Source of the DNA: a virus
DNA: 64,000 nucleotides
Reading direction: 5' to 3' (one strand)
IMG/VR virus record: IMGVR_UViG_3300037840_000041
Location: 1-64,000 of that record
Part shown: in pieces, positions 1-64,000 of the stretch
How the letters are laid out: each line of letters starts with the position of its first letter
Numbering within the stretch: position 1 is the stretch's first letter
Program-made: the position numbers and the translations under genes
Notes under the pieces: model-generated
Seen by the model: only the letters and a program-made list of their open reading frames with translations
What the model was told of the DNA's origin: nothing
The model's database searches: none

Positions 1-70
1 AGGCCGCGCCGCACTTCGCGGTCAGGAAGTTGATGATCGCATCGGCGACGTCGTCGTAGATGTTACTCAT
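1..70 (-). CDS. Tail terminator-like protein, N-terminal fragment (runs off left end)
   Basis: Only the first 23 codons are visible. The ATG overlaps the stop of the neck gene upstream (ATGA), so it is the next gene of the late leftward operon. A gene following an HK97 gp10-like protein is usually the tail terminator or tail completion protein; that role is inferred from position only. The visible stretch is short and acidic and cannot be assigned to a family by itself. Confidence 0.6.
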   Translation of the reverse strand, partial: MSNIYDDVADAIINFLTAKCGAA

Positions 71-552
71 GCGTTGATCGGTCCCAGGATCGCTTCGCGC
101 GCACCAGCGATCAATTGATCCTGCAACTCGTCGAGCGACGATTGCATGTAGGACCGGCCCTCAAAGCCAGGATGATGGACGCTCTTGAACATCACGTTCT
201 GCCCGAGCTTCTCCCAGAAGAAAAACAAGGCTGCGGCGTTCTTGGCTTCGATGATGTGCGCCACCGAGCCGCTTTCCAGCGTGGCCGCGACGACATCGGG
301 GAATTTGTTCGAGTCGATGTAGACCGTCCCGTAAATCTCCGACGTGTTTTCGATCATCTTGGCGGTAACCGCCGGCAGGATATGCGTCGTCGTCTTGAAC
401 AGGTTGCCCGGCGCGAGCTTCTCGCGCACCCGGTCGGCAAGCTGGCGCACAAGATTGGGGATAGCCTCGCGCAGCGCGCCGCGGACATCCTCGGGCAGCT
501 TCTCATATTTGGCGATGGTCTTGCCATCAATGGTGATCGAGACCGCTACCAT
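67..552 (-). CDS. HK97 gp10-like neck / head-tail joining protein
   Basis: 161 aa. The C-terminal third carries the pattern of the HK97 gp10 family: a hydrophobic block with FFFW, then VHHPGFEGRSYM and a helix (the usual form is HPG..grPfl...l). Such proteins join the filled head to the tail. It sits between a connector-like gene (overlapping by 7 nt) and the partial tail gene at the left edge, which is the expected head-tail order. Family assignment is from motif and context, not from a search. Confidence 0.75.
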   Translation of the reverse strand: MVAVSITIDGKTIAKYEKLPEDVRGALREAIPNLVRQLADRVREKLAPGNLFKTTTHILPAVTAKMIENTSEIYGTVYIDSNKFPDVVAATLESGSVAHIIEAKNAAALFFFWEKLGQNVMFKSVHHPGFEGRSYMQSSLDELQDQLIAGAREAILGPINA

Positions 553-1046
553 GTGTCGGATCCGTCGAAGGCCTGGCTGTTGCTGCCGCTCTGAGTCTCG
601 TTACCCACTGGCCCGACTGGAATCCAATTTTCGTGCATCCCGAGATTGAATTGCGGTGCCACGCGGTCACTGTTGTTCTCATTCTGCATCTTGTCGGTCA
701 CCGAGATGCCGCCAGCATAGGGCGCGCCCCTGCCGCTGAAGCCAGCGATGCGATTGAGTTCTGTCGCGCGCGCCGAGTAGGCCTTTTGCCGTGCCGAATA
801 AAGCCGATGCAATTCACCTTGGACGGTATCGATGTCGCGGGAATATTTCGCGGCCAGATACCGGCAACAATCGGCACCCCCGCCGTAGATGTCACCACGC
901 TGCGAGATCGCGAAGTTGATCTCTTCGTCGTAAAGCTGCTGATCCGCTTGGTTGGTATCGCCGATCAGCCGGCGCACCTGCATCAGCATGTTCGTCGGCG
1001 ATGTCCCGATTAGCTGCGTCGGGTCGTAGCTCCATGTTCCGGGCAT
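546..1046 (-). CDS. Head-tail connector (adaptor-like) protein
   Basis: 166 aa. The first 60 residues contain VRRLIGDTNQADQQLYDEE, the typical start of gp6/adaptor-type connectors (a short helix, a D-T turn, then an acidic helix beginning the bundle). The C-terminal 60 residues are low complexity, rich in N, G and S. The gene overlaps the gp10-like gene downstream and lies after the capsid block, as expected for a protein binding under the portal. A low-similarity alternative is a generic minor head protein. Confidence 0.65.
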   Translation of the reverse strand: MPGTWSYDPTQLIGTSPTNMLMQVRRLIGDTNQADQQLYDEEINFAISQRGDIYGGGADCCRYLAAKYSRDIDTVQGELHRLYSARQKAYSARATELNRIAGFSGRGAPYAGGISVTDKMQNENNSDRVAPQFNLGMHENWIPVGPVGNETQSGSNSQAFDGSDTW

Positions 1047-1055
1047 CGTCGATCC

Positions 1056-1526
1056 TTACTGAAGCGGCACGCCGTTGATGTCGACCGACAGCGTCGTGCT
1101 CGTGGCGTAAGTCCCCGTCGTCGTGTACTTTACGCGATAGCTCGGCCCGAGAATGCCATCCTTCGCAGTGTTCGCCGAAAGCGTCCCATCGGTCGGCGTG
1201 TATTCGGTGGTGACGGGCGTCAGCGACGACAGATTGTAGGCGAAGCGCGCGGTGCTGGTGGTGAAGTGGCAATTCGCGATATCGACCCAGGTCGCCCCGC
1301 CATCGAGCGAAGTCTGTACCCATGCGTCTGCAGTCGTCCCGCCAGAGCCATAGGTGAAGTTGCATTGAACCGTGACGCTCGGCGGGACTGAGCCGGACCG
1401 CACCTGAAGCGGCGCCGATACTTGGGCAGTCAACGCGGTGGTGATCGTGATCGCCAGCAGCGACCGCGCATAGGCCGGCGAGATCGCAAGGAGCGCACAC
1501 AGCAAGAAAAATGAAATGCGTTTCAT
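1056..1526 (-). CDS. Secreted protein of unknown function within the structural operon
   Basis: 156 aa with a clear Sec signal peptide: Lys-Arg start, a hydrophobic core to about residue 16, and a small-residue cleavage site near AYA-RS (about residue 21). The mature part is Thr/Ser/Gly-rich beta-like sequence with two Cys, of the sort seen in fibres and decorations. It lies between the head-fibre-like gene and the connector gene in the same leftward operon. A Sec leader is unexpected for a virion component assembled in the cytoplasm; an exported accessory or exclusion protein is an alternative. Confidence 0.7.
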   Translation of the reverse strand: MKRISFFLLCALLAISPAYARSLLAITITTALTAQVSAPLQVRSGSVPPSVTVQCNFTYGSGGTTADAWVQTSLDGGATWVDIANCHFTTSTARFAYNLSSLTPVTTEYTPTDGTLSANTAKDGILGPSYRVKYTTTGTYATSTTLSVDINGVPLQ

Positions 1527-1560
1527 GTGGGCCGCTCCTTACTTCGTTGCTGAATCAAGA

Positions 1561-2223
1561 TCAGGCGCTCGGGACACCGAGTTGCGCGCTGATGATCGTG
1601 TTGGCGGCGATGCAAATGAAGATCGCCCGTTTAGCGTTCGTCAGTGTCACCGCGGTGTTTGCTCCCGCGCCATCTATGTTGCCTCCCGTGGCGGGCCAGA
1701 CGGCGGCCGGGTTTGCCCCGCTGTTGATGACGATCGCGAACTGCCCCGGCGTCAGGGCGGGCAGCTTCACGGCGTCTGCGGCATGAGCGCATGTCGCGAT
1801 GTTGTTGGTCTGCGCAGTGAGAGCCAACGCACCAACTTGGGTTTGCGTTACTGAGGCGACGAGCCCGGTCGCGACGCTCCCGGCCACAAAAGTGAATGTT
1901 CCAGGCTCCGGCGTCACCCCGCCGATCGTCGCCCCGTCGATCGTGCCGCTTGTGACTCCGGCGACGCCCGTCAGCGGCGCGGCCGTCCATGTCGGCGAAG
2001 CCTGTGTGTTGGTGTTCTGATAGAGCGCCTTGTTCGTCGTATCGACGAGCAAATCGCCTGGTAACGCGAGGCCGGCCTTCGTGCCGGATGTGCCGTTCGT
2101 CGGCGCGCCGGCATTCGACCAGAGATTTGCGTTTGGCGTGCCGTCGAAATTGATAATGCCGCCCTTGCCGAGATAGATGACATGCGCGCGGATGCGACCC
2201 TTGAAGCGGTCAGTGAAACCCAT
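1561..2223 (-). CDS. Fibre-like or head-decoration structural protein
   Basis: 220 aa, rich in T, G and A. Residues about 55-80 carry GDLLVDTTNKALYQNTNT, a motif common at the start of phage fibre and decoration proteins (a strand displaying the word value or label). A collagen-like or beta-strand body follows. It has no signal peptide, unlike its downstream neighbour. A purine-rich ribosome site precedes the ATG at 2223. The exact virion location is not visible; its place after the capsid gene suggests a head surface fibre. Confidence 0.55.
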   Translation of the reverse strand: MGFTDRFKGRIRAHVIYLGKGGIINFDGTPNANLWSNAGAPTNGTSGTKAGLALPGDLLVDTTNKALYQNTNTQASPTWTAAPLTGVAGVTSGTIDGATIGGVTPEPGTFTFVAGSVATGLVASVTQTQVGALALTAQTNNIATCAHAADAVKLPALTPGQFAIVINSGANPAAVWPATGGNIDGAGANTAVTLTNAKRAIFICIAANTIISAQLGVPSA

Positions 2224-2286
2224 TTCTCTCTCCTGCTTTGGTTTTAATTCTAAGGAGGTGCCATCGTCGGCTGGCGCCCGGCCGCC

Positions 2287-2793
2287 TTACTCAACCGGGC
2301 CGTTATCGCCCGGGGAACCCTGTGACGGCACCGGCGGGGAACCTTTGGCCCGTTTGGGCTGCTTCCGGCGGCGTACCGCGGGCCGTGAAGGGCGCTTTGC
2401 CGGGGCAGCCGCCGCCTGTGGGGCGGGTTTACCCTCACGGGCCAGTTGTGTCGCCACATACTCGGCCGCCGCATCCTTGGCCACGCCATCCTGCAGCAAA
2501 ACGCCCTTGATCACCCGGTATTTGCCGAAGCCGATGGTGACGATGTGATAGTCGCCCTCGACCGCGGCCAGCGCCGGCCCATCGGCGGCCGGCCCGCGGA
2601 CCTGCACGGACTTCGGCCAGACGGTGATCATCCGGTTTTCGATCAGCGCATTCCGGTTGGCCGTCGCCATCGACGCCAGATCGGCATGCGAAAGCGGATC
2701 GCCGCGGACGCGCTCCTTGCCGTTGATCGTCACCCGCCGCTCAGCGCGGCCGTGATCAATGTCCTCGATTCGCATCGGCGCGAAAATGCTCAT
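2287..2793 (-). CDS. Hypothetical protein with basic, Pro/Ala-rich tail
   Basis: 168 aa, not recognised. The first 120 residues look like a compact alpha/beta domain (VWPKSVQVRG, YHIVTIGFGKYRVIKGV). Residues 120-168 form a disordered tail rich in A, P, K and R. It sits directly downstream of the major capsid gene, separated by an inverted repeat. A head accessory or DNA-contacting role is possible, but nothing in the sequence fixes it. Confidence 0.6.
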   Translation of the reverse strand: MSIFAPMRIEDIDHGRAERRVTINGKERVRGDPLSHADLASMATANRNALIENRMITVWPKSVQVRGPAADGPALAAVEGDYHIVTIGFGKYRVIKGVLLQDGVAKDAAAEYVATQLAREGKPAPQAAAAPAKRPSRPAVRRRKQPKRAKGSPPVPSQGSPGDNGPVE

Positions 2794-2826
2794 GGTGAAT
2801 CTCGCTCAGGGTCTATGATTGGAAAT

Positions 2827-2893
2827 GCGGTGTGCGCCCAATCTCGCCAACTGCCCTGCAGCGCTGGTTCGACTTTTTGCTGGCGCACACCGC
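2827..2893. repeat. 12-bp perfect inverted repeat downstream of the capsid gene
   Basis: GCGGTGTGCGCC at 2827-2838 is matched by GGCGCACACCGC at 2882-2893, with 43 nt between. It lies in the short gap between the capsid gene stop and the next ATG. As RNA it would form a long-range stem in the late transcript; as DNA it could be a binding site. There is no following U-run, so a simple terminator is unlikely. Confidence 0.6.
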
Positions 2894-2898
2894 CCCTC

Positions 2899-2914
2899 GA
2901 TCCCCAAAGGGATC
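2899..2914 (-). other. Small hairpin overlapping the capsid gene stop codon
   Basis: GATCCC and GGGATC flank a four-base loop and include part of the capsid stop codon. It could protect the 3' end of the capsid message or attenuate transcription. No U-run follows, and a 6-bp stem may be chance. Confidence 0.3.
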
Positions 2915-3908
2915 AAGCCACAATCGAAGCGAAGTAGTAGCCGCAATCCACGCCGACAGCCTGCATGTCGAAGGCCATCTCGCACTCGTTGCGGATCGTC
3001 CCGATGCCCCGGAGAGGGACCGGGATTTGATAGGTCGCCACGCCGAGGTTATTGAGGCCTTCGGCCAGCCCCGACCACGCGAACGTGTAGCCGGCGGTCG
3101 GCACCATGATGCCGGGTGCCTTCGCGCGGTAGCAGAGCAGAGCACTCTTTCCCATCACGAAGTTCATCGTGGCGGCCTGGCCTTCGTTGGCGGAGTTATA
3201 GACCGCCTTCGAGACAAGGATCTCCTCGATATCGAACGCCTCGGCGAGCAGCTGCGGCGTGATCTTCCCCGCAAATGCCGGGTTGGTGTATTTGATGCGG
3301 TCGATCACCAGCGGATGCTTGCGCAATGCTTGGTAGACCGGCCACGCCATCACCAGGATATTCGGCTCGAGCCCGGTGTTCTGCAGCACCGTGGTCTGCC
3401 CGAGCGCGATATCCGAGAACGGATCGCCGTTCGCATCATCAGACCATTGATAGGTCTGGTTTGCACCCGGTGCAGCGGCCACGCCGGTGACATCGGTGCC
3501 CCACAGTCCTGTCTTGAGGAAGGTGGAGACGAAGACCCGATCGCGACGGATCAACATCTTCTGCATCAGTTGGCGGGTCGACACCATGTCGAGATCGACA
3601 GCCGGGTCCGCGTTGGCGCGAATCTGACGGCCGATGTCCTGATGCAGTGCCCAGACCTTGGCGGAGTAGGACTGCGTCGTCAGGCCGACGCCGGTGCCGG
3701 CGGATTCCGTGGCGTCGGCGCGTAGCTGCGCCTCGTCGCGGAAGAAGTCAGCCTTCGACCATACGAAATACAGATCGGTCTGATGCTGGACGGGGACAAG
3801 CGGGAAGACCTTGTCCGCGATGTAACTCGACTCATCTTGCCAGTAGGCAACAGCGACATCCGTTAGCGCAGCGGCTACGTGGACGTCGCCAACATTGGGT
3901 TGCGGCAT
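2913..3908 (-). CDS. Major capsid protein
   Basis: 331 aa. The N-terminus (VGDVHVAAALTDVAVAYW, then YIADKVFP) and the following block with DFFRDEAQLR, DIGRQIRANADPAVDLD and RRDRVFVS match the capsid family common in alphaproteobacterial siphoviruses. The C-terminus has the usual conserved GLGTYRIPVP-like segment (here ATYQIPVPLRGIG). The product forms the icosahedral shell. It is preceded by protease, scaffold and decoration genes in the expected order. No cleavable delta domain is obvious, since the start is only about 20 residues before the conserved core, so the scaffold is supplied separately. Confidence 0.9.
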   Translation of the reverse strand: MPQPNVGDVHVAAALTDVAVAYWQDESSYIADKVFPLVPVQHQTDLYFVWSKADFFRDEAQLRADATESAGTGVGLTTQSYSAKVWALHQDIGRQIRANADPAVDLDMVSTRQLMQKMLIRRDRVFVSTFLKTGLWGTDVTGVAAAPGANQTYQWSDDANGDPFSDIALGQTTVLQNTGLEPNILVMAWPVYQALRKHPLVIDRIKYTNPAFAGKITPQLLAEAFDIEEILVSKAVYNSANEGQAATMNFVMGKSALLCYRAKAPGIMVPTAGYTFAWSGLAEGLNNLGVATYQIPVPLRGIGTIRNECEMAFDMQAVGVDCGYYFASIVA

Positions 3909-3995
3909 CTTGAAGCTCCGTTGATGAAAGCCACGTCAGGGCGCGCAGCGGGTGAGATTGGTTTTGCTTGCCCAAGGCGTCAGAAGGCCGAAAGA

Positions 3996-4406
3996 TCAGG
4001 GCGCGATGATCGTCCCATTGAACACGCGAACGCTGGCGATGTCGCCCAACGCGCCGGCCATCTTGGCCTTTGCGATGGCCAACTGGCCGGTGGTCGCGGT
4101 AACGAGCCTGGCCGACGAGTCGGTCGTCAGGTAGTCGCCAGCAGCAACCGTGCCGCCATAGACGGCCTTGCACTCGCCTTCGAAACACACGTCGCAGGAA
4201 TCGCCCGATACCGGCGCGTTCTGCAGGATGCCGTCCGAACGCGCGTTGGCGCCGGCGACGAGCAGGTAGGTGCGGTCGGCCGCGGTCGAGAATTTGACAG
4301 CGAGGAATTGCGCGCTGCCGTTCGGACCGGCGAGGCCGGCGGTCTTGGAGAAGTTTGCGCCGGCAATCGAATTGCCATCGCGTAGCATTACGCCTTCGGT
4401 CGACAT
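3996..4406 (-). CDS. Head decoration protein (DUF2190-like)
   Basis: 136 aa. It has the pattern of small capsid-stabilising proteins: VYGGTVAAGDYLTTDSSARL followed by an Ala-rich strand and SVRVFNGT near the end. Such proteins bind the outside of the mature shell. It lies directly upstream of the major capsid gene in the late operon, the usual place. The cluster SCDVCFEGECK (three Cys) is less typical and could form a disulfide or metal site. Confidence 0.7.
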   Translation of the reverse strand: MSTEGVMLRDGNSIAGANFSKTAGLAGPNGSAQFLAVKFSTAADRTYLLVAGANARSDGILQNAPVSGDSCDVCFEGECKAVYGGTVAAGDYLTTDSSARLVTATTGQLAIAKAKMAGALGDIASVRVFNGTIIAP

Positions 4407-4441
4407 GATTGTCAGCCTTTCGTTTGGAGGGAGGACCGATA

Positions 4442-4468
4442 GAAGCGCGCCCTTGCGGAGCGCGCTTC
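4442..4468 (-). terminator. GC-rich hairpin between scaffold and decoration genes
   Basis: GAAGCGCGC and GCGCGCTTC form a 9-bp stem with a 9-nt loop. It follows the scaffold stop by about 30 nt on the leftward transcript and precedes the decoration gene. No U-run follows, so it may be a processing or stability element that raises decoration and capsid message over scaffold, rather than a full terminator. Confidence 0.4.
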
Positions 4469-4498
4469 AAGTCCGGGTTTGCAGGATGGTTGGAAAGA

Positions 4499-5215
4499 TC
4501 AGGCGGCGACGGCGCCCATCTTCTGCAGGCGCTCGTGCCGGTTCTTGGCAACGAGCTCCGCATTCGCCGGGTCGGACATCACCTTGTTGACCGCCTGATG
4601 CATCGACAGCTTGGCGCCGGCTTCGGTCTTGCGCAGCTCCTCGGCCTTGGCGCGAATCTGCGCGTAGGCGTCGGTCGGGACCGTGGTGCTGGACGACCCG
4701 AACTCCTTGAACAAAGCGCCCGTGTCGACCTGCGTCCGCAGCGACTTTATCAGCTGCTCGTGCTTGGCGATGGCCTCCTTGTCGCCGCCGTAGGCCTTGC
4801 GCATCACTTCCCCATGCTCCTCCGGCAACCCGAGATCAGTGGCGCGCTTGGCGAACGCCGCTACTTCGTCGCGCTTTTCGAACTCGGACAGCCGCTTCTT
4901 GAGATCGGCCGACTCCGTCTGCAGCGCCTTGACCACCGGGCTTTCACTGACCGCGGTCGGATCGAGTGCCTTTGCGGCTTTCTTCTTGCCCATCTCTTCA
5001 TCGCGCTGCGCTGGCGTCATATCCGCGAACTTGTCCTTCGCGTCCTCGCTGTCGAGCGTGGCCATGTGCGCCTTGTGATCGTCCGACATCTTGAGCACAC
5101 TGATCTCGCGGGCCATCTTGGCGACCTTCGTCAGAAGATCGGCCTTTTCCTTCTTCTCCTTGTCGTCGGCCTCTTTCCGCTTGCGCTCGGCCTCGGCCTT
5201 CTCGGCTTCAGTCAT
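4499..5215 (-). CDS. Nested scaffold protein from an in-frame internal start
   Basis: 238 aa. The ATG at 5215 (protein start MTEAEKAEAERKRKEADD) is in frame with the long form and is preceded by AAAGGAG with 8 nt spacing (AGGAG at 5228-5224), a better ribosome site than most genes here. The product would be just the coiled-coil scaffold half. This is the arrangement of lambda C/Nu3, where the scaffold is made in excess from an internal start. Inferred from sequence; the separate product has not been shown. Confidence 0.6.
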   Translation of the reverse strand: MTEAEKAEAERKRKEADDKEKKEKADLLTKVAKMAREISVLKMSDDHKAHMATLDSEDAKDKFADMTPAQRDEEMGKKKAAKALDPTAVSESPVVKALQTESADLKKRLSEFEKRDEVAAFAKRATDLGLPEEHGEVMRKAYGGDKEAIAKHEQLIKSLRTQVDTGALFKEFGSSSTTVPTDAYAQIRAKAEELRKTEAGAKLSMHQAVNKVMSDPANAELVAKNRHERLQKMGAVAA

Positions 5216-5827
5216 GGTCGAATCTCCTTTGACCGTGGGGATAGCCGCGGATGCGGCCAGGAAGTCGTCGCGCTTATCGGTCGGCACGAGGCCGGCGAGA
5301 TGCTCGACGCATTGGGACAGGGACTTCTCGACGGCCGCCAACTGAGCATCGCCGTCCAGATTCTTCTCGATGTTGCCGAGCGCGATGGCCATGGCCTTCG
5401 CGGCCGCTTTCACCTTCGCATCATCGGCGCCGAGTTCGCAGGCCTTCGCCATGATCGCCGCCAGCGCGTGGCTGGCGTCGTCGCGCTTCTCCCAGGTATT
5501 GGGGATCGCATCCTTCATGCCCATGGCCTCGGCGCGCGCCTTGATGTGGGCCTTGGCCTTCTCCGGATCCTTGGCGCGGCCGATCGCGCGAATGGCGTTG
5601 TGCAGATCGGACTCGTTGGCTATCGGATAACTTCCATCCGGCAATGCTGTACCTGCGTCGGCCATCTGCGATCGCTGCTTGTCGCTGAAGTTGCGCTTCC
5701 AGTACGGCTCAGGCTCAGTGCCAAGGTCGCGCTTCATCATCACGACGTTGACGCCGTGGCCAGCACCGCGATCGACCGACGACACTTCCTTGATCTTCAA
5801 TCGCATGAGCAGATTTGGCATCAGCAT
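4499..5827 (-). CDS. Capsid assembly protein, long form (XkdF-tail/DUF6582-like plus scaffold)
   Basis: 442 aa from the ATG at 5827, which overlaps the SciP-like stop; GTG 5830 or ATG 5821 are possible. Residues 1-33 carry KIKEVSSVDRGAG, a motif that normally ends XkdF-type proteases. Residues about 48-115 resemble the DUF6582 type (DAGTALPDGSYPI, then AHIKARAEAMGM). From residue about 205 the chain is highly charged coiled coil, as in scaffolding proteins, with a helical C-terminal capsid-binding-like end. It sits just after the protease and before decoration and capsid genes. An internal start makes the scaffold half on its own (separate entry). Confidence 0.7.
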   Translation of the reverse strand: MLMPNLLMRLKIKEVSSVDRGAGHGVNVVMMKRDLGTEPEPYWKRNFSDKQRSQMADAGTALPDGSYPIANESDLHNAIRAIGRAKDPEKAKAHIKARAEAMGMKDAIPNTWEKRDDASHALAAIMAKACELGADDAKVKAAAKAMAIALGNIEKNLDGDAQLAAVEKSLSQCVEHLAGLVPTDKRDDFLAASAAIPTVKGDSTMTEAEKAEAERKRKEADDKEKKEKADLLTKVAKMAREISVLKMSDDHKAHMATLDSEDAKDKFADMTPAQRDEEMGKKKAAKALDPTAVSESPVVKALQTESADLKKRLSEFEKRDEVAAFAKRATDLGLPEEHGEVMRKAYGGDKEAIAKHEQLIKSLRTQVDTGALFKEFGSSSTTVPTDAYAQIRAKAEELRKTEAGAKLSMHQAVNKVMSDPANAELVAKNRHERLQKMGAVAA

Positions 5828-6081
5828 CACTCCACTGTTGCACGGCGCCGACGTTTCTCTTTCGCAGTGGCACGCAATCCCAAGCGACCGCTATCGGAGA
5901 ACCGCCGGCACCATTCGTCGAATTCATCTTTTGTAAGCGAGTATCGTTCCAGCGCGCTCTCTAATGAGATCATGCCTCCGCGCACAGCTAGAACGATGTA
6001 TTCTCTATGCCGCGAGCACCAATTCTTCAGGTCGCGCGGCGGCAGTGCGATAATGTTTCCGTGGCTATCCCTGACAGTCAC
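5827..6081 (-). CDS. SciP-like (DUF1153) HTH regulator
   Basis: 84 aa. The core VLAVRGGMISLESALERYSL, then EEFxxW-like DEFDEWCRRF and GLRATAKEK, follows the SciP pattern (AVRGGLLSLEEACRRYTLT.EEF..W......GLRATR). SciP in Caulobacter binds DNA and represses CtrA-activated genes. Here it lies inside the head operon, overlapping protease stop and scaffold start, so it would be made late unless it has its own promoter. The C-terminus is Lys/Arg-rich. A phage copy could adjust the host cell cycle or late transcription; that part is inference. Confidence 0.75.
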   Translation of the reverse strand: MTVRDSHGNIIALPPRDLKNWCSRHREYIVLAVRGGMISLESALERYSLTKDEFDEWCRRFSDSGRLGLRATAKEKRRRRATVE

Positions 6082-7157
6082 GGAATCTCCATCGACATCG
6101 ACTCGCCGCCGATCGAGAACTCGGGCAAGCGGCCGGCCTTGTGCTCAGCCCACACCGCAGCGTCATCGATCTTGTATCCAACCATCCACCCCGACACTTC
6201 CTGACCGTGCTGATTCTTGAGGCTGAGCGTGTAGCCGTGCTTCAGATAGGCCGCGCGCTTCTCGTCGGTGATCACGAAGGACTCAATCAGCCTGCCGGTG
6301 CCGGTGATCTTGTGCATGTGGCCATGATCGCGCGCCTCGAGCACGTAGTCGTAGACCGCATCTTCCAATTCCTCGGTTGGAATCACATCGTTTTGCTTGT
6401 CAATGATCAGCTTGCCGTCCGCTTCAGCAGTGGACGCCACACCGAATATCATTTGGCGATCGGCATCCGCGGATTTGTTGAGCATCGTGACGGGCATCGT
6501 CCAGTCTTTCGCCAGCGTCTCATCTTCACCTGAGAGCTTGCAATATTTGCAGTCGATCGACGTTTCGCCGTCGAGTAATGATGCAGCCGCGCGATGATGA
6601 CCATCCGCGATATAATTCTTGCCGTCGTTGCGAACCACAGTCGGCAGCTTCGAATAACCGTTGGCCTGCATGTCCGCGACCTTCTCTGGCGAGACGCGCG
6701 GCTGCATCGCGACCAGCGACTTGATCGGGACCTTCCGGGTCGGCAGATCGTCGGGGTTGGTCAGTGCGGCGAAGAACTTGCGGGATTGCTCTGGCGGTAT
6801 CTTGTCGAGCGCCTGGGCATCATATGGGAACGGCGTGTGCGCGCCGCCGTCCGGGTGCGGCTTCAATGCTGGCGCGCCGCTCTTGCCGATCTCGGTGAAA
6901 GCATTCGCGAGGTGAGCGTGTATATGCAGCGGAGCAGACGAAATTATCTCGTCGAATCCCTTGATCGTCGAGATCGGCTCTTCCTCAATCACCTCGGTAA
7001 ATGTCAGCGGCTTGCGCTTGGGCTTCTTGTCGTTGCCGAGCGATGTGGCTACGTGCACATCGCCGACCGTGGCCATGTCCTTCGCCAGCGCCGAATTGAA
7101 ATCCGGGTCGCGGTTCATCAGCGCCAGCGCTTCGGCGCTCAAAGTCATCTGGTTCAT
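6078..7157 (-). CDS. ParB-like domain fused to XkdF-type prohead protease
   Basis: 359 aa from ATG 7157, chosen because it overlaps the upstream stop (ATGA) and has AAGAGG in front; the open frame continues upstream but there reads through another gene. Residues about 140-215 are ParB/Srx-like (VPIKSLVAMQPRV, YIADGHHRAAASLL). The C-terminal 130 residues follow the XkdF phage protease pattern (IFGVASTAEADGKLIIDKQ, DHGHMH, a GWMVGYKI strand, ending PEFSIGGE). The role is maturation of scaffold and head. The N-terminal 60 residues contain VGDVHVA, identical to the capsid N-terminus. Confidence 0.75.
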   Translation of the reverse strand: MNQMTLSAEALALMNRDPDFNSALAKDMATVGDVHVATSLGNDKKPKRKPLTFTEVIEEEPISTIKGFDEIISSAPLHIHAHLANAFTEIGKSGAPALKPHPDGGAHTPFPYDAQALDKIPPEQSRKFFAALTNPDDLPTRKVPIKSLVAMQPRVSPEKVADMQANGYSKLPTVVRNDGKNYIADGHHRAAASLLDGETSIDCKYCKLSGEDETLAKDWTMPVTMLNKSADADRQMIFGVASTAEADGKLIIDKQNDVIPTEELEDAVYDYVLEARDHGHMHKITGTGRLIESFVITDEKRAAYLKHGYTLSLKNQHGQEVSGWMVGYKIDDAAVWAEHKAGRLPEFSIGGESMSMEIP

Positions 7158-7387
7158 GCTGCATGCCTCTTGCTGGCGTGCACGCGACGCGAACGGGATT
7201 TCGCGCGCATCGCTACGCGCGGAGAGAGACCGCTCTTCTTGCGATCCCATCCGTGATGTTGCTTGCCTCGGCGAATGAATATCGGCGCGTCGATCTTTTG
7301 CTTTATCTGCAGCGGACCATGTTCTCCGAAGCTCAGCGCCGCCATCGCGGCAAATGCTGCTTTTGCCAGATAAGATTGCTTGTACAT
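7154..7387 (-). CDS. Small basic protein, unknown
   Basis: 77 aa from ATG 7387, which overlaps the stop of the minor head gene (TGATG) and has AGAGGA eight bases ahead; the stop overlaps the protease ATG. The N-terminus has a short hydrophobic helix (AKAAFAAMAALSF) and the C-terminus is very rich in R and K. No family recognised. The tight coupling on both sides supports it being translated. Confidence 0.55.
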   Translation of the reverse strand: MYKQSYLAKAAFAAMAALSFGEHGPLQIKQKIDAPIFIRRGKQHHGWDRKKSGLSPRVAMRAKSRSRRVHASKRHAA

Positions 7388-8460
7388 CACGAATCCTCTT
7401 CTGCAGGAATGAGGTCGATATTTGTTTCGTAAGAAATCGTACAACGACACGCGGGATGAGTACCTGACGGCGGATCGTCAACTGGGCCGTCATCGGACTG
7501 GAAATCTTCACGGAGCCCAACTCCGTTAGGATTGTTTTCGACAATGGAGAGACAAAGTGGGCAGACCCTTTCGTCCATCGCGATTTGCCAGAAGCGGGTC
7601 ACCGCTTCAGCCGGCATCACACCACGATCAACCGCTTGCGTGTAGCCCTCTCGCAGCCCGGTGTTGCCGGCGCGCAATGATTCAGTGCGCGCGATCGTGT
7701 TGGCGCGGTAGTCGAGATAATTCTCCAGATACGCATCGACTGCCTTGTCCATGAATTCATCGGACAGGAAGTCGCCGCTGTCGATCGCGTCCTGTATGTC
7801 GGCATCGAGCGTCGTATCGCGAAGTGCCCTTTGCAGCGCATTCGAATCAAGCGACTCGAGGTCGCGGCGATAGTTGGCAACGGCCTGCGCCTGGTTGGGT
7901 GTCAGCGCGATCGTATCGCGGATGTTCTTGGCGATATCGTCAAAGCTGTCGCCTGCCCGAACTCCGTCCAGCACCACCGATGAGATCGTGGCCTTGGCCT
8001 GATCCGACAGATCGGTGATCAACCCATCGAGAATTTCGTGCAACCGCTTTTGCGTCTCCGGGTCGAAGCGGTCGAAGTTGAAACCGACATCGGTTGAGCC
8101 GGCGACATCCTTGCGGAATCCTGGCGGGCGATATCGCAGGCTCCGTCCCCTCAGTCTTGACCTGATCTCGCCCGCGCCATGCTCAGCTGCCTGCAGATGG
8201 AGATCGCCAAGATGGCCGATCGGCTCCTTGAGCACTTCTTTCCAATGAGCGAACGGGATGGCGTCAAATACCGCGCCCGCCTTCCCGCCCCTTTTCAGCT
8301 TTTCCGCGATCTCCTTTACCGGGACGATCAAGCCGAGATGCTTCAGCGCCAAATGAAACGACGCCTTGATCTTTTTCTCCTCACGCTCGGCAAGTGCTCT
8401 GATCGGATCGTCTTTGGCCTGCCAGCGCTCGACCGGCGTCAGCGCGCGGAGGCGCGCCAT
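7387..8460 (-). CDS. Minor head protein (SPP1 gp7 / Mu gpF family)
   Basis: 357 aa from ATG 8460. The C-terminus has the hallmark of this family: NTIARTESLRAGNTG, a Trp, DERVCPLC and PPSGTHPACRC, with Cys/His pairs that probably bind zinc. These proteins sit inside the head near the portal and help morphogenesis. It follows the portal gene after three small genes. The open frame extends to a TTG at 8565, but the extension overlaps a 38-codon gene and looks non-coding, so the inner ATG is preferred. Confidence 0.85.
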   Translation of the reverse strand: MARLRALTPVERWQAKDDPIRALAEREEKKIKASFHLALKHLGLIVPVKEIAEKLKRGGKAGAVFDAIPFAHWKEVLKEPIGHLGDLHLQAAEHGAGEIRSRLRGRSLRYRPPGFRKDVAGSTDVGFNFDRFDPETQKRLHEILDGLITDLSDQAKATISSVVLDGVRAGDSFDDIAKNIRDTIALTPNQAQAVANYRRDLESLDSNALQRALRDTTLDADIQDAIDSGDFLSDEFMDKAVDAYLENYLDYRANTIARTESLRAGNTGLREGYTQAVDRGVMPAEAVTRFWQIAMDERVCPLCLSIVENNPNGVGLREDFQSDDGPVDDPPSGTHPACRCTISYETNIDLIPAEEDS

Positions 8461-8461
8461 T

Positions 8462-8578
8462 TCAAGAGCCGCCCAAGCTAGCGAATACCGGCATGTCGCT
8501 GATGTACCAACGGAGGGCCCACGCCGAGGCGCTGCTGAACAGAAAAAACAGCGCCACAGCAGCAATCCTTTCCTGCAT
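8462..8578 (-). CDS. Short hydrophobic peptide
   Basis: 38 aa (starts MQERIAAVALFFLFSS). The ATG lies one base after the stop of the upstream gene and the TGA is one base before the minor head ATG, so translation is likely coupled at both ends. The sequence looks like a signal peptide or one membrane helix followed by about 18 residues. No family recognised; its existence rests on fit and coupling only. Confidence 0.4.
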   Translation of the reverse strand: MQERIAAVALFFLFSSASAWALRWYISDMPVFASLGGS

Positions 8579-8579
8579 C

Positions 8580-8879
8580 TCAGGCTTTGGCGGCCAATGA
8601 AGCCGACACGTTGATGCTGACCGCCGTCAGAAGCAGATCAGTCACAACAGCCGAACCGTAGTCCCCGCTCCAGCTCACCGAGCCACTGACGGACACGTAG
8701 AAATCTTTGCCGCCCGCATCGTCTGGCAGCACGCCGAGAAACGCTTCGACTGCTGTCTCCGCCTGCTTGCGATCGGCAGCGTGGATCGGCTGGCTGGCCA
8801 CCACGTCGTTGAGCTGGGCAGCGACGGCCGCCATAGCTGCATCTTTCGTGGCCCCGCGCGCGCTGAATGAGTACGACAT
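8580..8879 (-). CDS. Small conserved-type phage protein between portal and minor head genes
   Basis: 99 aa from ATG 8879, preceded by TGGAGA at good spacing; an upstream extension to 8963 overlaps the next gene and is Arg-rich shadow. It has an Ala-rich helix and a C-terminal beta stretch (YVSVSGSVSW, then VVTDLLLTAVSINVSAS). Function unknown; it may be a minor virion or head-assembly protein by position. Confidence 0.6.
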   Translation of the reverse strand: MSYSFSARGATKDAAMAAVAAQLNDVVASQPIHAADRKQAETAVEAFLGVLPDDAGGKDFYVSVSGSVSWSGDYGSAVVTDLLLTAVSINVSASLAAKA

Positions 8880-8922
8880 CAATTGTCTCCAAGGTTGCCG
8901 CCAGCGGACATGCCGACGGAAA

Positions 8923-9249
8923 TCAGTAGAACGCTCCCGGCCGGGCGATCTCCGGCTCGTCATTGTTGTTCACATCGACGCAGCGCCCACCGCGAATATA
9001 GCCATGCCAGCATCCGCCGCAGTTGATCGAGGGCGCGAACGATGGTGCGGCCCGGTTATGATCCCAATCCCATTGAGCAACGCCGCCGTTCTTTCCTCGC
9101 GGGTCCCGCTTCAGGTTGGTCTTGCCGGCGATCACGATGCCTTCGCAACGTCGATTGTGCTTCGGACAGTTGAAGCTGAAGGTCTGCTCAGCGCCGGCCG
9201 CCGCCGGATCGCCTTCGATTGTTGCAAAGCGAACCTTCGCATCACTCAT
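8923..9249 (-). CDS. DUF6527-like phage protein
   Basis: 108 aa. It contains FNCPKHNRRCEG and INCGGCWHGYIRGGRC, the Cys/His and WHGYIR signature of a small family common in phages near portal genes. The Cys and His residues suggest metal binding. It overlaps the portal stop (ATGA). Function of the family is not known to me; the family number is from memory. Confidence 0.7.
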   Translation of the reverse strand: MSDAKVRFATIEGDPAAAGAEQTFSFNCPKHNRRCEGIVIAGKTNLKRDPRGKNGGVAQWDWDHNRAAPSFAPSINCGGCWHGYIRGGRCVDVNNNDEPEIARPGAFY

Positions 9250-10937
9250 GGCCGTACCCGCCGGCGCTTCTTGCCATAGCTCGTCGCCGAGCCACCCATG
9301 TGCATGATCCGCCGCGCGATCGACGCGGCAATGCGCTTCTGAAGATCGGTCGTCGGCGCCGTCTTATTCTCGTTGGTCGCCGGGAATTCCGGAGTTGCGA
9401 CCTGGCCGATAGATTCGGCTTCAGCCGCAGCTCGGCTGGCGTCCATCACCAAACCGAAGTCATCGTCTTCAGAGATGTCGGGCATGCCGGCGGCGTCCGA
9501 AAGATATTCCTGCAGCGTCTCGTTCGGGAACAGCGGCATCCCCGCTTGGCTGAGCCGCAAGATGAAGTTGGACAGCACGTCGAGATCTTGCCGCTGCGGC
9601 ATGTCCGGGTGAATCGTCGGGTTGCCCTCCGGGTCCAGGCCGTTCAAATCGGACAGCCGAGGGATGCCGTATCGATTCATCACGTCGGCATTCGAATTGA
9701 GAAAGCCCTCCATCGCCTGAAAGAACATGTCGACCTTGGACGTCGCCAAAGATTGCGTGCCGCGGCTTTGGTGGCCCAGCTGAATGAAGTCAGCCAAGAC
9801 GCTCGACATCATGTTGATGTTGTAGCGGGTGATCGCCTTGTCGGAGTCGACGGCCTGTCCGCGACCGCCCTTCGGCACTGTCAACTCAAACCGATATTGT
9901 GCAGCGCCCCCGCCGGCTGATCCTGACGAGCCTTCCCAAATATCGGACGGCAACAGCAAGCCCATCTGTTCGTCGATGCGCACGTTGGTGACGATGTTCT
10001 TCCACGTCTGGACCTGCATCGCCGCGTTGGCGTCGGCGCCGGACGCGGCGCGGTCCATCAGTTCTTTCGGCAAGTAGACCGTGGGGATGCCGCCCATGCG
10101 CTCGAACAGGATGGCCTCAAGTTCTTCCATCCTATTTGCGAGATAATAGCTGCGATAAGCACCTCTGAGAATTGATTTTCCTTCCGGTGAATTCTTGTGC
10201 GAACTGGGCCGGAACAATAGCATTTTTTCTATCGGCAGATCGATGATCGGCCCGGTCCAAGGCTGTTGCGTCATCCCCTGAATTTCGCCGTTCGGCCCAA
10301 AGAACCACTTCAGGATCGTCTCTTGCCCGCGCAATGGAAGGCGGCGCCAACGGATCAGCCCGTCGTCGAACTGGCTCCTTGGTAATTCCATTCCAGTCTG
10401 CTGGTCAACGCCAGGCTGACGACCGAGTGATCTCTTGTAGACGATCTCATGCGGTGCATAGCCATAGCTCAGCATCGACAATTGTTCGGTGACGAAGTCT
10501 GACCAGGTGTGGCTGCAATCGTCCATGCAGCCCTCGATAAATTCCGCCTGATAAGCGCCCTTCGGCGAATCGTCCGCAGGCTCGACGCGCCAATCTACCT
10601 TGCGCATCGCCGAATTGATTGCGAACAAGATCGCGCTGATCGTCGCATTATTGTCCTGCATCTCCCGATAGACGCGCGCCGATTGGCGGCCCATCAGCTG
10701 CGGCAGGAATTCCTCTCGCACCCAGCCCGAGAACTGGCGAAGGCCCGAGCTGCCGATATCCTTGAACAACATTCCGTTGTTGAACGTCGGCGCCACACCG
10801 AATCCGCCGCCATAGTTCGGGTTGGCGACGGACCGCGCCGTCGACATCGGCGGCTGCGGGAATATTTGCGACGGCGACCGCACCATCGGCACGCCAGCTT
10901 TTTCAAAGCTGGTTTCGATCGTCATCCGGTAGCTCAT
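9246..10937 (-). CDS. Portal protein (DUF935 / Mu gp29-like)
   Basis: 563 aa. Typical portal features: MQDNNATISAILFAINSAMR near residue 95 (the entry helix), EFIEGCMDD, a WRRLPLRGQETILKWFFG block, and KNSPEGKSILRGAYRSYYLANR with a long helix after it, then IQLGHQSRGTQSLA. It forms the dodecameric ring for DNA entry and exit. It overlaps terL upstream (ATGA), the usual order terS, terL, portal. The C-terminal 100 residues are acidic then basic and probably form the crown. Confidence 0.88.
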   Translation of the reverse strand: MSYRMTIETSFEKAGVPMVRSPSQIFPQPPMSTARSVANPNYGGGFGVAPTFNNGMLFKDIGSSGLRQFSGWVREEFLPQLMGRQSARVYREMQDNNATISAILFAINSAMRKVDWRVEPADDSPKGAYQAEFIEGCMDDCSHTWSDFVTEQLSMLSYGYAPHEIVYKRSLGRQPGVDQQTGMELPRSQFDDGLIRWRRLPLRGQETILKWFFGPNGEIQGMTQQPWTGPIIDLPIEKMLLFRPSSHKNSPEGKSILRGAYRSYYLANRMEELEAILFERMGGIPTVYLPKELMDRAASGADANAAMQVQTWKNIVTNVRIDEQMGLLLPSDIWEGSSGSAGGGAAQYRFELTVPKGGRGQAVDSDKAITRYNINMMSSVLADFIQLGHQSRGTQSLATSKVDMFFQAMEGFLNSNADVMNRYGIPRLSDLNGLDPEGNPTIHPDMPQRQDLDVLSNFILRLSQAGMPLFPNETLQEYLSDAAGMPDISEDDDFGLVMDASRAAAEAESIGQVATPEFPATNENKTAPTTDLQKRIAASIARRIMHMGGSATSYGKKRRRVRP

Positions 10938-12517
10938 CCGACCACTCCCGGCAGGTTAGACGGATGACTGCTGACGATCGCCCCGGAAAGAACCGCCTCG
11001 GTGCCAGACCTGCCGAATGCATAGATCGTCCCGTCGCCCTTATCGGGCGAGCGGTGGATGCGCTTTTTCATATCTTCTTTTTCTTCGGCCGCGATCCCCG
11101 ATGACTTCAGGCTGTACCGATAGGCGCACAAATCAGCCTTGAGCTCCGGATCGGGCGGCAACGCGACATCCTCGCCGCTGTTCGGATCAAGAGCCTCGCG
11201 CAATCCCCAAATCCACTCCGAGCGCTTGTTGTGGAAGCGCAGCTTCGTGTTCTTCGCCAACTTGAAGCTCTTGTTGCTGCCGTTCATCGGCCGCACTACG
11301 AAGCCCAGCAGCACGCCCATGTCGACCGGTGACGACCCGATGCCGATCGAATCGATGTGCAGCGGCGCCGACTCACCCGGCTCCATTGCTGAGATCACGT
11401 CGCGGATCGTCGCCAGGCCGTCCGGCGTCAGCTTGCCAGGCCTCGTCAGGATCGGCGCCACCCAATTCGAGTAACGCTTGACGATCGTGCTCTTGTCTTT
11501 TCCCCCTCGAGCGGGGTCGACGCCGATCTGCGTCAGCGGTCCGCGCGATTGCTTGTCGAGTGGTTTCCAGCGTGCCTGCGCTGCGATGATCCACGCCGAG
11601 GGGATCATCTGCCAAGGATGGTCGATCTGCGACAGTCCGAACTTGCCTTTCAGCATCAGCGAGCGCAGCGGCTCCGGCAACGCCTGCAGCGTCTTCTTAT
11701 AGCCCGTGGCCATATAGACCGGGTTATCCTCGACAAACGACGGAATGAATGTCCGCGACCGCGGCTCGATCAACTCCTGTTCTTCGCCGTCTTTCGGAAT
11801 CGCCGGCCACCAGAACGGCAATCCGTTCTTTACCTCACGCTCGACGCCGTCGAGCATCGCGAACCACCGCAGTTCGCCTGGCTTGGCTCTCGCGCGCGGA
11901 TAGGACTCATCCAACCACGGCCCGAAATATCGATTGACCCAGTCTCCCTCGGCATCGGTCGGCGGGTTGAACCCGGTGACGACCCGGCAGCGCTGGCCTT
12001 CGCGCGACGTTCTGTTCCAGGCTTTCAGCGTCCTGAATTGTAGTTCGCTAAAATGAGGTAGTTCGTCAAAAGCCTTAAGATCATGCGGCTGACCTTGGTA
12101 CTTTTTGACATCGTCTTCTGTCTCAACACCGCCAAATTGAATGACCCGTCCATCGTCCATCCGCCAGCGGTGCTTCGTCGAATTGAACTTGCCGTGCCCG
12201 GTGAACAATTCGCGCGCACGGTCTTCGATACCTTCCAACTGTGCTAGTTCGCGGCGGAAGATGATCGACTTGTGGTGCGCGGTGTGAGCGAGCCCGAGTT
12301 CTAAATCGGTTTTCCCGCCGCCAGCCGCTCCACCGAATCCGAGATCGTCAGCCTCGCTGTTATAGCCCGCTTCTTGCGGGCTCCCCTCGAACGGCTCCCA
12401 TGGCACGTCTGCTCTCAATAGGGCGTCAAGCTCAGCACGCTCTCGCGGCGATAGATATTCGACAAGCTCTATGGTCTGTCGGCCACTCCAATCGCCAGAT
12501 TGCTCAAGCTCACTCAA
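10934..12517 (-). CDS. terL: Terminase large subunit
   Basis: 527 aa. Walker A GGAAGGGKT at residues 62-70, Walker B AFDE at 149-152, a C-motif-like GFN at about 182, and RNase H-type nuclease ligands: D334 in IGVDPARGGKDKST and D389 in HIDSIGIGSS. It pumps DNA into the prohead and cuts it. It overlaps terS and the portal gene by four bases each. The length is normal for the family. No cos or pac site could be identified from sequence alone. Confidence 0.93.
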   Translation of the reverse strand: MSELEQSGDWSGRQTIELVEYLSPRERAELDALLRADVPWEPFEGSPQEAGYNSEADDLGFGGAAGGGKTDLELGLAHTAHHKSIIFRRELAQLEGIEDRARELFTGHGKFNSTKHRWRMDDGRVIQFGGVETEDDVKKYQGQPHDLKAFDELPHFSELQFRTLKAWNRTSREGQRCRVVTGFNPPTDAEGDWVNRYFGPWLDESYPRARAKPGELRWFAMLDGVEREVKNGLPFWWPAIPKDGEEQELIEPRSRTFIPSFVEDNPVYMATGYKKTLQALPEPLRSLMLKGKFGLSQIDHPWQMIPSAWIIAAQARWKPLDKQSRGPLTQIGVDPARGGKDKSTIVKRYSNWVAPILTRPGKLTPDGLATIRDVISAMEPGESAPLHIDSIGIGSSPVDMGVLLGFVVRPMNGSNKSFKLAKNTKLRFHNKRSEWIWGLREALDPNSGEDVALPPDPELKADLCAYRYSLKSSGIAAEEKEDMKKRIHRSPDKGDGTIYAFGRSGTEAVLSGAIVSSHPSNLPGVVG

Positions 12518-13068
12518 TTGAGTTTTCTGTTTTCGATTGCTGGCTTCGGCGGGATGGTAACTGCCTTTTTCTTTTTCGACTCGGCGGTCTTCAGCAGCGC
12601 GACGATTCTGGACGTTCGTTCCGCTTGCGTGAGCCCGACAGTATTGAACTCGTTTCCATCATCAGGGCGCCGATCCTCTAAATCCAGACTGACACGTTCC
12701 TGAAGACCGAGTCTCGTCTTCAGGAAGAAAATCAGCATCGCGACGTTCGGTAGCACTTCGGCTTTAGCAAGTTGACCGGCCATCGTTAGATGGCTTTTCG
12801 GGTAGTATTCGGCCGGTCCGCCGAGCGCCACGCGCGCCGCAGTCTGCCCAAGCATCGCCTGGAATTTTGCGTCCCCGATCTGAAGCTCGGCCGTGTAGTG
12901 CTTGCGTAGCGTCATTTTCGACCCGAGGCCGATCAGCGCTGCAATTGATTTTTGCGGGACGCCATACGAGGACAGCGACTCGACGCGCGCGCGGCTTTCA
13001 GCCGTCGGGATATGAGGATCGCCACGGCGATCGATGTCGTCGTCCGGCGTTTCCGTTTCATTAACCAT
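12514..13068 (-). CDS. terS: Terminase small subunit
   Basis: 184 aa from ATG 13068 with GGAG nine bases ahead; longer versions starting at 13218 are not supported. Residues about 20-50 form an HTH (ARVESLSSYGVPQKSIAALI), followed by a helical oligomerisation segment and a Lys-rich end. It recognises phage DNA for packaging. An 11-bp inverted repeat lies directly upstream of its ribosome site. Confidence 0.8.
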   Translation of the reverse strand: MVNETETPDDDIDRRGDPHIPTAESRARVESLSSYGVPQKSIAALIGLGSKMTLRKHYTAELQIGDAKFQAMLGQTAARVALGGPAEYYPKSHLTMAGQLAKAEVLPNVAMLIFFLKTRLGLQERVSLDLEDRRPDDGNEFNTVGLTQAERTSRIVALLKTAESKKKKAVTIPPKPAIENRKLN

Positions 13069-13082
13069 TCTCGGGTACTCCA

Positions 13083-13127
13083 ATGTCGATTTTCTAGACC
13101 AAACTAGATGGGAGCAAAAATCGACAT
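13083..13127. repeat. 11-bp inverted repeat next to terS start
   Basis: ATGTCGATTTT at 13083-13093 is exactly inverted as AAAATCGACAT at 13117-13127, with CTAG repeated inside the 23-nt spacer. It sits three bases beyond the terS ribosome-binding GGAG. Candidate operator, RNA hairpin controlling terS, or packaging site. Confidence 0.65.
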
Positions 13128-13368
13128 GCCGAATCGTTGTCACTGCGGCGCCCGGGCGCTGATCTGCGGATGCTGCCTGGCGGGCTGTACTTGCCCGGAA
13201 CATGGAACAAACCGGCAACTAAAGCCTGATTTGATGCCGATTTATCCACAAATTGCTTTGGAGCGCTCTTGCGGAAAGCGGCAGGCTGAGCCATTCTATT
13301 TTGGCTTTAGTAGCCCGCTTTGCTGCGGACAGCCATCGCCGGTTCGGCGATTGCCTTGGAGACGATGA
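13126..13368 (+). CDS. Possible Cys-rich rightward ORF (doubtful)
   Basis: 80 codons from ATG 13126. The first 25 residues are unusual for a shadow frame: six Cys in CHCG, CGCC and CTCPEH arrangements like a zinc knuckle. GGGAG lies 11 bases upstream. Against it: it is on the opposite strand to all neighbours and the second half looks random. Listed because the region has no other gene. Confidence 0.2.
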   Translation: MPNRCHCGARALICGCCLAGCTCPEHGTNRQLKPDLMPIYPQIALERSCGKRQAEPFYFGFSSPLCCGQPSPVRRLPWRR

Positions 13369-13369
13369 C

Positions 13370-13948
13370 TCACAGATTGTGATCGATGCCGCTCTTGGCG
13401 AGCGCCTTCTTGACGATGGCGCGCGCTTCGGCTGCGCGCGCTGCAGGCACCGTCAGAAATATCGTGGTCTTGCTCTTGGGCGCTTGCGGCTCATTCGAAG
13501 TGGCTGGCGCTGTCGTCACAAAATCCGATATCGAGAAGCCGGTCAGATCAAGATTGTAGTCGAGCTTCTTCAGCTCGCCCAATTCAAGCGCCAGTAGATC
13601 GTCGTCCCACTCTGACAGTTCGCTCGATCTGTTGTCCGAAATTACGATGGCGCGCTTCTGCGCATCCGTGAGCCCGCGCAACACAACAACAGGCAACTCC
13701 GCAAAGCCCAACTCGCATGCTGCCAGCGTGGCTCCGTGGCCCGCCAGGATCGTGTCGAACTCGTCGATCAATAGCGGCTTGGTAAAACCGAACTCGCCGA
13801 TCATCGCCACGAGCGCGCGAATCTGTTCCTCAGAGTGAACCTTGGGATTTTGCGGATACGGCTTTAGGTCTGTGACCTTGCGTCTTTCAGTCTTATCGGC
13901 CGGGAACGCCAACCGCGCTGCAGGCGCCGCGACTTGAGATTGTGCCAT
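13370..13948 (-). CDS. ParB/Spo0J-type N-domain protein
   Basis: 192 aa. Residues 25-100 carry the ParB N-domain order: VTDLKPYPQNPKVHSEEQI, a GFTKPLLIDE strand, ILAGHGATLAACELG, then VVLRGLTDAQKRAIVISDN. It lacks the HTH of true ParB. In phages such proteins often lie next to the terminase, sometimes fused to methylases. It overlaps the gene upstream by 85 nt. Role unknown; DNA- or nucleotide-related by family (ParB N-domains can bind CTP). Confidence 0.75.
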   Translation of the reverse strand: MAQSQVAAPAARLAFPADKTERRKVTDLKPYPQNPKVHSEEQIRALVAMIGEFGFTKPLLIDEFDTILAGHGATLAACELGFAELPVVVLRGLTDAQKRAIVISDNRSSELSEWDDDLLALELGELKKLDYNLDLTGFSISDFVTTAPATSNEPQAPKSKTTIFLTVPAARAAEARAIVKKALAKSGIDHNL

Positions 13949-14238
13949 TCGATAGGTTTCCCCATGCGCTCGGTAACGACGCTGTCGATGTACGCCGCGA
14001 ACTCGGCGTCGATCGCCGGGTCTTCGAAGTTACACTCGCGCCGGCCGAAGCGACTCCCGTTGAACCGCCTGTCGAAGTCGGACTTGAAGCGCTGCTTGAA
14101 GACCTTGATGTCCGGAGAGCGAGGGCAGGCATTCAGCGCGGCGCGCGCCATCGGTCCCAGGGTATCGAAGACCCGCATCTGCGAGTTGCTTTCCTCGGCA
14201 ACGCTGGAAAACTCGATCTTGATACCAAGGCCGATCAT
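13864..14238 (-). CDS. Hypothetical protein
   Basis: 124 aa; no family recognised. It is alpha-helical by composition, with a conserved-looking centre (KVFKQRFKSDFDRRFNG, FAAYIDSVVTERMG). The start overlaps the upstream stop and the 3' part overlaps the ParB-like gene by 85 nt, which is long for this genome; one of the two starts may be annotated too early. Confidence 0.5.
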   Translation of the reverse strand: MIGLGIKIEFSSVAEESNSQMRVFDTLGPMARAALNACPRSPDIKVFKQRFKSDFDRRFNGSRFGRRECNFEDPAIDAEFAAYIDSVVTERMGKPIEWHNLKSRRLQRGWRSRPIRLKDARSQT

Positions 14239-14579
14239 CAGCCGACCGGCAGTTGATCTTCTCGCAATGAGAATTCCACCTGCAGCGTGTGCTTGAGGAA
14301 GTCCTCGATCTGTACATCGCTCGTGAGACGCATCGACTGCACATGGGTGCCGCCGGCATCGATATCGTCAGCCAAGCGCCGAAGCGCCGCCGTCATTCTA
14401 GCGCGGGTTACCTCTGCGCTGCGGCCACCGCCGACATGCTGACCAGCTACGCCGAACGAATAGGCCTTGTCTGGACCATAGGCATTTGCCTTGGCGCTGA
14501 AATCTTCCGGCACAACGGCTACTGTCGCGCCAAGCCCGAGCATCGAAAGCGCCGTGCGGCGTGAAAGCGGATCAGTCAT
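14238..14579 (-). CDS. Protein with Tat-like leader, unknown
   Basis: 113 aa from ATG 14579, preceded by AAAGGAG at nine bases; a TTG at 14600 is less likely. The N-terminus reads PLSRRTALSMLGLGATVAVV followed by a possible AKA cleavage site: twin arginine plus a mild hydrophobic core, as in Tat signals. The remaining 85 residues contain helices and a C-terminal strand (HTLQVEFSL). If exported it would reach the periplasm folded. No enzyme motif seen. Confidence 0.55.
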   Translation of the reverse strand: MTDPLSRRTALSMLGLGATVAVVPEDFSAKANAYGPDKAYSFGVAGQHVGGGRSAEVTRARMTAALRRLADDIDAGGTHVQSMRLTSDVQIEDFLKHTLQVEFSLREDQLPVG

Positions 14580-14596
14580 CAGGGGCAACTCCTTTT

Positions 14597-14920
14597 TCAA
14601 TCCTCGGCGTCGATCGCCTCAGCGTCTTGGACTTCGCCGCGCATCAGGGGCAGCGTTGACGCTGACGCGCTCGGCTTTGTGACGACGTTAGGATGGCCCG
14701 GCAAATACCATAGCCTCTGGCATGCGTCAGAGAAAACATAGTTCGCATTGTAGCCTCGCGGCTCCTGGTGCCGGCGACGCGATCTATTGCCGTCCCGTGT
14801 CCATTCGTGCGGCCAGTCCGTCATGAAGCCCGCGTCGATCAGCACCGCGATCACCACGGGATATTGTGCGAACGCCTCAACGTCGCTGCGATGGACCGGA
14901 TAGCTTTTCTTTTTGAACAC
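14597..14920 (-). CDS. Hypothetical protein
   Basis: 107 aa from GTG 14920, chosen because TTAGGAACG precedes it at ideal spacing; the TTG at 14971 has no ribosome site. The sequence has a helical N-terminus (YPVHRSDVEAFAQYPVVI) and an aromatic centre, with an acidic end. No family recognised. It is separated by 17 nt from the Tat-like gene. Confidence 0.5.
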   Translation of the reverse strand: MFKKKSYPVHRSDVEAFAQYPVVIAVLIDAGFMTDWPHEWTRDGNRSRRRHQEPRGYNANYVFSDACQRLWYLPGHPNVVTKPSASASTLPLMRGEVQDAEAIDAED

Positions 14921-15019
14921 GGCCGTTCCTAATAAAAGGGGTGGCGGCCCATTCGCGGCGCCGCCTGCCAAGGGCCGAATCAGCCGCGCAATTTAAAGCG
15001 GCGTTGCGCGCTGACCAGC

Positions 15020-15241
15020 CTAACCCTTCGGCTTCTTGCCGATCACCAGAACCTCGTAAGGTGCGTTCTTCGCGATGATGTGCGCCTTCAGCCTGCCGCT
15101 GGTCGCGCCGTTGATCGCATCCATCAGCTCGGGCGACGATGTCCCGATGCCGATCGTATCGTCGATAAACGGCGCTTCGAGCTTCGTCTCCCAATGCGCG
15201 GTCTCGAAAGCGTTGTCGAAGTCAAACTTAATCCCGCACAT
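15020..15241 (-). CDS. Small hypothetical protein
   Basis: 73 aa from ATG 15241 (MCGIKFDFDNAFETAHWE). It has a short alternating pattern ending with YEVLVIGKKPKG, like a small alpha/beta fold. Upstream extension to 15304 overlaps the next gene stop region and is unlikely. Not recognised. Confidence 0.5.
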   Translation of the reverse strand: MCGIKFDFDNAFETAHWETKLEAPFIDDTIGIGTSSPELMDAINGATSGRLKAHIIAKNAPYEVLVIGKKPKG

Positions 15242-15312
15242 GGTCTCACCCGGGTATTTTCGAGATGATGGCTGGGTCGCTTGTACTTCGCTCGCCAGCG
15301 CCACCCCAATTC

Positions 15313-15858
15313 TCAGCCGACCGGCTCGTTCTGCGGCCGCACGTCGAGCGATTCATAGACCGTGCCGTCAGCTCGCTTCCAGCTCACGAAGCGCCTGCCC
15401 TCCCGGGTGGTTTCGCTGCCGGGGACGATCACATCCGGCTTATCATCGTGGAACATTTTCTGGTCGAGCATCGTATGGTCGCGCTCCAAAAAGGAGGCCT
15501 TCGCGCTCGGATCAAGCGTCGCCGATGCGACCACGACGCCCGGCATCCTGCGGATCAGATCAGCGATCTGTACCAAGATCGCGCGCTCGGGCGAGGCATC
15601 GCCGACCATCGTCCCGGGATCGCCGGGCATGCGCGGCGTGGTGCCGGCCTCGAGTCGCGTCACGCCCACCGGGCCGATGACCGTCGAGACCATCGCGTCG
15701 TGGTGATCTTCGAGATCTTTCATCAGCGCGGCCTTCGACTCCTGGCCGGTGACCTGGCCGAGGCGATCCCGGATGGACTTCAGGAACAGGTCAACGCGGT
15801 CGCCCACGTTGGGCAGCGTCTTCGCGTGCTGTGCGGCGTCGTCAAATTGAATTGGCAT
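15313..15858 (-). CDS. Hypothetical protein
   Basis: 181 aa. The first 60 residues are helical (VGDRVDLFLKSIRDRLGQVTG), followed by a central loop rich in P, G and T and a C-terminal strand segment (RRFVSWKRADGTVYESL). No family recognised. It is part of the run of small genes ahead of the head module. Confidence 0.55.
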   Translation of the reverse strand: MPIQFDDAAQHAKTLPNVGDRVDLFLKSIRDRLGQVTGQESKAALMKDLEDHHDAMVSTVIGPVGVTRLEAGTTPRMPGDPGTMVGDASPERAILVQIADLIRRMPGVVVASATLDPSAKASFLERDHTMLDQKMFHDDKPDVIVPGSETTREGRRFVSWKRADGTVYESLDVRPQNEPVG

Positions 15859-15912
15859 TGTGTGGCACTCCGTCTTGGGATGGCCGGAAATTCGACGCGT
15901 CAGGCCTTCGCG

Positions 15913-16200
15913 TCAGTGAGCGGCGTCAGTCCCGATAACGGGATGCGCTGCTGCAGGTTCCTTTTGCGTGTCGGCCTCGGACTCGATACTGGCGAGAGCC
16001 GCGGTGGCCGCAGCCTTCATCTTGTCGTCGCCGTCGCGCTTGAGCGCGGTCAGGTATTCGACGAACTTGCCGCTCGCCTTCAGGAGGTTGCAGGTCGGGC
16101 AGAACGGCTTGGACCATTCCCAGTTGCCGTTTCCGGTGTGCTGCTTTTCCTTGATCATCGGCGACTGATGAATCTGGCAGGTCTCGTCTCCAAGGGACAT
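15913..16200 (-). CDS. Small Cys-pair protein
   Basis: 95 aa from ATG 16200, with GGAGGCTGAT ahead of it. It contains FCPTCNLLKASGK (one CxxC) and another Cys near the start, then an Ala-rich helical tail. The earlier start at 16314 would overlap the next gene by 113 nt and is rejected. Possible zinc binder; function unknown. Confidence 0.6.
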   Translation of the reverse strand: MSLGDETCQIHQSPMIKEKQHTGNGNWEWSKPFCPTCNLLKASGKFVEYLTALKRDGDDKMKAAATAALASIESEADTQKEPAAAHPVIGTDAAH

Positions 16201-16201
16201 A

Positions 16202-16414
16202 TCAGCCTCCAAGTTTGAGATCAGGATTGTCAAGCAGCTTACCGCTGGCGTCATAGCACCGAGGCCGCACTTCGCCCTCTCGTCTCTTGTCTTTCTCGAG
16301 AATCTTTCCGGCACCGCCGCATAGTGTGCACTCAGCCTCGGTGACCTTCACCGACAGATGCGCGCCGGGCATTATCGGCACAACGCCATGTCCAAGGCAG
16401 CGCGGGCACCTCAT
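16202..16414 (-). CDS. DnaJ-type zinc-knuckle small protein
   Basis: 70 aa. Two CxxCxGxG repeats are visible: CPRCLGHG near the start and CTLCGGAG at about residue 29, as in the DnaJ cysteine-rich domain. Such single-domain proteins are common in phages. It overlaps the coiled-coil gene upstream. The role may be zinc-dependent protein contact. Confidence 0.65.
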   Translation of the reverse strand: MRCPRCLGHGVVPIMPGAHLSVKVTEAECTLCGGAGKILEKDKRREGEVRPRCYDASGKLLDNPDLKLGG

Positions 16415-16839
16415 GCTAGTGCTCCGGTTGCAAGCTGGCGCGGCCGAAGCCGGTTCTCATCCTTGATCGTCGACAGGACATCGCGCTGCCGATCGCGCAG
16501 GCCGCGCTTGTCGGCCCACTCGCTCATTCGGCGAAGTGCCTTGCGGACGTTGATCACATCGCGGTCGTTGTCGCGGACGCAATCGACGTTGTGGCGATCA
16601 AGCAGATGCTCGCGGAGCGCGCCCAGCAGCAGCGCGTTGACGTCCATCAGCATCTCGACATCGGCCTCGAGAACAGCCACGCGGCCTTCGAGCCGCTCCG
16701 ATCGCTTGCCGAGCAACGCGCTATCGGCGAACCCGCCGACCGACTGCATCCGCTTGATGGTGTTGTCGACGATGCCGAGCCGCGACTTCAGATCGTTGAT
16801 CTGCTGGTCGATCGTGGTGGGCTTGCGGTCAGTCGCCAT
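16411..16839 (-). CDS. Coiled-coil hypothetical protein
   Basis: 142 aa, mostly helical. Residues 10-75 have heptad-like spacing of L, I, V and M (SRLGIVDNTIKRM, RLEGRVAVLEADVEMLMDV), then a charged helical region. No family recognised. Likely a small structural or oligomerising protein. Confidence 0.6.
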   Translation of the reverse strand: MATDRKPTTIDQQINDLKSRLGIVDNTIKRMQSVGGFADSALLGKRSERLEGRVAVLEADVEMLMDVNALLLGALREHLLDRHNVDCVRDNDRDVINVRKALRRMSEWADKRGLRDRQRDVLSTIKDENRLRPRQLATGALA

Positions 16840-17335
16840 ACGGCACCACCGCGACGGTAAACACGAGATGCTCGATCTCGGTGACCGACACCGCCATGTA
16901 AAGCTTGTTGCCGCAGGCGATGTTGAAAGCTTTGCCGACCGAGAATGCCGCGCCGATGTCGTCGGCTAGCAGCACGTCACGAGTCTTAAAAAACTGATAG
17001 CCGCCAGTGAGCAGCGGCGCTTGCAGCGCGTCAACCGCAAGATCGTGGTGGATCGGGCGACCAAGAGCTTCGACAATATCGGCGCGAATGTCGTCCGCTG
17101 TTTTTTCTTTCGGCCAGTCGATCTGCGGCGCAACCAAGCCATCGACAATATCTAGCATGGAGTACGTCGCTAGCGTGCCCGGCGTGACCGGCACAAAGTG
17201 CATGGGCCAGCCACCCTCGAAATAGAACGGTTCAACTTTTCCTGGCAGCGATCCACCGGGCCAGGAGTCCAAGCGCTCCATGGGCTTGCTCAGTATGTCA
17301 GCCTGCGAACCAAGCTTTGGATTGAGCGACATCAC
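16829..17335 (-). CDS. Hypothetical protein
   Basis: 168 aa, not recognised. It starts MMSL or MSL (ATG pair at 17335/17332). It contains aromatic-rich beta segments (VEPFYFEGGWPMHFVPV) and a helical stretch (TADDIRADIVEALG). It overlaps both neighbours by a few bases, in keeping with the operon. Confidence 0.55.
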   Translation of the reverse strand: MMSLNPKLGSQADILSKPMERLDSWPGGSLPGKVEPFYFEGGWPMHFVPVTPGTLATYSMLDIVDGLVAPQIDWPKEKTADDIRADIVEALGRPIHHDLAVDALQAPLLTGGYQFFKTRDVLLADDIGAAFSVGKAFNIACGNKLYMAVSVTEIEHLVFTVAVVPYGD

Positions 17336-17832
17336 TGTTCCCCCGGCCGAATGATCCGCGGCCGTTGCGGCATCGTCAGCTTCTTGCCGCTCGAGATCGC
17401 TTCGTCAATCCGAAGCCGCTTGCCGCCCTCGACCACCAGCATCTTGCCGATGTCGACCGCCATCTGGTTTTCAAAAACATACGTCGATTCGTTCGGCGTG
17501 TCAGGATCCAGCACCATCACGGTGCCCGGCAATCCCGCAACATGGCCGACGCTGAATTTCGTCGCCGGCGTCGCCGCCACGAGCTCGCTGCCGTTGGCGC
17601 GCGAATTCTGCCGCATCTGATTGAGGACGCCCTTGACGCCCAGCGCAAAGTCGCCGAGCGCCTCCAGCGAGGGGAAGTGAAGCCGAACCTGCTGGCCGGT
17701 GATCGTCCCGACGACGATCGCGCACTCGTTGCCCAAAGGATCGGCGCCATGCGCCAACGTGTCCCTGATCGAAAGCGTCGGCAGCTTCGCCTCAGCATGC
17801 AGATGTTTCGCGCAATCCGCTAGCGTGTTCAC
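17332..17832 (-). CDS. Hypothetical protein
   Basis: 166 aa, not recognised. It has a mixed alpha/beta pattern (AIVVGTITGQQVRLHF, helix, then TVMVLDPDTP and MLVVEGGKRLRI). It overlaps the genes on both sides. Probably cytoplasmic, since no leader or membrane helix is present. Confidence 0.55.
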   Translation of the reverse strand: MNTLADCAKHLHAEAKLPTLSIRDTLAHGADPLGNECAIVVGTITGQQVRLHFPSLEALGDFALGVKGVLNQMRQNSRANGSELVAATPATKFSVGHVAGLPGTVMVLDPDTPNESTYVFENQMAVDIGKMLVVEGGKRLRIDEAISSGKKLTMPQRPRIIRPGEQ

Positions 17833-18128
17833 CGCATGATCTCCGCCTGCAGTCTCGTGAGAGCGCCTTCCGCCGTGGCTGCAAATTCAAAATGACATTC
17901 CATATTAGAAGGCACATCCATCGGACCATCGCCAAGATGTTCCGATTTGGCGCACCACGCAATAAAGCCAGCGGATTGGCGGCAACGCCTCACCCTAAAG
18001 TACCAGCCACGTAGCCGCTCTCGCTTCTCCTCGTACCAAATTTCCTGCAACTGGTGCCGTAGACCAGCCCAATCTGTGCTCTCGGACTGCGCTTGCGGAT
18101 TGTGCTGACCGTTCGCGCCCTCGCTCAT
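17829..18128 (-). CDS. Hypothetical protein
   Basis: 99 aa. A hydrophilic N-terminus is followed by a Trp/Arg-rich segment (WYEEKRERLRGWYFRVRRC) and a C-terminal helix. The gene overlaps upstream and downstream genes by 4 nt. Not recognised. Confidence 0.5.
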   Translation of the reverse strand: MSEGANGQHNPQAQSESTDWAGLRHQLQEIWYEEKRERLRGWYFRVRRCRQSAGFIAWCAKSEHLGDGPMDVPSNMECHFEFAATAEGALTRLQAEIMR

Positions 18129-18322
18129 GCCGCGTTCCTGATCTCGGCCAAGCGCTGATGCAGCGCGGCTAGCTCAGCCTTGGCTTTGGCCATCTTGCGG
18201 TTCAGCGATCCGAGTTCGTCGATTATCATCTGCTCAAGCAACTCCGCGCCGGTCATCTTGCGCCCTGGCGGCGAGACTGGTCGGCGTTCGGCCCCGGCAT
18301 ACGGAACGAGCTTCGGTCGCAT
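18125..18322 (-). CDS. Small coiled-coil protein
   Basis: 65 aa. A basic Pro-containing N-terminus leads to a helix of about 40 residues (ELLEQMIIDELGSLNRKMA and on). It is the second gene of the leftward block that starts after the 18.8-kb control region. Not recognised. Confidence 0.5.
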   Translation of the reverse strand: MRPKLVPYAGAERRPVSPPGRKMTGAELLEQMIIDELGSLNRKMAKAKAELAALHQRLAEIRNAA

Positions 18323-18424
18323 CTCGCATTTCCTTTACGAGGTCCAGAATAAAATCTCGCACAATCGGCCGGCGCTGATAAGCGCCTGATGCCCCCGATG
18401 GATTAACTAATGTTGATTAGCAAA

Positions 18425-18589
18425 TCAAATTCTGCCGAGCAACAGCAGAATGAGCAGGATAACCACAACGAGGCCCAAGCCGCCGCCGACGCCATAGCCG
18501 CCACCGTAGAATGGCGACCCACCGATGCCGCTGAAGCCGCCGAGCAGGGCGATCACGAGAATGATCAAGATGATGGTTCCGATCGACAT
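18425..18589 (-). CDS. DUF3309-type membrane peptide
   Basis: 54 aa from ATG 18589, with AAGGAACCCCG ahead. Two hydrophobic helices (IGTIILIILVIALLGGF and GLGLVVVILLILLLLG) flank a Gly/Tyr-rich loop; this is the shape of the DUF3309 family, common in Rhizobiales genomes. It is first in the leftward block after the repeat-bearing control region. Inner-membrane location is expected; its role is unknown. It supports an alphaproteobacterial host. Confidence 0.75.
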   Translation of the reverse strand: MSIGTIILIILVIALLGGFSGIGGSPFYGGGYGVGGGLGLVVVILLILLLLGRI

Positions 18590-18687
18590 CGGGGTTCCTT
18601 TCCGCCCGCGCTCCGCGCGCGCCAACTCCCAGCGCTACCGCTTCTCACGCCGATGATCTCGCGGTCGCCATATGCCGACGCAACGAT

Positions 18688-18710
18688 GCCCGGGGATTTG
18701 CATCCCGGGC
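18688..18710 (-). other. GC hairpin in the leader of the DUF3309 gene
   Basis: GCCCGGG at 18688-18694 and CCCGGGC at 18704-18710 form a 7-bp stem with a 9-nt loop, about 100 nt upstream of the DUF3309 ATG and 100 nt from the repeat array. No U-run follows. It could be an attenuator or simply protect the transcript end. Confidence 0.35.
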
Positions 18711-18809
18711 ACCGTGCGGATCAGCAGACAGAGGGAGGTCGAAATACCGGCTAGGGCACTTCGCGGGCGCATTGAGTGTCCGGAACTGTCCGCTTGTCAA
18801 GAGGGGAGA

Positions 18810-18911
18810 CCGGGTACGAGAACCGGGTACGGAGCCGGGTACGGAGCCGGGTACGCGGTACATTTTGGAGGTTATGGCATTGAAAATGCAGAATTTATTT
18901 TTCGTACCCGG
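18810..18911. repeat. CCGGGTAC iteron array A
   Basis: CCGGGTAC starts at 18810, 18823, 18835 and 18847 (pitch 13, 12, 12), followed by CGCGGTAC and, after an AT-rich stretch, the inverted box GTACCCGG at 18904-18911. The distance from the last direct box to the inverted box is 57 bp. GTCAAG precedes the array at 18796. Region B at 30.2 kb repeats this layout. A binding array for a repressor or replication initiator is the simplest reading. Confidence 0.8.
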
Positions 18912-18940
18912 TTGGCGCAAAAATATTTGCATTGTGGCGG

Positions 18941-19591
18941 CTATTTGGCGCGATGCGCGGGGAACGCCGGTGCTGGCCCGGGCCTACCGCGCTCATGCGC
19001 CGGATCGCTTCCGATGCCCGTCAGCGGCCTCGCCCGCAGCTCCCGGCAGCATTCGCGCATGATCTCCTGGCCGCACAGCAGCCGCGCCAGTACCGCGCGC
19101 ACCTTGCTGCCTGGCCACACCTCCAACAACTGCGGTTGGATCAGCCCGAGCCGCCGCGCTATCGCGCGCGCCTCGCCATCCCAAAGCCGCTCGATCAACC
19201 GCGAGCAGCACAGTTCGTCGCGATCGGGTTCCTGATCAATCCGCTTATTGATGATGGTGCCATCGGGGAACACCACCAGCAGATTGCTATGGTAGATCAC
19301 CGCCGGATGATCACGCCACTTAGGATGCACGGCCAACCACACCTCGGGCAGGTAGAAATTATATTCGCGCATCTGAAGATCCAGCCGGCCATCGCCGATG
19401 CTGTCGCGCGGCCCCTTGATCTCGATGCCGACAATGTCGCTCGCATAGACGAACGCCAGATCGACGCGGCGGTTGCCCAGCGCGAGCTCGTGGATGACCC
19501 GGACGTCGGTGCCGCGGCGCTCCGCCATCCAGGCAATCAGCGCCACGCGCATCGCCTGCTCGGCCTTACCCGTGTTGCGACGGTCAGTCAT
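18941..19591 (-). CDS. PD-(D/E)XK-type nuclease
   Basis: 216 aa. Residues 30-60 contain VIHELALGNRRVDLAFV followed by IVGIEIKGPRDS: the E, D and ExK triad of a PD-(D/E)XK nuclease core (D44, then E-I-K near 56-58). A helical segment (REYNFYLPEVWLAV) follows as in this fold. The last 40 residues are Arg/Pro-rich. It overlaps the C5 methyltransferase stop, so the pair could look like a restriction-modification unit, but small nucleases of this kind are also common in phage replication modules. Confidence 0.65.
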   Translation of the reverse strand: MTDRRNTGKAEQAMRVALIAWMAERRGTDVRVIHELALGNRRVDLAFVYASDIVGIEIKGPRDSIGDGRLDLQMREYNFYLPEVWLAVHPKWRDHPAVIYHSNLLVVFPDGTIINKRIDQEPDRDELCCSRLIERLWDGEARAIARRLGLIQPQLLEVWPGSKVRAVLARLLCGQEIMRECCRELRARPLTGIGSDPAHERGRPGPAPAFPAHRAK

Positions 19592-20508
19592 GGCTTGAAC
19601 GTCACCGCGATATGCCGACTCAGCGGCAGCGGGATTTTCGCGATCATGGCGCTGGCAAATTTTCGGCCCGGAGATCCGCTTCGAAAGCGGCGCATGAGGG
19701 ATGGATTATCGGGGCCAAACCAAGTGCCACCACACTTCAACCCGTCCGCAGCAGTTGCCGTGAAACCACGTTGCCACATCGGGTCTCTACCATCTGGATT
19801 CCGACCCTTCCCGCTCGTGGTGTTGTGGGCAATCTTGAACCATGATCCGCCGTTGTTCTTGATCGCCTGCTTGCCTGCAGCACACGTAAAATCCTGACCG
19901 CGTTTCGTCCGATCGCTCCAATTCAGGCCGGGAGCTTTCACTCCGGTATGCGCCACAGCGGCCGATTGAAAAGATTTGCCGCTGCCGTCAAAACGGAATG
20001 AGGGCACCTTCGGCATCGCCGGCATCGCCGGCATCGCCGGAACGTCGCCCCACAGATAAAAACTCCCAAAGGATGCCCGGGCACGTCCGACAAACTTCTG
20101 CGCACCGCGCACGTTCTCAACAATGAGCGGAATATGCCGTCCGGCCGCTTCGCAGGCTTCGCGCTGGATTCGGAAGCACGCGTCGAACAGCTCATTGCTC
20201 GGCGGCGGCAGGGCCTTCGCCTTTTTCCATGGCATCGCGCGGTAGCTGTACTCTTGGCACGGAGGCGAAGCGACGATCAACGCGGCGTGCCGGAATTGCG
20301 AGCCGTGCAGCGTCCGAACATCTTGGAGGATCAACTCGCCAGGATACCGATGCTCTCCATATTCGTGCCGCTCAATGTCGTAGCCGATCACGCGCCAACC
20401 TTCGCCGAGCAAGCCTTCGGCCCAACCGCCGAGTCCGCAAAATAAATCTACGGCGAGCGGGCGATCATCAACCGCCAACAGAAGATCAATAGCAGTCGGC
20501 GTTCTCAC
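19588..20508 (-). CDS. DNA C5-cytosine methyltransferase
   Basis: 306 aa from GTG 20508, which overlaps the HNH stop (GTGA); a longer frame to 20853 is a shadow. Motif I is FCGLGGW (23-29), the catalytic motif IV PPCQEYS (82-88, Cys84), and motif VI ENVRG (130-134). The recognition region includes a PAM tripeptide repeated three times (9-bp DNA repeat at 20012-20038). The C-terminal motif IX/X part is short. It would methylate cytosine in phage DNA, likely against host restriction. Confidence 0.85.
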   Translation of the reverse strand: MRTPTAIDLLLAVDDRPLAVDLFCGLGGWAEGLLGEGWRVIGYDIERHEYGEHRYPGELILQDVRTLHGSQFRHAALIVASPPCQEYSYRAMPWKKAKALPPPSNELFDACFRIQREACEAAGRHIPLIVENVRGAQKFVGRARASFGSFYLWGDVPAMPAMPAMPKVPSFRFDGSGKSFQSAAVAHTGVKAPGLNWSDRTKRGQDFTCAAGKQAIKNNGGSWFKIAHNTTSGKGRNPDGRDPMWQRGFTATAADGLKCGGTWFGPDNPSLMRRFRSGSPGRKFASAMIAKIPLPLSRHIAVTFKP

Positions 20509-20951
20509 CGTTGCGCCCCGCGCTCCGTGTGAAACAAGATCACCAGCTTCGCATTGTGCTCGTCGCCGGATAGGCCGTACAGCACAAGCGCCAGCAAGAA
20601 CGGGTCGATGCCGAACCATCGCCAGAACGCGAGCTCGTTCATCGAATGCTGGATGTCGTGATGGCCTCGACAAAGAGGCAACAACCAATGATCGTCCGCA
20701 GTCTCGCCGCCACCTAGTTCGCGCTTGCCGTGCAGTTCGCTCGCCGCGCGGATGTGCGCGGGATCGACCACGCCAAAGAGGAACGGCTTGCGGTCGCCGT
20801 TGCGCGCGCCAGGGATAGGTATCGATCGTGCCGGCGAGACACAGCACACGCACGGCAGGCGCTTGATGAAGCTCTTGTGGCTTTCGCGGCGCTCGCGCGG
20901 CCGGCGGAACGGCTGCAGCTGGAAACCGCCCTCGGGGACAATGCGCGCCAT
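20505..20951 (-). CDS. HNH-type nuclease (DUF968-like)
   Basis: 148 aa. It has PCVCC at about residue 34, VDPAHIRA at 62 and LLPLCRGHHDIQH at about 90: the paired Cys and His arrangement of an HNH/DUF968 nuclease. The C-terminal helices (FWRWFGIDPFLLAL) are typical. Related proteins are thought to act in phage recombination or as ninB-type junction enzymes. It lies directly upstream of the C5 methyltransferase. Confidence 0.75.
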   Translation of the reverse strand: MARIVPEGGFQLQPFRRPRERRESHKSFIKRLPCVCCVSPARSIPIPGARNGDRKPFLFGVVDPAHIRAASELHGKRELGGGETADDHWLLPLCRGHHDIQHSMNELAFWRWFGIDPFLLALVLYGLSGDEHNAKLVILFHTERGAQR

Positions 20952-21149
20952 CTACATCTGCCTCCGCTTGATAGTTTCGGCGGATGCGGTGTCAGCGGCT
21001 TCCAGTTCGGCAAAAATCTTAATCGCCTGCTCTAGATCGGCGAATGTGTCGTCGAAAAACAGACGCAAAGCCAAGCTCTGAGCGCTCTCGCCTTCTGGCC
21101 ATTCCTCCATCATGATTCTGGCCATCTCGGCCGCGCGTTGGGTTGCCAT
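20952..21149 (-). CDS. Small acidic helical protein
   Basis: 65 aa from ATG 21149, which overlaps the upstream methyltransferase stop (TGATG); the frame extends further upstream only as shadow. It is acidic and helical (LALRLFFDDTFADLEQAIKI). No family recognised. The next ATG follows its TAG directly. Confidence 0.55.
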   Translation of the reverse strand: MATQRAAEMARIMMEEWPEGESAQSLALRLFFDDTFADLEQAIKIFAELEAADTASAETIKRRQM

Positions 21150-21949
21150 CAGATCGCCATCCTGTATTGCCCGCGCGCGGTGCGCTCGCCGACGCGCTGC
21201 AGGATCTTCCGGACCTGCTCGCGCGCAAACTTGCGCCCTTGCGCCTTGTGATGAAATCGAACTGCCTCCCACACGGCGGCCACCGCCACCGGGCCTTCGG
21301 CCTCGGTCAGCACGCCAACGATAAGCTCGCACCATGTGACATCCCGGAACGCGGCACCGAGAACGCTGCGGTTCCAGATCAACGGAATGAACTGGCCGGC
21401 GATACCGCTGGCCCGAAGGATGTCCGCGTTGTCGTCCCCATAGGCGATCAGCGCGGTCGGCCCGCCGGCATTGCCCGGCGCACGGTCGCCCGCCAAGAAC
21501 GTCTTGCCGCAGGCAGGCCGACCGTTGACCCACTTCAGCTCCGAATAGCCCTCGCCGATGTGGAAGTGGATGCGGCCGAACATCAGCAGCACCGCGTGCG
21601 CGCGTTGCCAGATGGAGCGAACCCACGCCGCGGTCTCTGTGCGCGCGAAGATCAGCCACGTCCCGTTGCCATGATCAGCCGCGCGCGAAAGCCATGGCTC
21701 GATCTCGCCGGTGCCATAGGGCGGATTGCCGAAGACGCGCCATTCCGGCGGCCACTCTTTCGACAGGCCATCGTCGAGAATTGTATAGGTTCGGAGCGCA
21801 GTTGGGTAAGGCTGTTCAATCGGTGCACAAGGATCGAGCCCGTAAGATTGCCAGCCGCCTGTCCGCTCGATCGTATCGGGCGGCGTCAACCATTCGACAG
21901 TGCGTGACGCTTGGGATTGATGCCCACCGATGCCCTTAGAGTTCGCCAT
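21149..21949 (-). CDS. Phage N6-adenine DNA methyltransferase
   Basis: 266 aa. The pattern W.TPP near 20, GLDPCA at 37, DDGL at 59 and GNPPYG at 74-79 is that of the phage N6A-methyltransferase family (Dam-like), with NPPY the catalytic motif IV. SAM binding would be by the following GTWLIFARTETAAW strand/helix. It methylates adenine in phage DNA. The C-terminal 60 residues are an added helical part (KFAREQVRKILQRVG) perhaps involved in DNA binding. Confidence 0.85.
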   Translation of the reverse strand: MANSKGIGGHQSQASRTVEWLTPPDTIERTGGWQSYGLDPCAPIEQPYPTALRTYTILDDGLSKEWPPEWRVFGNPPYGTGEIEPWLSRAADHGNGTWLIFARTETAAWVRSIWQRAHAVLLMFGRIHFHIGEGYSELKWVNGRPACGKTFLAGDRAPGNAGGPTALIAYGDDNADILRASGIAGQFIPLIWNRSVLGAAFRDVTWCELIVGVLTEAEGPVAVAAVWEAVRFHHKAQGRKFAREQVRKILQRVGERTARGQYRMAI

Positions 21950-22328
21950 GGGCCATCCTGTCGCAAAAGTCGTAAAGCGTTTCTATCTGGTCGAACCAGA
22001 CGACGTCTTCGCCGCCGACCGTGCCGTTCACGGTCCCCTTCATTATTTCCTCGTAGCCCGCTCGAAGCTTTGCATTTTCTGGAATCAGCTGGCTGACGCG
22101 CCGCGCGAGCGCGCAATCGACGCGCCTGATGCGTTCCTCGTCCGGTTTCTTAAGAGCGGCGAGTTCAGCCTGCAGATCGCTGTGGCGTTTCATGCATCTG
22201 GCTAGCGCGTCAGAATATCCTTTGAGTTCGTAGGCTATCCTCGGATGGCACCACAAGAAAATCCTCACGACTGTAGTCCGGATGATGCCATAGCCGAGAA
22301 ACCGCGGATCGAGGCGCTCGCCGATCAT
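21936..22328 (-). CDS. Hypothetical protein
   Basis: 130 aa with a hydrophobic N-terminal 30 residues (GYGIIRTTVVRIFLW) that may associate with the membrane, then a coiled-coil stretch (DLQAELAALKKPDEERI) and an acidic end. No family recognised. It overlaps both neighbours. Confidence 0.5.
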   Translation of the reverse strand: MIGERLDPRFLGYGIIRTTVVRIFLWCHPRIAYELKGYSDALARCMKRHSDLQAELAALKKPDEERIRRVDCALARRVSQLIPENAKLRAGYEEIMKGTVNGTVGGEDVVWFDQIETLYDFCDRMAHGEL

Positions 22329-23293
22329 GTTGGAGCCCTTCCATCGCGCTTGAGGCCTTCAACAATCACTTTAACGGCCTCCTTCCTTTGTCGGTAGAAG
22401 GTCTGCCGCTGGACTCCTAATTGCACACACTTTTTCGATATCGGGACGCCCCACGCGCGCCACATCGATCCAAGGTTCACAAACATCGGAAGATCGGTCG
22501 GCAAGCCACTGAGATATCTCGCTGACCACGCCAGCGCATCCTCCATGCGCCGAACTTCCTCAGTTGATGGTGGGCCTTCTGATCGAATGAGCCGTCCGAT
22601 GGCCTTGCGCAGCGATCGGTTGCCCGCCTGGGCGACCAGATCGGACATCTCGCGGACGATCGCCGGCATGGCGTTGCCGAACTGCCGCGGCCCGCGGTGG
22701 CGATCGGCTGTGCGGAACAGCGTCCGGAAGGCCTCGTCCATCCGGGCTTCGACCAGCTGCTCGGTCCATTCCGGCCCGCGTACCGATGCCCGGGCCACAC
22801 GGGCCCGCTCAGCGGCCTTGCGTCGGCTGACGGACAGATCATCATCTGTCCGGACAATCGCCCTTGTGGCGAACGCTGAGGGCGCACTGGCGGCCTCGGC
22901 AATCTGTTCGGCGGTCAGTTCGGGGACTTCCTCGGGCAACGGCGCCAGCACATCGTCCGGATCGATATCGGCGCGCCGGCCCGTCGCCGCATCAAGCGGC
23001 CACTGGCGTTCCTTGAGCCGTTCCTCGATCCGCCGCTTCTGCCGACCAGCACGCTTTTGCGGCGGCAGATGTGTATCGGTCGTCAGCCAGGCGGTTGCCT
23101 TCTGGTCGGGCGCAGGCTTGGGCGGCGGCAACTTCCGGCTGGCGAGCTTGCGCGCGCGGGCGGCTTCACGTAGCGCCTTGGCCTCGGCCTTTCGGCGACG
23201 ACGATCTTCCCGCGCGTTTTTCAGTTCGCGCTTGGCATCTTCCGTTGGTGGTGTCCGTTCGACCATTTCCATTTCCGCATCGCTCCCTATCAT
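22325..23293 (-). CDS. Putative DNA-binding protein with C-terminal HTH
   Basis: 322 aa. The first 110 residues are very basic and helical (EDRRRRKAEAKALREAARAR). The C-terminal 80 residues hold a helix bundle ending WRAWGVPISKKCVQLGVQR followed by TFYRQRKEAV, an HTH-like element resembling the DUF6362 type found in alphaproteobacterial phages. It sits between two methyltransferase genes and could regulate replication or packaging genes. The family link is weak. Confidence 0.5.
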   Translation of the reverse strand: MIGSDAEMEMVERTPPTEDAKRELKNAREDRRRRKAEAKALREAARARKLASRKLPPPKPAPDQKATAWLTTDTHLPPQKRAGRQKRRIEERLKERQWPLDAATGRRADIDPDDVLAPLPEEVPELTAEQIAEAASAPSAFATRAIVRTDDDLSVSRRKAAERARVARASVRGPEWTEQLVEARMDEAFRTLFRTADRHRGPRQFGNAMPAIVREMSDLVAQAGNRSLRKAIGRLIRSEGPPSTEEVRRMEDALAWSARYLSGLPTDLPMFVNLGSMWRAWGVPISKKCVQLGVQRQTFYRQRKEAVKVIVEGLKRDGRAPT

Positions 23294-23991
23294 AGGTCCA
23301 AATTTTCCTGGCGCATCGGCCTCGGCGCTTCGATGAACAAATCCGGCCGCGCCAGCGCGTCGGCGATGCGGCGGCAGGCGACCTCAAAATACTTCGGCAC
23401 GATCTCGATGCCGATGAACTTGCGGCCTAGTTTGACGGCGGCAACGCCCGTGGTGCCGGAGCCCATGAAGGGGTCGAGGATCAGAGTCGCAGTGGGGGGT
23501 AGGAGCTTTATACACCATCGCATCAAGTCGACCGGCTTTTGAGTCGGACACCAGCGCTCTTTGCCGCCGCCTTTCTCACTCGCTTTGCAGATGCCTTTCC
23601 ACAAATGCGAGAAGATGCGATCTTTACCGCGCCCTTTTTGCCAAGCGAACTCGACATCGGAGAAACTATCGAACGCTTCCATCCCGGCTAACTTATCCCA
23701 CGCGAGCCAACAGCCGTGAGGCAAGCGCGACGCATAATGATTGCCTCCCCACAAGATGACCTCTTCAAAGTCCAAAAATGGCGCGGGATCGAAGGGCTCG
23801 GTGTCACCCTCGATTGCTTCAATATTCCTAACGTGGTGTTTGCCCTTGCCGCCTGATCCTTTGCTGTAGCCAATCCCATATGGCGGATCAGTCACCACGG
23901 CATCGACCTTGCCAAGATCAGGCAATATCTCCCGGCAATCTCCGAGGTAAAGCGTAACGCCTTCGGCGAGATGTTCGACGCGCGGGTTCAT
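23290..23991 (-). CDS. DNA methyltransferase (N6-adenine/N4-cytosine, beta class)
   Basis: 233 aa. DPPYGIGYS at 35 is catalytic motif IV and LDPFMGSGTTG at 172-182 is the SAM-binding motif I, in the beta-class order. A short target region lies between (WAWQKGRGKDR-like). Compact size is common in phages. It overlaps the primase stop and the HTH gene start. The specificity cannot be read from sequence; a CcrM (GANTC) type is not clearly supported. Confidence 0.88.
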   Translation of the reverse strand: MNPRVEHLAEGVTLYLGDCREILPDLGKVDAVVTDPPYGIGYSKGSGGKGKHHVRNIEAIEGDTEPFDPAPFLDFEEVILWGGNHYASRLPHGCWLAWDKLAGMEAFDSFSDVEFAWQKGRGKDRIFSHLWKGICKASEKGGGKERWCPTQKPVDLMRWCIKLLPPTATLILDPFMGSGTTGVAAVKLGRKFIGIEIVPKYFEVACRRIADALARPDLFIEAPRPMRQENLDL

Positions 23992-26516
23992 CAGAATACA
24001 CTCCTCGGCGGACCGCCAAAATCATCCTCGGTTTCGCCCGGCGCCAGGATCGGCTTCGCTGCCGGCTTAGCTCTAGCGATGGGCGGCCACTGCAAGCCCT
24101 TGCCGTAGACTCGCTTTCCGGTCGGCCAGACATAATGAAGCATCCTCGGTTTCGGATCAGTGTCAGTCGGGTCGACCATCGAGGCAACGCCGATCACCCG
24201 GTATGGGCGAAGGTCTTCGCGGAAGCGGCGCGTCCGCGCCTTGATCCGATTCCGATATTGTTCCTTCGTCTCGTCAAGTTCCTGCGGGTCGCTTTTTTTG
24301 TATTCGTTTCCAAGATCAGCCCACTGCACAACCCGCGTCACGCTCTGCGGCAGTTTCAGCGCGGCAGGCGGCGGCGTGCCCATTTCGTCGATCGCGCTGA
24401 GCAGCGCCTGGAACACCGCAGCATGGTTGACTGTCAGTGCGAAACCTTCCGGTCGGTCTTTGCGATTTGATGCCCCGGCCTCAGCTGCGGCGGTGGCGCT
24501 GACTGGATCGACAGAGACCATCGACGAGATATCGTCGCCATCTTCGTCGACGCCGATCACGACGCGATGAAGCACAAAATCAAACCTCAGGGTGTCATCG
24601 CCGTCGCGAACCTTGTCCGTGCTGATGCGGCGGACGACGCGGCCCTCATCGTCGCGCCGTTCCACTTGTTTCTTTTCATCGGAGTAGGACCGCTTGATCA
24701 GCAGGGCAACGTCGATGCCGTTAAAAAACTGCTCGTTGCCGCGGTGGCGGCCTTCCTGATTCGTATGGCCGACAATCCACAGCGGGCAGGTGGTGCCATC
24801 GCGAACGGCGCTGTAATTGGTCTGGATGCGCGCCACATCTTCGCTCTTGATCTCGCTCGAGCCGCGCGTTGCCGCGTTGTGGGTATCGATCACCGAATGC
24901 GAAAGCGGCAGCTTGAAATTGCGGGATATCTCGACGATCTCGGCGGCAACGCCCTTGGCGTCGTCTTCGCTGGCGTACAAACCCGGCGGCCGCGTCAGCC
25001 AGGCGAATGAATGAAGATCGGCGTGCGTCAACCCGTGGTATTGCATATAGGCACGCAGCCGGTTCTCGAATCCTTCGGAGCCCTCATAGGTCAGATAGAC
25101 AATCCCGCCAGCTTCGACTCGGCGGCCGCCGTAGTCTTTCCCGAAGTGAACATGCATGCACATGTTCAACGTCTCGAAGGTCTTGCCCGACTTGGTCGGC
25201 CCCATGATGAGCGTATCGATGTTTCGCGGGACCAAAAATTTTATTCGCCATGGGAACTGCCGGGCCGGCGCGTTCAGGTCGCGCGCGGTCTTCGCGCCAT
25301 ATCTCGACTTATAAGGCTCTGGCACCCACGGCTTCAGCGAGTCGACGATCTCCAGCAATCTCGCACGATCACCAGCTGCACCATCGCGCCAGTCCTTCAC
25401 GTCGCCCCGCTCCGGACACGACGGCCAGATTGTTTTGAAATTCAGCACGCGGACATTGCAGCCGCGATCTTTCAGCATCGGCGCGACCTTCGCGGTGCGC
25501 TCGGCCCCGGCACGCTTGCCGGTCTTTGGATGGGGCGGGTCGTTGTCCTCAAGGATCACAACGTCGGCAGCGCCGCGGAAAAACTCTGCCATGTCGGTCG
25601 AGAAATTGCCGGCGCCGCCGGTGTTCGATACCGCGAGCAATCCCCATTCTTTCAAAACGTCGACGTTGCCTTCACCTTCAGGCAGAAAAACAATGCGCTG
25701 ATCTTCCGGCGGCTCTTGTATCTCGTCGATCACGTCGTTCGCGTTGTAAAGCCAGTGATCGACATTGCCGGCCGCTTCGAATGTCCGCAACTCGTAGCCG
25801 CCCGTGGCCTTCTTCTCGTCGTCCGCACGGACCCAATCGCCGTCCTTCCGCCAGCGCAGAAATTCAAACGGCTGGCCGGTCTTCCGATCAATGAAGTCGA
25901 GAGCCCAAACGAACGTCCCATCATTGTCAGGTGATGGTCGGCGCTGACTCGGCTTCTTGAAGATCTTGCCGTTTTTATTTACCGCCCACGAGCCGTCCGC
26001 GAGCCTTTTTTGGAAGCGGACCGTTTGGTAGAGGACCGAATTGTCCGGCGCTTTGATGTCCCAGACTTGGACGATCTCGAGCTTTCCATCTGGCGGTGAA
26101 GCTTGCGCTCCATCACCGCTTTGAGGCCGATCTTCTCTAGGCGCGTCAAAATGTTCGCTTGCGCCGTTTCCAGATTTCCGACCTTGCGATTTTCCGCTTG
26201 AACCAGTTGAAGATGTAGATCGACCAGGTCGGCTTCTGAGTACGACGCCAGCCTCCTGCGCGAGGGTTTCGATCGCCGCGACTTTCGTGAGACCTGCGTA
26301 CCTCTCGACGAAGTCGAAAACATCGCCTGCTTTTTCGCCGCCATTGCCGAAGTCCTTCCATATCTGTTTTGAATTGTTGACCGTGAACGACGGGTTGTCC
26401 GCTACGACATACTCACTGCCGCGCTTCACCAACTTGAAGGTGCGCCCGACCACATCGGACAGCGTGAGCCGATTTTTTATCTCCTGAAGCTGTTCCCTGT
26501 TGGCGTCGAATGCCAT
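23991..26516 (-). CDS. Primase-helicase (Toprim plus RepA-like AAA ATPase)
   Basis: 841 aa from ATG 26516 (AAAGG ahead; overlaps the upstream stop). Residues 12-90 keep the frame of a CHC2 primase finger (NPSFTVNNSKQIWKDFGNGG, then GDVFDFVERYAGL) but lack the zinc Cys/His. A Toprim-like region is at about 270-345 (LPEGEGNVDVL, VVILEDND). An AAA_25/RepA-type ATPase follows with Walker A GPTKSGKT at about 439 and a strand IVYLTYEG. The C-terminal 150 residues are a separate helical part. It should prime and unwind at the origin; no polymerase gene was found. Confidence 0.8.
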   Translation of the reverse strand: MAFDANREQLQEIKNRLTLSDVVGRTFKLVKRGSEYVVADNPSFTVNNSKQIWKDFGNGGEKAGDVFDFVERYAGLTKVAAIETLAQEAGVVLRSRPGRSTSSTGSSGKSQGRKSGNGASEHFDAPREDRPQSGDGAQASPPDGKLEIVQVWDIKAPDNSVLYQTVRFQKRLADGSWAVNKNGKIFKKPSQRRPSPDNDGTFVWALDFIDRKTGQPFEFLRWRKDGDWVRADDEKKATGGYELRTFEAAGNVDHWLYNANDVIDEIQEPPEDQRIVFLPEGEGNVDVLKEWGLLAVSNTGGAGNFSTDMAEFFRGAADVVILEDNDPPHPKTGKRAGAERTAKVAPMLKDRGCNVRVLNFKTIWPSCPERGDVKDWRDGAAGDRARLLEIVDSLKPWVPEPYKSRYGAKTARDLNAPARQFPWRIKFLVPRNIDTLIMGPTKSGKTFETLNMCMHVHFGKDYGGRRVEAGGIVYLTYEGSEGFENRLRAYMQYHGLTHADLHSFAWLTRPPGLYASEDDAKGVAAEIVEISRNFKLPLSHSVIDTHNAATRGSSEIKSEDVARIQTNYSAVRDGTTCPLWIVGHTNQEGRHRGNEQFFNGIDVALLIKRSYSDEKKQVERRDDEGRVVRRISTDKVRDGDDTLRFDFVLHRVVIGVDEDGDDISSMVSVDPVSATAAAEAGASNRKDRPEGFALTVNHAAVFQALLSAIDEMGTPPPAALKLPQSVTRVVQWADLGNEYKKSDPQELDETKEQYRNRIKARTRRFREDLRPYRVIGVASMVDPTDTDPKPRMLHYVWPTGKRVYGKGLQWPPIARAKPAAKPILAPGETEDDFGGPPRSVF

Positions 26517-27634
26517 CAAGCACCTTTGCGAGAGCGTGGCCGCTCGATTCTATTCTTGGCGATGGCCACATATTTCGCGCTCAATTCTATCAACGTGGAT
26601 TTTCGACCGGTTGCGGCTGCGACGACTCCCACGGTGCACGAGCCGCCGAACGGATCGAGAACCCTGCCGCCTTCTGGACACCCAGCCTTGATGCACTTGG
26701 CCACAAGCGCTTCCGGGAACGTAGCAAAGTGAGCGGCCCTGTATGCTTGCGTCGGTATCGACCACACGTTGCGGCTATTGCGCGTCTTCAATAAATGACC
26801 GCTGATAGCTTCGTGAAACGAAGCGTTCGCCCGGATGCCGCTGCGCGGCTTCGCTGATTTTGGCGATACACCGGGCGCCAACTTTCTGGCTACTGGCACG
26901 CGGTCAATCAACATTCGGCTGTTTCGCCCAACCGACGACCTTGGATGGGTGTTCGGACTTACAGGCTCGGCAATCGCGCGCGCGTTATAAAAATATCGCT
27001 CGCATTTTGTGAGCAGCCAAACCTTCTCGTGCGCAACGGCTGGCCGATCCATGATTGATTCCGGCATCGCGTTGGGTTTGTGCCAGATGATCTCGCTGCG
27101 AATCCACCAGCCATCATCCTGCAGGGCGATAGCCAGTCGGTTTGAAATCATGCACAGGTCTTTTGGTTTCAGATAATCGCCAGCGACCACACGACCGCCG
27201 CTGTCAATACGGCACTGCCGATCGGCAGCAACAAACTTCCCGCGCGGCGTACTGTGCATCGGCTCATAGATCGGGCCGACGGTTGAAAACGGCTTGTCTC
27301 GGAACGTTCGGTCATCATTTCCCTTGGCCTTCGTGTCCTGCGCGCTTCGGCCGTTCGGCGCAGCAGCGTAGCAATCACCGTAGTTGAGCCATAGCGTCCC
27401 CTCGGGCTTGAGAACACGTCTAACCTCGCGCAGAACTTCCACGAGCGCTGCGATATGATCGAACAGCGTGCGCTCCGATCCCATTTGCCCGCGGATGCCG
27501 TAGTCCCTCAGCCCCCAATATGGTGGCGATGTGACGCAGCAATCGAAGGAGTTGTCGTCCATACATCGCAACGCGTCTAAGGCGTCCCCTGTTATTATCT
27601 CGACCGCGCCACCGCGTAAAAGAATGCGCTTCAC
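26516..27634 (-). CDS. DNA methyltransferase (SPPYW type, N4-cytosine/N6-adenine)
   Basis: 372 aa from GTG 27634, with AGGGAG five bases ahead and a GTGA overlap with the upstream stop. Catalytic TSPPYWGLRDYG at 35-46 and SAM motif LDPFGGSCTVG near 326 give beta-class order. The 280 residues between hold a large target-recognition part. The SPPYW form is frequent among N4-cytosine enzymes. It is the fourth methyltransferase of this leftward block. Confidence 0.87.
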   Translation of the reverse strand: MKRILLRGGAVEIITGDALDALRCMDDNSFDCCVTSPPYWGLRDYGIRGQMGSERTLFDHIAALVEVLREVRRVLKPEGTLWLNYGDCYAAAPNGRSAQDTKAKGNDDRTFRDKPFSTVGPIYEPMHSTPRGKFVAADRQCRIDSGGRVVAGDYLKPKDLCMISNRLAIALQDDGWWIRSEIIWHKPNAMPESIMDRPAVAHEKVWLLTKCERYFYNARAIAEPVSPNTHPRSSVGRNSRMLIDRVPVARKLAPGVSPKSAKPRSGIRANASFHEAISGHLLKTRNSRNVWSIPTQAYRAAHFATFPEALVAKCIKAGCPEGGRVLDPFGGSCTVGVVAAATGRKSTLIELSAKYVAIAKNRIERPRSRKGA

Positions 27635-28530
27635 GAAAGCTCCCTCAAGCAAAACCCCATTTTCGGAATTTCTTTCATCTGAAGGCCGATGCTGACAAGC
27701 TTCGGGTTTAACACCGAGACCATGCCGATCAGAAAATCACGCGCCGGGATTCCGGGCTGGCGCTCGTTCTTAAACGCGTGGCCCATCAATCGGCTGTAAT
27801 CGAGGAATCCGCTGTCGATGATCACGCCCAGCGCGCTGACGACGCGCCACTCCTTGTTGAGCAATTTGATCTCGCGGCCCTTGTGTTCGAAATGCCGTTC
27901 GCCGTTCGACGCGGCGGCAATCGGTGCTGGCGGCTTTGCCGCGTTCGGCGCTTTCTTCTCGGCCACCGACACGCTCGGCACCGCGCCCGCCGCCTTTGGC
28001 AGGCCGTATCGTTCATGCGGCAGCTTTTCGATCACGCCAGTCTTGGCCGCGTAGAACAGCGCCGAGGTCCAGGCCGGTGGCGCCGAGGGCCAGTATTTTT
28101 CGCGCACGAAAGCCAAGATGCCGGGTCCAGTCAGCGGGGTTCCCGCAGCGCTGATCGCCTCGACCGCCAGATCGGAATTTGACGGGATGCCCTCGGGACG
28201 GCCCTTGCTTGGCCGGCCACCCATGTTGGGCCTTTCCTGCGCGGCGGGCGCGGTGCTGGGCGCTCCAGCCGGCTTTGGGGCTACCGAAGCCGGCTTTAGC
28301 TCAGGGCGCGCCGGCGGCGCTACGGCCGCATGTGGCGGGGCCTTTCGCGGCGGCTCCAGCAGCTTTGACGGCTCTTCGCGGAGCATATCCCCAACCTTCG
28401 TCAGAATTTCCGCCCGGGCATCCGCGACGCCGCGCTGATATTCGGCCTGCATGAGCTTGATGAGATCGTCAAATCCGATGGCGTTGCAGATTTTTTCGAA
28501 CAGGTCGTCATCGTCAGGGTTATCGGTCAT
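27631..28530 (-). CDS. Hypothetical protein with winged-helix-like segments
   Basis: 299 aa. A helical N-terminus (LIKLMQAEYQRGVADARAE) is followed by a Pro/Ala linker (65-105), then a segment TGPGILAFVREKYWPSAPP with a wing-like end, which resembles HARE/wHTH domains, and a C-terminal 90-residue domain. The linker-separated layout suits a DNA-binding regulator. No family assigned. Confidence 0.5.
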   Translation of the reverse strand: MTDNPDDDDLFEKICNAIGFDDLIKLMQAEYQRGVADARAEILTKVGDMLREEPSKLLEPPRKAPPHAAVAPPARPELKPASVAPKPAGAPSTAPAAQERPNMGGRPSKGRPEGIPSNSDLAVEAISAAGTPLTGPGILAFVREKYWPSAPPAWTSALFYAAKTGVIEKLPHERYGLPKAAGAVPSVSVAEKKAPNAAKPPAPIAAASNGERHFEHKGREIKLLNKEWRVVSALGVIIDSGFLDYSRLMGHAFKNERQPGIPARDFLIGMVSVLNPKLVSIGLQMKEIPKMGFCLRELS

Positions 28531-28772
28531 CGCTTCGCCCTTGGTTTGTCGGCCGCTGTAACCCGTTCCAATTCCTGTCGCTCAAGCCATTCGAGCAAAT
28601 TCTTTAGATCGCACATCACCGCGTACTCTCGTTTCCAGCCCGGCAGCACTGATGCCGGATCCATCGACTCGCGCGCCTGAAAAGACCGCATCCGTTCCTG
28701 AATGAACGCGAACATGCGATCGCGCGGCGGCCCTGCCATCTCCCACCAATTGAGTTCGGTCGCGTCAGCCAC
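28527..28772 (-). CDS. Small hypothetical protein
   Basis: 81 aa starting at GTG 28772, overlapping the RuvC-like stop by eight bases. Helical and rich in E, R, W and M (MFAFIQERMRSFQ, LLEWLERQELERV). No family recognised. Confidence 0.5.
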   Translation of the reverse strand: MADATELNWWEMAGPPRDRMFAFIQERMRSFQARESMDPASVLPGWKREYAVMCDLKNLLEWLERQELERVTAADKPRAKR

Positions 28773-29289
28773 GAAGCTCCGTCTCCCAATGAAAGAGCGC
28801 GATCAGCATCGCCTCAGCGCGGTCAGCGGTGTTTTTGAATTTCAGAAACGGAGCCATGCATGGCCATTTCTGCAATGCTAACTGCCGAGCCTGTTCCTTG
28901 CCTTCTAAACCGCCCCGGAGTTTGAAATGTTTTTTCCATCGTGCCGGCGGGACGACCGCCGTAGGGATGTTGAACAGAAGCGGGATGGCCTTCAGGACCT
29001 TGTACGTTCCGCCGAACGCAAAAGCGCTTGTCGCGCCCATCGAACGGCGCTCGCCGGTTTTCTTGTCCGGGATCGATGGCATCGGGGTGACTTGCTCGAT
29101 GATCGCGGAGTCCGGCTGCATCTGCAGCATCCAGTCGCGGAAATTCAGCGCGTCGATTTCGCGCTGCTTGTCAGCGCCGATGGTTGGAAGGTCGATCAAT
29201 CCTCCCGGTTCTACGGGCACAACTGCGCCACAGACGAACAGGCAGGAACTCCCATTGATTCCCGGATCGATGGCAAGAAGCCGATGCAT
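28765..29289 (-). CDS. RuvC-like Holliday junction resolvase
   Basis: 174 aa. The RNase H-fold acidic residues are in place: LAIDPGINGS (D8), IIEQV (E65) and NTADRAEAML (D156, E159). The length is close to that of RuvC. It would resolve recombination or replication branches before packaging. It is the second gene of the leftward block, behind the 29297 gene. Confidence 0.82.
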   Translation of the reverse strand: MHRLLAIDPGINGSSCLFVCGAVVPVEPGGLIDLPTIGADKQREIDALNFRDWMLQMQPDSAIIEQVTPMPSIPDKKTGERRSMGATSAFAFGGTYKVLKAIPLLFNIPTAVVPPARWKKHFKLRGGLEGKEQARQLALQKWPCMAPFLKFKNTADRAEAMLIALFHWETELRG

Positions 29290-29296
29290 GGCGGCC

Positions 29297-29827
29297 TCAA
29301 TGCGGCTTGTGTTCGGGTCCGCGCCCGATTTTATTCAACGCGTCGTTCTTGATCTTCTCGACGGCATCTTCTGCGGCGCTGGCGCCTGGCTGACGAAGAT
29401 GCGACGGTCGCGGGTCAGGTTCGCCGTCTTCGTCCTTGCCGCGCGGGACACCATTGACGTCCTTCGCGCCGACCTCACCGACTCCGAACATCCGCCCCTG
29501 CAGATTTGCGTGCTCGTCGAGTTTGAAAAATTCCCGCAGCTTGTCGAAGTTCGCGAGATAGGCCGCGAGCTTTTCGGATGCGATGGATTGATTTTTTGCT
29601 TTTCGGAACGCGTCGGCGAGCTTCTTTACATCCTTGAAGGCCGACAGATTGAGATGCTTGCCTTTGGCGACCTTGGCGGCATCCTTGTAGACATCATTCG
29701 CCTCGTCGACGGTTTCCTTCGCCAGATCATACGCCGAATTAAAAACCTTGATCGTAACATCGGCCGGCGTGCGAATCTCTTTGCCGCTCGGCTGCTGATC
29801 TGATTCGACGGTGGATCGCTTTGGCAT
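29297..29827 (-). CDS. Hypothetical helical protein, first gene of leftward block
   Basis: 176 aa, preceded by GGGAG at seven bases. The centre has a helical pattern (YKDAAKVAKG, FKDVKKLADAFRKAK, EKLAAYLANFDKLREFF) somewhat like GapR/DUF2312-type nucleoid proteins of alphaproteobacteria, which are AT-binding and dimeric; this link is weak. The C-terminus is disordered. It is the first gene after control region B, a place where phages often keep early regulators. Confidence 0.45.
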   Translation of the reverse strand: MPKRSTVESDQQPSGKEIRTPADVTIKVFNSAYDLAKETVDEANDVYKDAAKVAKGKHLNLSAFKDVKKLADAFRKAKNQSIASEKLAAYLANFDKLREFFKLDEHANLQGRMFGVGEVGAKDVNGVPRGKDEDGEPDPRPSHLRQPGASAAEDAVEKIKNDALNKIGRGPEHKPH

Positions 29828-29849
29828 GGTGGTCTCCCTGAAAGGTGCC

Positions 29850-29879
29850 AGCCCCGAGCCGGGCTGGTGGCCCGGGGCT
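29850..29879 (-). other. Bulged hairpin in the leader of the leftward block
   Basis: CCGGGC (29859-29864) pairs with GCCCGG (29870-29875) around a 5-nt loop, and AGCC (29850-29853) with GGCT (29876-29879) after a 5-nt bulge. It sits 20 nt upstream of the first leftward ATG, just ahead of the ribosome site, so it could affect translation or attenuate the message. Confidence 0.4.
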
Positions 29880-30190
29880 GACTATTGCCTGCAACGCGGT
29901 TGCGCCAACGTCGCATCGGCAATTCATGTTTCGAGGGGTGTGATGGTGCGCAACCTCACTGACCGGAATCGGTCGGCGCCTGTCATGCGCCTGATATATT
30001 TTTCCGTCAAGGCGGTATTTCTGTTTTGCGATTCGGGCGACGGAAGAGCGCGCCTTACGCGCGCGTGCTCTATCTAGCAGTTGAGCAAGCTGAGATACTG
30101 TAAGGTAAACGCGCCTATAGAGGCGCTTACCGCTCTTTCTTTCAAATGCCGCGCGCGAAAGAAATTGGCGATATTTATTTTTGCGAGTCA

Positions 30191-30291
30191 AGGGGTACGC
30201 AAACCGGGTACGCGGGCGGGTACATGCCGGGTACGCGGTACGAATTTTGGCCTAAGTCATTGAACTGTGGCGGAGATTTTTTCGTACCCGG
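30191..30291. repeat. CCGGGTAC iteron array B
   Basis: Boxes at 30191 (AGGGGTAC), 30204 (CCGGGTAC), 30216 (GCGGGTAC) and 30227 (CCGGGTAC), then CGCGGTAC, an AT-rich stretch with CATTGAA, and the inverted GTACCCGG at 30284-30291. The last direct box and the inverted box are 57 bp apart, exactly as in array A. GTCAAG precedes at 30187. It lies between the two divergent operons, about 120 bp before the first rightward gene. Confidence 0.8.
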
Positions 30292-30346
30292 CTGGTGAGG
30301 CCAGAATGCCAGTTTCCACATTTATTTTTGCCGAGGCTGGCGAAGG

Positions 30347-30375
30347 GGCTGGCGCTAATTCAATTTTATCTATAG
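30347..30375 (+). promoter_or_regulatory. Promoter-like leader element P1
   Basis: GGCTGGC at 30347 and CAATTTTATCTATAG at 30361-30375, 54 nt before the ATG at 30415; ATGGAGCCC follows close to the ATG. The same set at the same spacing precedes the gene at 36115. The AT-rich word has -10 character (TATCTA or CTATAG), with GGCTRGC 16 bp upstream of CTATAG in place of a usual -35. Direction inferred from the genes that follow. Confidence 0.55.
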
Positions 30376-30414
30376 TTGGGGGACAGCGACTCATTCGCCA
30401 TGGAGCCCTGACCC

Positions 30415-30903
30415 ATGATTACTTACTACGGCATCCCCGGCAGCAACCTTGTCAAATTCGGCAACAGCGACGACCACAAGATGGCCGAACCGTTGCCGAT
30501 TCGGTGGGACCTCGCGCAACACGGCACGTTCGCATGGGGCCATCTGACGGTCGGCACCAAGGAAGTCCCCGCGCACGTCCCCGGCGCCGCGCAAGTCGCG
30601 CTGGCGCTATGCGCCCACGCCCTGGCCGATGATCGCCGGGCGCTGGCGCTGTATCAGCGCTTCAAGATGCGCGCGATGGACAAGTGGAAGGCCACCGAGC
30701 CGTGGGCGATCACCGTCGAGGAGATCAGCGCGGTTTGTGATCAGATCGAACTCGATGCGCAGGCGACCGAAAAGGAGCGGATTGCTGCGGACAAAGACCG
30801 GCCGCCGGTCGAGCGGGAAACCGGCGGCGCCGACTTCGGCAAGGGAGGCGTCGTTTGGGATACCGACGAGCGCGGAAGACCAATCAGCAACGGAGAAAAG
30901 TGA
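30415..30903 (+). CDS. DUF6166-like protein, first early gene
   Basis: 162 aa. The segment FAWGHLTVGTKEVPAHVPGA followed by AQVALALCAHALADDRRALALYQRFK resembles the DUF6166 family (FEWGYGGSGPAQLALALL..h..D...Al...f), with a longer loop here. The C-terminal 50 residues are charged. First gene of the rightward operon, with promoter-like element P1 54 nt upstream. Function of the family is unknown to me. Confidence 0.6.
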   Translation: MITYYGIPGSNLVKFGNSDDHKMAEPLPIRWDLAQHGTFAWGHLTVGTKEVPAHVPGAAQVALALCAHALADDRRALALYQRFKMRAMDKWKATEPWAITVEEISAVCDQIELDAQATEKERIAADKDRPPVERETGGADFGKGGVVWDTDERGRPISNGEK

Positions 30904-31088
30904 TGGCCCTGACAAAGAAACAAGCGGATGCCCTCTCGGTCCTGGAGACCGAGGTCAATCTTCTTGCGAAGTCCCGCAAGATCCAGACCGACGCCGATCG
31001 CGCGCTCGTCAACCTGATGATTCGGATTATCGAGACCGAGTTGTATGGCGAGCCGAAGACCGTGCCGCTGAGTTCGCACCATGTCTAA
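30903..31088 (+). CDS. Small helical protein
   Basis: 61 aa from ATG 30903 (TGATG overlap; AGAAAAG ahead). Helical (QADALSVLETEVNLLAKSRK, ALVNLMIRIIETEL). Not recognised. The frame extends upstream only inside the previous gene. Confidence 0.5.
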   Translation: MALTKKQADALSVLETEVNLLAKSRKIQTDADRALVNLMIRIIETELYGEPKTVPLSSHHV

Positions 31089-31248
31089 GGGCGCGCTCGA
31101 CGACATCGCGCGGCTAAAGCGCATCCGCTACGAGACGAAGGGCGCTGGCGCCCTCCGCGCGACGAAGCCGATCAAGCCGCAACTCGAAAAGCTTCGCAAG
31201 GATATGGCGAAGGCCACCAAGCGCGGGAAAAAGAAGGGGCGGCGATGA
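31081..31248 (+). CDS. Small very basic protein
   Basis: 55 aa, overlapping the previous stop by eight bases and the next ATG (ATGA). The sequence is dominated by K and R (KATKRGKKKGRR end). It may bind nucleic acid; no family recognised. Confidence 0.45.
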   Translation: MSKGALDDIARLKRIRYETKGAGALRATKPIKPQLEKLRKDMAKATKRGKKKGRR

Positions 31249-31439
31249 ACCATAAGATCGTGCTGATGGCTGCTGCGCTGCGCGCGGCTAAGCGAGTTAT
31301 CGCCGATGAGCGGCGAGCGCAGTTCGATTGTTTCACGATCGCGCCAGATCGCTCTTATGACCAGATGTGCGCTAGTGAACGCGCTGCCATCAGGCGCTTT
31401 GACCGCGCGATCAAGAAAATTAACGAGGCGCTCCGATGA
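31245..31439 (+). CDS. Small helical protein
   Basis: 64 aa, helical and basic (MAAALRAAKRVIADERRAQF, AAIRRFDRAIKKINEAL). It overlaps the neighbouring starts and stops by four bases. Not recognised. Confidence 0.5.
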   Translation: MNHKIVLMAAALRAAKRVIADERRAQFDCFTIAPDRSYDQMCASERAAIRRFDRAIKKINEALR

Positions 31440-31546
31440 TCGACCCGGGATATCGCAAGTCGGTGGTCTATCCGTTCCTGTATGTCATCGCGCCAGCGGC
31501 ATCGATCATACTGATCGCGGTCATCACGCTTGGAGTCGCCCGATGA
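31436..31546 (+). CDS. Single-helix membrane peptide
   Basis: 36 aa. Ten soluble residues, then one hydrophobic helix (PFLYVIAPAASIILIAVITL). ATGA overlaps at both ends with neighbouring genes support translation. Possibly an early membrane-active peptide; no function can be assigned. Confidence 0.45.
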   Translation: MIDPGYRKSVVYPFLYVIAPAASIILIAVITLGVAR

Positions 31547-31818
31547 AATCGCGACCGCTCTTACCATCACGATCCGTAGATGTAACCGCGCTGCACATGG
31601 AATTAGTGCGCGATCTGTCGGCCGTCGTGAATGCCTTTAACCATGCGCATCCCGAGGTTGATACGGCCGAAGTCATGGCGTGCCTCGGGACAACGGCTGG
31701 CGCTTGCATATCGTCAGCGCCGACCGAGAGCGAAAGAACGCGCGCTCGGGACAGCGTCGTCAGCAGCCTCGATAAAGCGATCGAGGATTTTTTGTTCGCG
31801 CGGGAGAATCGGCAATGA
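31543..31818 (+). CDS. Small hypothetical protein
   Basis: 91 aa from ATG 31543 (MKSRPLLPSRSVDV). Two helical halves around a Ser/Thr-rich centre. The upstream frame to 31306 is a shadow of earlier genes. Not recognised. Confidence 0.5.
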   Translation: MKSRPLLPSRSVDVTALHMELVRDLSAVVNAFNHAHPEVDTAEVMACLGTTAGACISSAPTESERTRARDSVVSSLDKAIEDFLFARENRQ

Positions 31819-32009
31819 AGAGCCGCCATTGTCCATTTTCGTATCTCGCCACGCCGCAGCAACCATGTTGGGGCGACGACGTGTTTTACGAGATCACTGA
31901 GGACGGCGGAGAAATCTACACGTGCGAAGGCCACACGATGTGCTCGCTTTGGCTCGGGACTAGCGACGAGGAAAACATCAACCGATATCAGGTGGAGGCA
32001 AAACCATGA
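31815..32009 (+). CDS. Small hypothetical protein with Cys residues
   Basis: 64 aa with Cys at CPF, PCWG, TCEG and MCSL and an acidic beta-like centre (DVFYEITEDGGEIYTC). Could bind metal. It overlaps the ATPase gene start (ATGA). Not recognised. Confidence 0.5.
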   Translation: MKSRHCPFSYLATPQQPCWGDDVFYEITEDGGEIYTCEGHTMCSLWLGTSDEENINRYQVEAKP

Positions 32010-33295
32010 AAGCCGACGTTCCGCGAGAGTATAATCTTATCGAGCTACGTGCCGAAAACTTCAAAGCGCTGAAGGCCGTCCGCATCACGCCTGACGGCGG
32101 CATCTTCAAGATATCGGGGAGGAACGCCGCTGGGAAAAGTTCGGTTTTAGATGCTGTCTCGGCTGGCTTGGCTGGCCGCAAGGCCTTCCCGAAAGAGCCG
32201 ATCCGACAGGGCGCGGAGGAAGCCATCATCGAACTGGACTTCGGCGGTCTGCAGCTGAAGCGCCGGATTACCCGCAAGGATGGCGGTGGCTTTACCGATA
32301 CGCTGACATTGCAGTTCGCGGACGGCAAGCGGCCGAAGGAGCCGCAACACATTCTCGATACTTTGCGGGGATCGCCGATCGCCGACGATCCAATTGCGTT
32401 TGCCAGGCTTAAGCCGAAGGACCGTTATGATCTGCTCAAGCAATTGGTCCCGGACTTCGACTTCGACGATCACGCAGAGAAGCGCCGCGAACTGTTCGAC
32501 GAGCGCACGGCAACGGGCCGCGAATTTGAGCGCGCCAAAGGCTTCGCGGAGTCCATCGTTCTGCCGCTGAATTGCCCGACGACATCGGTCGACGTCACCG
32601 AGTTGGCCGCAAAGCTCCGCGAGGCCGGCGAGCACAACAACAAGCTAGAACGGCGCACCCGCCGCCGGCAGGAGTTGGCGGCGAATATCGAAACTGCTCG
32701 CGATGAGGCCGACCGGAAGACAGCGCAGGCAAACGCCCTGATGAGGGAGGTTGAAGCCCTGAACCTTCAGGCGGCGGCAGATGAGGCCACGCTGAAGAAT
32801 GCTGAGCCTCTCCCCGACCCGATCAGCACCGCGCTAATCGAACAACAGATTGCCGACGCGGATACCCGCAACAACGCAGCGCGGCGCGCCGGCGAGAAGT
32901 CCGCGGCCATCGCCAAGCGCGACAACCTCGAAAAAACCTATGACGATCTGACCAGCAAGATCTCGGAGTCCGACAAGGCCAAGGCCGAAGCGATCGCCCA
33001 GGCGAAGCTTCCGGTGCCTGAGATCACCTTCGGCGAGGACGATATACTTTTGGACGGCCTGCCGTTCGATCAGGCGTCCACCGCGCGCAAGATCAGGGTC
33101 TCGACCGCGCTGCTGATGGCGCTGAAGCCAAGTCTGCGCGTGCTGCTGGTCCGCGAAGGTTCCCTTCTCGACCGAGATGCGCGCGCCGCCCTCGAAGCCG
33201 ACGCCAAGGCAAACAACTTCGTGGTGCTGATGGAATGCGTATCAGAAAGCATCGACGGCGACGGCGTGATGATCGAAGACGGGGAGATAGTATGA
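32006..33295 (+). CDS. SbcC/RecF-like AAA_23 ATPase
   Basis: 429 aa. N-terminal strand LIELRAENFKAL, then Walker A GRNAAGKSS at 38-46. A long coiled coil spans about 170-340. The C-terminal lobe has QASTARKIRVSTALL, a signature-like motif, and LRVLLVREGSLLD, a Walker B with RE where DE is usual. This short form occurs in many phages next to RecT and an exonuclease, and likely helps handle DNA ends. No SbcD-type nuclease partner is seen beside it. Confidence 0.75.
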   Translation: MKADVPREYNLIELRAENFKALKAVRITPDGGIFKISGRNAAGKSSVLDAVSAGLAGRKAFPKEPIRQGAEEAIIELDFGGLQLKRRITRKDGGGFTDTLTLQFADGKRPKEPQHILDTLRGSPIADDPIAFARLKPKDRYDLLKQLVPDFDFDDHAEKRRELFDERTATGREFERAKGFAESIVLPLNCPTTSVDVTELAAKLREAGEHNNKLERRTRRRQELAANIETARDEADRKTAQANALMREVEALNLQAAADEATLKNAEPLPDPISTALIEQQIADADTRNNAARRAGEKSAAIAKRDNLEKTYDDLTSKISESDKAKAEAIAQAKLPVPEITFGEDDILLDGLPFDQASTARKIRVSTALLMALKPSLRVLLVREGSLLDRDARAALEADAKANNFVVLMECVSESIDGDGVMIEDGEIV

Positions 33296-33678
33296 TGTCA
33301 TCGACCGCGCCCATGACACGCGAAGAACTGCTGCCGTGCCCACTATGTAATGGGAAATCTGATATCATATTTCCCGATACCGATGCCGAAATCTTCTGCA
33401 CCGAATGCGATCTCACACTTGAGTCTAGAAGTGGCGAGACCATCAATCAACTCAAATCGCGATGGAACAAGCGCATTCCTGCCCAATGTGTGCCTTCGCC
33501 GCCAGAACCCTACTGGCTTCCGTTCAAAGTTGTAGGCGGCTGCATCCGTGATGCCAAGGACAATTACGTTGCGGAGCTATCCAGCCCGTTCGGAGGGAAT
33601 GTCCGCGATGCGATGGCGGCGTTTCTGGTGGCAGCCGCGAACACATTTTCATCGGCGGAATGCGGAGAAGGGAAATGA
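33292..33678 (+). CDS. Lar-like restriction-alleviation zinc protein
   Basis: 128 aa from ATG 33292. Residues 10-60 read LLPCPLCNGKSD, then FCTECDL and a WNKR end: the CPFCG...C..C...WN.R layout of Lar-type proteins, which relieve restriction of unmodified DNA. The second half (YWLPFKVVGGCIRDA and on) is an extra domain of unknown type. Expression early, before methylation is complete, would suit that role; inference from motif only. Confidence 0.6.
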   Translation: MMSSTAPMTREELLPCPLCNGKSDIIFPDTDAEIFCTECDLTLESRSGETINQLKSRWNKRIPAQCVPSPPEPYWLPFKVVGGCIRDAKDNYVAELSSPFGGNVRDAMAAFLVAAANTFSSAECGEGK

Positions 33679-33890
33679 GCGGCCCCTATCAGGACTACTG
33701 CAACGCAAACTATGGTCCAGAGGATATTGACGACACTTGCCCAAACTGCGGAGGCGAAGGCGTCGTCTATTGCTGCCAAGACGAGATTGGTTGCGTTGAT
33801 CCCGAATCCGGCTGCAACCTTTGCGAGCGCCGCTGCGATTGGTGCCGTCCCCGCCCTCCCCGATCCTCCCGCCCAACGATAGAGGGATGA
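33675..33890 (+). CDS. Cys-rich small protein
   Basis: 71 aa from ATG 33675. Eleven Cys, including CPNCGGEGVVYCCQ and CNLCERRCDWC, imply one or two zinc sites. The C-terminus is Pro/Arg-rich. Common kind of small phage protein; function unknown. Confidence 0.6.
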   Translation: MSGPYQDYCNANYGPEDIDDTCPNCGGEGVVYCCQDEIGCVDPESGCNLCERRCDWCRPRPPRSSRPTIEG

Positions 33891-34282
33891 AGATGAGCGA
33901 CGAAGCATTTCTGATCGGCGACGGCAAAATCCAGCGGATCACAGGCCAACGCGGTGAAACGCCACCCTGTCCGGGAGCGAAGTTTGCGCGCGGCGATGTT
34001 GTCAAGGTTCGCAACACCAACGCGATGGCGAATTTTCCGCGGGAGGCTGTTGTTGCCGTCGCTATCCCGCCCGGATTCTCGCCGGATCATGCGCTCGCTG
34101 ATCTTCTAGGCGAACCGCGCGCCTTGATGGCACAGGTCGGCGCACGAAGCATCACTTACATTTTGGTCCGCGAGGACGATCCAAAACCCTATCTCGCTCA
34201 CGAGCGAGATTTGCTGCCGAGCGGAAAAGACCCCGTTGAAATTGGAACGGTGAGCCGCGGTCCAGACGGAGCCCGCCCATGA
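33887..34282 (+). CDS. Hypothetical protein
   Basis: 131 aa from ATG 33887 or ATG 33893. A beta-rich pattern (FARGDVVKVRN, EAVVAVAIPPGF, SITYILVREDD) suggests a small barrel such as an SH3-like or nitrile-hydratase-beta-like fold. No family named with confidence. Confidence 0.55.
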   Translation: MKMSDEAFLIGDGKIQRITGQRGETPPCPGAKFARGDVVKVRNTNAMANFPREAVVAVAIPPGFSPDHALADLLGEPRALMAQVGARSITYILVREDDPKPYLAHERDLLPSGKDPVEIGTVSRGPDGARP

Positions 34283-34479
34283 CCAACCCCCCGAGCCGTG
34301 CGGAGACAATGGGCGACGGCGCGAGAGCATTTGCAGCCTACTCTTTGCGTCGTGGTTTGGCGACAACATCTATTCGCTTTTTGAGAAACGAAACTGAGCA
34401 CTGGATCGCGAAAGAAGAACAAGCTGGCATCGACGACTGGCAATTGATCGAAGTCGGGATCAAGAGGATTCAGCCATGA
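34279..34479 (+). CDS. Small hypothetical protein
   Basis: 66 aa, mostly helical (GARAFAAYSLRRGLATTSIR, HWIAKEEQAGIDDW). Overlaps the next gene start (ATGA). Not recognised. Confidence 0.5.
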   Translation: MTNPPSRAETMGDGARAFAAYSLRRGLATTSIRFLRNETEHWIAKEEQAGIDDWQLIEVGIKRIQP

Positions 34480-35456
34480 CAACCCGTGCGGAGAGGGAGA
34501 GGCTGGCCGACAAACTTGAGGACTTCGCGCCCAAGTATGATTCCCCCATGGGGCGCACGATGCGCGAAGCTGCTGTCGCCCTCCGCCGCTCGGAGATGGA
34601 GAGGCTGGCGGACGGCCGTGAAGATACCAGCATTGGCGGCGTGACATGGCATTCGAGCGAGGAAGATGGTGGTCCTGACGTCGGGATCAGCCTCTATCTA
34701 GGCCCCGATGATCGGCTGTGGGCTGGCGAGATCAGCCGCCGCACTTTCGACGAAAACAACAACCTGAATTTCCAGAGCGACGGTGGATGGTTTTTAGTCC
34801 GCTATACCGGCAAAGAAGCGAAAATCATTGCCAAGTTTGGCGAACTGGATTGCCAGCAAGATGGGCGCGAGTTCATCGAATGGATAGCCGGGGCCCTCCG
34901 CTCCCTCCCGGATGCGCGGGAGGCGTTGGGGCCGGTCGCGTGGTGTCAGCCGATGGACAACGGCAAGCATACGCCGCGCAAATTCTATCTTTATTTCGAC
35001 GACCCAGACCACGGCAATGGTGTGTTCGACAACGAGGTTGAGGCGCGGGCTGCTTTCGAGCGCGCCAACGTCGCATGGAATTGCTACCTGTTTGGGGCAT
35101 TGCCACTTGCCACCCCTCCTTCATTGCCGCAAGCCGGGGAGAGCGAGAGGCCGCCAGAATGCGAAGAGGCTTTCGATCGAGATAAACTTTGCCCGCACCT
35201 AAAGGAAACGGACAACCGGGGTATCCTCTATCATTGCGATGTTTGCGAGCAAAAGCTGGTTGTACCCGACGAAGCCGGCGAGAGCCGCGAGGCGATCATT
35301 GAGGCGCTGGATGTTCCGCGCATCATGGAAGTCATCCGTTCGCGCTGGAACTATGAAGAGGACCAATTCAACGCAATCGAGCAAGTGCTTTCTGACGCAC
35401 CTTGTGTCCGCGCCCTCGCCGCAGCGCGCCATCGGGGAGAGGCACCAGATGCCTGA
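34476..35456 (+). CDS. Multi-segment early protein, unknown
   Basis: 326 aa made of pieces often seen separately in phage early genes: an N-terminal helical part, a beta domain (ISLYLGPDDRLWAGEI, WFLVRYTGKEAKI), a FYLYFDDPDHGNGVFDNEVE stretch with AWNCYLFGALPL, a CPHLKE...CDVCEQK zinc-like pair, and a helical end. It looks modular. No enzyme signature seen. Confidence 0.5.
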   Translation: MTTRAERERLADKLEDFAPKYDSPMGRTMREAAVALRRSEMERLADGREDTSIGGVTWHSSEEDGGPDVGISLYLGPDDRLWAGEISRRTFDENNNLNFQSDGGWFLVRYTGKEAKIIAKFGELDCQQDGREFIEWIAGALRSLPDAREALGPVAWCQPMDNGKHTPRKFYLYFDDPDHGNGVFDNEVEARAAFERANVAWNCYLFGALPLATPPSLPQAGESERPPECEEAFDRDKLCPHLKETDNRGILYHCDVCEQKLVVPDEAGESREAIIEALDVPRIMEVIRSRWNYEEDQFNAIEQVLSDAPCVRALAAARHRGEAPDA

Positions 35457-35628
35457 TCCGGCTCGCCTGATCGCCGAACTGCGGCGCCTGGCGTTGGTCG
35501 CCGCTGAAACCTCGCCCGGCATGCGCTGCCGGGTTTGCGGATCGCGCTGGCCGTTCGCCGAACCGCGCAAGCCCAGCCATGAAAAACACGAAGCAGATTG
35601 CCTGCTCGCTGAAGGAGTCGACGCATGA
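35449..35628 (+). CDS. Small zinc-finger-like protein
   Basis: 59 aa from ATG 35449. A helix of about 20 residues is followed by MRCRVCGSRWP and HEKHEADC, a C2-H-C arrangement fitting one zinc. Overlaps its neighbours. Function unknown. Confidence 0.55.
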   Translation: MPDPARLIAELRRLALVAAETSPGMRCRVCGSRWPFAEPRKPSHEKHEADCLLAEGVDA

Positions 35629-35843
35629 CCAAGAAGAAACCGCCAACGAATGCTGCGGTCGGTGCCAAGCTGAAGGCAGCGCGCAAGAAGGCTGGACTGA
35701 CGCAAGCCGAACTCGGCGACAAGATCGGCGCGTCCTATCAGACCATCTCGCAATATGAAACCGGAACTGCCGGCATGTCGGCGCTGCAGCTGGTCAATGC
35801 AGCGAAGGCGCTGAAGTGCTCGACGCTGGATTTGATACCATGA
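35625..35843 (+). CDS. Cro/C1-type HTH regulator
   Basis: 72 aa. One HTH_3 domain: VGAKLKAARKKAGLTQAELG, then YQTISQYETG and LVNAAKALKCSTLDLI, the standard XRE layout. The length equals Cro-type single-domain repressors. It lies in the middle of the early operon rather than in a divergent lysogeny switch. It is a candidate binder of the CCGGGTAC arrays, though nothing ties the two together directly. Confidence 0.85.
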   Translation: MTKKKPPTNAAVGAKLKAARKKAGLTQAELGDKIGASYQTISQYETGTAGMSALQLVNAAKALKCSTLDLIP

Positions 35844-36052
35844 AAGCCATCTATGCTGCCGCCGACTTTCTAGCAGTCCCAACATCCCTAAGACACTCCT
35901 TGTTACGCCTAATTGCCTTCATCGCTATGAGCGTTTTGATGATCGTAATCGGAAACCTTTCGTCGATCCCAGTCTCGGTTGGATGGATATTTGGCTACAT
36001 ATGGGGATCATTGACGACACTAGGAACCATCAGAGCCTTGGCTAAAGGCTAG
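35840..36052 (+). CDS. Small membrane protein
   Basis: 70 aa from ATG 35840. Two hydrophobic helices (LIAFIAMSVLMIVIGNL and VGWIFGYIWGSLTTLG). Its stop lies just inside promoter-like element P2. Role unknown; candidate early inner-membrane protein. Confidence 0.55.
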   Translation: MKAIYAAADFLAVPTSLRHSLLRLIAFIAMSVLMIVIGNLSSIPVSVGWIFGYIWGSLTTLGTIRALAKG

Positions 36053-36075
36053 CCATCACTCAATTTATACTATAG
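36047..36075 (+). promoter_or_regulatory. Promoter-like leader element P2
   Basis: GGCTAGC at 36047 and CAATTTATACTATAG at 36061-36075, 54 nt before ATG 36115, with ATGGAGCCC at 36102. This mirrors element P1 at 30347 in spacing and sequence. It would give the recombination genes (exonuclease, RecT) their own transcription start inside the early operon. Confidence 0.6.
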
Positions 36076-36114
36076 AAGCGAGTCGCCCCGTTCCCCTGCA
36101 GATGGAGCCCAACG

Positions 36115-37191
36115 ATGACAAGCCAAGAAGCGCTCAAAGAGCGCGCCATGATGTCCAGCTTCTACACGGCCCTCGGGCCGTTCCTGCCGGACGGCATCTA
36201 CATCAACCTCAGCAACGAAGCCTACCACGCGGATAGCGCACTGGGTTCGACCAACGAGCGCGACCTACTGAAGGGCGCTAACGTCTATTGGGCGCGCTCG
36301 CCAATGAACAAGAAGCGTAAGAAGGAGAAGCGCACCGAGGCGAAGATCGTCGGGTCGGCAATCCATAAATTGTTGCTGGAGGGCCGCGAAGCATTCGACG
36401 CGGAATATGTCCGCGGGCCTTATGACGACGACTCCCATCTTTCCAGCGCCGAAAAATCTGCGCTGACCAAGGCCGCTAAAAAGATCTTGCTCGAAGGCCA
36501 AGAACTGATCGCCGCCGATATCTACGATTTTATTCTCGGTATCAAAGAGATCATCGACTCCGACCCGGAACTCGAAGGCTGCCTTGACGGTGGCCTGACC
36601 GAAGTTTCGATCTTCTGGACGCGCCCCGATGGCGTCCGATGTAAGGCGCGCATTGACGCACTGAAGCTTGGCGGCATCGGCGATCTGAAGTCCATCGCCA
36701 ATGAGCGCGACCGCGATCTGGAGGAAGCCTGTCTTCTCGACATCAAAACCTATCGCTACGATATCCCTGTGTCGCATTATTCCGAGGGGCGCCGGCAGAT
36801 GGCCGATCTAGTAAAAGCTGGCGCTATTTTCTTCGGCGATGAAGCCGCCAAGATCAACCATCCCGGCGAGCGCACCGATGCCGAACAGAAGATCTTCGAC
36901 TATTTGTGTGATTGCATCGCAACGCCGCGCTTTGGCCTTCAGATAGTCTTCATCCCGAAGCCAAATAAGACGGGGACGACCGCTCCCGATGCGTGGTCGG
37001 GGACGATCACGCCAGGGCTCGAGGTCGAGTTGATGGCGCGCACCGATATCGAGACGGCCATCGAACGCTACAAGCGCGCCATTGAACAGTTTGGTCCCGA
37101 CAAGCGCTGGACCCCGAATCGCGCAGTTGCCGAGATCACCGCCGACGATTTACCGATGGGCTTCGGCCGCATGCGATCACGGGTGCGGTGA
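36115..37191 (+). CDS. RecE-like PD-(D/E)XK exonuclease
   Basis: 358 aa. Early residues YINLSNEAYHADSALGST, then VGSAIHKLLLEG (helix with His), and the catalytic core TEVSIFWTRPDGVRCKARID followed by GIGDLKS. These match the RecE/DUF3799 exonuclease family (H, E, D, DxK). It would produce 3' single strands for RecT, whose gene follows. Preceded by element P2. Confidence 0.78.
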   Translation: MTSQEALKERAMMSSFYTALGPFLPDGIYINLSNEAYHADSALGSTNERDLLKGANVYWARSPMNKKRKKEKRTEAKIVGSAIHKLLLEGREAFDAEYVRGPYDDDSHLSSAEKSALTKAAKKILLEGQELIAADIYDFILGIKEIIDSDPELEGCLDGGLTEVSIFWTRPDGVRCKARIDALKLGGIGDLKSIANERDRDLEEACLLDIKTYRYDIPVSHYSEGRRQMADLVKAGAIFFGDEAAKINHPGERTDAEQKIFDYLCDCIATPRFGLQIVFIPKPNKTGTTAPDAWSGTITPGLEVELMARTDIETAIERYKRAIEQFGPDKRWTPNRAVAEITADDLPMGFGRMRSRVR

Positions 37192-37331
37192 TGACGCCGG
37201 ATCAAGCCGCTGACTTAGCCAGCACGGCGCACAGCATTCTAGATTGTGTGCGAGCGATCCTGATGTTCGTCACATTCATTGCATCAATGTCTATCATCGC
37301 CGCTATCTATACCGTCGTCAGAGGAAAATAA
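37191..37331 (+). CDS. Small single-helix membrane protein
   Basis: 46 aa from ATG 37191 (TGATG overlap with the exonuclease). The C-terminal half is one hydrophobic helix (ILMFVTFIASMSIIAAIYTV). It lies between exonuclease and recT; function unknown. Confidence 0.45.
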   Translation: MTPDQAADLASTAHSILDCVRAILMFVTFIASMSIIAAIYTVVRGK

Positions 37332-37333
37332 TC

Positions 37334-38572
37334 ATGGCAACCGAAGCAGCAATACCGAATGCGAACACGCCGGCTGAAAAAGACGAAGGCTTCCGCGCCA
37401 GCTTCATGCGGATGGAGAGCCAGTTCGAATTGGCGCTTCCGCCGCACATGCCGCCCGATCGGTTCATGCGCGTGGTACTGACAGCGGTCAACGGCAACCC
37501 TGATCTATTGAAGGCCGACCGCGCATCGCTGTTTGAAGCGGCGATGAAGGCCGCCCAGGACGGCCTCTTGCCGGACGGCCGCGAGGGCGCCTTGGTGATC
37601 TACAACACGAAGCTGCCGAAGGTCGACGGCGAACGTGATGTTTGGATCAAGAAAGTCCAATGGATGCCGATGATCGCCGGCATCCTGAAGCGCGTCCGCA
37701 ATTCCGGGCAACTGAAAACCATCGTCGCCCGCGTGGTCTATGCCGGCGATAAATATCGCTGCTGGATTGACGACGATGGTGAGCACGTCGAATTCGAGGC
37801 TGCGGAAGATCACGACACGAATATCGTTCGCCGGATCTTCGCTATGGCGAAGCTGAAGGACGACTCGGTCGAGGTCGAGGAGTTATTTCCTGCCGATGTC
37901 GAAAAGATGCGGGAGGCCAGCAAATCGAAAGGTGGCCCCGCTTGGGCGAACTGGTGGTCGGAGATGGCGAAAAAGGGCGCGCTCCGGCGCCTGTCCAAAC
38001 GCTTGCCGATATCGGCCGATCTCGACGACTTGATCCGCCGTGACGACGAGCTTTACGATTTCAGCAGCGGCAAAGCGCCGGCGCTGGGCGAGCCCGTCAA
38101 GAACCCGTTGCGGGATTCCGCCCACGCCAAACTCGACAAGCCTGGCCAGACAATCGACGCCACGGCCAACCGCGATGAACCAGAAGGCGAAGCCGAAGCA
38201 CGGGCCGAATCGATGGAAGCCATCAAGCGCGGAGAGCATGGACCTCGTGGCGATGATGCCTCACAAGCCTTAGGGAAGCCCGCTGAGGGGCCTTCGGATG
38301 ATCAGGCGGCAAAGTCCGGGCCAACCCAAAATAACGCACAGCCGGCCACGTCCGCAAAGGTCGAGCGGCCCTATACCGACGCCGCCAGCTATATCGACCA
38401 TATGCGCGACGAATTCGACAAGGCCACCAGCGAGGCCTTCGTTTCCGATCTATGGGGCAGCACCCGGAGGGACCGGCAAGAGTTACTGACCGACCTCGAG
38501 CAGTTGGGCGAATTGGAAAAGGACAAGAAGGCGACGATCGCAAAGCTGAAACTCAGGAAGGGCGGTGCGTGA
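37334..38572 (+). CDS. recT: RecT single-strand annealing protein
   Basis: 412 aa from ATG 37334. Residues 30-150 carry the RecT pattern: PDRFMRVVLTAVNGNPDLL, LFEAAMKAAQDGLLPDGREG, VQWMPMIAGILKRVRNSGQL and VYAGDKYRCWIDD. The C-terminal 140 residues are a disordered linker and a helical end, longer than the E. coli protein. Works with the exonuclease upstream in phage recombination. Confidence 0.9.
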   Translation: MATEAAIPNANTPAEKDEGFRASFMRMESQFELALPPHMPPDRFMRVVLTAVNGNPDLLKADRASLFEAAMKAAQDGLLPDGREGALVIYNTKLPKVDGERDVWIKKVQWMPMIAGILKRVRNSGQLKTIVARVVYAGDKYRCWIDDDGEHVEFEAAEDHDTNIVRRIFAMAKLKDDSVEVEELFPADVEKMREASKSKGGPAWANWWSEMAKKGALRRLSKRLPISADLDDLIRRDDELYDFSSGKAPALGEPVKNPLRDSAHAKLDKPGQTIDATANRDEPEGEAEARAESMEAIKRGEHGPRGDDASQALGKPAEGPSDDQAAKSGPTQNNAQPATSAKVERPYTDAASYIDHMRDEFDKATSEAFVSDLWGSTRRDRQELLTDLEQLGELEKDKKATIAKLKLRKGGA

Positions 38573-38919
38573 TGGCTACCACCGTCCCGGTTAGGATCGA
38601 ACTGGCTGCTGAGGTTGTGCCACTCGGTGAAGGCCAGCACGCACGCATGGGAATCGACCGTCTCCAGTTGCTAGCCACGTTCGAAGATGGCCACACCGAG
38701 AAATTCGAAGTGATCGGCACCAAGGGCATCTTCGCATCCGAAGAGATCGGCGACAAGCTCATCAAGTTCGGCAAAGCCATCAAGCGCGGCGGCCAGTATC
38801 GCCATCGACCGCTGGATTATCGAACGGCACTTGAGGGATTGATTGATGCGGTGACCAAAGACGCAAATGAGAAAGGCGGCAAGGGCATCAGCGGCTTTAC
38901 CAGCGCGAGGCGCAAATGA
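38572..38919 (+). CDS. Hypothetical protein
   Basis: 115 aa from ATG 38572 (TGATG overlap with recT). Beta segments at the start (PVRIELAAEVVPL) then helix-rich (SEEIGDKLIKFGKAIKRGG). Found directly behind recT, so a recombination accessory is possible; no family recognised. Confidence 0.5.
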   Translation: MATTVPVRIELAAEVVPLGEGQHARMGIDRLQLLATFEDGHTEKFEVIGTKGIFASEEIGDKLIKFGKAIKRGGQYRHRPLDYRTALEGLIDAVTKDANEKGGKGISGFTSARRK

Positions 38920-39146
38920 TCCTGTCCTTCTCCGAGCGCCAGGAGCGCATCAAGGCCCGCGCGGACGAATACCGCGCGCGCGAAGCCACAGAGGCGTCGG
39001 CGTCGGCCTCCCTGTTCGCGCTCCGCATGCGCGGCGACGACATCACGCACACGCTTCGATCAAATGAGCCGCCGGTTCGCTTTGATGCAGAGCAGGCGCG
39101 GTACGAGGCCAGCATCGAATGGCTGAGGGGGTTTTTGAATGGGTGA
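38916..39146 (+). CDS. Small helical protein
   Basis: 76 aa. A charged helix at the N-terminus (FSERQERIKARADEYRARE) and an aromatic helical end. Overlaps both neighbours. Not recognised. Confidence 0.5.
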   Translation: MILSFSERQERIKARADEYRAREATEASASASLFALRMRGDDITHTLRSNEPPVRFDAEQARYEASIEWLRGFLNG

Positions 39147-39909
39147 AAATTCCGCCATCGCGTGGTGTGACCACACCTTCAATCCGTGGATCGGCTGCCA
39201 GAAAGTCTCTGCCGGATGCGATCATTGCTACGCCGAGACGCTGATGGACACGCGCTATGGCCGCGTGGAATGGGGGCAGCGAAAAACCGAGGACACGAAG
39301 CCAAGGGTCGGCACGCGTGTTCGCACATCCGCAGCAAACTGGAAACTTCCACTGCGATGGGCCAAGGCGGCTCGCAGCACTGGAAAGCGGCCGAGGGTTT
39401 TTTGCGCGTCCTTATCCGACTGGCTCGACAACCAAGTGCCACGATCATGGCGCGCTGATCTTGCAGAGTTGATCGAAGCAACGCCAGAACTCGACTGGTT
39501 GCTGCTGACGAAGCGACCAGAAAATTACGATCATCTCTCCCCATGGGAACGCCACAATGTTCCTGCGAATGTCTGGCTCGGCATCACAGCCGAAGATCAA
39601 GAAAACTATGCAAGGCGTTGGGCAATCCTGTCGCGTATCTTTTCGGCGCGTGTCCGGTACGTATCTTACGAGCCGGCAATCGGGCCGCTCACGCGGCTTC
39701 AATTACTGCCGGCAGCTCCTATTCCGGATTGGATTATTTGTGGCGGCGAGAGCGGGCCTGGCTATCGAGATATGAATCCGGACTGGGCGCGCTCCGTGCG
39801 CAACCAATGCAAGGGTTGGATTCACCCGCGGTTTTTTATGAAGCAGATGGCTGGGCTCAAGCCGATCCCGGGGGATCTGATGGTCCGACAATTTCCGGTG
39901 CCGCGATGA
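39139..39909 (+). CDS. DUF5131 (phage Gp37/Gp68-type) protein
   Basis: 256 aa. It opens with HTFNPWIGCQKVSAGCDHCY, a Cys cluster like radical-SAM/photoproduct-lyase relatives, and continues with LSDWLDNQVP, WLLLTKRPENY, NVWLGITAEDQ, VSYEPAIGPL and WIICGGESGPG; all are marks of the DUF5131 family widespread in phages. The three Cys may bind an iron-sulfur cluster. Actual reaction unknown to me. Confidence 0.85.
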   Translation: MGENSAIAWCDHTFNPWIGCQKVSAGCDHCYAETLMDTRYGRVEWGQRKTEDTKPRVGTRVRTSAANWKLPLRWAKAARSTGKRPRVFCASLSDWLDNQVPRSWRADLAELIEATPELDWLLLTKRPENYDHLSPWERHNVPANVWLGITAEDQENYARRWAILSRIFSARVRYVSYEPAIGPLTRLQLLPAAPIPDWIICGGESGPGYRDMNPDWARSVRNQCKGWIHPRFFMKQMAGLKPIPGDLMVRQFPVPR

Positions 39910-40604
39910 TCTATCGATGTATCGACGTCGAGACGACGGGCATCCCAACGGAAACCAAGAAGCATGGCCTCATGGAAATCGGGTGGTGTGATCTGACGAA
40001 CGGCCTGCGGATCGGGAAACCGCAAGGCGAGTTGGTCAATCCTGGCATCAGTTGCACGATCGAAGCACGCGCTGTGCACCACATCAGCGACAAGGATATC
40101 GAAGGCGCGATCTCTCCTGATCGGGCCTGCATGACGTTGCACGCCGGCGATCACCAATTCTATTGCGCGCACAACATCGATTTTGAGAAGCAGTTTTTCG
40201 GCGGCGGCGAGAAGGGCTGGCTCTGCACCTATAAAGCGGCACTTCGCATCTGGACGGACGCGCCCGGCCACAAGCTTCAAGAGCTTCGCTACTTCCTGAA
40301 GATCGATGAGGATGAAGACTTTGACCGTGATCTGGCATCGCGGCCGCACCGCGCGCCAGATGACGCCTATGTGTGCGCCTTCATCCTGCGACGCCTTCTG
40401 AAAGAGGCGACCGTCGAACAGATCGCGAAGTGGTCGAGCGGCCCCGCGCTGCTCCACATTTGCTACCTCAAAAAACACAAGGGAACGCCGTGGTCGCAAG
40501 TGCCAGCCGATTATCTCGCGTGGATTCTGTCGAGCGACATCAAGGATCGCGATATTCGGGCGACAGCGAAATTCTACCTCAACCAAAAGCGTCAATCATC
40601 GTAA
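39906..40604 (+). CDS. DEDD exonuclease (exonuclease X-like)
   Basis: 232 aa from ATG 39906. Exo I motif IDVET (D7, E9), Exo II AHNIDFEKQF, and Exo III HRAPDDAYV, as in DnaQ-like 3'-5' exonucleases. The C-terminus has KHKGTPWSQVPADYLAWIL, the small module that ends exonuclease X/DUF3820 proteins. It would trim single-strand DNA in recombination or repair. Confidence 0.82.
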   Translation: MIYRCIDVETTGIPTETKKHGLMEIGWCDLTNGLRIGKPQGELVNPGISCTIEARAVHHISDKDIEGAISPDRACMTLHAGDHQFYCAHNIDFEKQFFGGGEKGWLCTYKAALRIWTDAPGHKLQELRYFLKIDEDEDFDRDLASRPHRAPDDAYVCAFILRRLLKEATVEQIAKWSSGPALLHICYLKKHKGTPWSQVPADYLAWILSSDIKDRDIRATAKFYLNQKRQSS

Positions 40605-40620
40605 ACCAGAAGGAGTGACC

Positions 40621-42453
40621 ATGTTAGAGAAAGCCCCTGCATCCCTGCCGCCCACCGTGTGGGTCGATATCGCAAAGCTTCGCTACGCCAGCGAAGCGCC
40701 CAAGGAACTGAACCTTCAGGTCCGCAAGTCCAGCGACAAGGCCGGCCTCGAGGAACTGGAGGCGTCGATCAAAACGCACGGCATCATCGTGCCGCTGGTG
40801 ACCAAGGAGCATAAAGGCGTGCTCTACGTCACCGCCGGCAACCGCCGGCTGAAGCTGATGCGCAAGCTGCATCCCGATTACGAGAAAACATCGGTGTCGG
40901 CACCGACGGTCGACTCCGACAAGATCACCGGAGACCCGCGCGAGATCGCAATGGCCACCAACCTCGGCCTGCCGCCGCATCCTGTCGATCGCTACGAGGT
41001 AATTGCGCTGCTGGTCAAGGAAGGGATGAAGCCGGCCGATGCCCAGGAGCATTTCGGATTGACCGGCCACGCGTTCGCGCAAGTGATGCGGCTCGGCAAG
41101 ATGGACCCGATCGTCCGCAATGCTTGGCGCGACGGCGAGATCGACGCGCCCACGGTCAAGGCGTTCGCCCTGACCGACGATCAGAAGGAGCAAGCCCGCG
41201 TCTTCAATCTGCTGAAAAAGAACAGCCACAACGGCAAGGTCTACCAGCACGAAGTCACCTCGCGGCTGATCGGCCAGCAGCGCGAGGCCGGCCATCTTGT
41301 GGAATTCGTCGGGCTGGCGGTTTGCGAGGATGCGAAGCTGAAGGTCAACACCGATCTGTTCGGCACCCAGCATACCGTCAGCGACATGAAACTTTTGCGA
41401 AAGCTAGCCGACAAGAAACTGGCGGAGGCCTGTGCGATCTTGATCGCCGACGGCTGGTCTTGGGCGCTTCCGGCATCCGAGATCGCCAGCGATTGGTATT
41501 ACAGCCGACTCGAGCCGGCACAGCCGGCTAAGCCTACTCCAGGCGAACAGAAGCGGCTCGATGAAATCGCCGCGATCATGCAAAGCTATGACGACGACAG
41601 CGGCGACGATATCGACGCGCTCGAAGAGGAAAACGCGAGCATCACGGAGGCGATCAAATCGCGCGGCTACACCGAGGCGCAGCGCAAGAAGTCCGGATGC
41701 ATCCTGAAGATCGCCGGCGATGGGAGCCTCTCGATTGAGTACGGTCTGGTAAAGCCGGAAGATGCCAAGAAGGTCGCCGCGTCAGAGCGCAAGGCCAACG
41801 CGCCGACGGCCGATGCCGGCAAGACCAAAAAGAAAGGTCCGCACAACGATGTCAAGTCGGCGGCGCTGGCCGGCCGCCTCTCCGAGCAGCTGACGAAGGC
41901 CGCCGGCATGGCGATCGTCCGCGAGCCCAGCGTGGCGATCTCCGCGCTGATCGCTGGCATCGCGAGTCACGATTATGCGGTCGGCGTCCGCATCAATACC
42001 GATCACAGCAGGCCGGTAGCGTTTGTCTCGACCTTCGAGGGCAACCTCAAGGGCTCTACCCAAAATCGGGAAATACTGCTCGCGCAGATCACCGCGCGCG
42101 CCCTCAGCTTCGGCAACAGCAACCCGGACAGCCATCCGATGAAGAACCCGGCGGTTGCCGCAGTCTGCGACGCGATTGACGTTAAGCGGATGAATGCGGC
42201 GCTGCGCGAATGCTTCGATGCCAAGGATTATTTCTCGTCGACCGACAAGGCCTCGATTGCCCAGGCGGTACGCGAATCGATGGGCGAAGATCACGCGGCC
42301 AAGGTGCTGAAGATGAAAGGCCCCGAGGCCGCTAAGTTCGCGACGGCAAATGTTCCGAGAACCAAATGGTTGCCGCCATGGTTGCGCATCGCTGGCTATG
42401 ATGGGCCGAATATCGCCGCAAAGAAGCCGGCGAAAAAGGGGAAGCGCAAATGA
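40621..42453 (+). CDS. Large ParB-like protein
   Basis: 610 aa from ATG 40621 (AAGGAG six bases ahead). N-domain: ELEASIKTHGIIVPLVTKEH and VTAGNRRLKLMRKL; then DPREIAMATNLGLPPHPVDR and an HTH (QEHFGLTGHAFAQVMRLGK); a long C-terminal part of unknown fold ends with Lys-rich residues. Plasmid- and phage-encoded ParB relatives of this size are known in alphaproteobacteria. No ParA gene was found in the window, so partition is not proven; it may act in DNA compaction or gene control. Confidence 0.8.
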   Translation: MLEKAPASLPPTVWVDIAKLRYASEAPKELNLQVRKSSDKAGLEELEASIKTHGIIVPLVTKEHKGVLYVTAGNRRLKLMRKLHPDYEKTSVSAPTVDSDKITGDPREIAMATNLGLPPHPVDRYEVIALLVKEGMKPADAQEHFGLTGHAFAQVMRLGKMDPIVRNAWRDGEIDAPTVKAFALTDDQKEQARVFNLLKKNSHNGKVYQHEVTSRLIGQQREAGHLVEFVGLAVCEDAKLKVNTDLFGTQHTVSDMKLLRKLADKKLAEACAILIADGWSWALPASEIASDWYYSRLEPAQPAKPTPGEQKRLDEIAAIMQSYDDDSGDDIDALEEENASITEAIKSRGYTEAQRKKSGCILKIAGDGSLSIEYGLVKPEDAKKVAASERKANAPTADAGKTKKKGPHNDVKSAALAGRLSEQLTKAAGMAIVREPSVAISALIAGIASHDYAVGVRINTDHSRPVAFVSTFEGNLKGSTQNREILLAQITARALSFGNSNPDSHPMKNPAVAAVCDAIDVKRMNAALRECFDAKDYFSSTDKASIAQAVRESMGEDHAAKVLKMKGPEAAKFATANVPRTKWLPPWLRIAGYDGPNIAAKKPAKKGKRK

Positions 42454-42698
42454 GCTACTGCGGAGCCTGCGGATCGTTTTTCTATCCCGATTGTCCGCGT
42501 CGGCGTGAGGGATTGTGCATTCCGTCGCTCAATCCCTTCGAGCAGCAGATCGTCGAAGCGCAGGCGGCAGTTGTGGCCGCCAATGCGGAAATCCATGCGA
42601 CCGTTCTCCGCGCTGACGGCCTCACGTCGCTAGCTGAGAAAGTTGAAATGATCGCGGCCACTCTGTCTCGCCTTTTCGAGGAACCCGGCGCACCTTGA
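42450..42698 (+). CDS. Small Cys-containing protein
   Basis: 82 aa. Starts YCGACGSFFYPDCPRR with three or four Cys that may form a zinc site, then a helix. Overlaps the ParB-like stop. Not recognised. Confidence 0.5.
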   Translation: MSYCGACGSFFYPDCPRRREGLCIPSLNPFEQQIVEAQAAVVAANAEIHATVLRADGLTSLAEKVEMIAATLSRLFEEPGAP

Positions 42699-42765
42699 GC
42701 CGCCGGAAACTACTTCCCGCGCCGCAAATGGGCGGGACGGTCTTTTATCAGATGGAGGAAAAATC

Positions 42766-43338
42766 GTGCTTGACCTGAAGAACCCTTTGGTATGGCCCGC
42801 CGACGAGCCCCGCACGCCATTCAATAAAAAGCGCAGCACTTCACTATTCGACACTCCTGAGGATAAAACCAGACGGCAGATCGAAAACGAGCTGCGGCTT
42901 TTTCGAGCAACGAATGTCAGCCTCTCGTACAACAATGCCTTTCGCGGCAGGATCGATGATCCTGCCGTCGCGCTCTATTTCGATCTACCTGGCGGCCGCT
43001 CGATCGCGATCTGCTGCGACCTGTACTATCAGCGATCGGATAACATCCGCGCACTCTACAAGGTCATTGAGGCGATGCGCACGATCGAGCGCTACGGCGG
43101 CCAGCATCTCTCGCAAAAATCATTCACCGGCTTTGCCGCGCTGCCCCCGCCGATCGACATCTGGAAATCGCTCGGCATCAGCAAAGGCGTCGGCGAAGCG
43201 CTGAACGAAAAAATGCGGCGCGAGTATGTGATGGACGGATTCCGCAACAAGGTGAAGGAAGGCCACGGTGCCGGCAATGATATGGCGGCGCTGGTCGACG
43301 CTCGCGAAGAGGCGCTCAAGCAGCTGGGAGTCGCGTGA
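42766..43338 (+). CDS. J-domain-like phage protein
   Basis: 190 aa from GTG 42766 with GGAGG ahead. The centre reads LSYNNAFRGRIDDPAVALYF, then DNIRALYKVIEAMRTIERYG and GFAALPPP, matching a protein widespread in phages that is usually labelled J-domain-like because a short DnaJ-type helical end follows. The HPD of true J domains is absent. Role in infection unknown. Confidence 0.7.
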   Translation: MLDLKNPLVWPADEPRTPFNKKRSTSLFDTPEDKTRRQIENELRLFRATNVSLSYNNAFRGRIDDPAVALYFDLPGGRSIAICCDLYYQRSDNIRALYKVIEAMRTIERYGGQHLSQKSFTGFAALPPPIDIWKSLGISKGVGEALNEKMRREYVMDGFRNKVKEGHGAGNDMAALVDAREEALKQLGVA

Positions 43339-43775
43339 TGTCTGAGGTCGCCTTTCCATCTGCGCAGATCAGTCGCGCGTCGACCGCGCCAGCGCTTGGC
43401 CTAAAGCGCGGACCGCTGTCGGCGGCCGAGAAGGACCGCATCGCGCATCTGTTCAACACGATGAAGAAGCCGTTCCCCGCGGCGATCGCCCGCAAGCTCA
43501 ATCGGGCCGACTCGACGATCGAATGGCACATGATGCGCAACGGCATGCGCAAGAAGCCGCTGCAGGTCCGGACGAAGCTGGTCTACGGCGACGGCTATCA
43601 TGCGTTCACGGCTGAGCAAGACGCCTTTATCGAGGCCAAGCGCGCCGAGGGCAAAGGCATGACCTACAAAAAGATTGCCGAGCTGGCGACCGCGCAGTTC
43701 GGCTTCGTTCGCAAATGGTACAGCGTCAGGACTCGCCTGGCGCTGCTGGCTTCAGCTGCAGAAATGGAGGATTGA
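43338..43775 (+). CDS. Double-HTH DNA-binding protein (tentative)
   Basis: 145 aa from ATG 43338. Two HTH-like stretches: KPFPAAIARKLNRADSTIEW near 45-65 and GMTYKKIAELATAQFGFVRK near 105-125, each preceded by a basic helix, like SANT/homeodomain repeats. Candidate late-stage early-operon regulator. No named family. Confidence 0.5.
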   Translation: MSEVAFPSAQISRASTAPALGLKRGPLSAAEKDRIAHLFNTMKKPFPAAIARKLNRADSTIEWHMMRNGMRKKPLQVRTKLVYGDGYHAFTAEQDAFIEAKRAEGKGMTYKKIAELATAQFGFVRKWYSVRTRLALLASAAEMED

Positions 43776-43778
43776 GTG

Positions 43779-44039
43779 ATGATCTGGAAAACTGTTCTGA
43801 AGCTGACCGACGTCCAGCAGATTAAGGTGCCGGCGGGTGCCGAGATACTTTGCGCGCGCGAACAGAACGAGCAAATCTGCGTTTGGTATCGCTGCGATCC
43901 ACGCGCGCCAGACGTTCATCGCACGTTGCACATTGTTGGCACTGGCAACGGCGGTCCGTCCGATGCTGGAAGATATCTCGGCACCGCAAGCCTTCGCCAA
44001 GGTCAACTTATTTTTCACGTCTTTGAAATGGAGGACTGA
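43779..44039 (+). CDS. DUF7352-like small protein
   Basis: 86 aa from ATG 43779 (GGAGG eight bases ahead; GTG 43776 also possible). The sequence VLKLTDVQQIKVPAGAEIL, then ICVWYRCDP, THIVGTGN-like and QLIFHVFEME is the pattern of a small phage beta protein family. Function unknown. Confidence 0.65.
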   Translation: MIWKTVLKLTDVQQIKVPAGAEILCAREQNEQICVWYRCDPRAPDVHRTLHIVGTGNGGPSDAGRYLGTASLRQGQLIFHVFEMED

Positions 44040-44294
44040 ATGTCGATCACCGTCAAGGAACTATACGACGCCACGATGCGTGGCGAAGGCGCACTGGCGA
44101 AGCACGCCGCGGCCAATCCAAATATGCCGGTCTTTCTCCTGCTCGGCCAAGATCAGCATGCCGCTGATCTGGTCGAGAAGTGGGCGATATGGGCCAGCGT
44201 CGATGACAGATCGGTCAAGAGCGGCAAAGTCTCGGAAGCCCGCGAGATCACCGAACAGATGCGGCGGTGGCCGATTCACAAAGCACCCGATTAA
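44040..44294 (+). CDS. Small conserved-type phage protein
   Basis: 84 aa. PVFLLLGQDQHAADLVEKW is a motif of a small protein seen in many phages. Acidic and helical. Followed by a strong hairpin. Function unknown. Confidence 0.6.
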   Translation: MSITVKELYDATMRGEGALAKHAAANPNMPVFLLLGQDQHAADLVEKWAIWASVDDRSVKSGKVSEAREITEQMRRWPIHKAPD

Positions 44295-44337
44295 GTTCGG
44301 TCGCGCCGGTTGACCTCCATCGCCAGCGCGATCCGAG

Positions 44338-44372
44338 GGCCGGGCGGCTCCAGCCATGGCGGCCGCCCGGCC
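44338..44372 (+). terminator. 11-bp GC hairpin inside the early operon
   Basis: GGCCGGGCGGC at 44338-44348 and GCCGCCCGGCC at 44362-44372 enclose a 13-nt loop. It sits in a 100-bp gap between two early genes. Only TGTAATTC follows, with no U-run, so it is probably a partial terminator or stability element. Confidence 0.45.
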
Positions 44373-44395
44373 TGTAATTCAAGGGAGTCGACTCG

Positions 44396-44599
44396 ATGAC
44401 CTATCGCCGTGAAATTTCCAGCAGCTTTTTCGATTGTGATTCCTGTACTGATCACATCGAAGTCGACGAGACCGGATTCGATGAAGCGTTAGAGGCCGCC
44501 AAGGCCGAAGGCTGGCGCGCATACATCGGTCCCGATAAAAAGTGGGCACATTCGTGCCCATCATGCACGGAAGATTTTGCTAAGGAGCGTCGCCGATGA
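44396..44599 (+). CDS. Small zinc-type protein
   Basis: 67 aa. CDSCTDH near the start and HSCPSC near the end form a likely four-Cys zinc site around a short helix (EALEAAKAEGWRAYI). Overlaps the next gene. Function unknown. Confidence 0.55.
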   Translation: MTYRREISSSFFDCDSCTDHIEVDETGFDEALEAAKAEGWRAYIGPDKKWAHSCPSCTEDFAKERRR

Positions 44600-45147
44600 C
44601 ACGCGCTATCGTCGCTCAATTTCACAAGAGCAAAGGCGGTCGCTTTGATCTCTGGTCGGTCACTACCATCGAAGAGGAAGCAGATGGCAGCGGCGACACA
44701 TGGATCAAACGAGAAACCTATGACGTCGATTGGTCCAGAAAATATGGCTATCTGTATCACAACTCTGGAAGCGGCGGCTCCAGGTCGGTAACGGTCGATT
44801 GCATCTACTTCGCCAGCGGCGAAGTCGAGATTGATGAGCAACCTTGCATGCTATGTGAGCGCTCGAAAATAACTGGCCGTTGGAAAACGCGGGAGATACG
44901 CGCGATCAATAAAACCCGCCGACTTCCGGCATTGCCTAAAGCGTTCCGCCTTGAAGATGGCGGCGATCTCATGGAATGGCTGGAAGTCAACGGGATCAAT
45001 CAGGATGCCGTCTGGTGCTCAGAATGTCGCGACCTCGTGCCCGGCGATGAGCTCTGCAGGCATTGCTGGTGGTGCACCAAAACTGGATGGTACTCCACGC
45101 CTAGCGAGCGTTGCGGATGCAAAAATACTCAGGAGTGCGAAGGATGA
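44596..45147 (+). CDS. Hypothetical zinc-ribbon protein
   Basis: 183 aa. The first half is beta-like with aromatic residues; PCMLCERSK lies in the middle, and the last 45 residues hold CSECRDLV, CRHCWWC and CGCK, several Cys that suggest two zinc sites. No family recognised. Confidence 0.5.
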   Translation: MTRAIVAQFHKSKGGRFDLWSVTTIEEEADGSGDTWIKRETYDVDWSRKYGYLYHNSGSGGSRSVTVDCIYFASGEVEIDEQPCMLCERSKITGRWKTREIRAINKTRRLPALPKAFRLEDGGDLMEWLEVNGINQDAVWCSECRDLVPGDELCRHCWWCTKTGWYSTPSERCGCKNTQECEG

Positions 45148-45320
45148 CCAACAGCGCTGAGTTGAACATCATAGACAGCGTGTTGATGAGAATGATGCCG
45201 TGGGACGGCGCGCTTGCAATGCGCGACCGCCTCCGCGAGGCTGGCTTCGAGATCATCTATGTCAAGCCGACGGAAATAACTGGCGAGCAGTTCGACGACA
45301 TCAACAGGAGATCGACATGA
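45144..45320 (+). CDS. Small hypothetical protein
   Basis: 58 aa from ATG 45144 (ATGA overlaps). Contains LAMRDRLREAGFEIIYVKPT, a short helix-strand unit. Not recognised. Confidence 0.5.
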   Translation: MTNSAELNIIDSVLMRMMPWDGALAMRDRLREAGFEIIYVKPTEITGEQFDDINRRST

Positions 45321-45715
45321 CGGCCAGACGGAAGAAAGACCCTCGCTATATTCCAAACCCGCGCCTGTCGCGCAACACATCCGTGGATCCTTCCGGCAAT
45401 AAGCTGCTGGCGAAGATCGCGGCTATCCCGCCGATGGAAGACCCGGTAGGCGACGGCGAGATCGAATTCCGCCACAGGGTAATCTCGGTAGAGGAGAAAT
45501 TCCGCGCCGAGCTTGATGATGAAGCGCGCGCCAGGCTCGGCGCAATGCCGGAGTCCGGCGGCGGCGCCGAAGGCAAATACGAGCCTCAGCTGGTCAGCCT
45601 CGGTTGGTGGGTCGTTCTCGACGGCTGGCCAGTTGCGCTTCGCTTCAGCACCGGAAAGCCATCGATCGAGGCCGGGGATACGCTGGCGCTGGTCGCCCGG
45701 ATCATCAAGGCCTGA
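45317..45715 (+). CDS. Last gene of the early operon, unknown
   Basis: 132 aa from ATG 45317. Basic start, acidic middle (EEKFRAELDDEARARLGA), beta-like end with Trp (LGWWVVLDGWPVALRF). The strong terminator lies 68 nt after its stop. Not recognised. Confidence 0.5.
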   Translation: MTARRKKDPRYIPNPRLSRNTSVDPSGNKLLAKIAAIPPMEDPVGDGEIEFRHRVISVEEKFRAELDDEARARLGAMPESGGGAEGKYEPQLVSLGWWVVLDGWPVALRFSTGKPSIEAGDTLALVARIIKA

Positions 45716-45782
45716 CGGGCCACAAACGGCCAGCGGCGCGATATTCCTGGCTGGCCGCGACTTATCCCCCAAACGACGAAAA

Positions 45783-45820
45783 CCCCGCCCAGCCGCCCGC
45801 TAATGGGCGGCTTGGCGGGG
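45783..45820. terminator. Bidirectional intrinsic terminator
   Basis: CCCCGCC/GGCGGGG and GCCGCCC/GGGCGGC form two stacked 7-bp stems around a 6-nt loop. TAATTTTATT follows on the plus strand and TTTTCG on the minus strand, so it can end both the rightward early and leftward late transcripts. Placed exactly between the converging operons. Confidence 0.85.
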
Positions 45821-45845
45821 TAATTTTATTGCGCAGAAACGAAAG

Positions 45846-45884
45846 CGGCCGCTACCGGGACCATTTTTTGATCGGTAGCGGCCG
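45846..45884. repeat. 12-bp perfect inverted repeat with T6 loop
   Basis: CGGCCGCTACCG at 45846-45857 and CGGTAGCGGCCG at 45873-45884, with a 15-nt loop containing TTTTTT. It stands between the terminator and the last leftward gene. It may back up termination of the leftward transcript or act as a small structured RNA. Confidence 0.55.
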
Positions 45885-45963
45885 AAGTCATTTGGGAGGA
45901 AACCCAAGGATGCGCAGTATCGCTACCGCACGGTTCCATCTGTATCTGGAACCTCTTCGAATA

Positions 45964-46134
45964 TCACCGGTAAGTTTTGCCGCGGTCGATCACGACGGCT
46001 GATCGCTGAAAGCTGGCGATGATGTGGTCGCTGCTGGCGACGTTCGGATCAACCTGCAGCCAACTGGTGACCGCACCATCATCCCGCACGGCCGTCGCAA
46101 TCGTGCATTTGAGGATGGCGGATTGCAGCGCCAC
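45964..46134 (-). CDS. Short ORF at the end of the late operon
   Basis: 56 aa from GTG 46134, two bases after the upstream stop. The sequence is protein-like (SWLQVDPNVASSDHIIASFQ and AVVIDRGKTYR). No ribosome site of its own is clear; coupling is likely. Not recognised. Confidence 0.4.
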   Translation of the reverse strand: MALQSAILKCTIATAVRDDGAVTSWLQVDPNVASSDHIIASFQRSAVVIDRGKTYR

Positions 46135-46136
46135 GG

Positions 46137-46601
46137 TCAGCGCCCGGTATTGGCCGGTGGTTGCGGATGAGCATAGCCCTGCGGCTGTACTAGAATCGAG
46201 GCGGCGATCTGCCGGTTGATGTCGTTGATCTGCTGCTGCGCAGCCTCGAATCTCTTGTCGATGGACTGGGAGAGAATGTCGACCTCCTTACCCTCAACAG
46301 GCACATGTGCCGCATGTGCGATCAACTCTCGCTGTGCGGTTTCCAGGACGCCAAGCCGCGCCAACACCGAGGCGCTTGCAACCTCCTGCTCATGCTGAAA
46401 GGCGGAATGCTCCCGCAGCGAAAGATATTGCGCCCGGATCAGTTCAAGCGCCCGCTCATGAGTATCAATCCGCCGATCTTGTGCATTGAACTGGTTCTGC
46501 ACGATGGTGAAGAAGCCGGCGGACAGCGCACAGAAGGCCAAGATGCCAGCGATGACGACGGACCATGTCAGTTGTGGCCCGCCGTTCGACCCATCAACCA
46601 T
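46137..46601 (-). CDS. Membrane-anchored coiled-coil protein
   Basis: 154 aa. One N-terminal membrane helix (WSVVIAGILAFCALSAGFFTIV) followed by a long helical, coiled-coil-like region to residue about 135 and a Pro/Gln end. The layout resembles an i-spanin or holin-accessory protein. It lies at the end of the late operon, close to another of the same layout. Function inferred from shape only. Confidence 0.5.
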   Translation of the reverse strand: MVDGSNGGPQLTWSVVIAGILAFCALSAGFFTIVQNQFNAQDRRIDTHERALELIRAQYLSLREHSAFQHEQEVASASVLARLGVLETAQRELIAHAAHVPVEGKEVDILSQSIDKRFEAAQQQINDINRQIAASILVQPQGYAHPQPPANTGR

Positions 46602-46620
46602 CCCCGCCCCCTTGCGCTTG

Positions 46621-46977
46621 CTATCGATCGCGTGTCTTCACCGGCGTCAGCAACGCCTCAATGCGGCTGGCGGTCGCTTGGACGGCAATCACCTTTTCCT
46701 CCAAGCGAGCTGTGCGCTCACCCTGTGATGCAGCTGAGGCGCTGGCGACGATCGACGCGGCCGACATTTGCGCCTGTAATTTCTCGAGCGCATCGATTCG
46801 GGAGTTCATGGCGCTGGCGTACCAGCCGCCGACCACCGCGTTGATGAACGCATAGACCGTCATCGTCGCGATGAACACCACCGGCACCCCGCGAACGAGA
46901 TGCCAATGCGTGTTGCCGTTTTCCAGCGGCTCTCCCTCAGATGCTTCGATCATTTTTCTGCCCGTCATTTGCGACAT
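46621..46977 (-). CDS. Membrane-anchored coiled-coil protein
   Basis: 118 aa. A hydrophilic 28-residue start, one membrane helix (VPVVFIATMTVYAFINAVVGG), then a coiled-coil stretch (SRIDALEKLQAQM, RTARLEEKVIAVQ). Like the gene at 46137 it could be a spanin-like or holin-like protein. No family named. Confidence 0.5.
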   Translation of the reverse strand: MSQMTGRKMIEASEGEPLENGNTHWHLVRGVPVVFIATMTVYAFINAVVGGWYASAMNSRIDALEKLQAQMSAASIVASASAASQGERTARLEEKVIAVQATASRIEALLTPVKTRDR

Positions 46978-47016
46978 CCCATTAAAACGATCTTGAGGCG
47001 CTTTTGTTCGACGGGC

Positions 47017-47427
47017 TTAGGCGCTGCCGACGCGGCTATCATCCATGACTGGAGTCGCACGGTTGATCCAGGCGGTTTCCTCCGCTGGTGTCATCTCGTT
47101 GGCACCGACGAGGACTCGGGTCACATTCTCGACGTGCTTGTCGTAGCTGGAGTGGGAGACAGCCTGGGCACCTTCCGACGCGACCTCTGGAGCGGCAGCA
47201 CCGGACGAAGCTACGAAGTCCTCGATCGCCTTAGCCAGTTTGGGAGCTTCGGCCTTTGCCGCTTCGAACGCGGATGGTCCCTCCTTGGCTGCCGCCAGGA
47301 TCACTGGCGCCGCCCGCTCGAGCTGCGGTTCATACTTGACCGCCATTGATACCAGCGGCGCGGCGTCCGGATGAAAATAGGCCAGCGCCCGCAAGGCGCC
47401 GTCGATGATCTGACCGTGAAGCGACAT
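47017..47427 (-). CDS. Helical hypothetical protein
   Basis: 136 aa, Ala/Glu-rich helices (ALRALAYFHPDAAPLVSMAV, EAAKAEAPKLAKAIEDFV). Preceded by TTGGAGGAATCC. It was next to the 49602 gene before the IS inserted 28 bp upstream of its start, which may have cut it off from upstream transcription. Not recognised. Confidence 0.55.
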   Translation of the reverse strand: MSLHGQIIDGALRALAYFHPDAAPLVSMAVKYEPQLERAAPVILAAAKEGPSAFEAAKAEAPKLAKAIEDFVASSGAAAPEVASEGAQAVSHSSYDKHVENVTRVLVGANEMTPAEETAWINRATPVMDDSRVGSA

Positions 47428-47447
47428 CGGATTCCTCCAAAGGGTTG

Positions 47448-47455
47448 AAAAATAA
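47448..47455. repeat. Target-site duplication, left copy
   Basis: AAAAATAA directly outside the left end of the IS element, identical to 49543-49550. Eight bases is the size expected for the IS1595 family. Confidence 0.9.
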
Positions 47456-47488
47456 GGGAATTATATACATGACTCCCTTTTCCACTGT

Positions 47489-48427
47489 TCATTCGCATAA
47501 CCCGTAGCTGGAGGAACAACCGACATGCTTTTCCAGCAATGGCAATTGGAACTGCATCCCGCCGCGCGACGTGCTCGCCCACTCGACCACCTTGCGGATT
47601 CCCCGCTTATCAAGATGGGCATCCCGGTCAGGATCAGAAAAGAACGATGCGGCCCGGCGCTTCGCCGCAAGGGCCACAAGGCCCTCCCATTCGGCAATCC
47701 GAGCGACGTGCTCGGGGAAGCGGTTGGCTATTTCCGCGATCTCGGATTTAGCGCAGTTAATGCAGGGCAGGCAGCCAACCCGGCTCATGCCCATGGAGTA
47801 GAGCGGATTCAGCTTTATGCCCCGAGCGACCACGAAATCGACCGTCTGTTGCGCGGTCCAATCCACGATAGGCCGATAGCAATAGAGGCCATCCGTTGTG
47901 TGCTCAATCCGCTTCGCGAACTTGCGCTGTTGCGATTCGTCGCGCCGGACGCCCTGCCACGACCAAACCTTGAAGCCATCCTTGACGAAGCCATACTGAA
48001 AATCGATCAGCGGGATTGTCTTGAGTTCCTGGGTGCAGAACTGCGCTTTCCGGGACGGAAAGCGCCCCTTCCAAAGACACAGATCAAGGAACGGATTTCC
48101 AGTCGGATGCAAGATCGCCAGCGCGCGGCGTTTGGCTTTGTTGGTCCAGCGAATGCGGCGACCGTCTCGCCTGCCGATACGGGAATCCCGCGCGATGAAA
48201 ACACGCTTGATGGCGATCTCGGCGCTAAAATCGGCGCGGACGGTTTCGATTGTTCGGCCCAGCGCCTTCGGGAGGTAGTCCCGAACGTAATCATAGGTGT
48301 ATTCGTGCTCGTTGCCGGTATCGGCAAAGACCAGATGCGCGTCCGGGAATCGATCAAGGGCAAGCAACGCGGTCGCAGTGGAGTCTTTGCCACCGGATAC
48401 CGAAACGATATGGGCACGCTTTTGCAT
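47489..48427 (-). CDS. CysH-like PP-loop protein (PAPS reductase family), IS passenger
   Basis: 312 aa. Begins with SVSGGKDSTATALLAL, the ATP-binding PP-loop, then VFADTGNEHEYTYDYV; further on CTQELKTIPLIDF, VRRDESQQRKF, PIVDWTAQQ and RVGCLPCINCAKSE. This follows phosphoadenosine phosphosulfate reductase-type proteins of phages and mobile elements. The Cys cluster could hold an iron-sulfur centre. Carried inside the IS downstream of the transposase. It may affect sulfur transfer or DNA/RNA modification; substrate unknown. Confidence 0.82.
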   Translation of the reverse strand: MQKRAHIVSVSGGKDSTATALLALDRFPDAHLVFADTGNEHEYTYDYVRDYLPKALGRTIETVRADFSAEIAIKRVFIARDSRIGRRDGRRIRWTNKAKRRALAILHPTGNPFLDLCLWKGRFPSRKAQFCTQELKTIPLIDFQYGFVKDGFKVWSWQGVRRDESQQRKFAKRIEHTTDGLYCYRPIVDWTAQQTVDFVVARGIKLNPLYSMGMSRVGCLPCINCAKSEIAEIANRFPEHVARIAEWEGLVALAAKRRAASFFSDPDRDAHLDKRGIRKVVEWASTSRGGMQFQLPLLEKHVGCSSSYGLCE

Positions 48428-48431
48428 CGGG

Positions 48432-48551
48432 CTATTTGGCCTTCCGCGCTTTGCGTTGGCGCTTTTTGGCGCTCTTGCTCACGGGTTTCGGGCGATACCG
48501 CAGCACCACGTCTGCGATGGCGTCGAGAACCTTGGGCGTTTTCGGCTTCAT
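48432..48551 (-). CDS. Short Lys-rich peptide inside the IS
   Basis: 39 aa (starts MKPKTPKVLDAIADVVLRYR; Lys/Arg-rich end). Its ATG overlaps the transposase stop (ATGA) and its stop lies just before the CysH-like ATG. Tight coupling suggests that it is translated. Role unknown; possibly an accessory of transposition. Confidence 0.5.
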   Translation of the reverse strand: MKPKTPKVLDAIADVVLRYRPKPVSKSAKKRQRKARKAK

Positions 48552-49471
48552 GCGATCAGCGCCTTATAAGTCAGGCGCTTGCCCGCAACGCCGTCAATGA
48601 AGCTGCCGAGCCGTTCCAGCGTGTGGCGAGCTACGTTGCCCTCATTCAACCGGAAGGCAAATTCATCGACGTAGCGGCCAAGATGCTTTGGGCTGGCATG
48701 GTGGTAGACGCCGATCAGCCCGCGCTTGAGAACCGCGAACACGGACTCGACGCTATTGGTCGTCACGCCGTCGCGGACGTATTCGCCGCCGCTGTGGTTG
48801 ACGCTCTCGTGCTCAAAGAACAAGCCGCCCATCGCGTGATAAACGGCGGCTTCGTCCGTGTGCAGCACCGAGCCGACTTCGACGTTCTGCACGATCACGT
48901 CTTGGATGGTCTGCAAATCGGTAGCCTCGATTTTGACCGCCTTCACGCGTCCGCCCTTGCCGCGCTCCTTCATGCCCAGCACGGCGGTTTTTCCGACCGT
49001 GCCGCGCCCCTGTTTCAGCTTCTTGTGCTCGTGCTTGTTCGCCTCGATGCCGCCGACGTAGGTTTCATCGATTTCGACCAACCCTTGCAACATCGTCATG
49101 TCGCCGCCGCAGGCTTCCCGCAGCCGGTGCAGGACGAACCAAGCCGACTTTTGCGTGATGCCGATTTCCTTGGCGAGTTGCATCGAGGATACGCCCTTGC
49201 GGGCCGTCACAAGCAGGTACATCGCGTAAACCCATTTGTGCAGCGGAACGTGGCTGCGCTCGAAAATCGTGCCGGTGCGCACCGTAAAGTCCTCCCGGCA
49301 CTGGTTGCAGCGGTAGAAGCCGCCCTTGCGCGCCGTGATCCGGTCGCCCATGCCGCAGACCGGGCAGCGCGGCCCTTCCGGCCACAAGCGGCCCTCCAAA
49401 TAGACCCGCGCCGTCTCTTGATCTGGGATCATGGCGAACAACTCAAACGTCGAAATGGTGGACTTGGACAT
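48548..49471 (-). CDS. IS1595-family (ISXO2-like) transposase
   Basis: 307 aa. N-terminal zinc ribbon CPVCG and CNQC (residues 36-60), then the ISXO2-type DDE domain: EIDETYVGG (D-E), HTDEAAVY (D) and GVTTNSVESVFAVLKRG with the ARHTLERL end. The length is full and no frameshift is seen, so it is likely active. Lies between the terminal repeats of the element. Confidence 0.92.
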   Translation of the reverse strand: MSKSTISTFELFAMIPDQETARVYLEGRLWPEGPRCPVCGMGDRITARKGGFYRCNQCREDFTVRTGTIFERSHVPLHKWVYAMYLLVTARKGVSSMQLAKEIGITQKSAWFVLHRLREACGGDMTMLQGLVEIDETYVGGIEANKHEHKKLKQGRGTVGKTAVLGMKERGKGGRVKAVKIEATDLQTIQDVIVQNVEVGSVLHTDEAAVYHAMGGLFFEHESVNHSGGEYVRDGVTTNSVESVFAVLKRGLIGVYHHASPKHLGRYVDEFAFRLNEGNVARHTLERLGSFIDGVAGKRLTYKALIA

Positions 49472-49542
49472 GACCGATTTACCCCTATTTCACAGGCGAA
49501 ACATAGCAAATTTCACCGAGGTAGTAAAGTATATAATTCCCA

Positions 49543-49550
49543 AAAATAAA
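49543..49550. repeat. Target-site duplication, right copy
   Basis: AAAAATAA directly outside the right IS end; pair of 47448-47455. Confidence 0.9.
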
Positions 49551-49601
49551 ATCGGCGCCCGGAGCGTACCCCGAGCGCCGATCATGCGACAGCGGGAAAA
49601 T

Positions 49602-50315
49602 TCAGAAAAGCGTCTTCACCCCCGCCATGACGCGGTTCGTCTCCTTGACGCAGCCGCCGACGATCGCGACACCGATGCATTTCGCGGTGCTCGGGATCAG
49701 GTACTCTGCATAAGGCTCCATCACGATCCCATTGGAGAGCCTGATCTTGGTGCTCGTGCCGATGTCCAGCCCGAACATGATCTCCTGGAAATTCTGCAGT
49801 CCTAGCTTCGCGCCGACATCATCCCACGTCGGGGCCAGATAAATACTCGGGTTGGACGTCGTTACAGTGACACCTGCGGGGAGCGGATTGATCGACGGCA
49901 CCGCGTTCTGCAATTGCGACAGTCCCGGGATCGCGGCGATCAGTTGGTCGATCGGCATGCCGACGCCGAAGCGCTGACGCAGGAAGATCGGCCCGGAGAA
50001 CAGCGAGAGGCCGTTCGTGGTGCCGCCGTTGATGTTGTGGAAGTCGAAGTCGCCGTCGATGTACCAAAAGCCCACGGTCCCAACCGGGCAGGTCCACCCT
50101 ACATTGAGGCCGATCATCCCCTGGGTCATCTGGGTTCCGGCCACGGCGTTTGCGACCGCGCCCGTCGCGCCACCGGCGTCGACGCCGTAGTATAGCCCGC
50201 ACTTCGTTGTCGGGTATTTATAGGCCGTCGCCGGCGCCTTCGTCGGCAGATCAGACGCGGCCGCCGGCACCGCCATCAAAAACGCGGTGATCACCGCGCA
50301 AAGAATTCGTTTCAT
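49602..50315 (-). CDS. Outer-membrane beta-barrel-like protein
   Basis: 237 aa. A Sec signal peptide (Lys-Arg start, core to residue 16, cleavage near AAA-SD). The mature end SDLPTKAPATAY is like the start of porins in Bradyrhizobium and relatives. Alternating strands follow and the protein ends in Phe, as outer-membrane barrels do. It sits in the lysis region, in the leftward operon. A phage-borne barrel could change the host surface (superinfection block) or be a captured host gene; it is not needed for virion assembly. Confidence 0.7.
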   Translation of the reverse strand: MKRILCAVITAFLMAVPAAASDLPTKAPATAYKYPTTKCGLYYGVDAGGATGAVANAVAGTQMTQGMIGLNVGWTCPVGTVGFWYIDGDFDFHNINGGTTNGLSLFSGPIFLRQRFGVGMPIDQLIAAIPGLSQLQNAVPSINPLPAGVTVTTSNPSIYLAPTWDDVGAKLGLQNFQEIMFGLDIGTSTKIRLSNGIVMEPYAEYLIPSTAKCIGVAIVGGCVKETNRVMAGVKTLF

Positions 50316-50393
50316 GGTGATTCCCCAATTATGAGTTGCAGTCCGCGGACGCTACGCCCGGCTATCCGCGGCACAAGGCCAACAATGAGGCAC

Positions 50394-50413
50394 CGCCGGC
50401 GATTATGCCGGCG
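50394..50413 (-). other. Hairpin between holin and outer-membrane protein genes
   Basis: CGCCGGC (50394-50400) and GCCGGCG (50407-50413) enclose a 6-nt loop, just after the holin stop on the leftward strand. No U-run follows, so termination there is uncertain. Confidence 0.35.
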
Positions 50414-50428
50414 TGTGACTTTCCTGCA

Positions 50429-50866
50429 TCAGGAGGCAGCGACCACCGATTGGGAGGGCGAGGCGTCAGCAGTCTTCTTGTCGGTCACGATCGTCTGCAC
50501 TTCCGGCAGCGCGATGGTCGCTGCGATCAACGTGTTCTTGGCGTCGTCGCTGGTGGGGATTGATTTGTCTTGGGCGATGGCACTGGTCGCCTCGATTAGC
50601 GCCTTCTGCGCACTCACGGCCGCTGGGCCAGCTGTCCCTGTCGCTATGTTCTGGACCGACTTGATGTGGCTGGCTTGCGTGTTGGCGACTAACGACCAGA
50701 TCGCAACGACGGCATAAGAGATCGGGCCGACCAAAGACAATGCGAGATCAACATAATAATTAGCTGTGACGCCATTAACGCCTACCGCTGAGACAACAGT
50801 GCCGAGCGCTGGGATAATAATCCTCAGCTGGGCAGTAACCTGTTCTTGAGACGGGATCGCTGACAT
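50429..50866 (-). CDS. Holin (Pam3 gp28-like)
   Basis: 145 aa from ATG 50866. LRIIIPALGTVVSAVGVNG and LALSLVGPISYAVVAIWSLVA are two membrane helices in the pattern of Pam3-gp28 holins, followed by KSVQNIATG. The rest is a soluble helical tail. It would open the inner membrane for the endolysin, whose gene lies upstream in the same operon. Confidence 0.7.
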   Translation of the reverse strand: MSAIPSQEQVTAQLRIIIPALGTVVSAVGVNGVTANYYVDLALSLVGPISYAVVAIWSLVANTQASHIKSVQNIATGTAGPAAVSAQKALIEATSAIAQDKSIPTSDDAKNTLIAATIALPEVQTIVTDKKTADASPSQSVVAAS

Positions 50867-50888
50867 AAGGTGATGCTCCCTTCGGGCT

Positions 50889-51389
50889 TCAGTGAGGAAT
50901 TTCAACGTGTGTCGAGAGAATAGCGAATAGCAGGTCCGGCGAGATATGATGGAACGGCTTTGTCATCGGCCATGGGAATATCCCACAGGCCCGCAAACCG
51001 CCGCACATGAAGGCCGAACAGAAAATAGTCCCGACTTCGTGCAGGTGCACCTCTGTCGCGACGAAGCCGAGAATTGCCTTCCAATCATAGGGTTCGCCAA
51101 CATGCTTCTCGACGAACGCATAGAAGGCAGCCTCCTGCTCTGGCGTGCAGGGAATGGAAACGATGCGCTCGCTCTTGGAGCCATCCGGCAACACCATCAA
51201 GCTGTCGGCGTCGTAACCAACAGGGCGCCGCAGGATCCCGCCATCGATATGCGCCCCGATATAGAACTTGCCGTCTTGCGACAGCGCCTCGGCATGGCTC
51301 GGTGTGAACGGCATCGATGTGCCAGCCTGAAACCGGATCAGGCGCGACGAAAAATCGGTGCTCGTGACGAAGCGCATGTTGACGGCCAT
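50889..51389 (-). CDS. Papain-like cysteine hydrolase (YiiX/NlpC-P60-like)
   Basis: 166 aa. YIGAHIDGGILRRPVGYDAD near 43-62, YDWKAILGF near 100, and GTIFCSAFMCGGLRACGIFP near 120-139 with the likely catalytic Cys; His residues lie before and after. This is the layout of permuted papain-like enzymes common in alphaproteobacterial phage lysis or tail modules. It may cut peptidoglycan crosslinks or a lipid/peptide bond. It has no leader. Confidence 0.62.
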   Translation of the reverse strand: MAVNMRFVTSTDFSSRLIRFQAGTSMPFTPSHAEALSQDGKFYIGAHIDGGILRRPVGYDADSLMVLPDGSKSERIVSIPCTPEQEAAFYAFVEKHVGEPYDWKAILGFVATEVHLHEVGTIFCSAFMCGGLRACGIFPWPMTKPFHHISPDLLFAILSTHVEIPH

Positions 51390-51391
51390 TT

Positions 51392-51577
51392 TTAGTCCTT
51401 GAGTTTTTCAGCTGCGATCTTTCTCGCTGAGCGCTCGAGCGCAATCAGCATGTCGAAGTCGTCGCGAAGCCGCTTCTCTTGAGCTTCGCCCTCATACCCG
51501 TTTGCATTCAAAAGCTGGCCTGTATGAAGATTGACGAGCGCCGCCTCGAGGATGCGATCGTAGTCGGCCAGCTTCAC
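51392..51577 (-). CDS. Small helical protein
   Basis: 61 aa, helical and charged (DYDRILEAALVNLHTGQLL, DDFDMLIALERSARKI). Overlaps the endolysin stop (ATGA). Not recognised. Confidence 0.5.
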   Translation of the reverse strand: MKLADYDRILEAALVNLHTGQLLNANGYEGEAQEKRLRDDFDMLIALERSARKIAAEKLKD

Positions 51578-52449
51578 GTCGGCAGACCTTTCGCGGCCAT
51601 GACTTTCTTGATGGCGCCGATCACCTCGGGGCCGGGGATGCCGCGATCCATGTCGAGATGCTGCTGCTGTTCGAACGCGCGGATCGCCGCGCGCGATCCT
51701 GGCCCGATGTTGCCGTCGACTCGAAGCGGCACGTTGGTGACGTGTAGCCGGTTCAATGACGACTGAATCCAGAAGGCGTCATCGACGGTGCCGTTCTCGT
51801 GCGGCACGACAGCGATCGGCGGTGCATCGGTGACCTTCGGGATGAGTGGAGCAAATGCCAGCGACGGGTCTTGCTTCACCAGTTCCTCGTAGATCGCCAG
51901 CGTGCCCAACTGCGGGTCCATCATCGTCGGGTCGAAAAAATGATCGCGCGGAAATTTGCCGGGCTTCTGGACGGTGGTCGCGCCGAACACATAGGGCGAA
52001 GGAAGACCGCGCCGGCGATAGCCGTCGCCGTTCAATTCCTCGGTGCCGTAGCAGAACAGCGGAATCGTCCAACCACCAAAGATCTTCGCCCACTGATCGA
52101 GACCCTCGAGTCGCAGCGCGTCCATGCAGCCGGCATAGAAATCATCGGGAAACGGCTGCGAAAATGGCCCACGATCAAGCGGAACGATCGTGGTGCGGAC
52201 CTTCAGGCTTTGCCCGTTGCCGAGATAGCAATGGACGTTGCCGTTCATCTCGCGATCTGACAGCGCCATCAGCATGGCAGTCGGCACGGTCGATATCGAC
52301 TCGACGTGCTGATATAGCGGTTTGTTGGCGATCAGGTTTTTGCAGGACGCGACGAGATCATGCTCGCGCTCCGGTTTGATAACCGCGCGCGCGGCGAGAT
52401 CGGCATATTCCTTTTCACGCTCTGGCGTGAATGCCTGTACGGAGATCAT
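51574..52449 (-). CDS. Endolysin (lysozyme-family domain plus peptidoglycan-binding domain)
   Basis: 291 aa. The catalytic part has TAMLMALSDREMNGNVHCYL with a glutamate after ALSDR, then SLKVRTTIVPLDRGPF, GYRRRGLPSPYVFGATT and DPQLGTLAIYEELV, the pattern of a lysozyme-like family in alphaproteobacterial phages. Residues about 225-280 (QSSLNRLHVTNVPLRVDGNI, SRAAIRAFEQQQ) are a PG_binding_1 module. No signal peptide, so release needs the holin. Confidence 0.82.
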   Translation of the reverse strand: MISVQAFTPEREKEYADLAARAVIKPEREHDLVASCKNLIANKPLYQHVESISTVPTAMLMALSDREMNGNVHCYLGNGQSLKVRTTIVPLDRGPFSQPFPDDFYAGCMDALRLEGLDQWAKIFGGWTIPLFCYGTEELNGDGYRRRGLPSPYVFGATTVQKPGKFPRDHFFDPTMMDPQLGTLAIYEELVKQDPSLAFAPLIPKVTDAPPIAVVPHENGTVDDAFWIQSSLNRLHVTNVPLRVDGNIGPGSRAAIRAFEQQQHLDMDRGIPGPEVIGAIKKVMAAKGLPT

Positions 52450-52470
52450 TTGGAATTTCTCCTCGTTTGT

Positions 52471-54690
52471 TTAGTGTCGTCTTCGCGCAATGAGAATGCC
52501 GCATACCGACTCGGTCGACAACGTAAATACCGAAGTTGCGACCGCGTAATATGTGGTAGTGGCACTCACCAGCAATCGAGTTTGAGGCGTCGTTACGATG
52601 TTTGAAGCATTGCCCGTGACGAACCCGCTTGCGCCATATTGCAGGGTGGCCTGTCTGCCCGGAGTGGTCAAATCGTTGGTGGCCGACGTAGCATTCCATG
52701 ATGCGTAATCCGCCGTGACATTGGTAGTCGCGGCCGGAACAAAATTCAAACTCAGAGAAACATCGTAATCTCCCGGCGGAAGCGAGATCGCGGCCACATT
52801 GGTTGCAGCGGAATTAGCGAGCGTCATCCCGCCCGTTCCGGTTTGTGTGCCGGATTGAGTGCCCGATGTGTTGACCGCAGTTCCGGCCAACGCATTCGCG
52901 ATTGAAGTCGCAACCTTGAATGTGTTGCCGTTGATCGAGTTGCCGATCACCCAATAGACCTGGCCAGCCGTCAAGCCCGTGGGGAGCGCACCGCTTGTCG
53001 TGAAGGTGATGGGCGCCGTCCAGTTGCCCGAACCCGCCGAGCCAACCCCGTAAGGGTTGCCCGTCCATGTGATGACAGCAGGACTTGCGATCGTGATGGT
53101 GACGGTCGAAGTGACAGCATTACTTGGAGCTGCGGCGGCAATATATTCACCGACATATCCACCCGGCGCAGCGTCGTTTGACGTAGTGCCGTAAATGCCG
53201 CTGTTGGTGCTTCCTGTTCCTGGAAACGTGGTAGCCCGAGTATTGGCGTCGATAGTCGCGCTGTTCGCGAGCTGGAATTGCAGCCCCGTCGAGGACGCAC
53301 CGGAGCCCGTTCCAGAATAAGTCTGGGCAGCGGTGAAGTTGGTTACCGCGTCCCCACCCGAACCGCTGTACCAAGCCGTGAATGTCTGCGCTCCAGATAC
53401 GGTGAATGCCTGCGCGCCAGGACTGTTCCATCTGCCGCCGTTGTTCTGCACGAAATAATTGAAGCTGCTGGAAGTCCCATCGCCGACCTGATGCGTACCG
53501 GCATCAGAGACGAAAGTGCCGCCCGTTGCGATGCTGACAAAATTTCCTCCGACCGCAGAAGACCAAATCTCGTTGATGACCGCAACGATGCCCATCTTGC
53601 TGACGTTGATGACATTCAATCCGCTTCCGGTAGTGCGGAAAGTGAAACCGCTCAGGACGATTACCGCGCCGTTGTCGGCAGTGATGCCCGCGGTATTCAT
53701 TACAACCGAGCCAGGCGAACCGGCGTTGCCCGTGATGATGATCGCGCCTTCCTGGGAATTTGTCCCACCGACGAAAGCAGGCGACTCAGTGAACGACGCG
53801 TCGTTGACCTGAATATTTACGAAGCCAGCGGCAACCCCATTGAACAACGCCTGCGATGCGACCTTGCCAGCATGCCCAATAGTCGCGAATGCCCTAGTGC
53901 TAGACCCGAGACCATCCCCCGTCGTGTCTGAGCCATTGGTATGATCGACCTGAAACGTCACCGAGCTTTGCGCGTACCACGGGCCAGGGTTGATAGTAGT
54001 GGCCCACACACCGTTGACGATTTGAACCTGAATGGCCTGCCAGGGGAATAAAACCGGAAAGGTGCCCGCTGGAAAGCCGGACAAGATTTTTCCAGCCGCC
54101 GTATCGCCGTTCAAGACTAGCACGGTGCACTTTGGATCAAAACCAGAAACCGCCGGAAGAGTTATTGTGAACTTTCCGGTTGATCCCGTCCCGGCCTGCA
54201 CTGTCTTGCTGCAATCCGTTGTCGCGATCGTGTAGTTCGAGGTTTGTGCGTTGAGAGTATTGGCAGCGATTCCGGCCGATGGAGTTGTGACGCAACTTCC
54301 CGCCGCAGACGACACTCCACCGCTTAACGCGGGAAGCTGCGAACAAGCAACATTGCCAGAGAGGGTCCACGCATGAGTGGAAGTATTGATCGTCCCGGTG
54401 GTGACCCACGACGCGCCGTCGTAAAAATTTACGGTGTCATTCGGTGAAGCTGACGTGTTGATCCAGCACTGCCCGAAAGCTGGTGCTGACCCAGGCCCGT
54501 TCGCCGGCGCGGTCGGCCCCCAATTGCAGGTCGCAAGCGCGAGCAGCGCCGGATTGAGATAGGTTGCGGTGAACGTCGCAGCCGACATCGGCCCCGAGGT
54601 CGGCGTCTGGTACGATGCCTGGTTCGCCGCAAGCGCAGGCGTGAGTGAAAGCCAGAGCGCGGCGACGAGTGATGCGAGGCGAGTTTTCAT
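52471..54690 (-). CDS. Fibre/spike-like protein with Sec leader
   Basis: 739 aa from ATG 54690, which follows the previous TAA by one base. Residues 1-24 look like a Sec signal (MKTRLASLVAALW, ending ALA-AN). After it come GQCWINTSASPNDTVNFYDG-type motifs (a label-and-value fibre start) and a long Gly/Ser/Thr/Asn-rich body with right-handed beta-helix-like repeats. It lies next to another fibre-like gene at the end of the tail module. Host receptor binding is expected. The leader is odd for a tail part. Confidence 0.7.
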   Translation of the reverse strand: MKTRLASLVAALWLSLTPALAANQASYQTPTSGPMSAATFTATYLNPALLALATCNWGPTAPANGPGSAPAFGQCWINTSASPNDTVNFYDGASWVTTGTINTSTHAWTLSGNVACSQLPALSGGVSSAAGSCVTTPSAGIAANTLNAQTSNYTIATTDCSKTVQAGTGSTGKFTITLPAVSGFDPKCTVLVLNGDTAAGKILSGFPAGTFPVLFPWQAIQVQIVNGVWATTINPGPWYAQSSVTFQVDHTNGSDTTGDGLGSSTRAFATIGHAGKVASQALFNGVAAGFVNIQVNDASFTESPAFVGGTNSQEGAIIITGNAGSPGSVVMNTAGITADNGAVIVLSGFTFRTTGSGLNVINVSKMGIVAVINEIWSSAVGGNFVSIATGGTFVSDAGTHQVGDGTSSSFNYFVQNNGGRWNSPGAQAFTVSGAQTFTAWYSGSGGDAVTNFTAAQTYSGTGSGASSTGLQFQLANSATIDANTRATTFPGTGSTNSGIYGTTSNDAAPGGYVGEYIAAAAPSNAVTSTVTITIASPAVITWTGNPYGVGSAGSGNWTAPITFTTSGALPTGLTAGQVYWVIGNSINGNTFKVATSIANALAGTAVNTSGTQSGTQTGTGGMTLANSAATNVAAISLPPGDYDVSLSLNFVPAATTNVTADYASWNATSATNDLTTPGRQATLQYGASGFVTGNASNIVTTPQTRLLVSATTTYYAVATSVFTLSTESVCGILIARRRH

Positions 54691-54691
54691 T

Positions 54692-55957
54692 TTACTGGAC
54701 TCGGCTGACGGTGATCGTCGTATCGTGAGACCCGCCGCTCTGGTTGAACGACATTCTAGAGGTCGTCGTGAACGCATCGCGGCAACTCAGCTTGACGATC
54801 CCGCCACTCGGATTGGTGATGAGCCCCGACATGGCGATCTGCGTCGGATAGGTGCTAACAGGATTCGTGTTTGCTCCCGATCCGATCTTCGTCGTCCCGT
54901 CCCATAGCTGGCAAAAATATTGTCCGGTCGCCGTGTTCAAGATTGTTGCCATTCCAGACACCAGCCATGTCCCAGTACCGACTCCAGAGATGCTCGGGCC
55001 GTCGATATAGATTGCAGTGTTGTTTAGCAGAACATCTGATCCGAGAGAGGCGGTTTGCGCATTCAGATTGATGGCGCATGTTCCGGTCGTCGTGATCGTG
55101 CCGCCAGAAAGTCCGGTTCCGCAGGTCACGCTCTGGACGGTGCCGCCCGCGATCGCGGAGATCGCGCCCACGGTGACTTTCTTGAAAGCGTTGCCCGCCG
55201 CCGAATCGGCAATCATAACGAGGTCGGCGCTGACCGGCGTCGTCTTTGCGGTCAGGGCGGCAATCAAAATATCCGTCGGATTTGCACTTCCAGAGGTGTT
55301 GTTGCCCTTGAAGCTGAAGGCCGCTGACTGCGGTGCTGCTGCGGCCTTGGTATATTCCAGCATCAACCAGTTACTGCTGCCCATATACATCACGGCCGAG
55401 ATGTCGCCAGCTTGCGTGACGACATTCGCGGCACCGAGCAGGATCATGCTCGTTGCGTTATATGTCAACGTCAGCGATCCTGCGAATTTCAGAAAATGGA
55501 TTGAGCCGACACCTGCCGATGATCCGAACGAGTTTATCGTCGTCGTGCCGTTGATCGTCTTGAACGTCTGCGGGACCGACCCGAGGTCGGTCGTCGACCC
55601 CGAGGAGATCGCCGCGGTGACGATGCCTCCACCAATCTGAGGCGTCTGAAGATGGTTGGTCGAGTCGACGTACCAGAGATTGAACCAGCTGGCGCCGTCG
55701 TACTGCTGAATATAATTGATGTTTGTATTGAACCAGAGTTGCCCGGCCTGCGGCCCGCTCGGAGCGGATGCGCCAGACCACAGCGAGATCAGCGAATTGT
55801 TGCAGGCGTTGATATCGTTGACCAGCACCAGGCCAGACACCGTGCCGGTCGTCGGCATGATGCACGAGCCCTGCGATGCGCGCGCCGGCGGCGCTGCCAA
55901 CGCGAACACGGCAGTCATGAACGCCGCGATAAGACGAAGCCTTGATGTCTTGAGCAT
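54692..55957 (-). CDS. Second fibre-like protein with Sec leader
   Basis: 421 aa. Residues 1-28 form a signal peptide (RLRLIAAFMTAVFALAA, cleavage near ARA-SQ). Then GQLWFNTNINYIQQYDGASW, the same fibre-start motif as in the 52471 gene, and a beta-rich body to the end with CGTGLSGGTITTTGTC. It overlaps no neighbour but is coupled to the larger fibre gene. Likely a tail fibre or an adaptor for it. Confidence 0.7.
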   Translation of the reverse strand: MLKTSRLRLIAAFMTAVFALAAPPARASQGSCIMPTTGTVSGLVLVNDINACNNSLISLWSGASAPSGPQAGQLWFNTNINYIQQYDGASWFNLWYVDSTNHLQTPQIGGGIVTAAISSGSTTDLGSVPQTFKTINGTTTINSFGSSAGVGSIHFLKFAGSLTLTYNATSMILLGAANVVTQAGDISAVMYMGSSNWLMLEYTKAAAAPQSAAFSFKGNNTSGSANPTDILIAALTAKTTPVSADLVMIADSAAGNAFKKVTVGAISAIAGGTVQSVTCGTGLSGGTITTTGTCAINLNAQTASLGSDVLLNNTAIYIDGPSISGVGTGTWLVSGMATILNTATGQYFCQLWDGTTKIGSGANTNPVSTYPTQIAMSGLITNPSGGIVKLSCRDAFTTTSRMSFNQSGGSHDTTITVSRVQ

Positions 55958-55966
55958 CGGTTTTCC

Positions 55967-58900
55967 TCAGTAGCCTTCTACAACAGTGGTGACGCCGTTC
56001 ACGGCGATAGTCGTGCCGGTATGATCGACCATGTGGAAGGTCAATTGCGAGAGCGTCAGCAAGTCGATGACATAGTTTGCGTCGGCCGAACCAGACCAGC
56101 TCATTGAGACAACCGGGAGCGGATGATTTGATGTGCCGCCCACCAAGGGGCCACCGTTGAACGGCTTCGACAGGATCGCATCGTCCGGCATGAACACGAT
56201 TGTCAATCCTGCGGTAGTGACGTTGTTGCCGACGTAGTGATCGACCCGAGCGGGGATCGAGGCCTGCACCACGAGAGATGTGAGATAGGCGATGATGTTT
56301 TGTGTCGTCGTACTGAAGATCGCCCGATACTCGATATATTGCGCGCGGTAGACGCCCGGTACGTATCTCTGCCAGGCACCCCATTCGACTCCCGCATTGA
56401 AAAGGTCCGGGACATCGGTTGTATTAAACATGTCGGTCGGCGAGAACATATCGTTCAACGATGCCGATGCGGTTCTGACTTCGATCCACACGTCGACGAA
56501 CTGCCCACCTGCGGCATTGAGCACGTCAGGATCATTCAGAAAATCTGGATTGGAAAGAACGTCGGTGCCCACCGGGATGCCGGCCGATGTCCAAGTGATA
56601 TTGAGGTAGACGTCGGCGACATAGCCGACATTGAGTCCGAGTGACGGATCGGCGGTATATGTGCCGCTCGTCGCCAGCGTGCCTAGATTCAAGATATCGG
56701 GTTCGGTGAGAATGCTCGGATCGGTCAGGACATCTCCGGTCCCGGTCAACCTCAGCAGCGCGGTGGGGTTTGTCCCTTCTGATCCCACGTTGATGTAAGT
56801 CCCGATCCATCCAGCCGCCTGAAAATCAGTCGTCTGGATGATGTTCGTCGTCAGCATGTTGCCTTGTATCGTAATCGACTCGGCGGTCTCGCCATAGACG
56901 ATCAAACCAGCAACAGGCTGACAGGTCGGCATGATCCAATAGGTATCGGCACCGAAGCAAATGAAGGGCGGGTGAGCGACCGACCCGAGGTCTTGCCCGC
57001 CGGCGAAGCTCGTTCCTTTCCTGATGATGTAGCGAATGCCTGTTCGGAAGTCGCTAATCTCCTGCCACCACATCTCGGTGAACTGGTCCTTAAAGACCGT
57101 TCTAACCTCGGTGACCGCAGGAAGCGGCGAAGCCAGTGCAGCGCCGGTGATGACATACGCATAGGCCGGGACATCAGCGAGAGTGTTCGGCGTGACGCCC
57201 CAAATGTTGAACGGCAAAAACTTCAGATAGATCGTCGCGCCGATCCGCGTTTGATCGTAGGGCACTCGCAAGATGCCGTTGTCGAGCCGCGCGAAGCTTG
57301 CGCCGATTGCATGATTGACGATCGAGGACTCGGTGCCGTAGGCCCCTCGCACAAGGTATGTCAGATTATAGGCGTCCGTCCCCGTTAGGGTTGCCGTCTG
57401 ATAGGCGACGACCTCGCCGTCCACCCAGCACGCCGTATTGAGCGCCAACGCATCCGCCTGCGAACCTGACGAAAGCACGCCGCCGCTCTCAGCCAGGTTG
57501 ACCGACAGCGTGTTTACCGTGTCGATCGTCTGCCCTATCGGGTTCACCGCGATCACCGGCAGGGCCGCGGTCAGCGCCCCCATCCTCGCCGAACCATACT
57601 GTCGGCCATTCGCTATTCTGGCGAAAGGCCCGGTCGCACCGTTGTAAGAAATATAGACGTCGCAGCCACCGTACAGCGATTGATTGACGCCGGAGATCGC
57701 GGCCCACACTTCGAGGCCGCCGGCGAGCTCGTCGGTTGGCTCAAACAAGATCGGCGGATTGATCTGGCCAGGATCGGCATTGTAGTTTGGCTTGCTCCCT
57801 GAACTAGCCTGCTGGCCGTACAGCGGGGACGCGCCGGTGCCCTCGAGATATTCCTCGACCAACAGGTTAAGCGTGCGGTCCTGATTCTCGACGATGCTGA
57901 GGATGCGCACCCATTGCCGGGCCAGCCCAAGGCCGACATCGGTCAAGGTAATGATATCGCCGGGCTCCAACAGGATGAAGCGCGGTCGCACCGTCAACGC
58001 ATAGTTGTTCGCGATCTTCTCTCGACCGAGAGCAAGTTGCGCGGCCATCTGCGCGGATGATGCGCTGGTGAACCAATGCCAGGAATTGACGCCCTTTGAC
58101 CCACGCTCTCCATAAAGAAGGATCGCGCCATCATCCTGAACTTGAATTGAGGATGGATTGTAGTCGTTGGTCCGGTCGAAATATTCGACCTTGATGACGT
58201 TGTTCTGAGAACGAGCCGGTTTCTGCTGACCCGACACCGGGTCGGCGTTGACGCCGCCGAAGCTGTTCTGATTCGGTAGATAATCCGCGTCCGTCAGATC
58301 GTAGACCGGCGCCGTCGGGGGATTGTAAGATCCTTGAGCAGCGACGGTGAAATTGATGTTGACGCTGGTGCCGGCATCAAGCGGGCAGAACGAGTAAAAG
58401 CCGTTAGGGCTGAGTTCGTATTGACCTGGCAGCAACGCCGCCCACCGCGGTATTGAGACCTTTGTGAGCGGGACTAACGTGGCCGAATTAACCACGCCGA
58501 GATCGGCCACGAAGCTGGCGGCCGTTCCAGCTTGAACGTCATAGGAACCATCCGGCACAGATTGAATCACGACGACCAAGGTGCTCGGCGTGATGGCCCC
58601 GGCGACAATCGACTGGTCGCCCCGCGGCACGAGCTTGAGCACCGCCTCCGACCAAACCGGCATGACGTTGTGCGATGTCAGCAGCTCGTCGAGAAACGAC
58701 GAAGCACTTTGCTGCGATGTCATCGCGTAGGAAATCAAAAGCCCCGAGGCGATCGTATAGCCCTTGGTGTAACTCCAATCTGCGTTGTAAGCGTTTGACC
58801 AGCCGGGCACGCCATAATTGGCGTTGCCGAGAAAATCGGCGACGACGCCAGTTAGTTCGGCATCCGGGTAACCGGCTCCTGAAAGAGTCGCCGCGCCCTG

Positions 58901-59389
58901 AACCTCAAACGTCCAGTTTGGAAGTTCGGCGGATGATCCAAGATTGATCGTGCCCGGCACATAGGATGTCAGGCGATAGGCGAATGCCTGCGTCGGGTGA
59001 TTGGCGGTCAGATAGGACCATGGCAACTGCGTCTGGTCGCCGTAAAAAAAACCGAAGCCGACATTGGTCAGCGAGGTTATGGCCTTGCCGGTCCACATCA
59101 CGCCGGTCGGCGTGGCCGGTCCTTCGGTTAACGCGATCTCGAGCGATGCGGCGTAGACAAAGGATGTCCCGGAAGGGCTGCCGAAGATCCCGCCCTTTCC
59201 ACCTCCAGCACTCGAATTACTCGTAATCGCCTGGGCGATAAAATCGCCATACCAAATCAGGTTGCCGGCGAGCCTCGCGGTGCCCCACACGATCGGGCGA
59301 GCGAGCCCGATGACCGATGTCTGAACCCGAAGCGCTGTATCCGGGCCGGTTTGGGCTGCAGCTGTTCCCGAGCCAAATAAAGTGGACAT
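55967..59389 (-). CDS. Tail tip / host-specificity protein (GTA gp15-like)
   Basis: 1140 aa. N-terminal ALRVQTSVIGLARPIVWG, then phage-tail_3 segments (ARSQNNVIKVEYFDR, LEPGDIITLTDVGLGLARQW, RTLNLLVEEYLEG), and fibronectin-like strands in the C-terminal 400 residues with EILNPDVLN-type short repeats (DPSILTEPDILN, NPDFLNDPDVLN). It forms the distal tail tip hub. It follows the NlpC/P60 gene as in the gene transfer agent. The large TIM-barrel of GTA gp15 is not obvious. Confidence 0.78.
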   Translation of the reverse strand: MSTLFGSGTAAAQTGPDTALRVQTSVIGLARPIVWGTARLAGNLIWYGDFIAQAITSNSSAGGGKGGIFGSPSGTSFVYAASLEIALTEGPATPTGVMWTGKAITSLTNVGFGFFYGDQTQLPWSYLTANHPTQAFAYRLTSYVPGTINLGSSAELPNWTFEVQGAATLSGAGYPDAELTGVVADFLGNANYGVPGWSNAYNADWSYTKGYTIASGLLISYAMTSQQSASSFLDELLTSHNVMPVWSEAVLKLVPRGDQSIVAGAITPSTLVVVIQSVPDGSYDVQAGTAASFVADLGVVNSATLVPLTKVSIPRWAALLPGQYELSPNGFYSFCPLDAGTSVNINFTVAAQGSYNPPTAPVYDLTDADYLPNQNSFGGVNADPVSGQQKPARSQNNVIKVEYFDRTNDYNPSSIQVQDDGAILLYGERGSKGVNSWHWFTSASSAQMAAQLALGREKIANNYALTVRPRFILLEPGDIITLTDVGLGLARQWVRILSIVENQDRTLNLLVEEYLEGTGASPLYGQQASSGSKPNYNADPGQINPPILFEPTDELAGGLEVWAAISGVNQSLYGGCDVYISYNGATGPFARIANGRQYGSARMGALTAALPVIAVNPIGQTIDTVNTLSVNLAESGGVLSSGSQADALALNTACWVDGEVVAYQTATLTGTDAYNLTYLVRGAYGTESSIVNHAIGASFARLDNGILRVPYDQTRIGATIYLKFLPFNIWGVTPNTLADVPAYAYVITGAALASPLPAVTEVRTVFKDQFTEMWWQEISDFRTGIRYIIRKGTSFAGGQDLGSVAHPPFICFGADTYWIMPTCQPVAGLIVYGETAESITIQGNMLTTNIIQTTDFQAAGWIGTYINVGSEGTNPTALLRLTGTGDVLTDPSILTEPDILNLGTLATSGTYTADPSLGLNVGYVADVYLNITWTSAGIPVGTDVLSNPDFLNDPDVLNAAGGQFVDVWIEVRTASASLNDMFSPTDMFNTTDVPDLFNAGVEWGAWQRYVPGVYRAQYIEYRAIFSTTTQNIIAYLTSLVVQASIPARVDHYVGNNVTTAGLTIVFMPDDAILSKPFNGGPLVGGTSNHPLPVVSMSWSGSADANYVIDLLTLSQLTFHMVDHTGTTIAVNGVTTVVEGY

Positions 59390-59402
59390 GCGCGGGGAGC
59401 CT

Positions 59403-59840
59403 CTACCATGCCGAATAAATCTTCTTTTTGGATTTCGCGATTATCCCGAATTCGGTCTCGTTGCCTTCGACGACGCACCTGTCCGGCGCGTAAGCGTGAA
59501 TGATTCGAAGCGGCTCGACCTGGGAGACGATCGCGCCATGCGCAAATTGCTTGCCCTGAAAATAAAGGACGATATCACCGATCTTGGGCTCGGTGACTTC
59601 CTTGCCGCCGTTGTTGGTGATCGCGGTCTCGTAAAGCGGCTCGGTGCTGTGAAGATGCCATTGATCGGAATACTGCCCGACGTCGATCGGTGGCCTCACG
59701 CCTGCCTCGGTGAAGGCCAGCGAGATCAGTGTGGCGCAATCGACGCCGACTCCCTTGAGCTTGGCGTTCGATCGGTAGGGAGTAGCGATATAGCTGCGGG
59801 CGGCCGTGACAACTGCGGCGCGCTGCTGATCTTCGGTCAT
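59403..59840 (-). CDS. NlpC/P60 peptidase of the tail tip (GTA gp14-like)
   Basis: 145 aa. ATPYRSNAKLKGVGVDCATL gives the catalytic Cys (about residue 35), with QFAHGAIV supplying the His and a later polar residue. It probably opens the peptidoglycan during DNA entry. Located between the DUF2163-like and large tip genes, as in GTA tail modules. Confidence 0.85.
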   Translation of the reverse strand: MTEDQQRAAVVTAARSYIATPYRSNAKLKGVGVDCATLISLAFTEAGVRPPIDVGQYSDQWHLHSTEPLYETAITNNGGKEVTEPKIGDIVLYFQGKQFAHGAIVSQVEPLRIIHAYAPDRCVVEGNETEFGIIAKSKKKIYSAW

Positions 59841-59862
59841 TTAAGAATACCAAGGTTTGAAA

Positions 59863-60765
59863 TTACAAACTGGTTTCGGGGGCAGGTATTAAGGTGAAGC
59901 CCCCATGATTCAGCACGTTGCCGAACCTTGTGCATGTCGCCACCGTCTTGTCGCAGCCAGGATAGATCGTCGCCAGATCACCCGGCGCTACCGTCCACGG
60001 CATCGGCGCCAACAATGTCAGTGCGCCGGTCGCTCCGATCGACGTGCGGATCATCATCCGTAGCCCAGCGTTCAGGCCAGATGTGAATGCGATATTGCCG
60101 AGTGCGTAGTAGCCGTCCGCCCGAGTCAGGTCGTTCATCGCGAACTGTTGCGTCGATGTCACCGCGCCGATCGTCACCGCCTCGGCAAACGCCGCTGCAT
60201 TCAATGTGCACTGCGGACTGAAAAGAGCATACCGGCATTCGACCGTGAACAGGTTGCGCGGCATGTCGATGTCGAGCAGTTCAAGCGGGCTGTTGATGTT
60301 GATCTGGATTGAGCTTCGGCCGAAGTCGATCTCCGCTACCCGACCGAAGAACACATTCACTAGACCGACAGGAACCAGCGATAACGTCGGCGTGGCGGGC
60401 CACGCTGCCACATATCCGCGGTCAACGCGGACCATCGCCTCTTGCATGATCCCGGCGCGGACGGCGGATGCCCACGGGAGTGAACCGATCATATCGGTCG
60501 TACGCGGCATCACCGTGACAGCCCACGTTCCAACATTGAACCCGGAAGTCCAACTCGCACGCGGGCCTGAGTCCGTCGCCTCATCGATCGGGATGCCGCC
60601 ATTTCTCGCCGACAGCCATGTGTTGCCGCCGAACACAATGTCGAACGGGCATGTCGAATAGCGAAGCACGAAGCCCGAGGTCAGCGTGAAGGTATAGAGA
60701 TCGAACTGCTCGAACGGCTGGTCAGTCGAAAACAGCGTGAGCAGTGCCGAGTTCGCCGACTTCAT
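59863..60765 (-). CDS. DUF2163/BR0599-type tail protein (GTA gp13-like)
   Basis: 300 aa from ATG 60765 (ATGA overlap). VLRYSTCPFDIVFGGNTWLS near the start, INSPLELLDIDMPRNLF in the middle and CRYALFSPQCTL, then PGCDKTVATCTRFGN at the end: the Cys pairs of the BR0599 domain. It is the baseplate-hub component of GTA-like tails. Confidence 0.85.
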   Translation of the reverse strand: MKSANSALLTLFSTDQPFEQFDLYTFTLTSGFVLRYSTCPFDIVFGGNTWLSARNGGIPIDEATDSGPRASWTSGFNVGTWAVTVMPRTTDMIGSLPWASAVRAGIMQEAMVRVDRGYVAAWPATPTLSLVPVGLVNVFFGRVAEIDFGRSSIQININSPLELLDIDMPRNLFTVECRYALFSPQCTLNAAAFAEAVTIGAVTSTQQFAMNDLTRADGYYALGNIAFTSGLNAGLRMMIRTSIGATGALTLLAPMPWTVAPGDLATIYPGCDKTVATCTRFGNVLNHGGFTLIPAPETSL

Positions 60766-61394
60766 TGCTGCACCGTCGAGAACTTGACGGACTTCGCCTC
60801 CCACAGGCCTTTCCCATTCAATCTGGTGAACTGCGAAAACTCCTGGGCGTCTTGGTCGAAGCGGCACAGCCAATTGTAGGAAAAATCTGCTGTGACCACC
60901 CGGCCGGCGACAACCGGCACCACAAACCTGATACCATAGTTAGTGCCGTAGTTTGATGTCGATAGGATGCTGTACCCTGTGGTGAGCGGCTGCGCGATGC
61001 CATTGATGTAAACGACCAAGCCTGCAGCAATCGCATCCTGAATCGGGTCGGCTACACCGACCATCGTGCGAACAAAACCAAAATCCGTCGTGGTGCCATC
61101 GCCGACGCCGAGCGATTGTCCCGTAACCTGATTGTCGTCCGGATCATTGAAGTGGAACGGCAGGCCCTTCCCAAGACGGGCCTGATAAAACGACATCAGC
61201 GTTTGGATCTCGAGCGTCGCATTATCGGCCCGCAAGAACTCAAACGGTAGATCGTAGCTATAGACCGCATAGGGCTGCGGCGATTGCGTCGTCGAATTGC
61301 CGGCGACGGCCTTGTGTTCGATCGTCTGGAACGTCGGGGAACGCTTGACCGGGAAGGACAAGCCCGGAAGCGTAGGAAAGGTGGGGAACGCCAT
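60762..61394 (-). CDS. DUF2460-type distal tail protein (GTA gp12-like)
   Basis: 210 aa. FPVKRSPTFQTIEHKAVAGN opens the family; then YSYDLPFEFLRAD, PFHFNDPDDNQV and TTGYSILSTSN, ending FRSSFDQDAQEFSQFTRL-like residues. Works as the distal tail ring. It starts at the tape-measure stop (TAATG). Confidence 0.88.
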   Translation of the reverse strand: MAFPTFPTLPGLSFPVKRSPTFQTIEHKAVAGNSTTQSPQPYAVYSYDLPFEFLRADNATLEIQTLMSFYQARLGKGLPFHFNDPDDNQVTGQSLGVGDGTTTDFGFVRTMVGVADPIQDAIAAGLVVYINGIAQPLTTGYSILSTSNYGTNYGIRFVVPVVAGRVVTADFSYNWLCRFDQDAQEFSQFTRLNGKGLWEAKSVKFSTVQQ

Positions 61395-63505
61395 TATCGA
61401 GAACTCGGGTTCATGGCCATATGGCCATTAAGAGCCTGAGCCATCGTGCTGGCGTAGGTGCGGAACAGCCCGGCGATCGACGGCCCATCGACCATCATGC
61501 CGTGGAAGTGGACGCCGCCACCGGCGAAGGCGCCACCGCCCTCAGCCATATCACGGAAGGCCTGCGCGGCCGGCGCCGGCAGAACCGTCTCGTTGTCGTG
61601 CAGTTGCCACAGGCCGCCGCTGACCTGATAGGCACCTGTCTCCGCTGATGCCACTGCCATCGTTGTTGCCGCAGCATCGACCTCGGCCGATACGCCCAAC
61701 GCGGCGGCGGGCGCGCCAGGCCCGAGAAGTGGTGCGAAGAACGCCGCAGCACCGGCATAGACCTGCGCGACTTTCTGCTGGATCGAAGCGAGCGCCGATG
61801 GCACCTGTGCGGCGGTAGCCGCCGCGGCTGCGGCCGTGCTCTCGACAGTGGCGGCTTTGTCGGCGGTCGCCATCGTCAGCTTCCCGACAGCCCACTGCAC
61901 CACCATCTTCTCGACCGCCTGGATGAAGGCGATAACCAAGTCACCCAAGATAGATTTGAAAGCCGTTGCCCACGAAGTAGTGCCGGCGAGCAAACCACGA
62001 AGCTGCGAATTGAACGCGCTCAGAATCGTGTTGCCCATCTCCTGCCATTTAGCTTGCACGGCGGCGACGGTCTCACCATTCAGCTTGACGGTTTCGGTCG
62101 CGTAACGCTGCTCAAGCTGGGATATTTTGTTGAGCACCGTCTGCCGCTGTTCGGCAGACAGATTGCCGATCGTCAACTCTTTCTGCAGAACGTCGTATTC
62201 AAGCGCGACTTCCTCCATCGTCGCGCGCTCGACAGCCGCGATTTTCGCGCCTTGGCCGATCTGGAATTGTGCGACCGCCTGATCGAGCAAAATCTTTTGC
62301 CGAGCGAGTCCGTCTTGTAAGACTTTAACCTGATCGTCCGCAGCCTTCAGTGCGGCACTGGCCGTGTCGGCACCGAAGCCCAACGCACCGACGCTCGGCT
62401 TGTTAGACGGAGGCTTGAGCGCGCCCTGAAGCGCGAATTGTCCGGTAAGAGCGATCTTGCCCATCGCCAACAGATGCGCCCTTAGATTTTCCTGCTGCTC
62501 TTCAAAGTTGGATTTCCACGCCGCCCGGACACCATCCCAATCCAGCATAAAGAGCGCTTTGACTGCAGCGGCGGCCTTGACGATGTTGATGATCCACGAC
62601 TGAAGCAGGTAGTCCAGTTGGACTATGAGGTTCTCGAAAACCCTCCCTGATGCGGTGACCTGGGCTGCGGTGGTGATCCAGTTTTGCAACCCGGTCACGA
62701 CGATGTTGATCGATGTCGCGAAGCGCGCGACCAAAGCGGCCGACGCGCCCTCAGATGCCGATTTCAGCAACACCAAATTTCTGTGCACGCTGGTCAGCGC
62801 GTCCACCGTCTCGCCGGATAGCGTCGCGCCGACGAACGTGGCGCTTTGCTCCATCGAGACGAGGCCCTCGCGCCCCTGCGCAAGCATCGGGATCAGCGAT
62901 TGCATCCCGCGGCCGCCGAGCGCCATCAGCGCTTGGCTGAGGTTGAAATCCTGATTGAACTTCGAGGCCGCGTCGGCGATCTTCAAAATATATTCGTTTG
63001 CGTTAAGCCCGATGAAGTCCTTTGCGCTCAGGCCAAGCTTTGAGAGCGCCAGCGCCGCCGGTGAGGTCGCGCTCGTCGCCGATCGCTGAATATTCAGCGC
63101 CAAGCGCTCGACCGTCATGGTCATTGTCTCAAGCGAACCGCCGGTCGATTCCGCGACAACCTTCAGTTTGCCGACTTCCTGAGTCGAGACGCCGAGGATA
63201 GCGGCCGTCTTTTCGGTTTGCGTTCCGAGTTCGGCCATCCGCTCGATCAGCGCGATGATCTTCTCGATCGCGAACGCCGCGACGAAGCCCTCCGCGATCT
63301 CACCGAGATTGTCATGGACGGCGCGCAGCGGCGACGTCAGACCTTGGAGGGCTTCCCTGATCTGGGACATCGCCCCGCCAGTATGATCCCCGACCTCGGA
63401 TGCTTTGGACTTGATCGAGTCCAGCGACGAGTTGACCTGCTTGATCCCGCCGACCAGATCATCGATCTTCGCGCCGAAGGTTACCTGAACGGTATCGTCA
63501 GCCAT
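61394..63505 (-). CDS. Tape measure protein
   Basis: 703 aa. A helical coiled-coil N-terminus (LVGGIKQVNSSLDSIKSKAS), then hydrophobic stretches (AFAIEKIIALIERM, RGMQSLIPMLAQG), an Ala-rich central part and a C-terminal Gly/Ala end. Typical tape measure composition and place. By the usual rule of about 1.5 angstrom per residue it would set a tail near 105 nm. The long ATPase-free sequence has no lysozyme motif. Confidence 0.88.
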   Translation of the reverse strand: MADDTVQVTFGAKIDDLVGGIKQVNSSLDSIKSKASEVGDHTGGAMSQIREALQGLTSPLRAVHDNLGEIAEGFVAAFAIEKIIALIERMAELGTQTEKTAAILGVSTQEVGKLKVVAESTGGSLETMTMTVERLALNIQRSATSATSPAALALSKLGLSAKDFIGLNANEYILKIADAASKFNQDFNLSQALMALGGRGMQSLIPMLAQGREGLVSMEQSATFVGATLSGETVDALTSVHRNLVLLKSASEGASAALVARFATSINIVVTGLQNWITTAAQVTASGRVFENLIVQLDYLLQSWIINIVKAAAAVKALFMLDWDGVRAAWKSNFEEQQENLRAHLLAMGKIALTGQFALQGALKPPSNKPSVGALGFGADTASAALKAADDQVKVLQDGLARQKILLDQAVAQFQIGQGAKIAAVERATMEEVALEYDVLQKELTIGNLSAEQRQTVLNKISQLEQRYATETVKLNGETVAAVQAKWQEMGNTILSAFNSQLRGLLAGTTSWATAFKSILGDLVIAFIQAVEKMVVQWAVGKLTMATADKAATVESTAAAAAATAAQVPSALASIQQKVAQVYAGAAAFFAPLLGPGAPAAALGVSAEVDAAATTMAVASAETGAYQVSGGLWQLHDNETVLPAPAAQAFRDMAEGGGAFAGGGVHFHGMMVDGPSIAGLFRTYASTMAQALNGHMAMNPSSR

Positions 63506-63512
63506 CGCTACC

Positions 63513-63815
63513 TCACATGCTGCCGATGCCCGGGATCTTGCCGCCCGTTGTGTTCATCATCATCTGCGCCTCTTCCGGCGTACTGATGTGCTGAGGGCGG
63601 ACGACGCGCTTGACGCCAGCGAACGCGGCGACAATCTGATAGAGAGGCGGGATTTTTTCCCAGCTACGGCGAAGGGAGACAAGCTGCCTCGAATCGAAAC
63701 CATCAAGCACAGCATCGGGAAGCTGCCCCGTCTCCCTGACGATCTGAGTTATCAGGTCGTCCCAGTCTTCGATCAGTTGCTCGCGGGTTCTGCGGCCGCC
63801 GCCGCCGCTTCCCCC
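63513..63815 (-). CDS. Tail assembly chaperone, -1 frameshift extension
   Basis: About 100 codons open in the frame one base behind the upstream chaperone. No good start codon exists ahead of its conserved-looking part (REQLIEDWDDLITQIVRE), which includes W and a helix, so it is probably reached by ribosomes slipping back within the G-run at 63815-63811. The extension ends just before the tape-measure gene. This is the lambda G/GT arrangement. Site and efficiency are inferred. Confidence 0.65.
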   Translation of the reverse strand, partial: GGSGGGGRRTREQLIEDWDDLITQIVRETGQLPDAVLDGFDSRQLVSLRRSWEKIPPLYQIVAAFAGVKRVVRPQHISTPEEAQMMMNTTGGKIPGIGSM

Positions 63816-64000
63816 ACCTTGGCGATCTCCAATCCGGCGGCTTTGCCGATCACCGGGAACGCGTCGATCAATTCCGGAGGTTTGACCGGCATATCCATGA
63901 ACGCGTCAAACGTGAGGCCAGGATAGGCGCGGTGCAATCCGCAATGGACGGCCTCGTAAAGCTTCTCAAGTTGATCGCCGCCAAGGCGCATCATATCGCT
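63773..64000 (-). CDS. Tail assembly chaperone, N-terminal form (runs past right end)
   Basis: The visible 74+ residues (QLEKLYEAVHCGLHRAYPGL, FDAFMDMP, a VIGKAAGLEIAKVG end with an Ala run) form the short product; the ATG pair at 63994/63991 is inside the window but the frame is open to the edge, so the true start may be beyond it. Helical type like gene transfer agent g10.1 and TAC_N proteins. Its end overlaps the frameshifted extension. Confidence 0.65.
   Translation of the reverse strand, partial: SDMMRLGGDQLEKLYEAVHCGLHRAYPGLTFDAFMDMPVKPPELIDAFPVIGKAAGLEIAKVGEAAAAAAEPASN

Follow-up and report, generated by a model that had tools for sequence, protein, structure and literature searches.

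Satellite phage P4 carries two separated repeat arrays, ori and crr, in one genome, and these have origin function; we know of no promoter-phased geometry in them. Among described systems that place short binding sites in a fixed layout, Escherichia coli CRP activates with its site centred at −41.5 at class II promoters and at −61.5 at class I promoters (PMC6301791), while in phage Mu two proteins, Mor and C, act on dyad sites, the dyad at Pm being centred at −43.5 and Pm itself lacking a −35 element (PMC4287176). In P1 parS, short boxes lie in two clusters flanking an IHF site, and box identity can set specificity (PMC10999674). Here we describe two arrays, A and B, a real and conserved regulatory pair that likely serves activation, in a phage group without close isolates.

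We analysed bases 1–64000 of a 65,548-base virus record (a 65.5-kb phage record), hereafter the window. The perfect box CCGGGTAC occurs eight times in this 64-kb window, and every copy falls within A (18810–18911) or B (30204–30291), both of which are intergenic. Across 100 dinucleotide shuffles the mean count was 0.68 and the maximum 3, with 0/100 reaching the observed eight. The original prediction that the window holds no other full box is therefore correct. A and B have an identical layout and are separated by 11.4 kb: on the minus strand, a CGGGTACG box is followed by a spacer of about 44 bp that contains an IHF-like motif, then by a row of four or five GTACCC boxes, TTGAC and a leftward operon (Table 1). 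Within A, CCGGGTAC stands at 18810, 18823, 18835 and 18847, CGCGGTAC ends at 18861, and the inverted copy occupies 18904–18911. Within B, exact copies of CCGGGTAC at 30204 and 30227 are followed by CGCGGTAC and by the inverted copy at 30284–30291, and two imperfect boxes lie at 30216 (one mismatch, GCGGGTAC) and 30191 (two mismatches, AGGGGTAC).

All box coordinates first proposed for A and B were recovered on the sequence, including the four listed for B, although the regularity implied by that list was lost, as B carries one- and two-mismatch boxes. Also borne out were the 57 bp from the last direct box to the start of the inverted box in A and in B, the CATTGAA within both spacers and the GTCAAG that precedes both arrays, whose complement, CTTGAC, contains the conserved TTGAC. 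The boxes themselves are asymmetric direct repeats of 8–9 bp (CGTACCCG in operon-ward reading) plus one inverted copy, and not palindromes occupied by a dimer; a dimeric regulator had been envisaged. We rejected GTAC avoidance through restriction, as the low GTAC count is mostly due to low TA (Markov ratio 0.81).

Table 1. Arrays, promoter-like elements, operons and candidate binding proteins, with positions in the window.
Feature	Position	Strand	Details
Array A, ahead of late (structural) block	18796–18911	−	Inverted box 18911–18904, IHF-like spacer, boxes 18861–18810, TTGAC ~18801; layout kept at late-block head in G1–G7
Array B, ahead of replication operon	30186–30291	−	Inverted box 30291–30284, spacer, boxes 30241–30192, TTGAC 30191–30187; layout kept in G1, G2, G3, G5, G6, G7
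Distal inverted box of A	18904–18911	+	In leftward sense, 104 bp before TTGAC
Distal inverted box of B	30284–30291	+	In leftward sense, 93 bp before TTGAC
Spacer of A, IHF-like TTTCAATGCCATA	18862–18900	−	Motif position common to many other arrays
Spacer of B, IHF-like GTTCAATGACTTA	30242–30280	−	Spacer motif scoring
TTGAC(A), putative −35 of late promoter	18797–18801	−	17 bp downstream of last box
TTGAC(T), putative −35 of replication-operon promoter	30187–30191	−	7 bp downstream of last box
CTTTCGCGCGCGG, conserved start region of B	30145–30161	−	Holds CGCGCGCGG
Replication operon headed by B	18941–29827	−	11 kb; first gene 29297–29827, RuvC-like 28765–29289, primase-helicase 23991–26519, methyltransferases, HNH protein 20505–20951
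Late block headed by A	1–18590	−	Terminase 10934–12517, portal 9246–10937, head genes
XRE-type HTH protein, P22 C2-repressor-like, candidate binder	35625–35843	+	72 aa; in every full-size relative
ParB-like protein, candidate binder	40615–42453	+	ParB_N (CTPase-type), HTH and long C-terminus; in all full-size relatives

Near and distant DNA searches of phage records returned no match (the near search covered 50,697 phage records). Seven relatives were collected by other routes: G2 via the primase (60–62% identical), G1 via the array pattern, G3, G4 (a fragment), G5 and G6 with a profile of three primases, and G7 with a pattern for the start region of B (G1–G7 are the records behind L013, L003, L033, L035, L036, L037 and L135 in that order; W is the present record). 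The first array-pattern scan gave 14 matches, 12 of which look coding or chance, and broader pattern scans gave at least one new member, G7. The relatives are diverged, with primases 43–62% identical to that of W, and together the eight genomes carry 15 arrays: W, G1, G2, G3, G5, G6 and G7 have both A and B, the pairing in G1 assuming a circularly permuted record, and the fragment G4 shows A only. Wherever the arrays occur in relatives, B stands before the replication operon and A before the late block. Box spacing, whose loss in close relatives had been named beforehand as an outcome that would count against the prediction, proved to be kept in these relatives at both operon heads, and it is the geometry that is kept while the spacers have diverged.

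Both arrays face the same way, into leftward operons, and A lies 30 bp behind the final gene of the replication operon; the rightward early block is without an array. Synteny of window 1–600 and 61394–64000 with G5 suggests that the record is circularly permuted, in which case the late block, starting at 18.6 kb, would likely pass position 1 and continue from 65.5 kb down to 51.5 kb, giving it a probable length of about 33 kb. A heads a leftward block, as had been proposed, but the 18.6-kb extent given for that block is probably too short. The replication operon also holds, at window 19588–27652, several methyltransferase-like genes (C5, Dam-like and N6/N4 types), and the late block encodes a second ParB-like protein (window 13370–13948, minus strand), which is present in all relatives except G2.

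The structural genes are common to W and G5 and unrelated to those of the other relatives. Because they differ behind a conserved A, the A array outlives the genes behind it, which places the arrays with the replication and regulation module and not with the structural module. When window 1–13218 was compared with G1, G2, G3, G4, G6 and G7, the structural genes were unrelated despite the common replication module, and entire late-gene modules seem, from these comparisons, to have been exchanged between relatives.

A TTGAC follows 14 of the 15 arrays within 45 bp, the exception being G5_A, which has TTGCTGAC; the chance of a TTGAC in a given 45-bp stretch of W is 3.7%. At all seven B sites, the GC-rich CGCGCGCGG lies 34–36 nt past TTGAC, the distance at which a transcript would start if TTGAC is the −35, and G3_A and G7_A have a −10-like GCTACATC at the expected place. 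A consensus scan of the window found no consensus sigma-70 promoter at either array, which the poor −10 accounts for. A poor −10 may be as expected of activator-dependent promoters, yet it is a real gap in the proof, and some published activator-dependent promoters have a poor −35 instead (PMC4287176). Three B arrays (G1_B, G3_B and G7_B) have an additional inverted box that coincides exactly with the −10 position, 21–26 nt after the start of TTGAC, perhaps for feedback control. The leaders of all 15 arrays have predicted hairpins 30–120 nt after TTGAC, differing in sequence, and the G4_A leader has a terminator-like stem followed by a T run; attenuation or antitermination is possible.

With box positions counted relative to TTGAC, the B arrays of W, G1, G3 and G7 are nearly identical, the inverted box lying at −93 to −95 and the direct boxes at about −50, −43, −32, −20 and −7 (the −32 box is degenerate in G3 and G7). 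The last box stands elsewhere in the other B arrays whose offsets we list (−16 in G6_B, −27 in G2_B), and at A it lies at −16 to −18 (W, G3, G7, G5), at −28 or a degenerate −15 (G4), or at −34 to −36 (G1, G2, G6). The last-box offsets are 7, 16–18, 27 and 34–36 bp upstream of TTGAC, in steps of about 10 bp, or one helical turn. A Rayleigh test gave R = 0.78 at period 10 (p ~0.002, with the −7 sites counted once), and since the array rows are related by descent this phasing amounts to about four independent shifts, each near a whole number of turns. The boxes had been described as about one helical turn apart, which holds, and the phasing extends to the conserved TTGAC: with TTGAC taken as the −35, box centres fall near −40, −50, −60 and −70. 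Our box search of the 15 arrays found no clear inverted box in G1_A, G4_A, G5_A or G5_B.

In many arrays an imperfect IHF consensus, TCAATGnCwTA, lies 16–18 bp into the spacer. Summed over the 15 spacers, the IHF-like score exceeds those of all 300 mononucleotide shuffles; single sites are weak, and for this reason we infer, and do no more than infer, a role for IHF.

The box sequence itself has changed within the group. G3 and G7 carry GTCACC in place of GTACCC, changed at both A and B, and G5 has GTATCC at B with a mix of GTACCC and GTATCC at A. The primases of G3 and G7 are 74% identical and their clade has 100/99% support in the primase tree; since the two are sisters, the change to GTCACC was probably one event, not two. 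This pattern is most simply explained by a single factor in each phage that recognises A and B alike. The original claim that one regulator binds A and B is thus well supported by the seven genomes with both arrays and by the paired change in G3 and G7, and the one factor would be trans-acting for both sites. Alternatively, the factor may be host-encoded and differ between hosts.

Candidates for this factor that are present in all full-size relatives include the ParB-like protein, the XRE protein, the primase-helicase, the RuvC-like resolvase and the HNH protein. Group-specific residues, which separate one box class from the other, number 28/136 in the ParB-like protein versus 10/221 in the primase, and the share in the ParB-like protein is the largest among the four larger proteins compared. 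Its relative branch is also among the longest where the box changed, as is that of its neighbour at 42766–43338. The HTH protein at 35625, named at the outset among the proteins to test, is real and kept in every full-size relative, but phages with identical boxes differ in its recognition helix, and we regard the ParB-like protein as at least as good a lead.

Several other proteins were set aside as binders. The first gene of the B operon (29297–29827), which had been named at the outset, has no DNA-binding domain that we could find; the DUF6362 protein at 22325–23293 was not found in G3, G5 or G7 though the arrays are present there; and the model of the neighbour at 42766–43338 (pLDDT 77) had no significant PDB fold match. 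An HTH open reading frame at 35199–35885 (minus strand) is a shadow antisense to 34476–35456 (plus strand), its matches in relatives being best taken for coding-strand shadows, and should not be annotated.

We consider it probable that a single activator array, placed upstream of a promoter, is present in two copies, A and B, and turns on the replication and late operons; activation instead of repression, the involvement of IHF, the order in time and the choice of the ParB-like or the XRE protein as binder are parts of this reading that we infer. One DNA-binding protein, probably phage-encoded, would occupy the boxes as a row of monomers or oligomers that share roughly one helical face. The ~44-bp spacer is probably bent by a host protein of the IHF type, which would bring the distal inverted box into contact with the row. 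The complex would recruit host sigma-70 RNA polymerase to a promoter just downstream, whose −35 (TTGAC) is good and whose −10 is poor. The replication operon would thereby be turned on from B and the late operon from A, and the early block, which runs rightward and has no array, would presumably be made first. In its most specific form, which we hold to be quite improbable, the activator on the phased arrays would be a ParB-family (CTPase-type) protein firing the replication and late operons together, with box recognition re-tuned in whole lineages while array geometry is kept, and the regulatory system would be previously undescribed.

The same rows could instead be repressor operators, through which one protein keeps both leftward operons off, in early infection or in a carrier state, by looping via the distal and −10 boxes. 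The layout is loop-like, an XRE protein resembling the P22 C2 repressor occurs in all full-size relatives, and the extra inverted box at −10 in the three B arrays suits repression or autoregulation. We nevertheless consider repression unlikely: 12 of the 15 arrays show no box between TTGAC and the putative start, the row stands upstream of the polymerase at phased distances, and the −10s are too poor for repression to be needed. Moreover, the scanned proteins showed neither an integrase nor any other sign of a lysogeny gene, and a single scan of bacterial genomes gave no prophage relative. Another reading takes A and B as iteron arrays of a two-site replication origin, like P4 ori/crr, bound by the primase-helicase or another initiator. 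B adjoins replication genes, the arrays flank the primase gene, and repeats with an IHF-like site resemble iteron origins. In a GC-skew test for the origin that had been suggested at 30.2 kb, the minimum of the cumulative skew lay within 0.3–1.5 kb of B in six of seven genomes, a result confounded because transcription diverges there. The suggestion that B is an origin and A its copy finds no support in the form proposed, since A is without a skew extremum and both arrays are built round a promoter-like element, tied to TTGAC and pointing in the same direction into operons; the primase, besides, has few group-specific residues to match the box change. There may be an origin near B, but transcription would even then be the best explanation of the array as such, which recurs at A, and an origin as the function of the arrays strikes us as distinctly improbable.

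A further reading, modelled on P1 parS, has the ParB-like protein bind the arrays as condensation sites or as sites akin to a centromere. It would accord with the CTPase-type N-domain and HTH of that protein, its presence in all full-size relatives, and its top group-specific share and long branch at the box change; P1 parS has box clusters around an IHF site (PMC10999674). P1 parS is, however, a single site with two box types, the long branch is common to the neighbour at 42766–43338, and partition leaves the −35 linkage and the phasing unexplained. No ParA partner was seen among the genes scanned with Pfam and PHROGs, a part of the gene set, and we judge a centromere very improbable. As for chance or relic repeats, such as a mobile element flanked by arrays might leave behind, A and B are similar and directly oriented and, being 11.4 kb apart, could enclose an insertion. 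But the shuffles and the retention of the arrays at the same two operon heads, with undiverged geometry, in relatives so distant in their primases already refute this reading, to which we give next to no credence.

The arrays offer a clean, testable cis-regulatory code for an uncultured phage group, in which two arrays and one presumed factor would govern most of the genes read leftward. The paired box change, at sites far apart in the genome, is a natural experiment on the co-change of regulator and site, and the regulatory module stays while the structural genes behind it are swapped. The fixed geometry could serve to find and time late genes in metagenomic phages. The literature searched, with incomplete coverage, held no earlier report of these arrays.

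Like P4 ori/crr, the present genome has two separated repeat arrays. The likeness to P1 parS lies in several short boxes on both sides of an IHF site, the IHF-like motif being weak here, whereas the P1 site is a single centromere with two box types and no promoter linkage. With E. coli CRP at class I and class II promoters, the arrays share sites near −41 and −61 (with TTGAC taken as the −35), steps of a helical turn and a position upstream of a sigma-70 promoter, a putative one here (PMC6301791); CRP, however, has a 22-bp site, in contrast to the asymmetric 8–9-bp boxes found here in rows of three to five with a distal inverted box and an IHF-like spacer. Phage Mu resembles the proposed system in that a phage-encoded activator recruits host polymerase and related sites serve middle and late promoters (PMC4287176), but the promoters proposed here do have a −35 (TTGAC), a single kind of array serves the two operons and the boxes are not dyads; no Mor/C domain was found in the proteins scanned with Pfam or PHROGs. 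The kind of device, a phage activator acting on host polymerase, is already known; what appears, within the searches made, to be new is the array design, the use of one array type ahead of the two operons and the paired change of box.

Follow-up and report, generated by a model that had tools for sequence, protein, structure and literature searches.

The stretch of DNA that we analysed (the window; 64,000 nucleotides, positions 1 to 64,000 of IMG/VR virus record IMGVR_UViG_3300037840_000041) belongs to a tailed phage, with terminase, portal, exonuclease VIII, RecT, tape measure and tail proteins recognised. Within it a single unit of 2086 bp (47456-49541) can be read from the sequence, in which the open reading frames for a transposase, a short peptide and a PP-loop protein all lie on the minus strand between inverted repeats; the phage's own 65.5-kb record contains one copy of the element. 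The features of the locus are:

47017..47427, minus strand: next phage gene downstream, with 28 bp between its start codon and the element
47448..47455, no strand: target-site duplication AAAAATAA, copy 1, read from the sequence
47456..47477, plus strand: right end, 13-bp perfect repeat inside the ~22-bp conserved end (GGGAATTATATACATGACTCCC)
47489..48427, minus strand: 312-aa passenger, a PP-loop protein with a PAPS_reduct domain (phrog_424)
48432..48551, minus strand: conserved accessory peptide, 39 aa, found with the family peptide profile
48548..49471, minus strand: IS1595-family transposase, 307 aa (PF12760, PF12762, NF033547)
49500..49528, minus strand: possible promoter of the transposase or operon
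49520..49541, minus strand: left end (GGGAATTATATACTTTACTACC)
49542..49549, no strand: target-site duplication AAAAATAA, copy 2; read on the minus strand it is TTATTTTT, the T-tract in the terminator of the gene upstream
49550..49583, minus strand: 15-pair hairpin of the intrinsic terminator that belongs to phage gene 49602-50315; its T-tract is followed directly by the element
49602..50315, minus strand: next phage gene upstream

GGGAATTATATAC stands at one end of the element (47456-47468) and its reverse complement at the other (49529-49541), with 13 of 13 positions matching; these perfect repeats sit within imperfect terminal repeats of about 22 bp, and AAAAATAA flanks the unit on both sides, at 47448-47455 and 49542-49549. 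An earlier, sequence-only reading of this DNA had described the 13-bp repeats and the 8-bp duplication, both of which are directly legible, and had placed the end of the element at 49542, one base beyond the true end at 49541. It had also reported a full-length IS1595-type transposase, and the 307-aa protein does combine an N-terminal zinc ribbon with a DDE domain and matches PF12760, PF12762 and NF033547 above their cut-offs, the last at 197.5 bits where 75 would suffice. The 39-aa and 312-aa frames that it placed in one orientation inside the ends are indeed there, as is the distance of 28 bp to a phage gene (47017-47427). Together with the transposase, the inverted repeats at the ends and the 8-bp duplication of the target are those of an IS1595 element, and the PP-loop gene inside 47456-49541, unrelated to transposition, gives it the form of a passenger-bearing IS1595 element, or tIS.

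The possible promoter combines a -35-like TTTACT (49523-49528) in the left end with a -10-like TATGTT (49500-49505) across a 17-bp spacer; the family left-end consensus reads TTGACT where the window has TTTACT. Because a sigma-70 threshold scan reported no promoter above threshold at the element, this candidate was judged by eye from the left-end comparison alone. The GC contents of passenger and transposase are near that of the phage, and base composition is thus uninformative on origin.

A transposase scan of viral contigs, which in IMG/VR are predicted viruses, returned 138 relatives, up to 91% identical, of which the best 80 were analysed as viral loci. With the end motif 85 units could be delimited, the window's included and some of them near-duplicates, ranging from 1433 to 3750 bp and bordered by an exact 8-bp duplication in 71 cases. 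Given that dozens of independent contigs show the same 12-bp ends and an 8-bp duplication around related transposases, the ends and duplication in the window are not the product of chance. The sequence-only reading was correct in describing an intact IS1595-family element with a passenger in a phage, but the element is not a one-off: it belongs to a mainly viral family in which the passenger varies. Terminase, portal, head protease, integrase and RecT/annealing families are found in the flanks of the viral loci.

Some loci hold further configurations of the same ends. In IMGVR_UViG_3300027986_000008 (L048, 1620-5963) two family elements are nested, each with its own 8-bp duplication. Units without a transposase, MITE-like or non-autonomous derivatives, were seen as a 285-bp form with the same ends and 8-bp duplications (L017, 6780-7064; also L315 and L335) and as a 736-bp form with the same ends, an 8-bp duplication and two small ORFs (L058, 8153-8888).

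When the same search patterns were run over 257 Gb of bacterial and archaeal genomes, 35 relatives were recovered, nearly all from metagenome-assembled genomes, against 138 in viral contigs; these are counts and not per-base densities. The comparison speaks against the proposal that an ordinary bacterial IS1595 element landed once in a phage or prophage, where its presence is incidental and its passenger neutral freight. That proposal draws on the passenger-bearing IS1595 elements known in bacteria (PMC5704250), on the integrases in the flanks, which imply that some of the host phages are temperate, and on family members on cellular contigs, some of them not obviously phage (L110, L124) and one (L126) adjoining ParA/ParB and replication genes. 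For the family of this last element, however, a close relative was present in 2 of 298 genomes, both already in our set and with one copy each, and much of the identifiable cargo is of phage type (PHROGs families); we therefore regard a chance bacterial visitor as unlikely. Among the 50,697 phage records of INPHARED there were only three distant transposase matches, at most 38% identical, and thus no cultured phage is known to carry this transposase. Plasmid relatives of the transposase were at most 45% identical, and the window's whole unit had no match in plasmids.

In the window the element inserted into the T-tract of the terminator of 49602-50315 (hairpin of -27.8 kcal/mol), which keeps its tail because 8 bp were duplicated; on the other side, gene 47017-47427 retains its start. 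Intrinsic terminators were considered as a general target and rejected: strong hairpins were found at 15% of sites and 8% of controls, the means were equal, and the association is limited to the window and a few others. Across the family, insertions avoid genes, 30 of 65 lying inside ORFs where 50.9 were expected (z -6.5, with crude ORF calls). Related phages with the empty window site, which the sequence-only reading had proposed to look for, were not found, because the proteins of both neighbouring genes are without relatives in the viral collection. Elsewhere, the element of L023 separates two phage genes that in seven relatives (L188-L193 and L232) are direct neighbours with no element; the short intergenic sequence differs in these, and the exact base of insertion therefore cannot be named. 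L142, a candidate empty site for L004, was rejected on finding the same element in it.

The structure of the family became apparent on alignment of whole units. The window element and L003 are 83% identical over positions 1-1058, comprising the left end, the transposase and the first part of the peptide; beyond 1058 nothing aligns until the last 41 bp (95%), and the same pattern of alignment, gap and realignment was obtained against L004, L006 and L007. In such comparisons homology ends within or just past the peptide and returns in the last 23-41 bp. What lies between can be unrelated even when the transposases are nearly the same: those of L006 and L008 are 99.0% identical, and the one element carries a PP-loop protein and the other a nuclease-like protein (NERD, sub-threshold), from which it follows that cargo changes faster than transposase. 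Likewise the transposases of L017 and L018 are 97.4% identical with unrelated cargo, and within the trio L017, L018 and L020 (95-97% identical) L018 carries a NADAR protein, and L017 and L020 each have a C5 methyltransferase.

Each of the 83 elements in which the peptide was detected had cargo, for which there are three slots: one separating the left end from the transposase, one separating the transposase from the peptide and one separating the peptide from the right end. Distinct PP-loop proteins are carried by the window element, L003, L004, L006, L011, L035 and L070, and by similarity L272, and C5 methyltransferases by L017, L020, L039, L076, L080 and L122; other methyltransferases are a phrog_757 protein in L067, a Dam-like protein just under the cut-off in L010 and an N4/N6 enzyme in L030. 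The single element at L080 4924-7030 encodes both a type II restriction enzyme (403 bits) and a C5 methyltransferase, likely a complete restriction-modification pair carried by a transposon, and L076 combines a methyltransferase with an HNH protein. An ASCH protein (L009) and a P63C protein (L128) were also recognised; many of the remaining cargo ORFs are without a recognised family, some of the small calls being crude.

In L014/L015 and L004/L006 units that share their cargo occupy different sites, which indicates that cargo travels with the unit; these relatives, together with the duplications, are indirect signs of mobility. The window's own passenger was not found in another family element. 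That it is instead a resident phage gene, beside which a bare insertion sequence inserted with a fortuitous right end, is a proposal that similar PP-loop genes lacking these ends, frequent in phages, might recommend, but it is already contradicted and has next to no probability, given a right end conserved over 31-41 bp with relatives bearing other cargo and bordered by the matching 8-bp duplication, and a family in which bare elements were never seen among the 83 with a detected peptide.

The host phage of the window has DNA-methyltransferase matches of its own at 26516-27652 and 6078-7544 (phrog_67 at 218 bits; phrog_1530 weaker and partial). By eye, the cargo of L021, L022, L107, L110, L113 and L125 appears to consist of an N-terminal membrane segment followed by a soluble domain; these proteins gave no Pfam match in L021, L022, L107, L110 and L125 and no PADLOC match in L021, L107, L110 and L125.

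The window's passenger is a member of the PP-loop PAPS_reduct superfamily: PF01507 matches at 83.5 bits against a cut-off of 22.5, phrog_424 is matched as well, the sequence contains SGGKDST, and the fold is nearest to PAPS and APS reductases (Z 15-16), followed by the sulfur transferases TtuA, NcsA and LarE. The sequence-only reading had termed it CysH-like, and the family assignment stands, but CysH is too specific a name, as the scores for TIGR02057 (37.1 against a cut-off of 254), TIGR00434 (41.6 against 165) and NF002537 (59.9 against 154) are far under the curated cut-offs and the best matches in the defence library are SspD (79 bits) and BrxP (59). These same values argue against a true PAPS/APS reductase brought by the element to raise host sulfur assimilation during infection, as does the finding of no other sulfur-assimilation gene among the families searched in the window, where part of the ORFs was scanned. 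Besides the PF01507 match and the fold, such an enzyme would account for the alignment of the passenger's GVRRDES with the GLRREQS stretch of CysH and for conserved cysteines near the C-terminus; on balance we consider it improbable.

The SspD match (9.5e-23) covers only part of the protein (119-249), the match to DndC is weaker (1.7e-4), and no ssp or dnd partner genes were found inside the element. Across 18 relatives of the passenger SxGKDS, FPSRKAQFCTQ, RVGCxxC and a C-terminal GLC are invariant. By analogy with TtuA, cysteines 131, 219 and 222 could bind an Fe-S cluster; two further cysteines, 304 and 311, lie in a tail modelled with low confidence. The passenger is most likely an SspD/CysH-like PP-loop ATP-pyrophosphatase performing sulfur or nucleotide-activation chemistry, and a role in nucleic-acid modification appears more likely than one in sulfate assimilation. 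Its nearest phage relatives, 45-58% identical, have none of these ends. The sequence-only reading had proposed that the element shows one route by which such a gene enters a phage genome, and had named relatives without transposase and ends as the observation that would tell against it; for the gene family such relatives exist. The element can bring the gene, but as one entry route among others and not the main one.

The sequence-only reading had also noted the 39-aa coupled peptide, which proved to be more than incidental, since a basic peptide of about 40 aa was detected by profile search in 83 of the 85 elements. In the window its reading frame shares 4 bp with the end of the transposase gene, and it consists of the motif LDAIADVVLRYRPKP and a basic tail, modelled as two helices with a proline-rich turn between them and the second helix basic (pLDDT 90). 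Mismatches by codon position of 0.27, 0.19 and 0.59 indicate a protein under purifying selection. No model in Pfam, NCBIfam or PHROGs matched the window peptide. It is absent around the five plasmid IS1595 transposases that we checked and present in L115, L119 and L130. In L048 the transposase of the outer element, the second at this locus, continues in frame at its C-terminus into the peptide, and in L039, L076 and L128 the cargo protein has the peptide as an N-terminal fusion; a fusion in L080 that looks similar by eye was not accepted, as the profile gives it no support. We propose a transposition accessory role, in which the peptide would act with the transposase.

Taken together, we favor the reading, with a probability of roughly 0.8, that the unit is an intact, probably mobile IS1595 tIS from a mainly phage lineage with a constant frame and exchangeable cargo. 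The DDE transposase would recognise the ~22-bp ends (GGGAATTATATACwTGACTCCC) and insert the element into A/T-rich, mostly intergenic sites with an 8-bp duplication. Transposase, coupled basic peptide and cargo, in one orientation, are probably co-transcribed. The frame is made up of the transposase-peptide module, in which the peptide may act with the transposase, and the terminal ~25-40 bp, with cargo, here the SspD/CysH-like ATP-pyrophosphatase of a phage group, in one or more of the three slots and often exchanged. We infer that the element is active and that its cargo may be of benefit.

The family appears to be a vehicle through which accessory genes are shuffled between phages. A stronger form of this proposal is a phage-specialised IS1595 lineage, always loaded, with three slots and a dedicated peptide that would assist the transposase in transposition or cargo exchange. 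Such a lineage would be a general means of transfer for PP-loop proteins, methyltransferases and restriction-modification pairs among phages whose hosts belong to different phyla; this we advance tentatively, at somewhat under even odds. If the phage-rich distribution and quick cargo swap hold true, the family would be a concrete and testable vehicle for such genes, and the conserved peptide, if its role is as proposed, would be a new transposition accessory protein. There is also a warning here: what is annotated as an auxiliary metabolic gene of a phage may in fact be part of a transposon that the phage carries.

Several known systems resemble parts of this element. The PP-loop ATP-pyrophosphatase is shared with SspD and DndC of DNA phosphorothioation, but the window element has a single-gene passenger with no ssp or dnd partners inside. 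Phage proteins of phrog_424 (phage 186 Orf84, and those of Serratia phage Parlo and Acidovorax phage Acica) are of the passenger's family, 45-54% identical, but in the 19 viral loci examined genes of this family are not bounded by the element's ends. PLSDB contains plasmid-borne IS1595 elements, among them Roseomonas L138 and Pelobacter ISPepr2 (L139), whose transposases are at best 36-45% identical; L138 resembles ours in having an 8-bp duplication and two passenger ORFs, but the plasmid elements lack the conserved peptide and have their own ends, GGGGATTATG and CGGAACTATC.

According to PMC8136500 phages seldom carry insertion sequences, and the literature that we searched yielded no description of phage-borne IS1595 cargo elements, which is not proof that none exists. 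IS1595 elements with passengers have already been described (PMC3129680, PMC5704250), among them tISCpe8 and MTnSag1/tISSag10 (Siguier et al. 2009, as cited in those two papers), and share with the present family an IS1595-type DDE transposase, terminal inverted repeats and a passenger inside the ends. As far as the descriptions in these sources go, the present family is set apart by its occurrence mostly in phage contigs, by cargo in all of the peptide-bearing elements, by the swapping of cargo between near-identical transposases, by its three slots and by its peptide of about 40 aa. In this comparison, which ISfinder subgroups lie outside, the family, a phage-rich, always-loaded and cargo-swapping IS1595 lineage that shares a peptide, looks like a new form of a known type of element.
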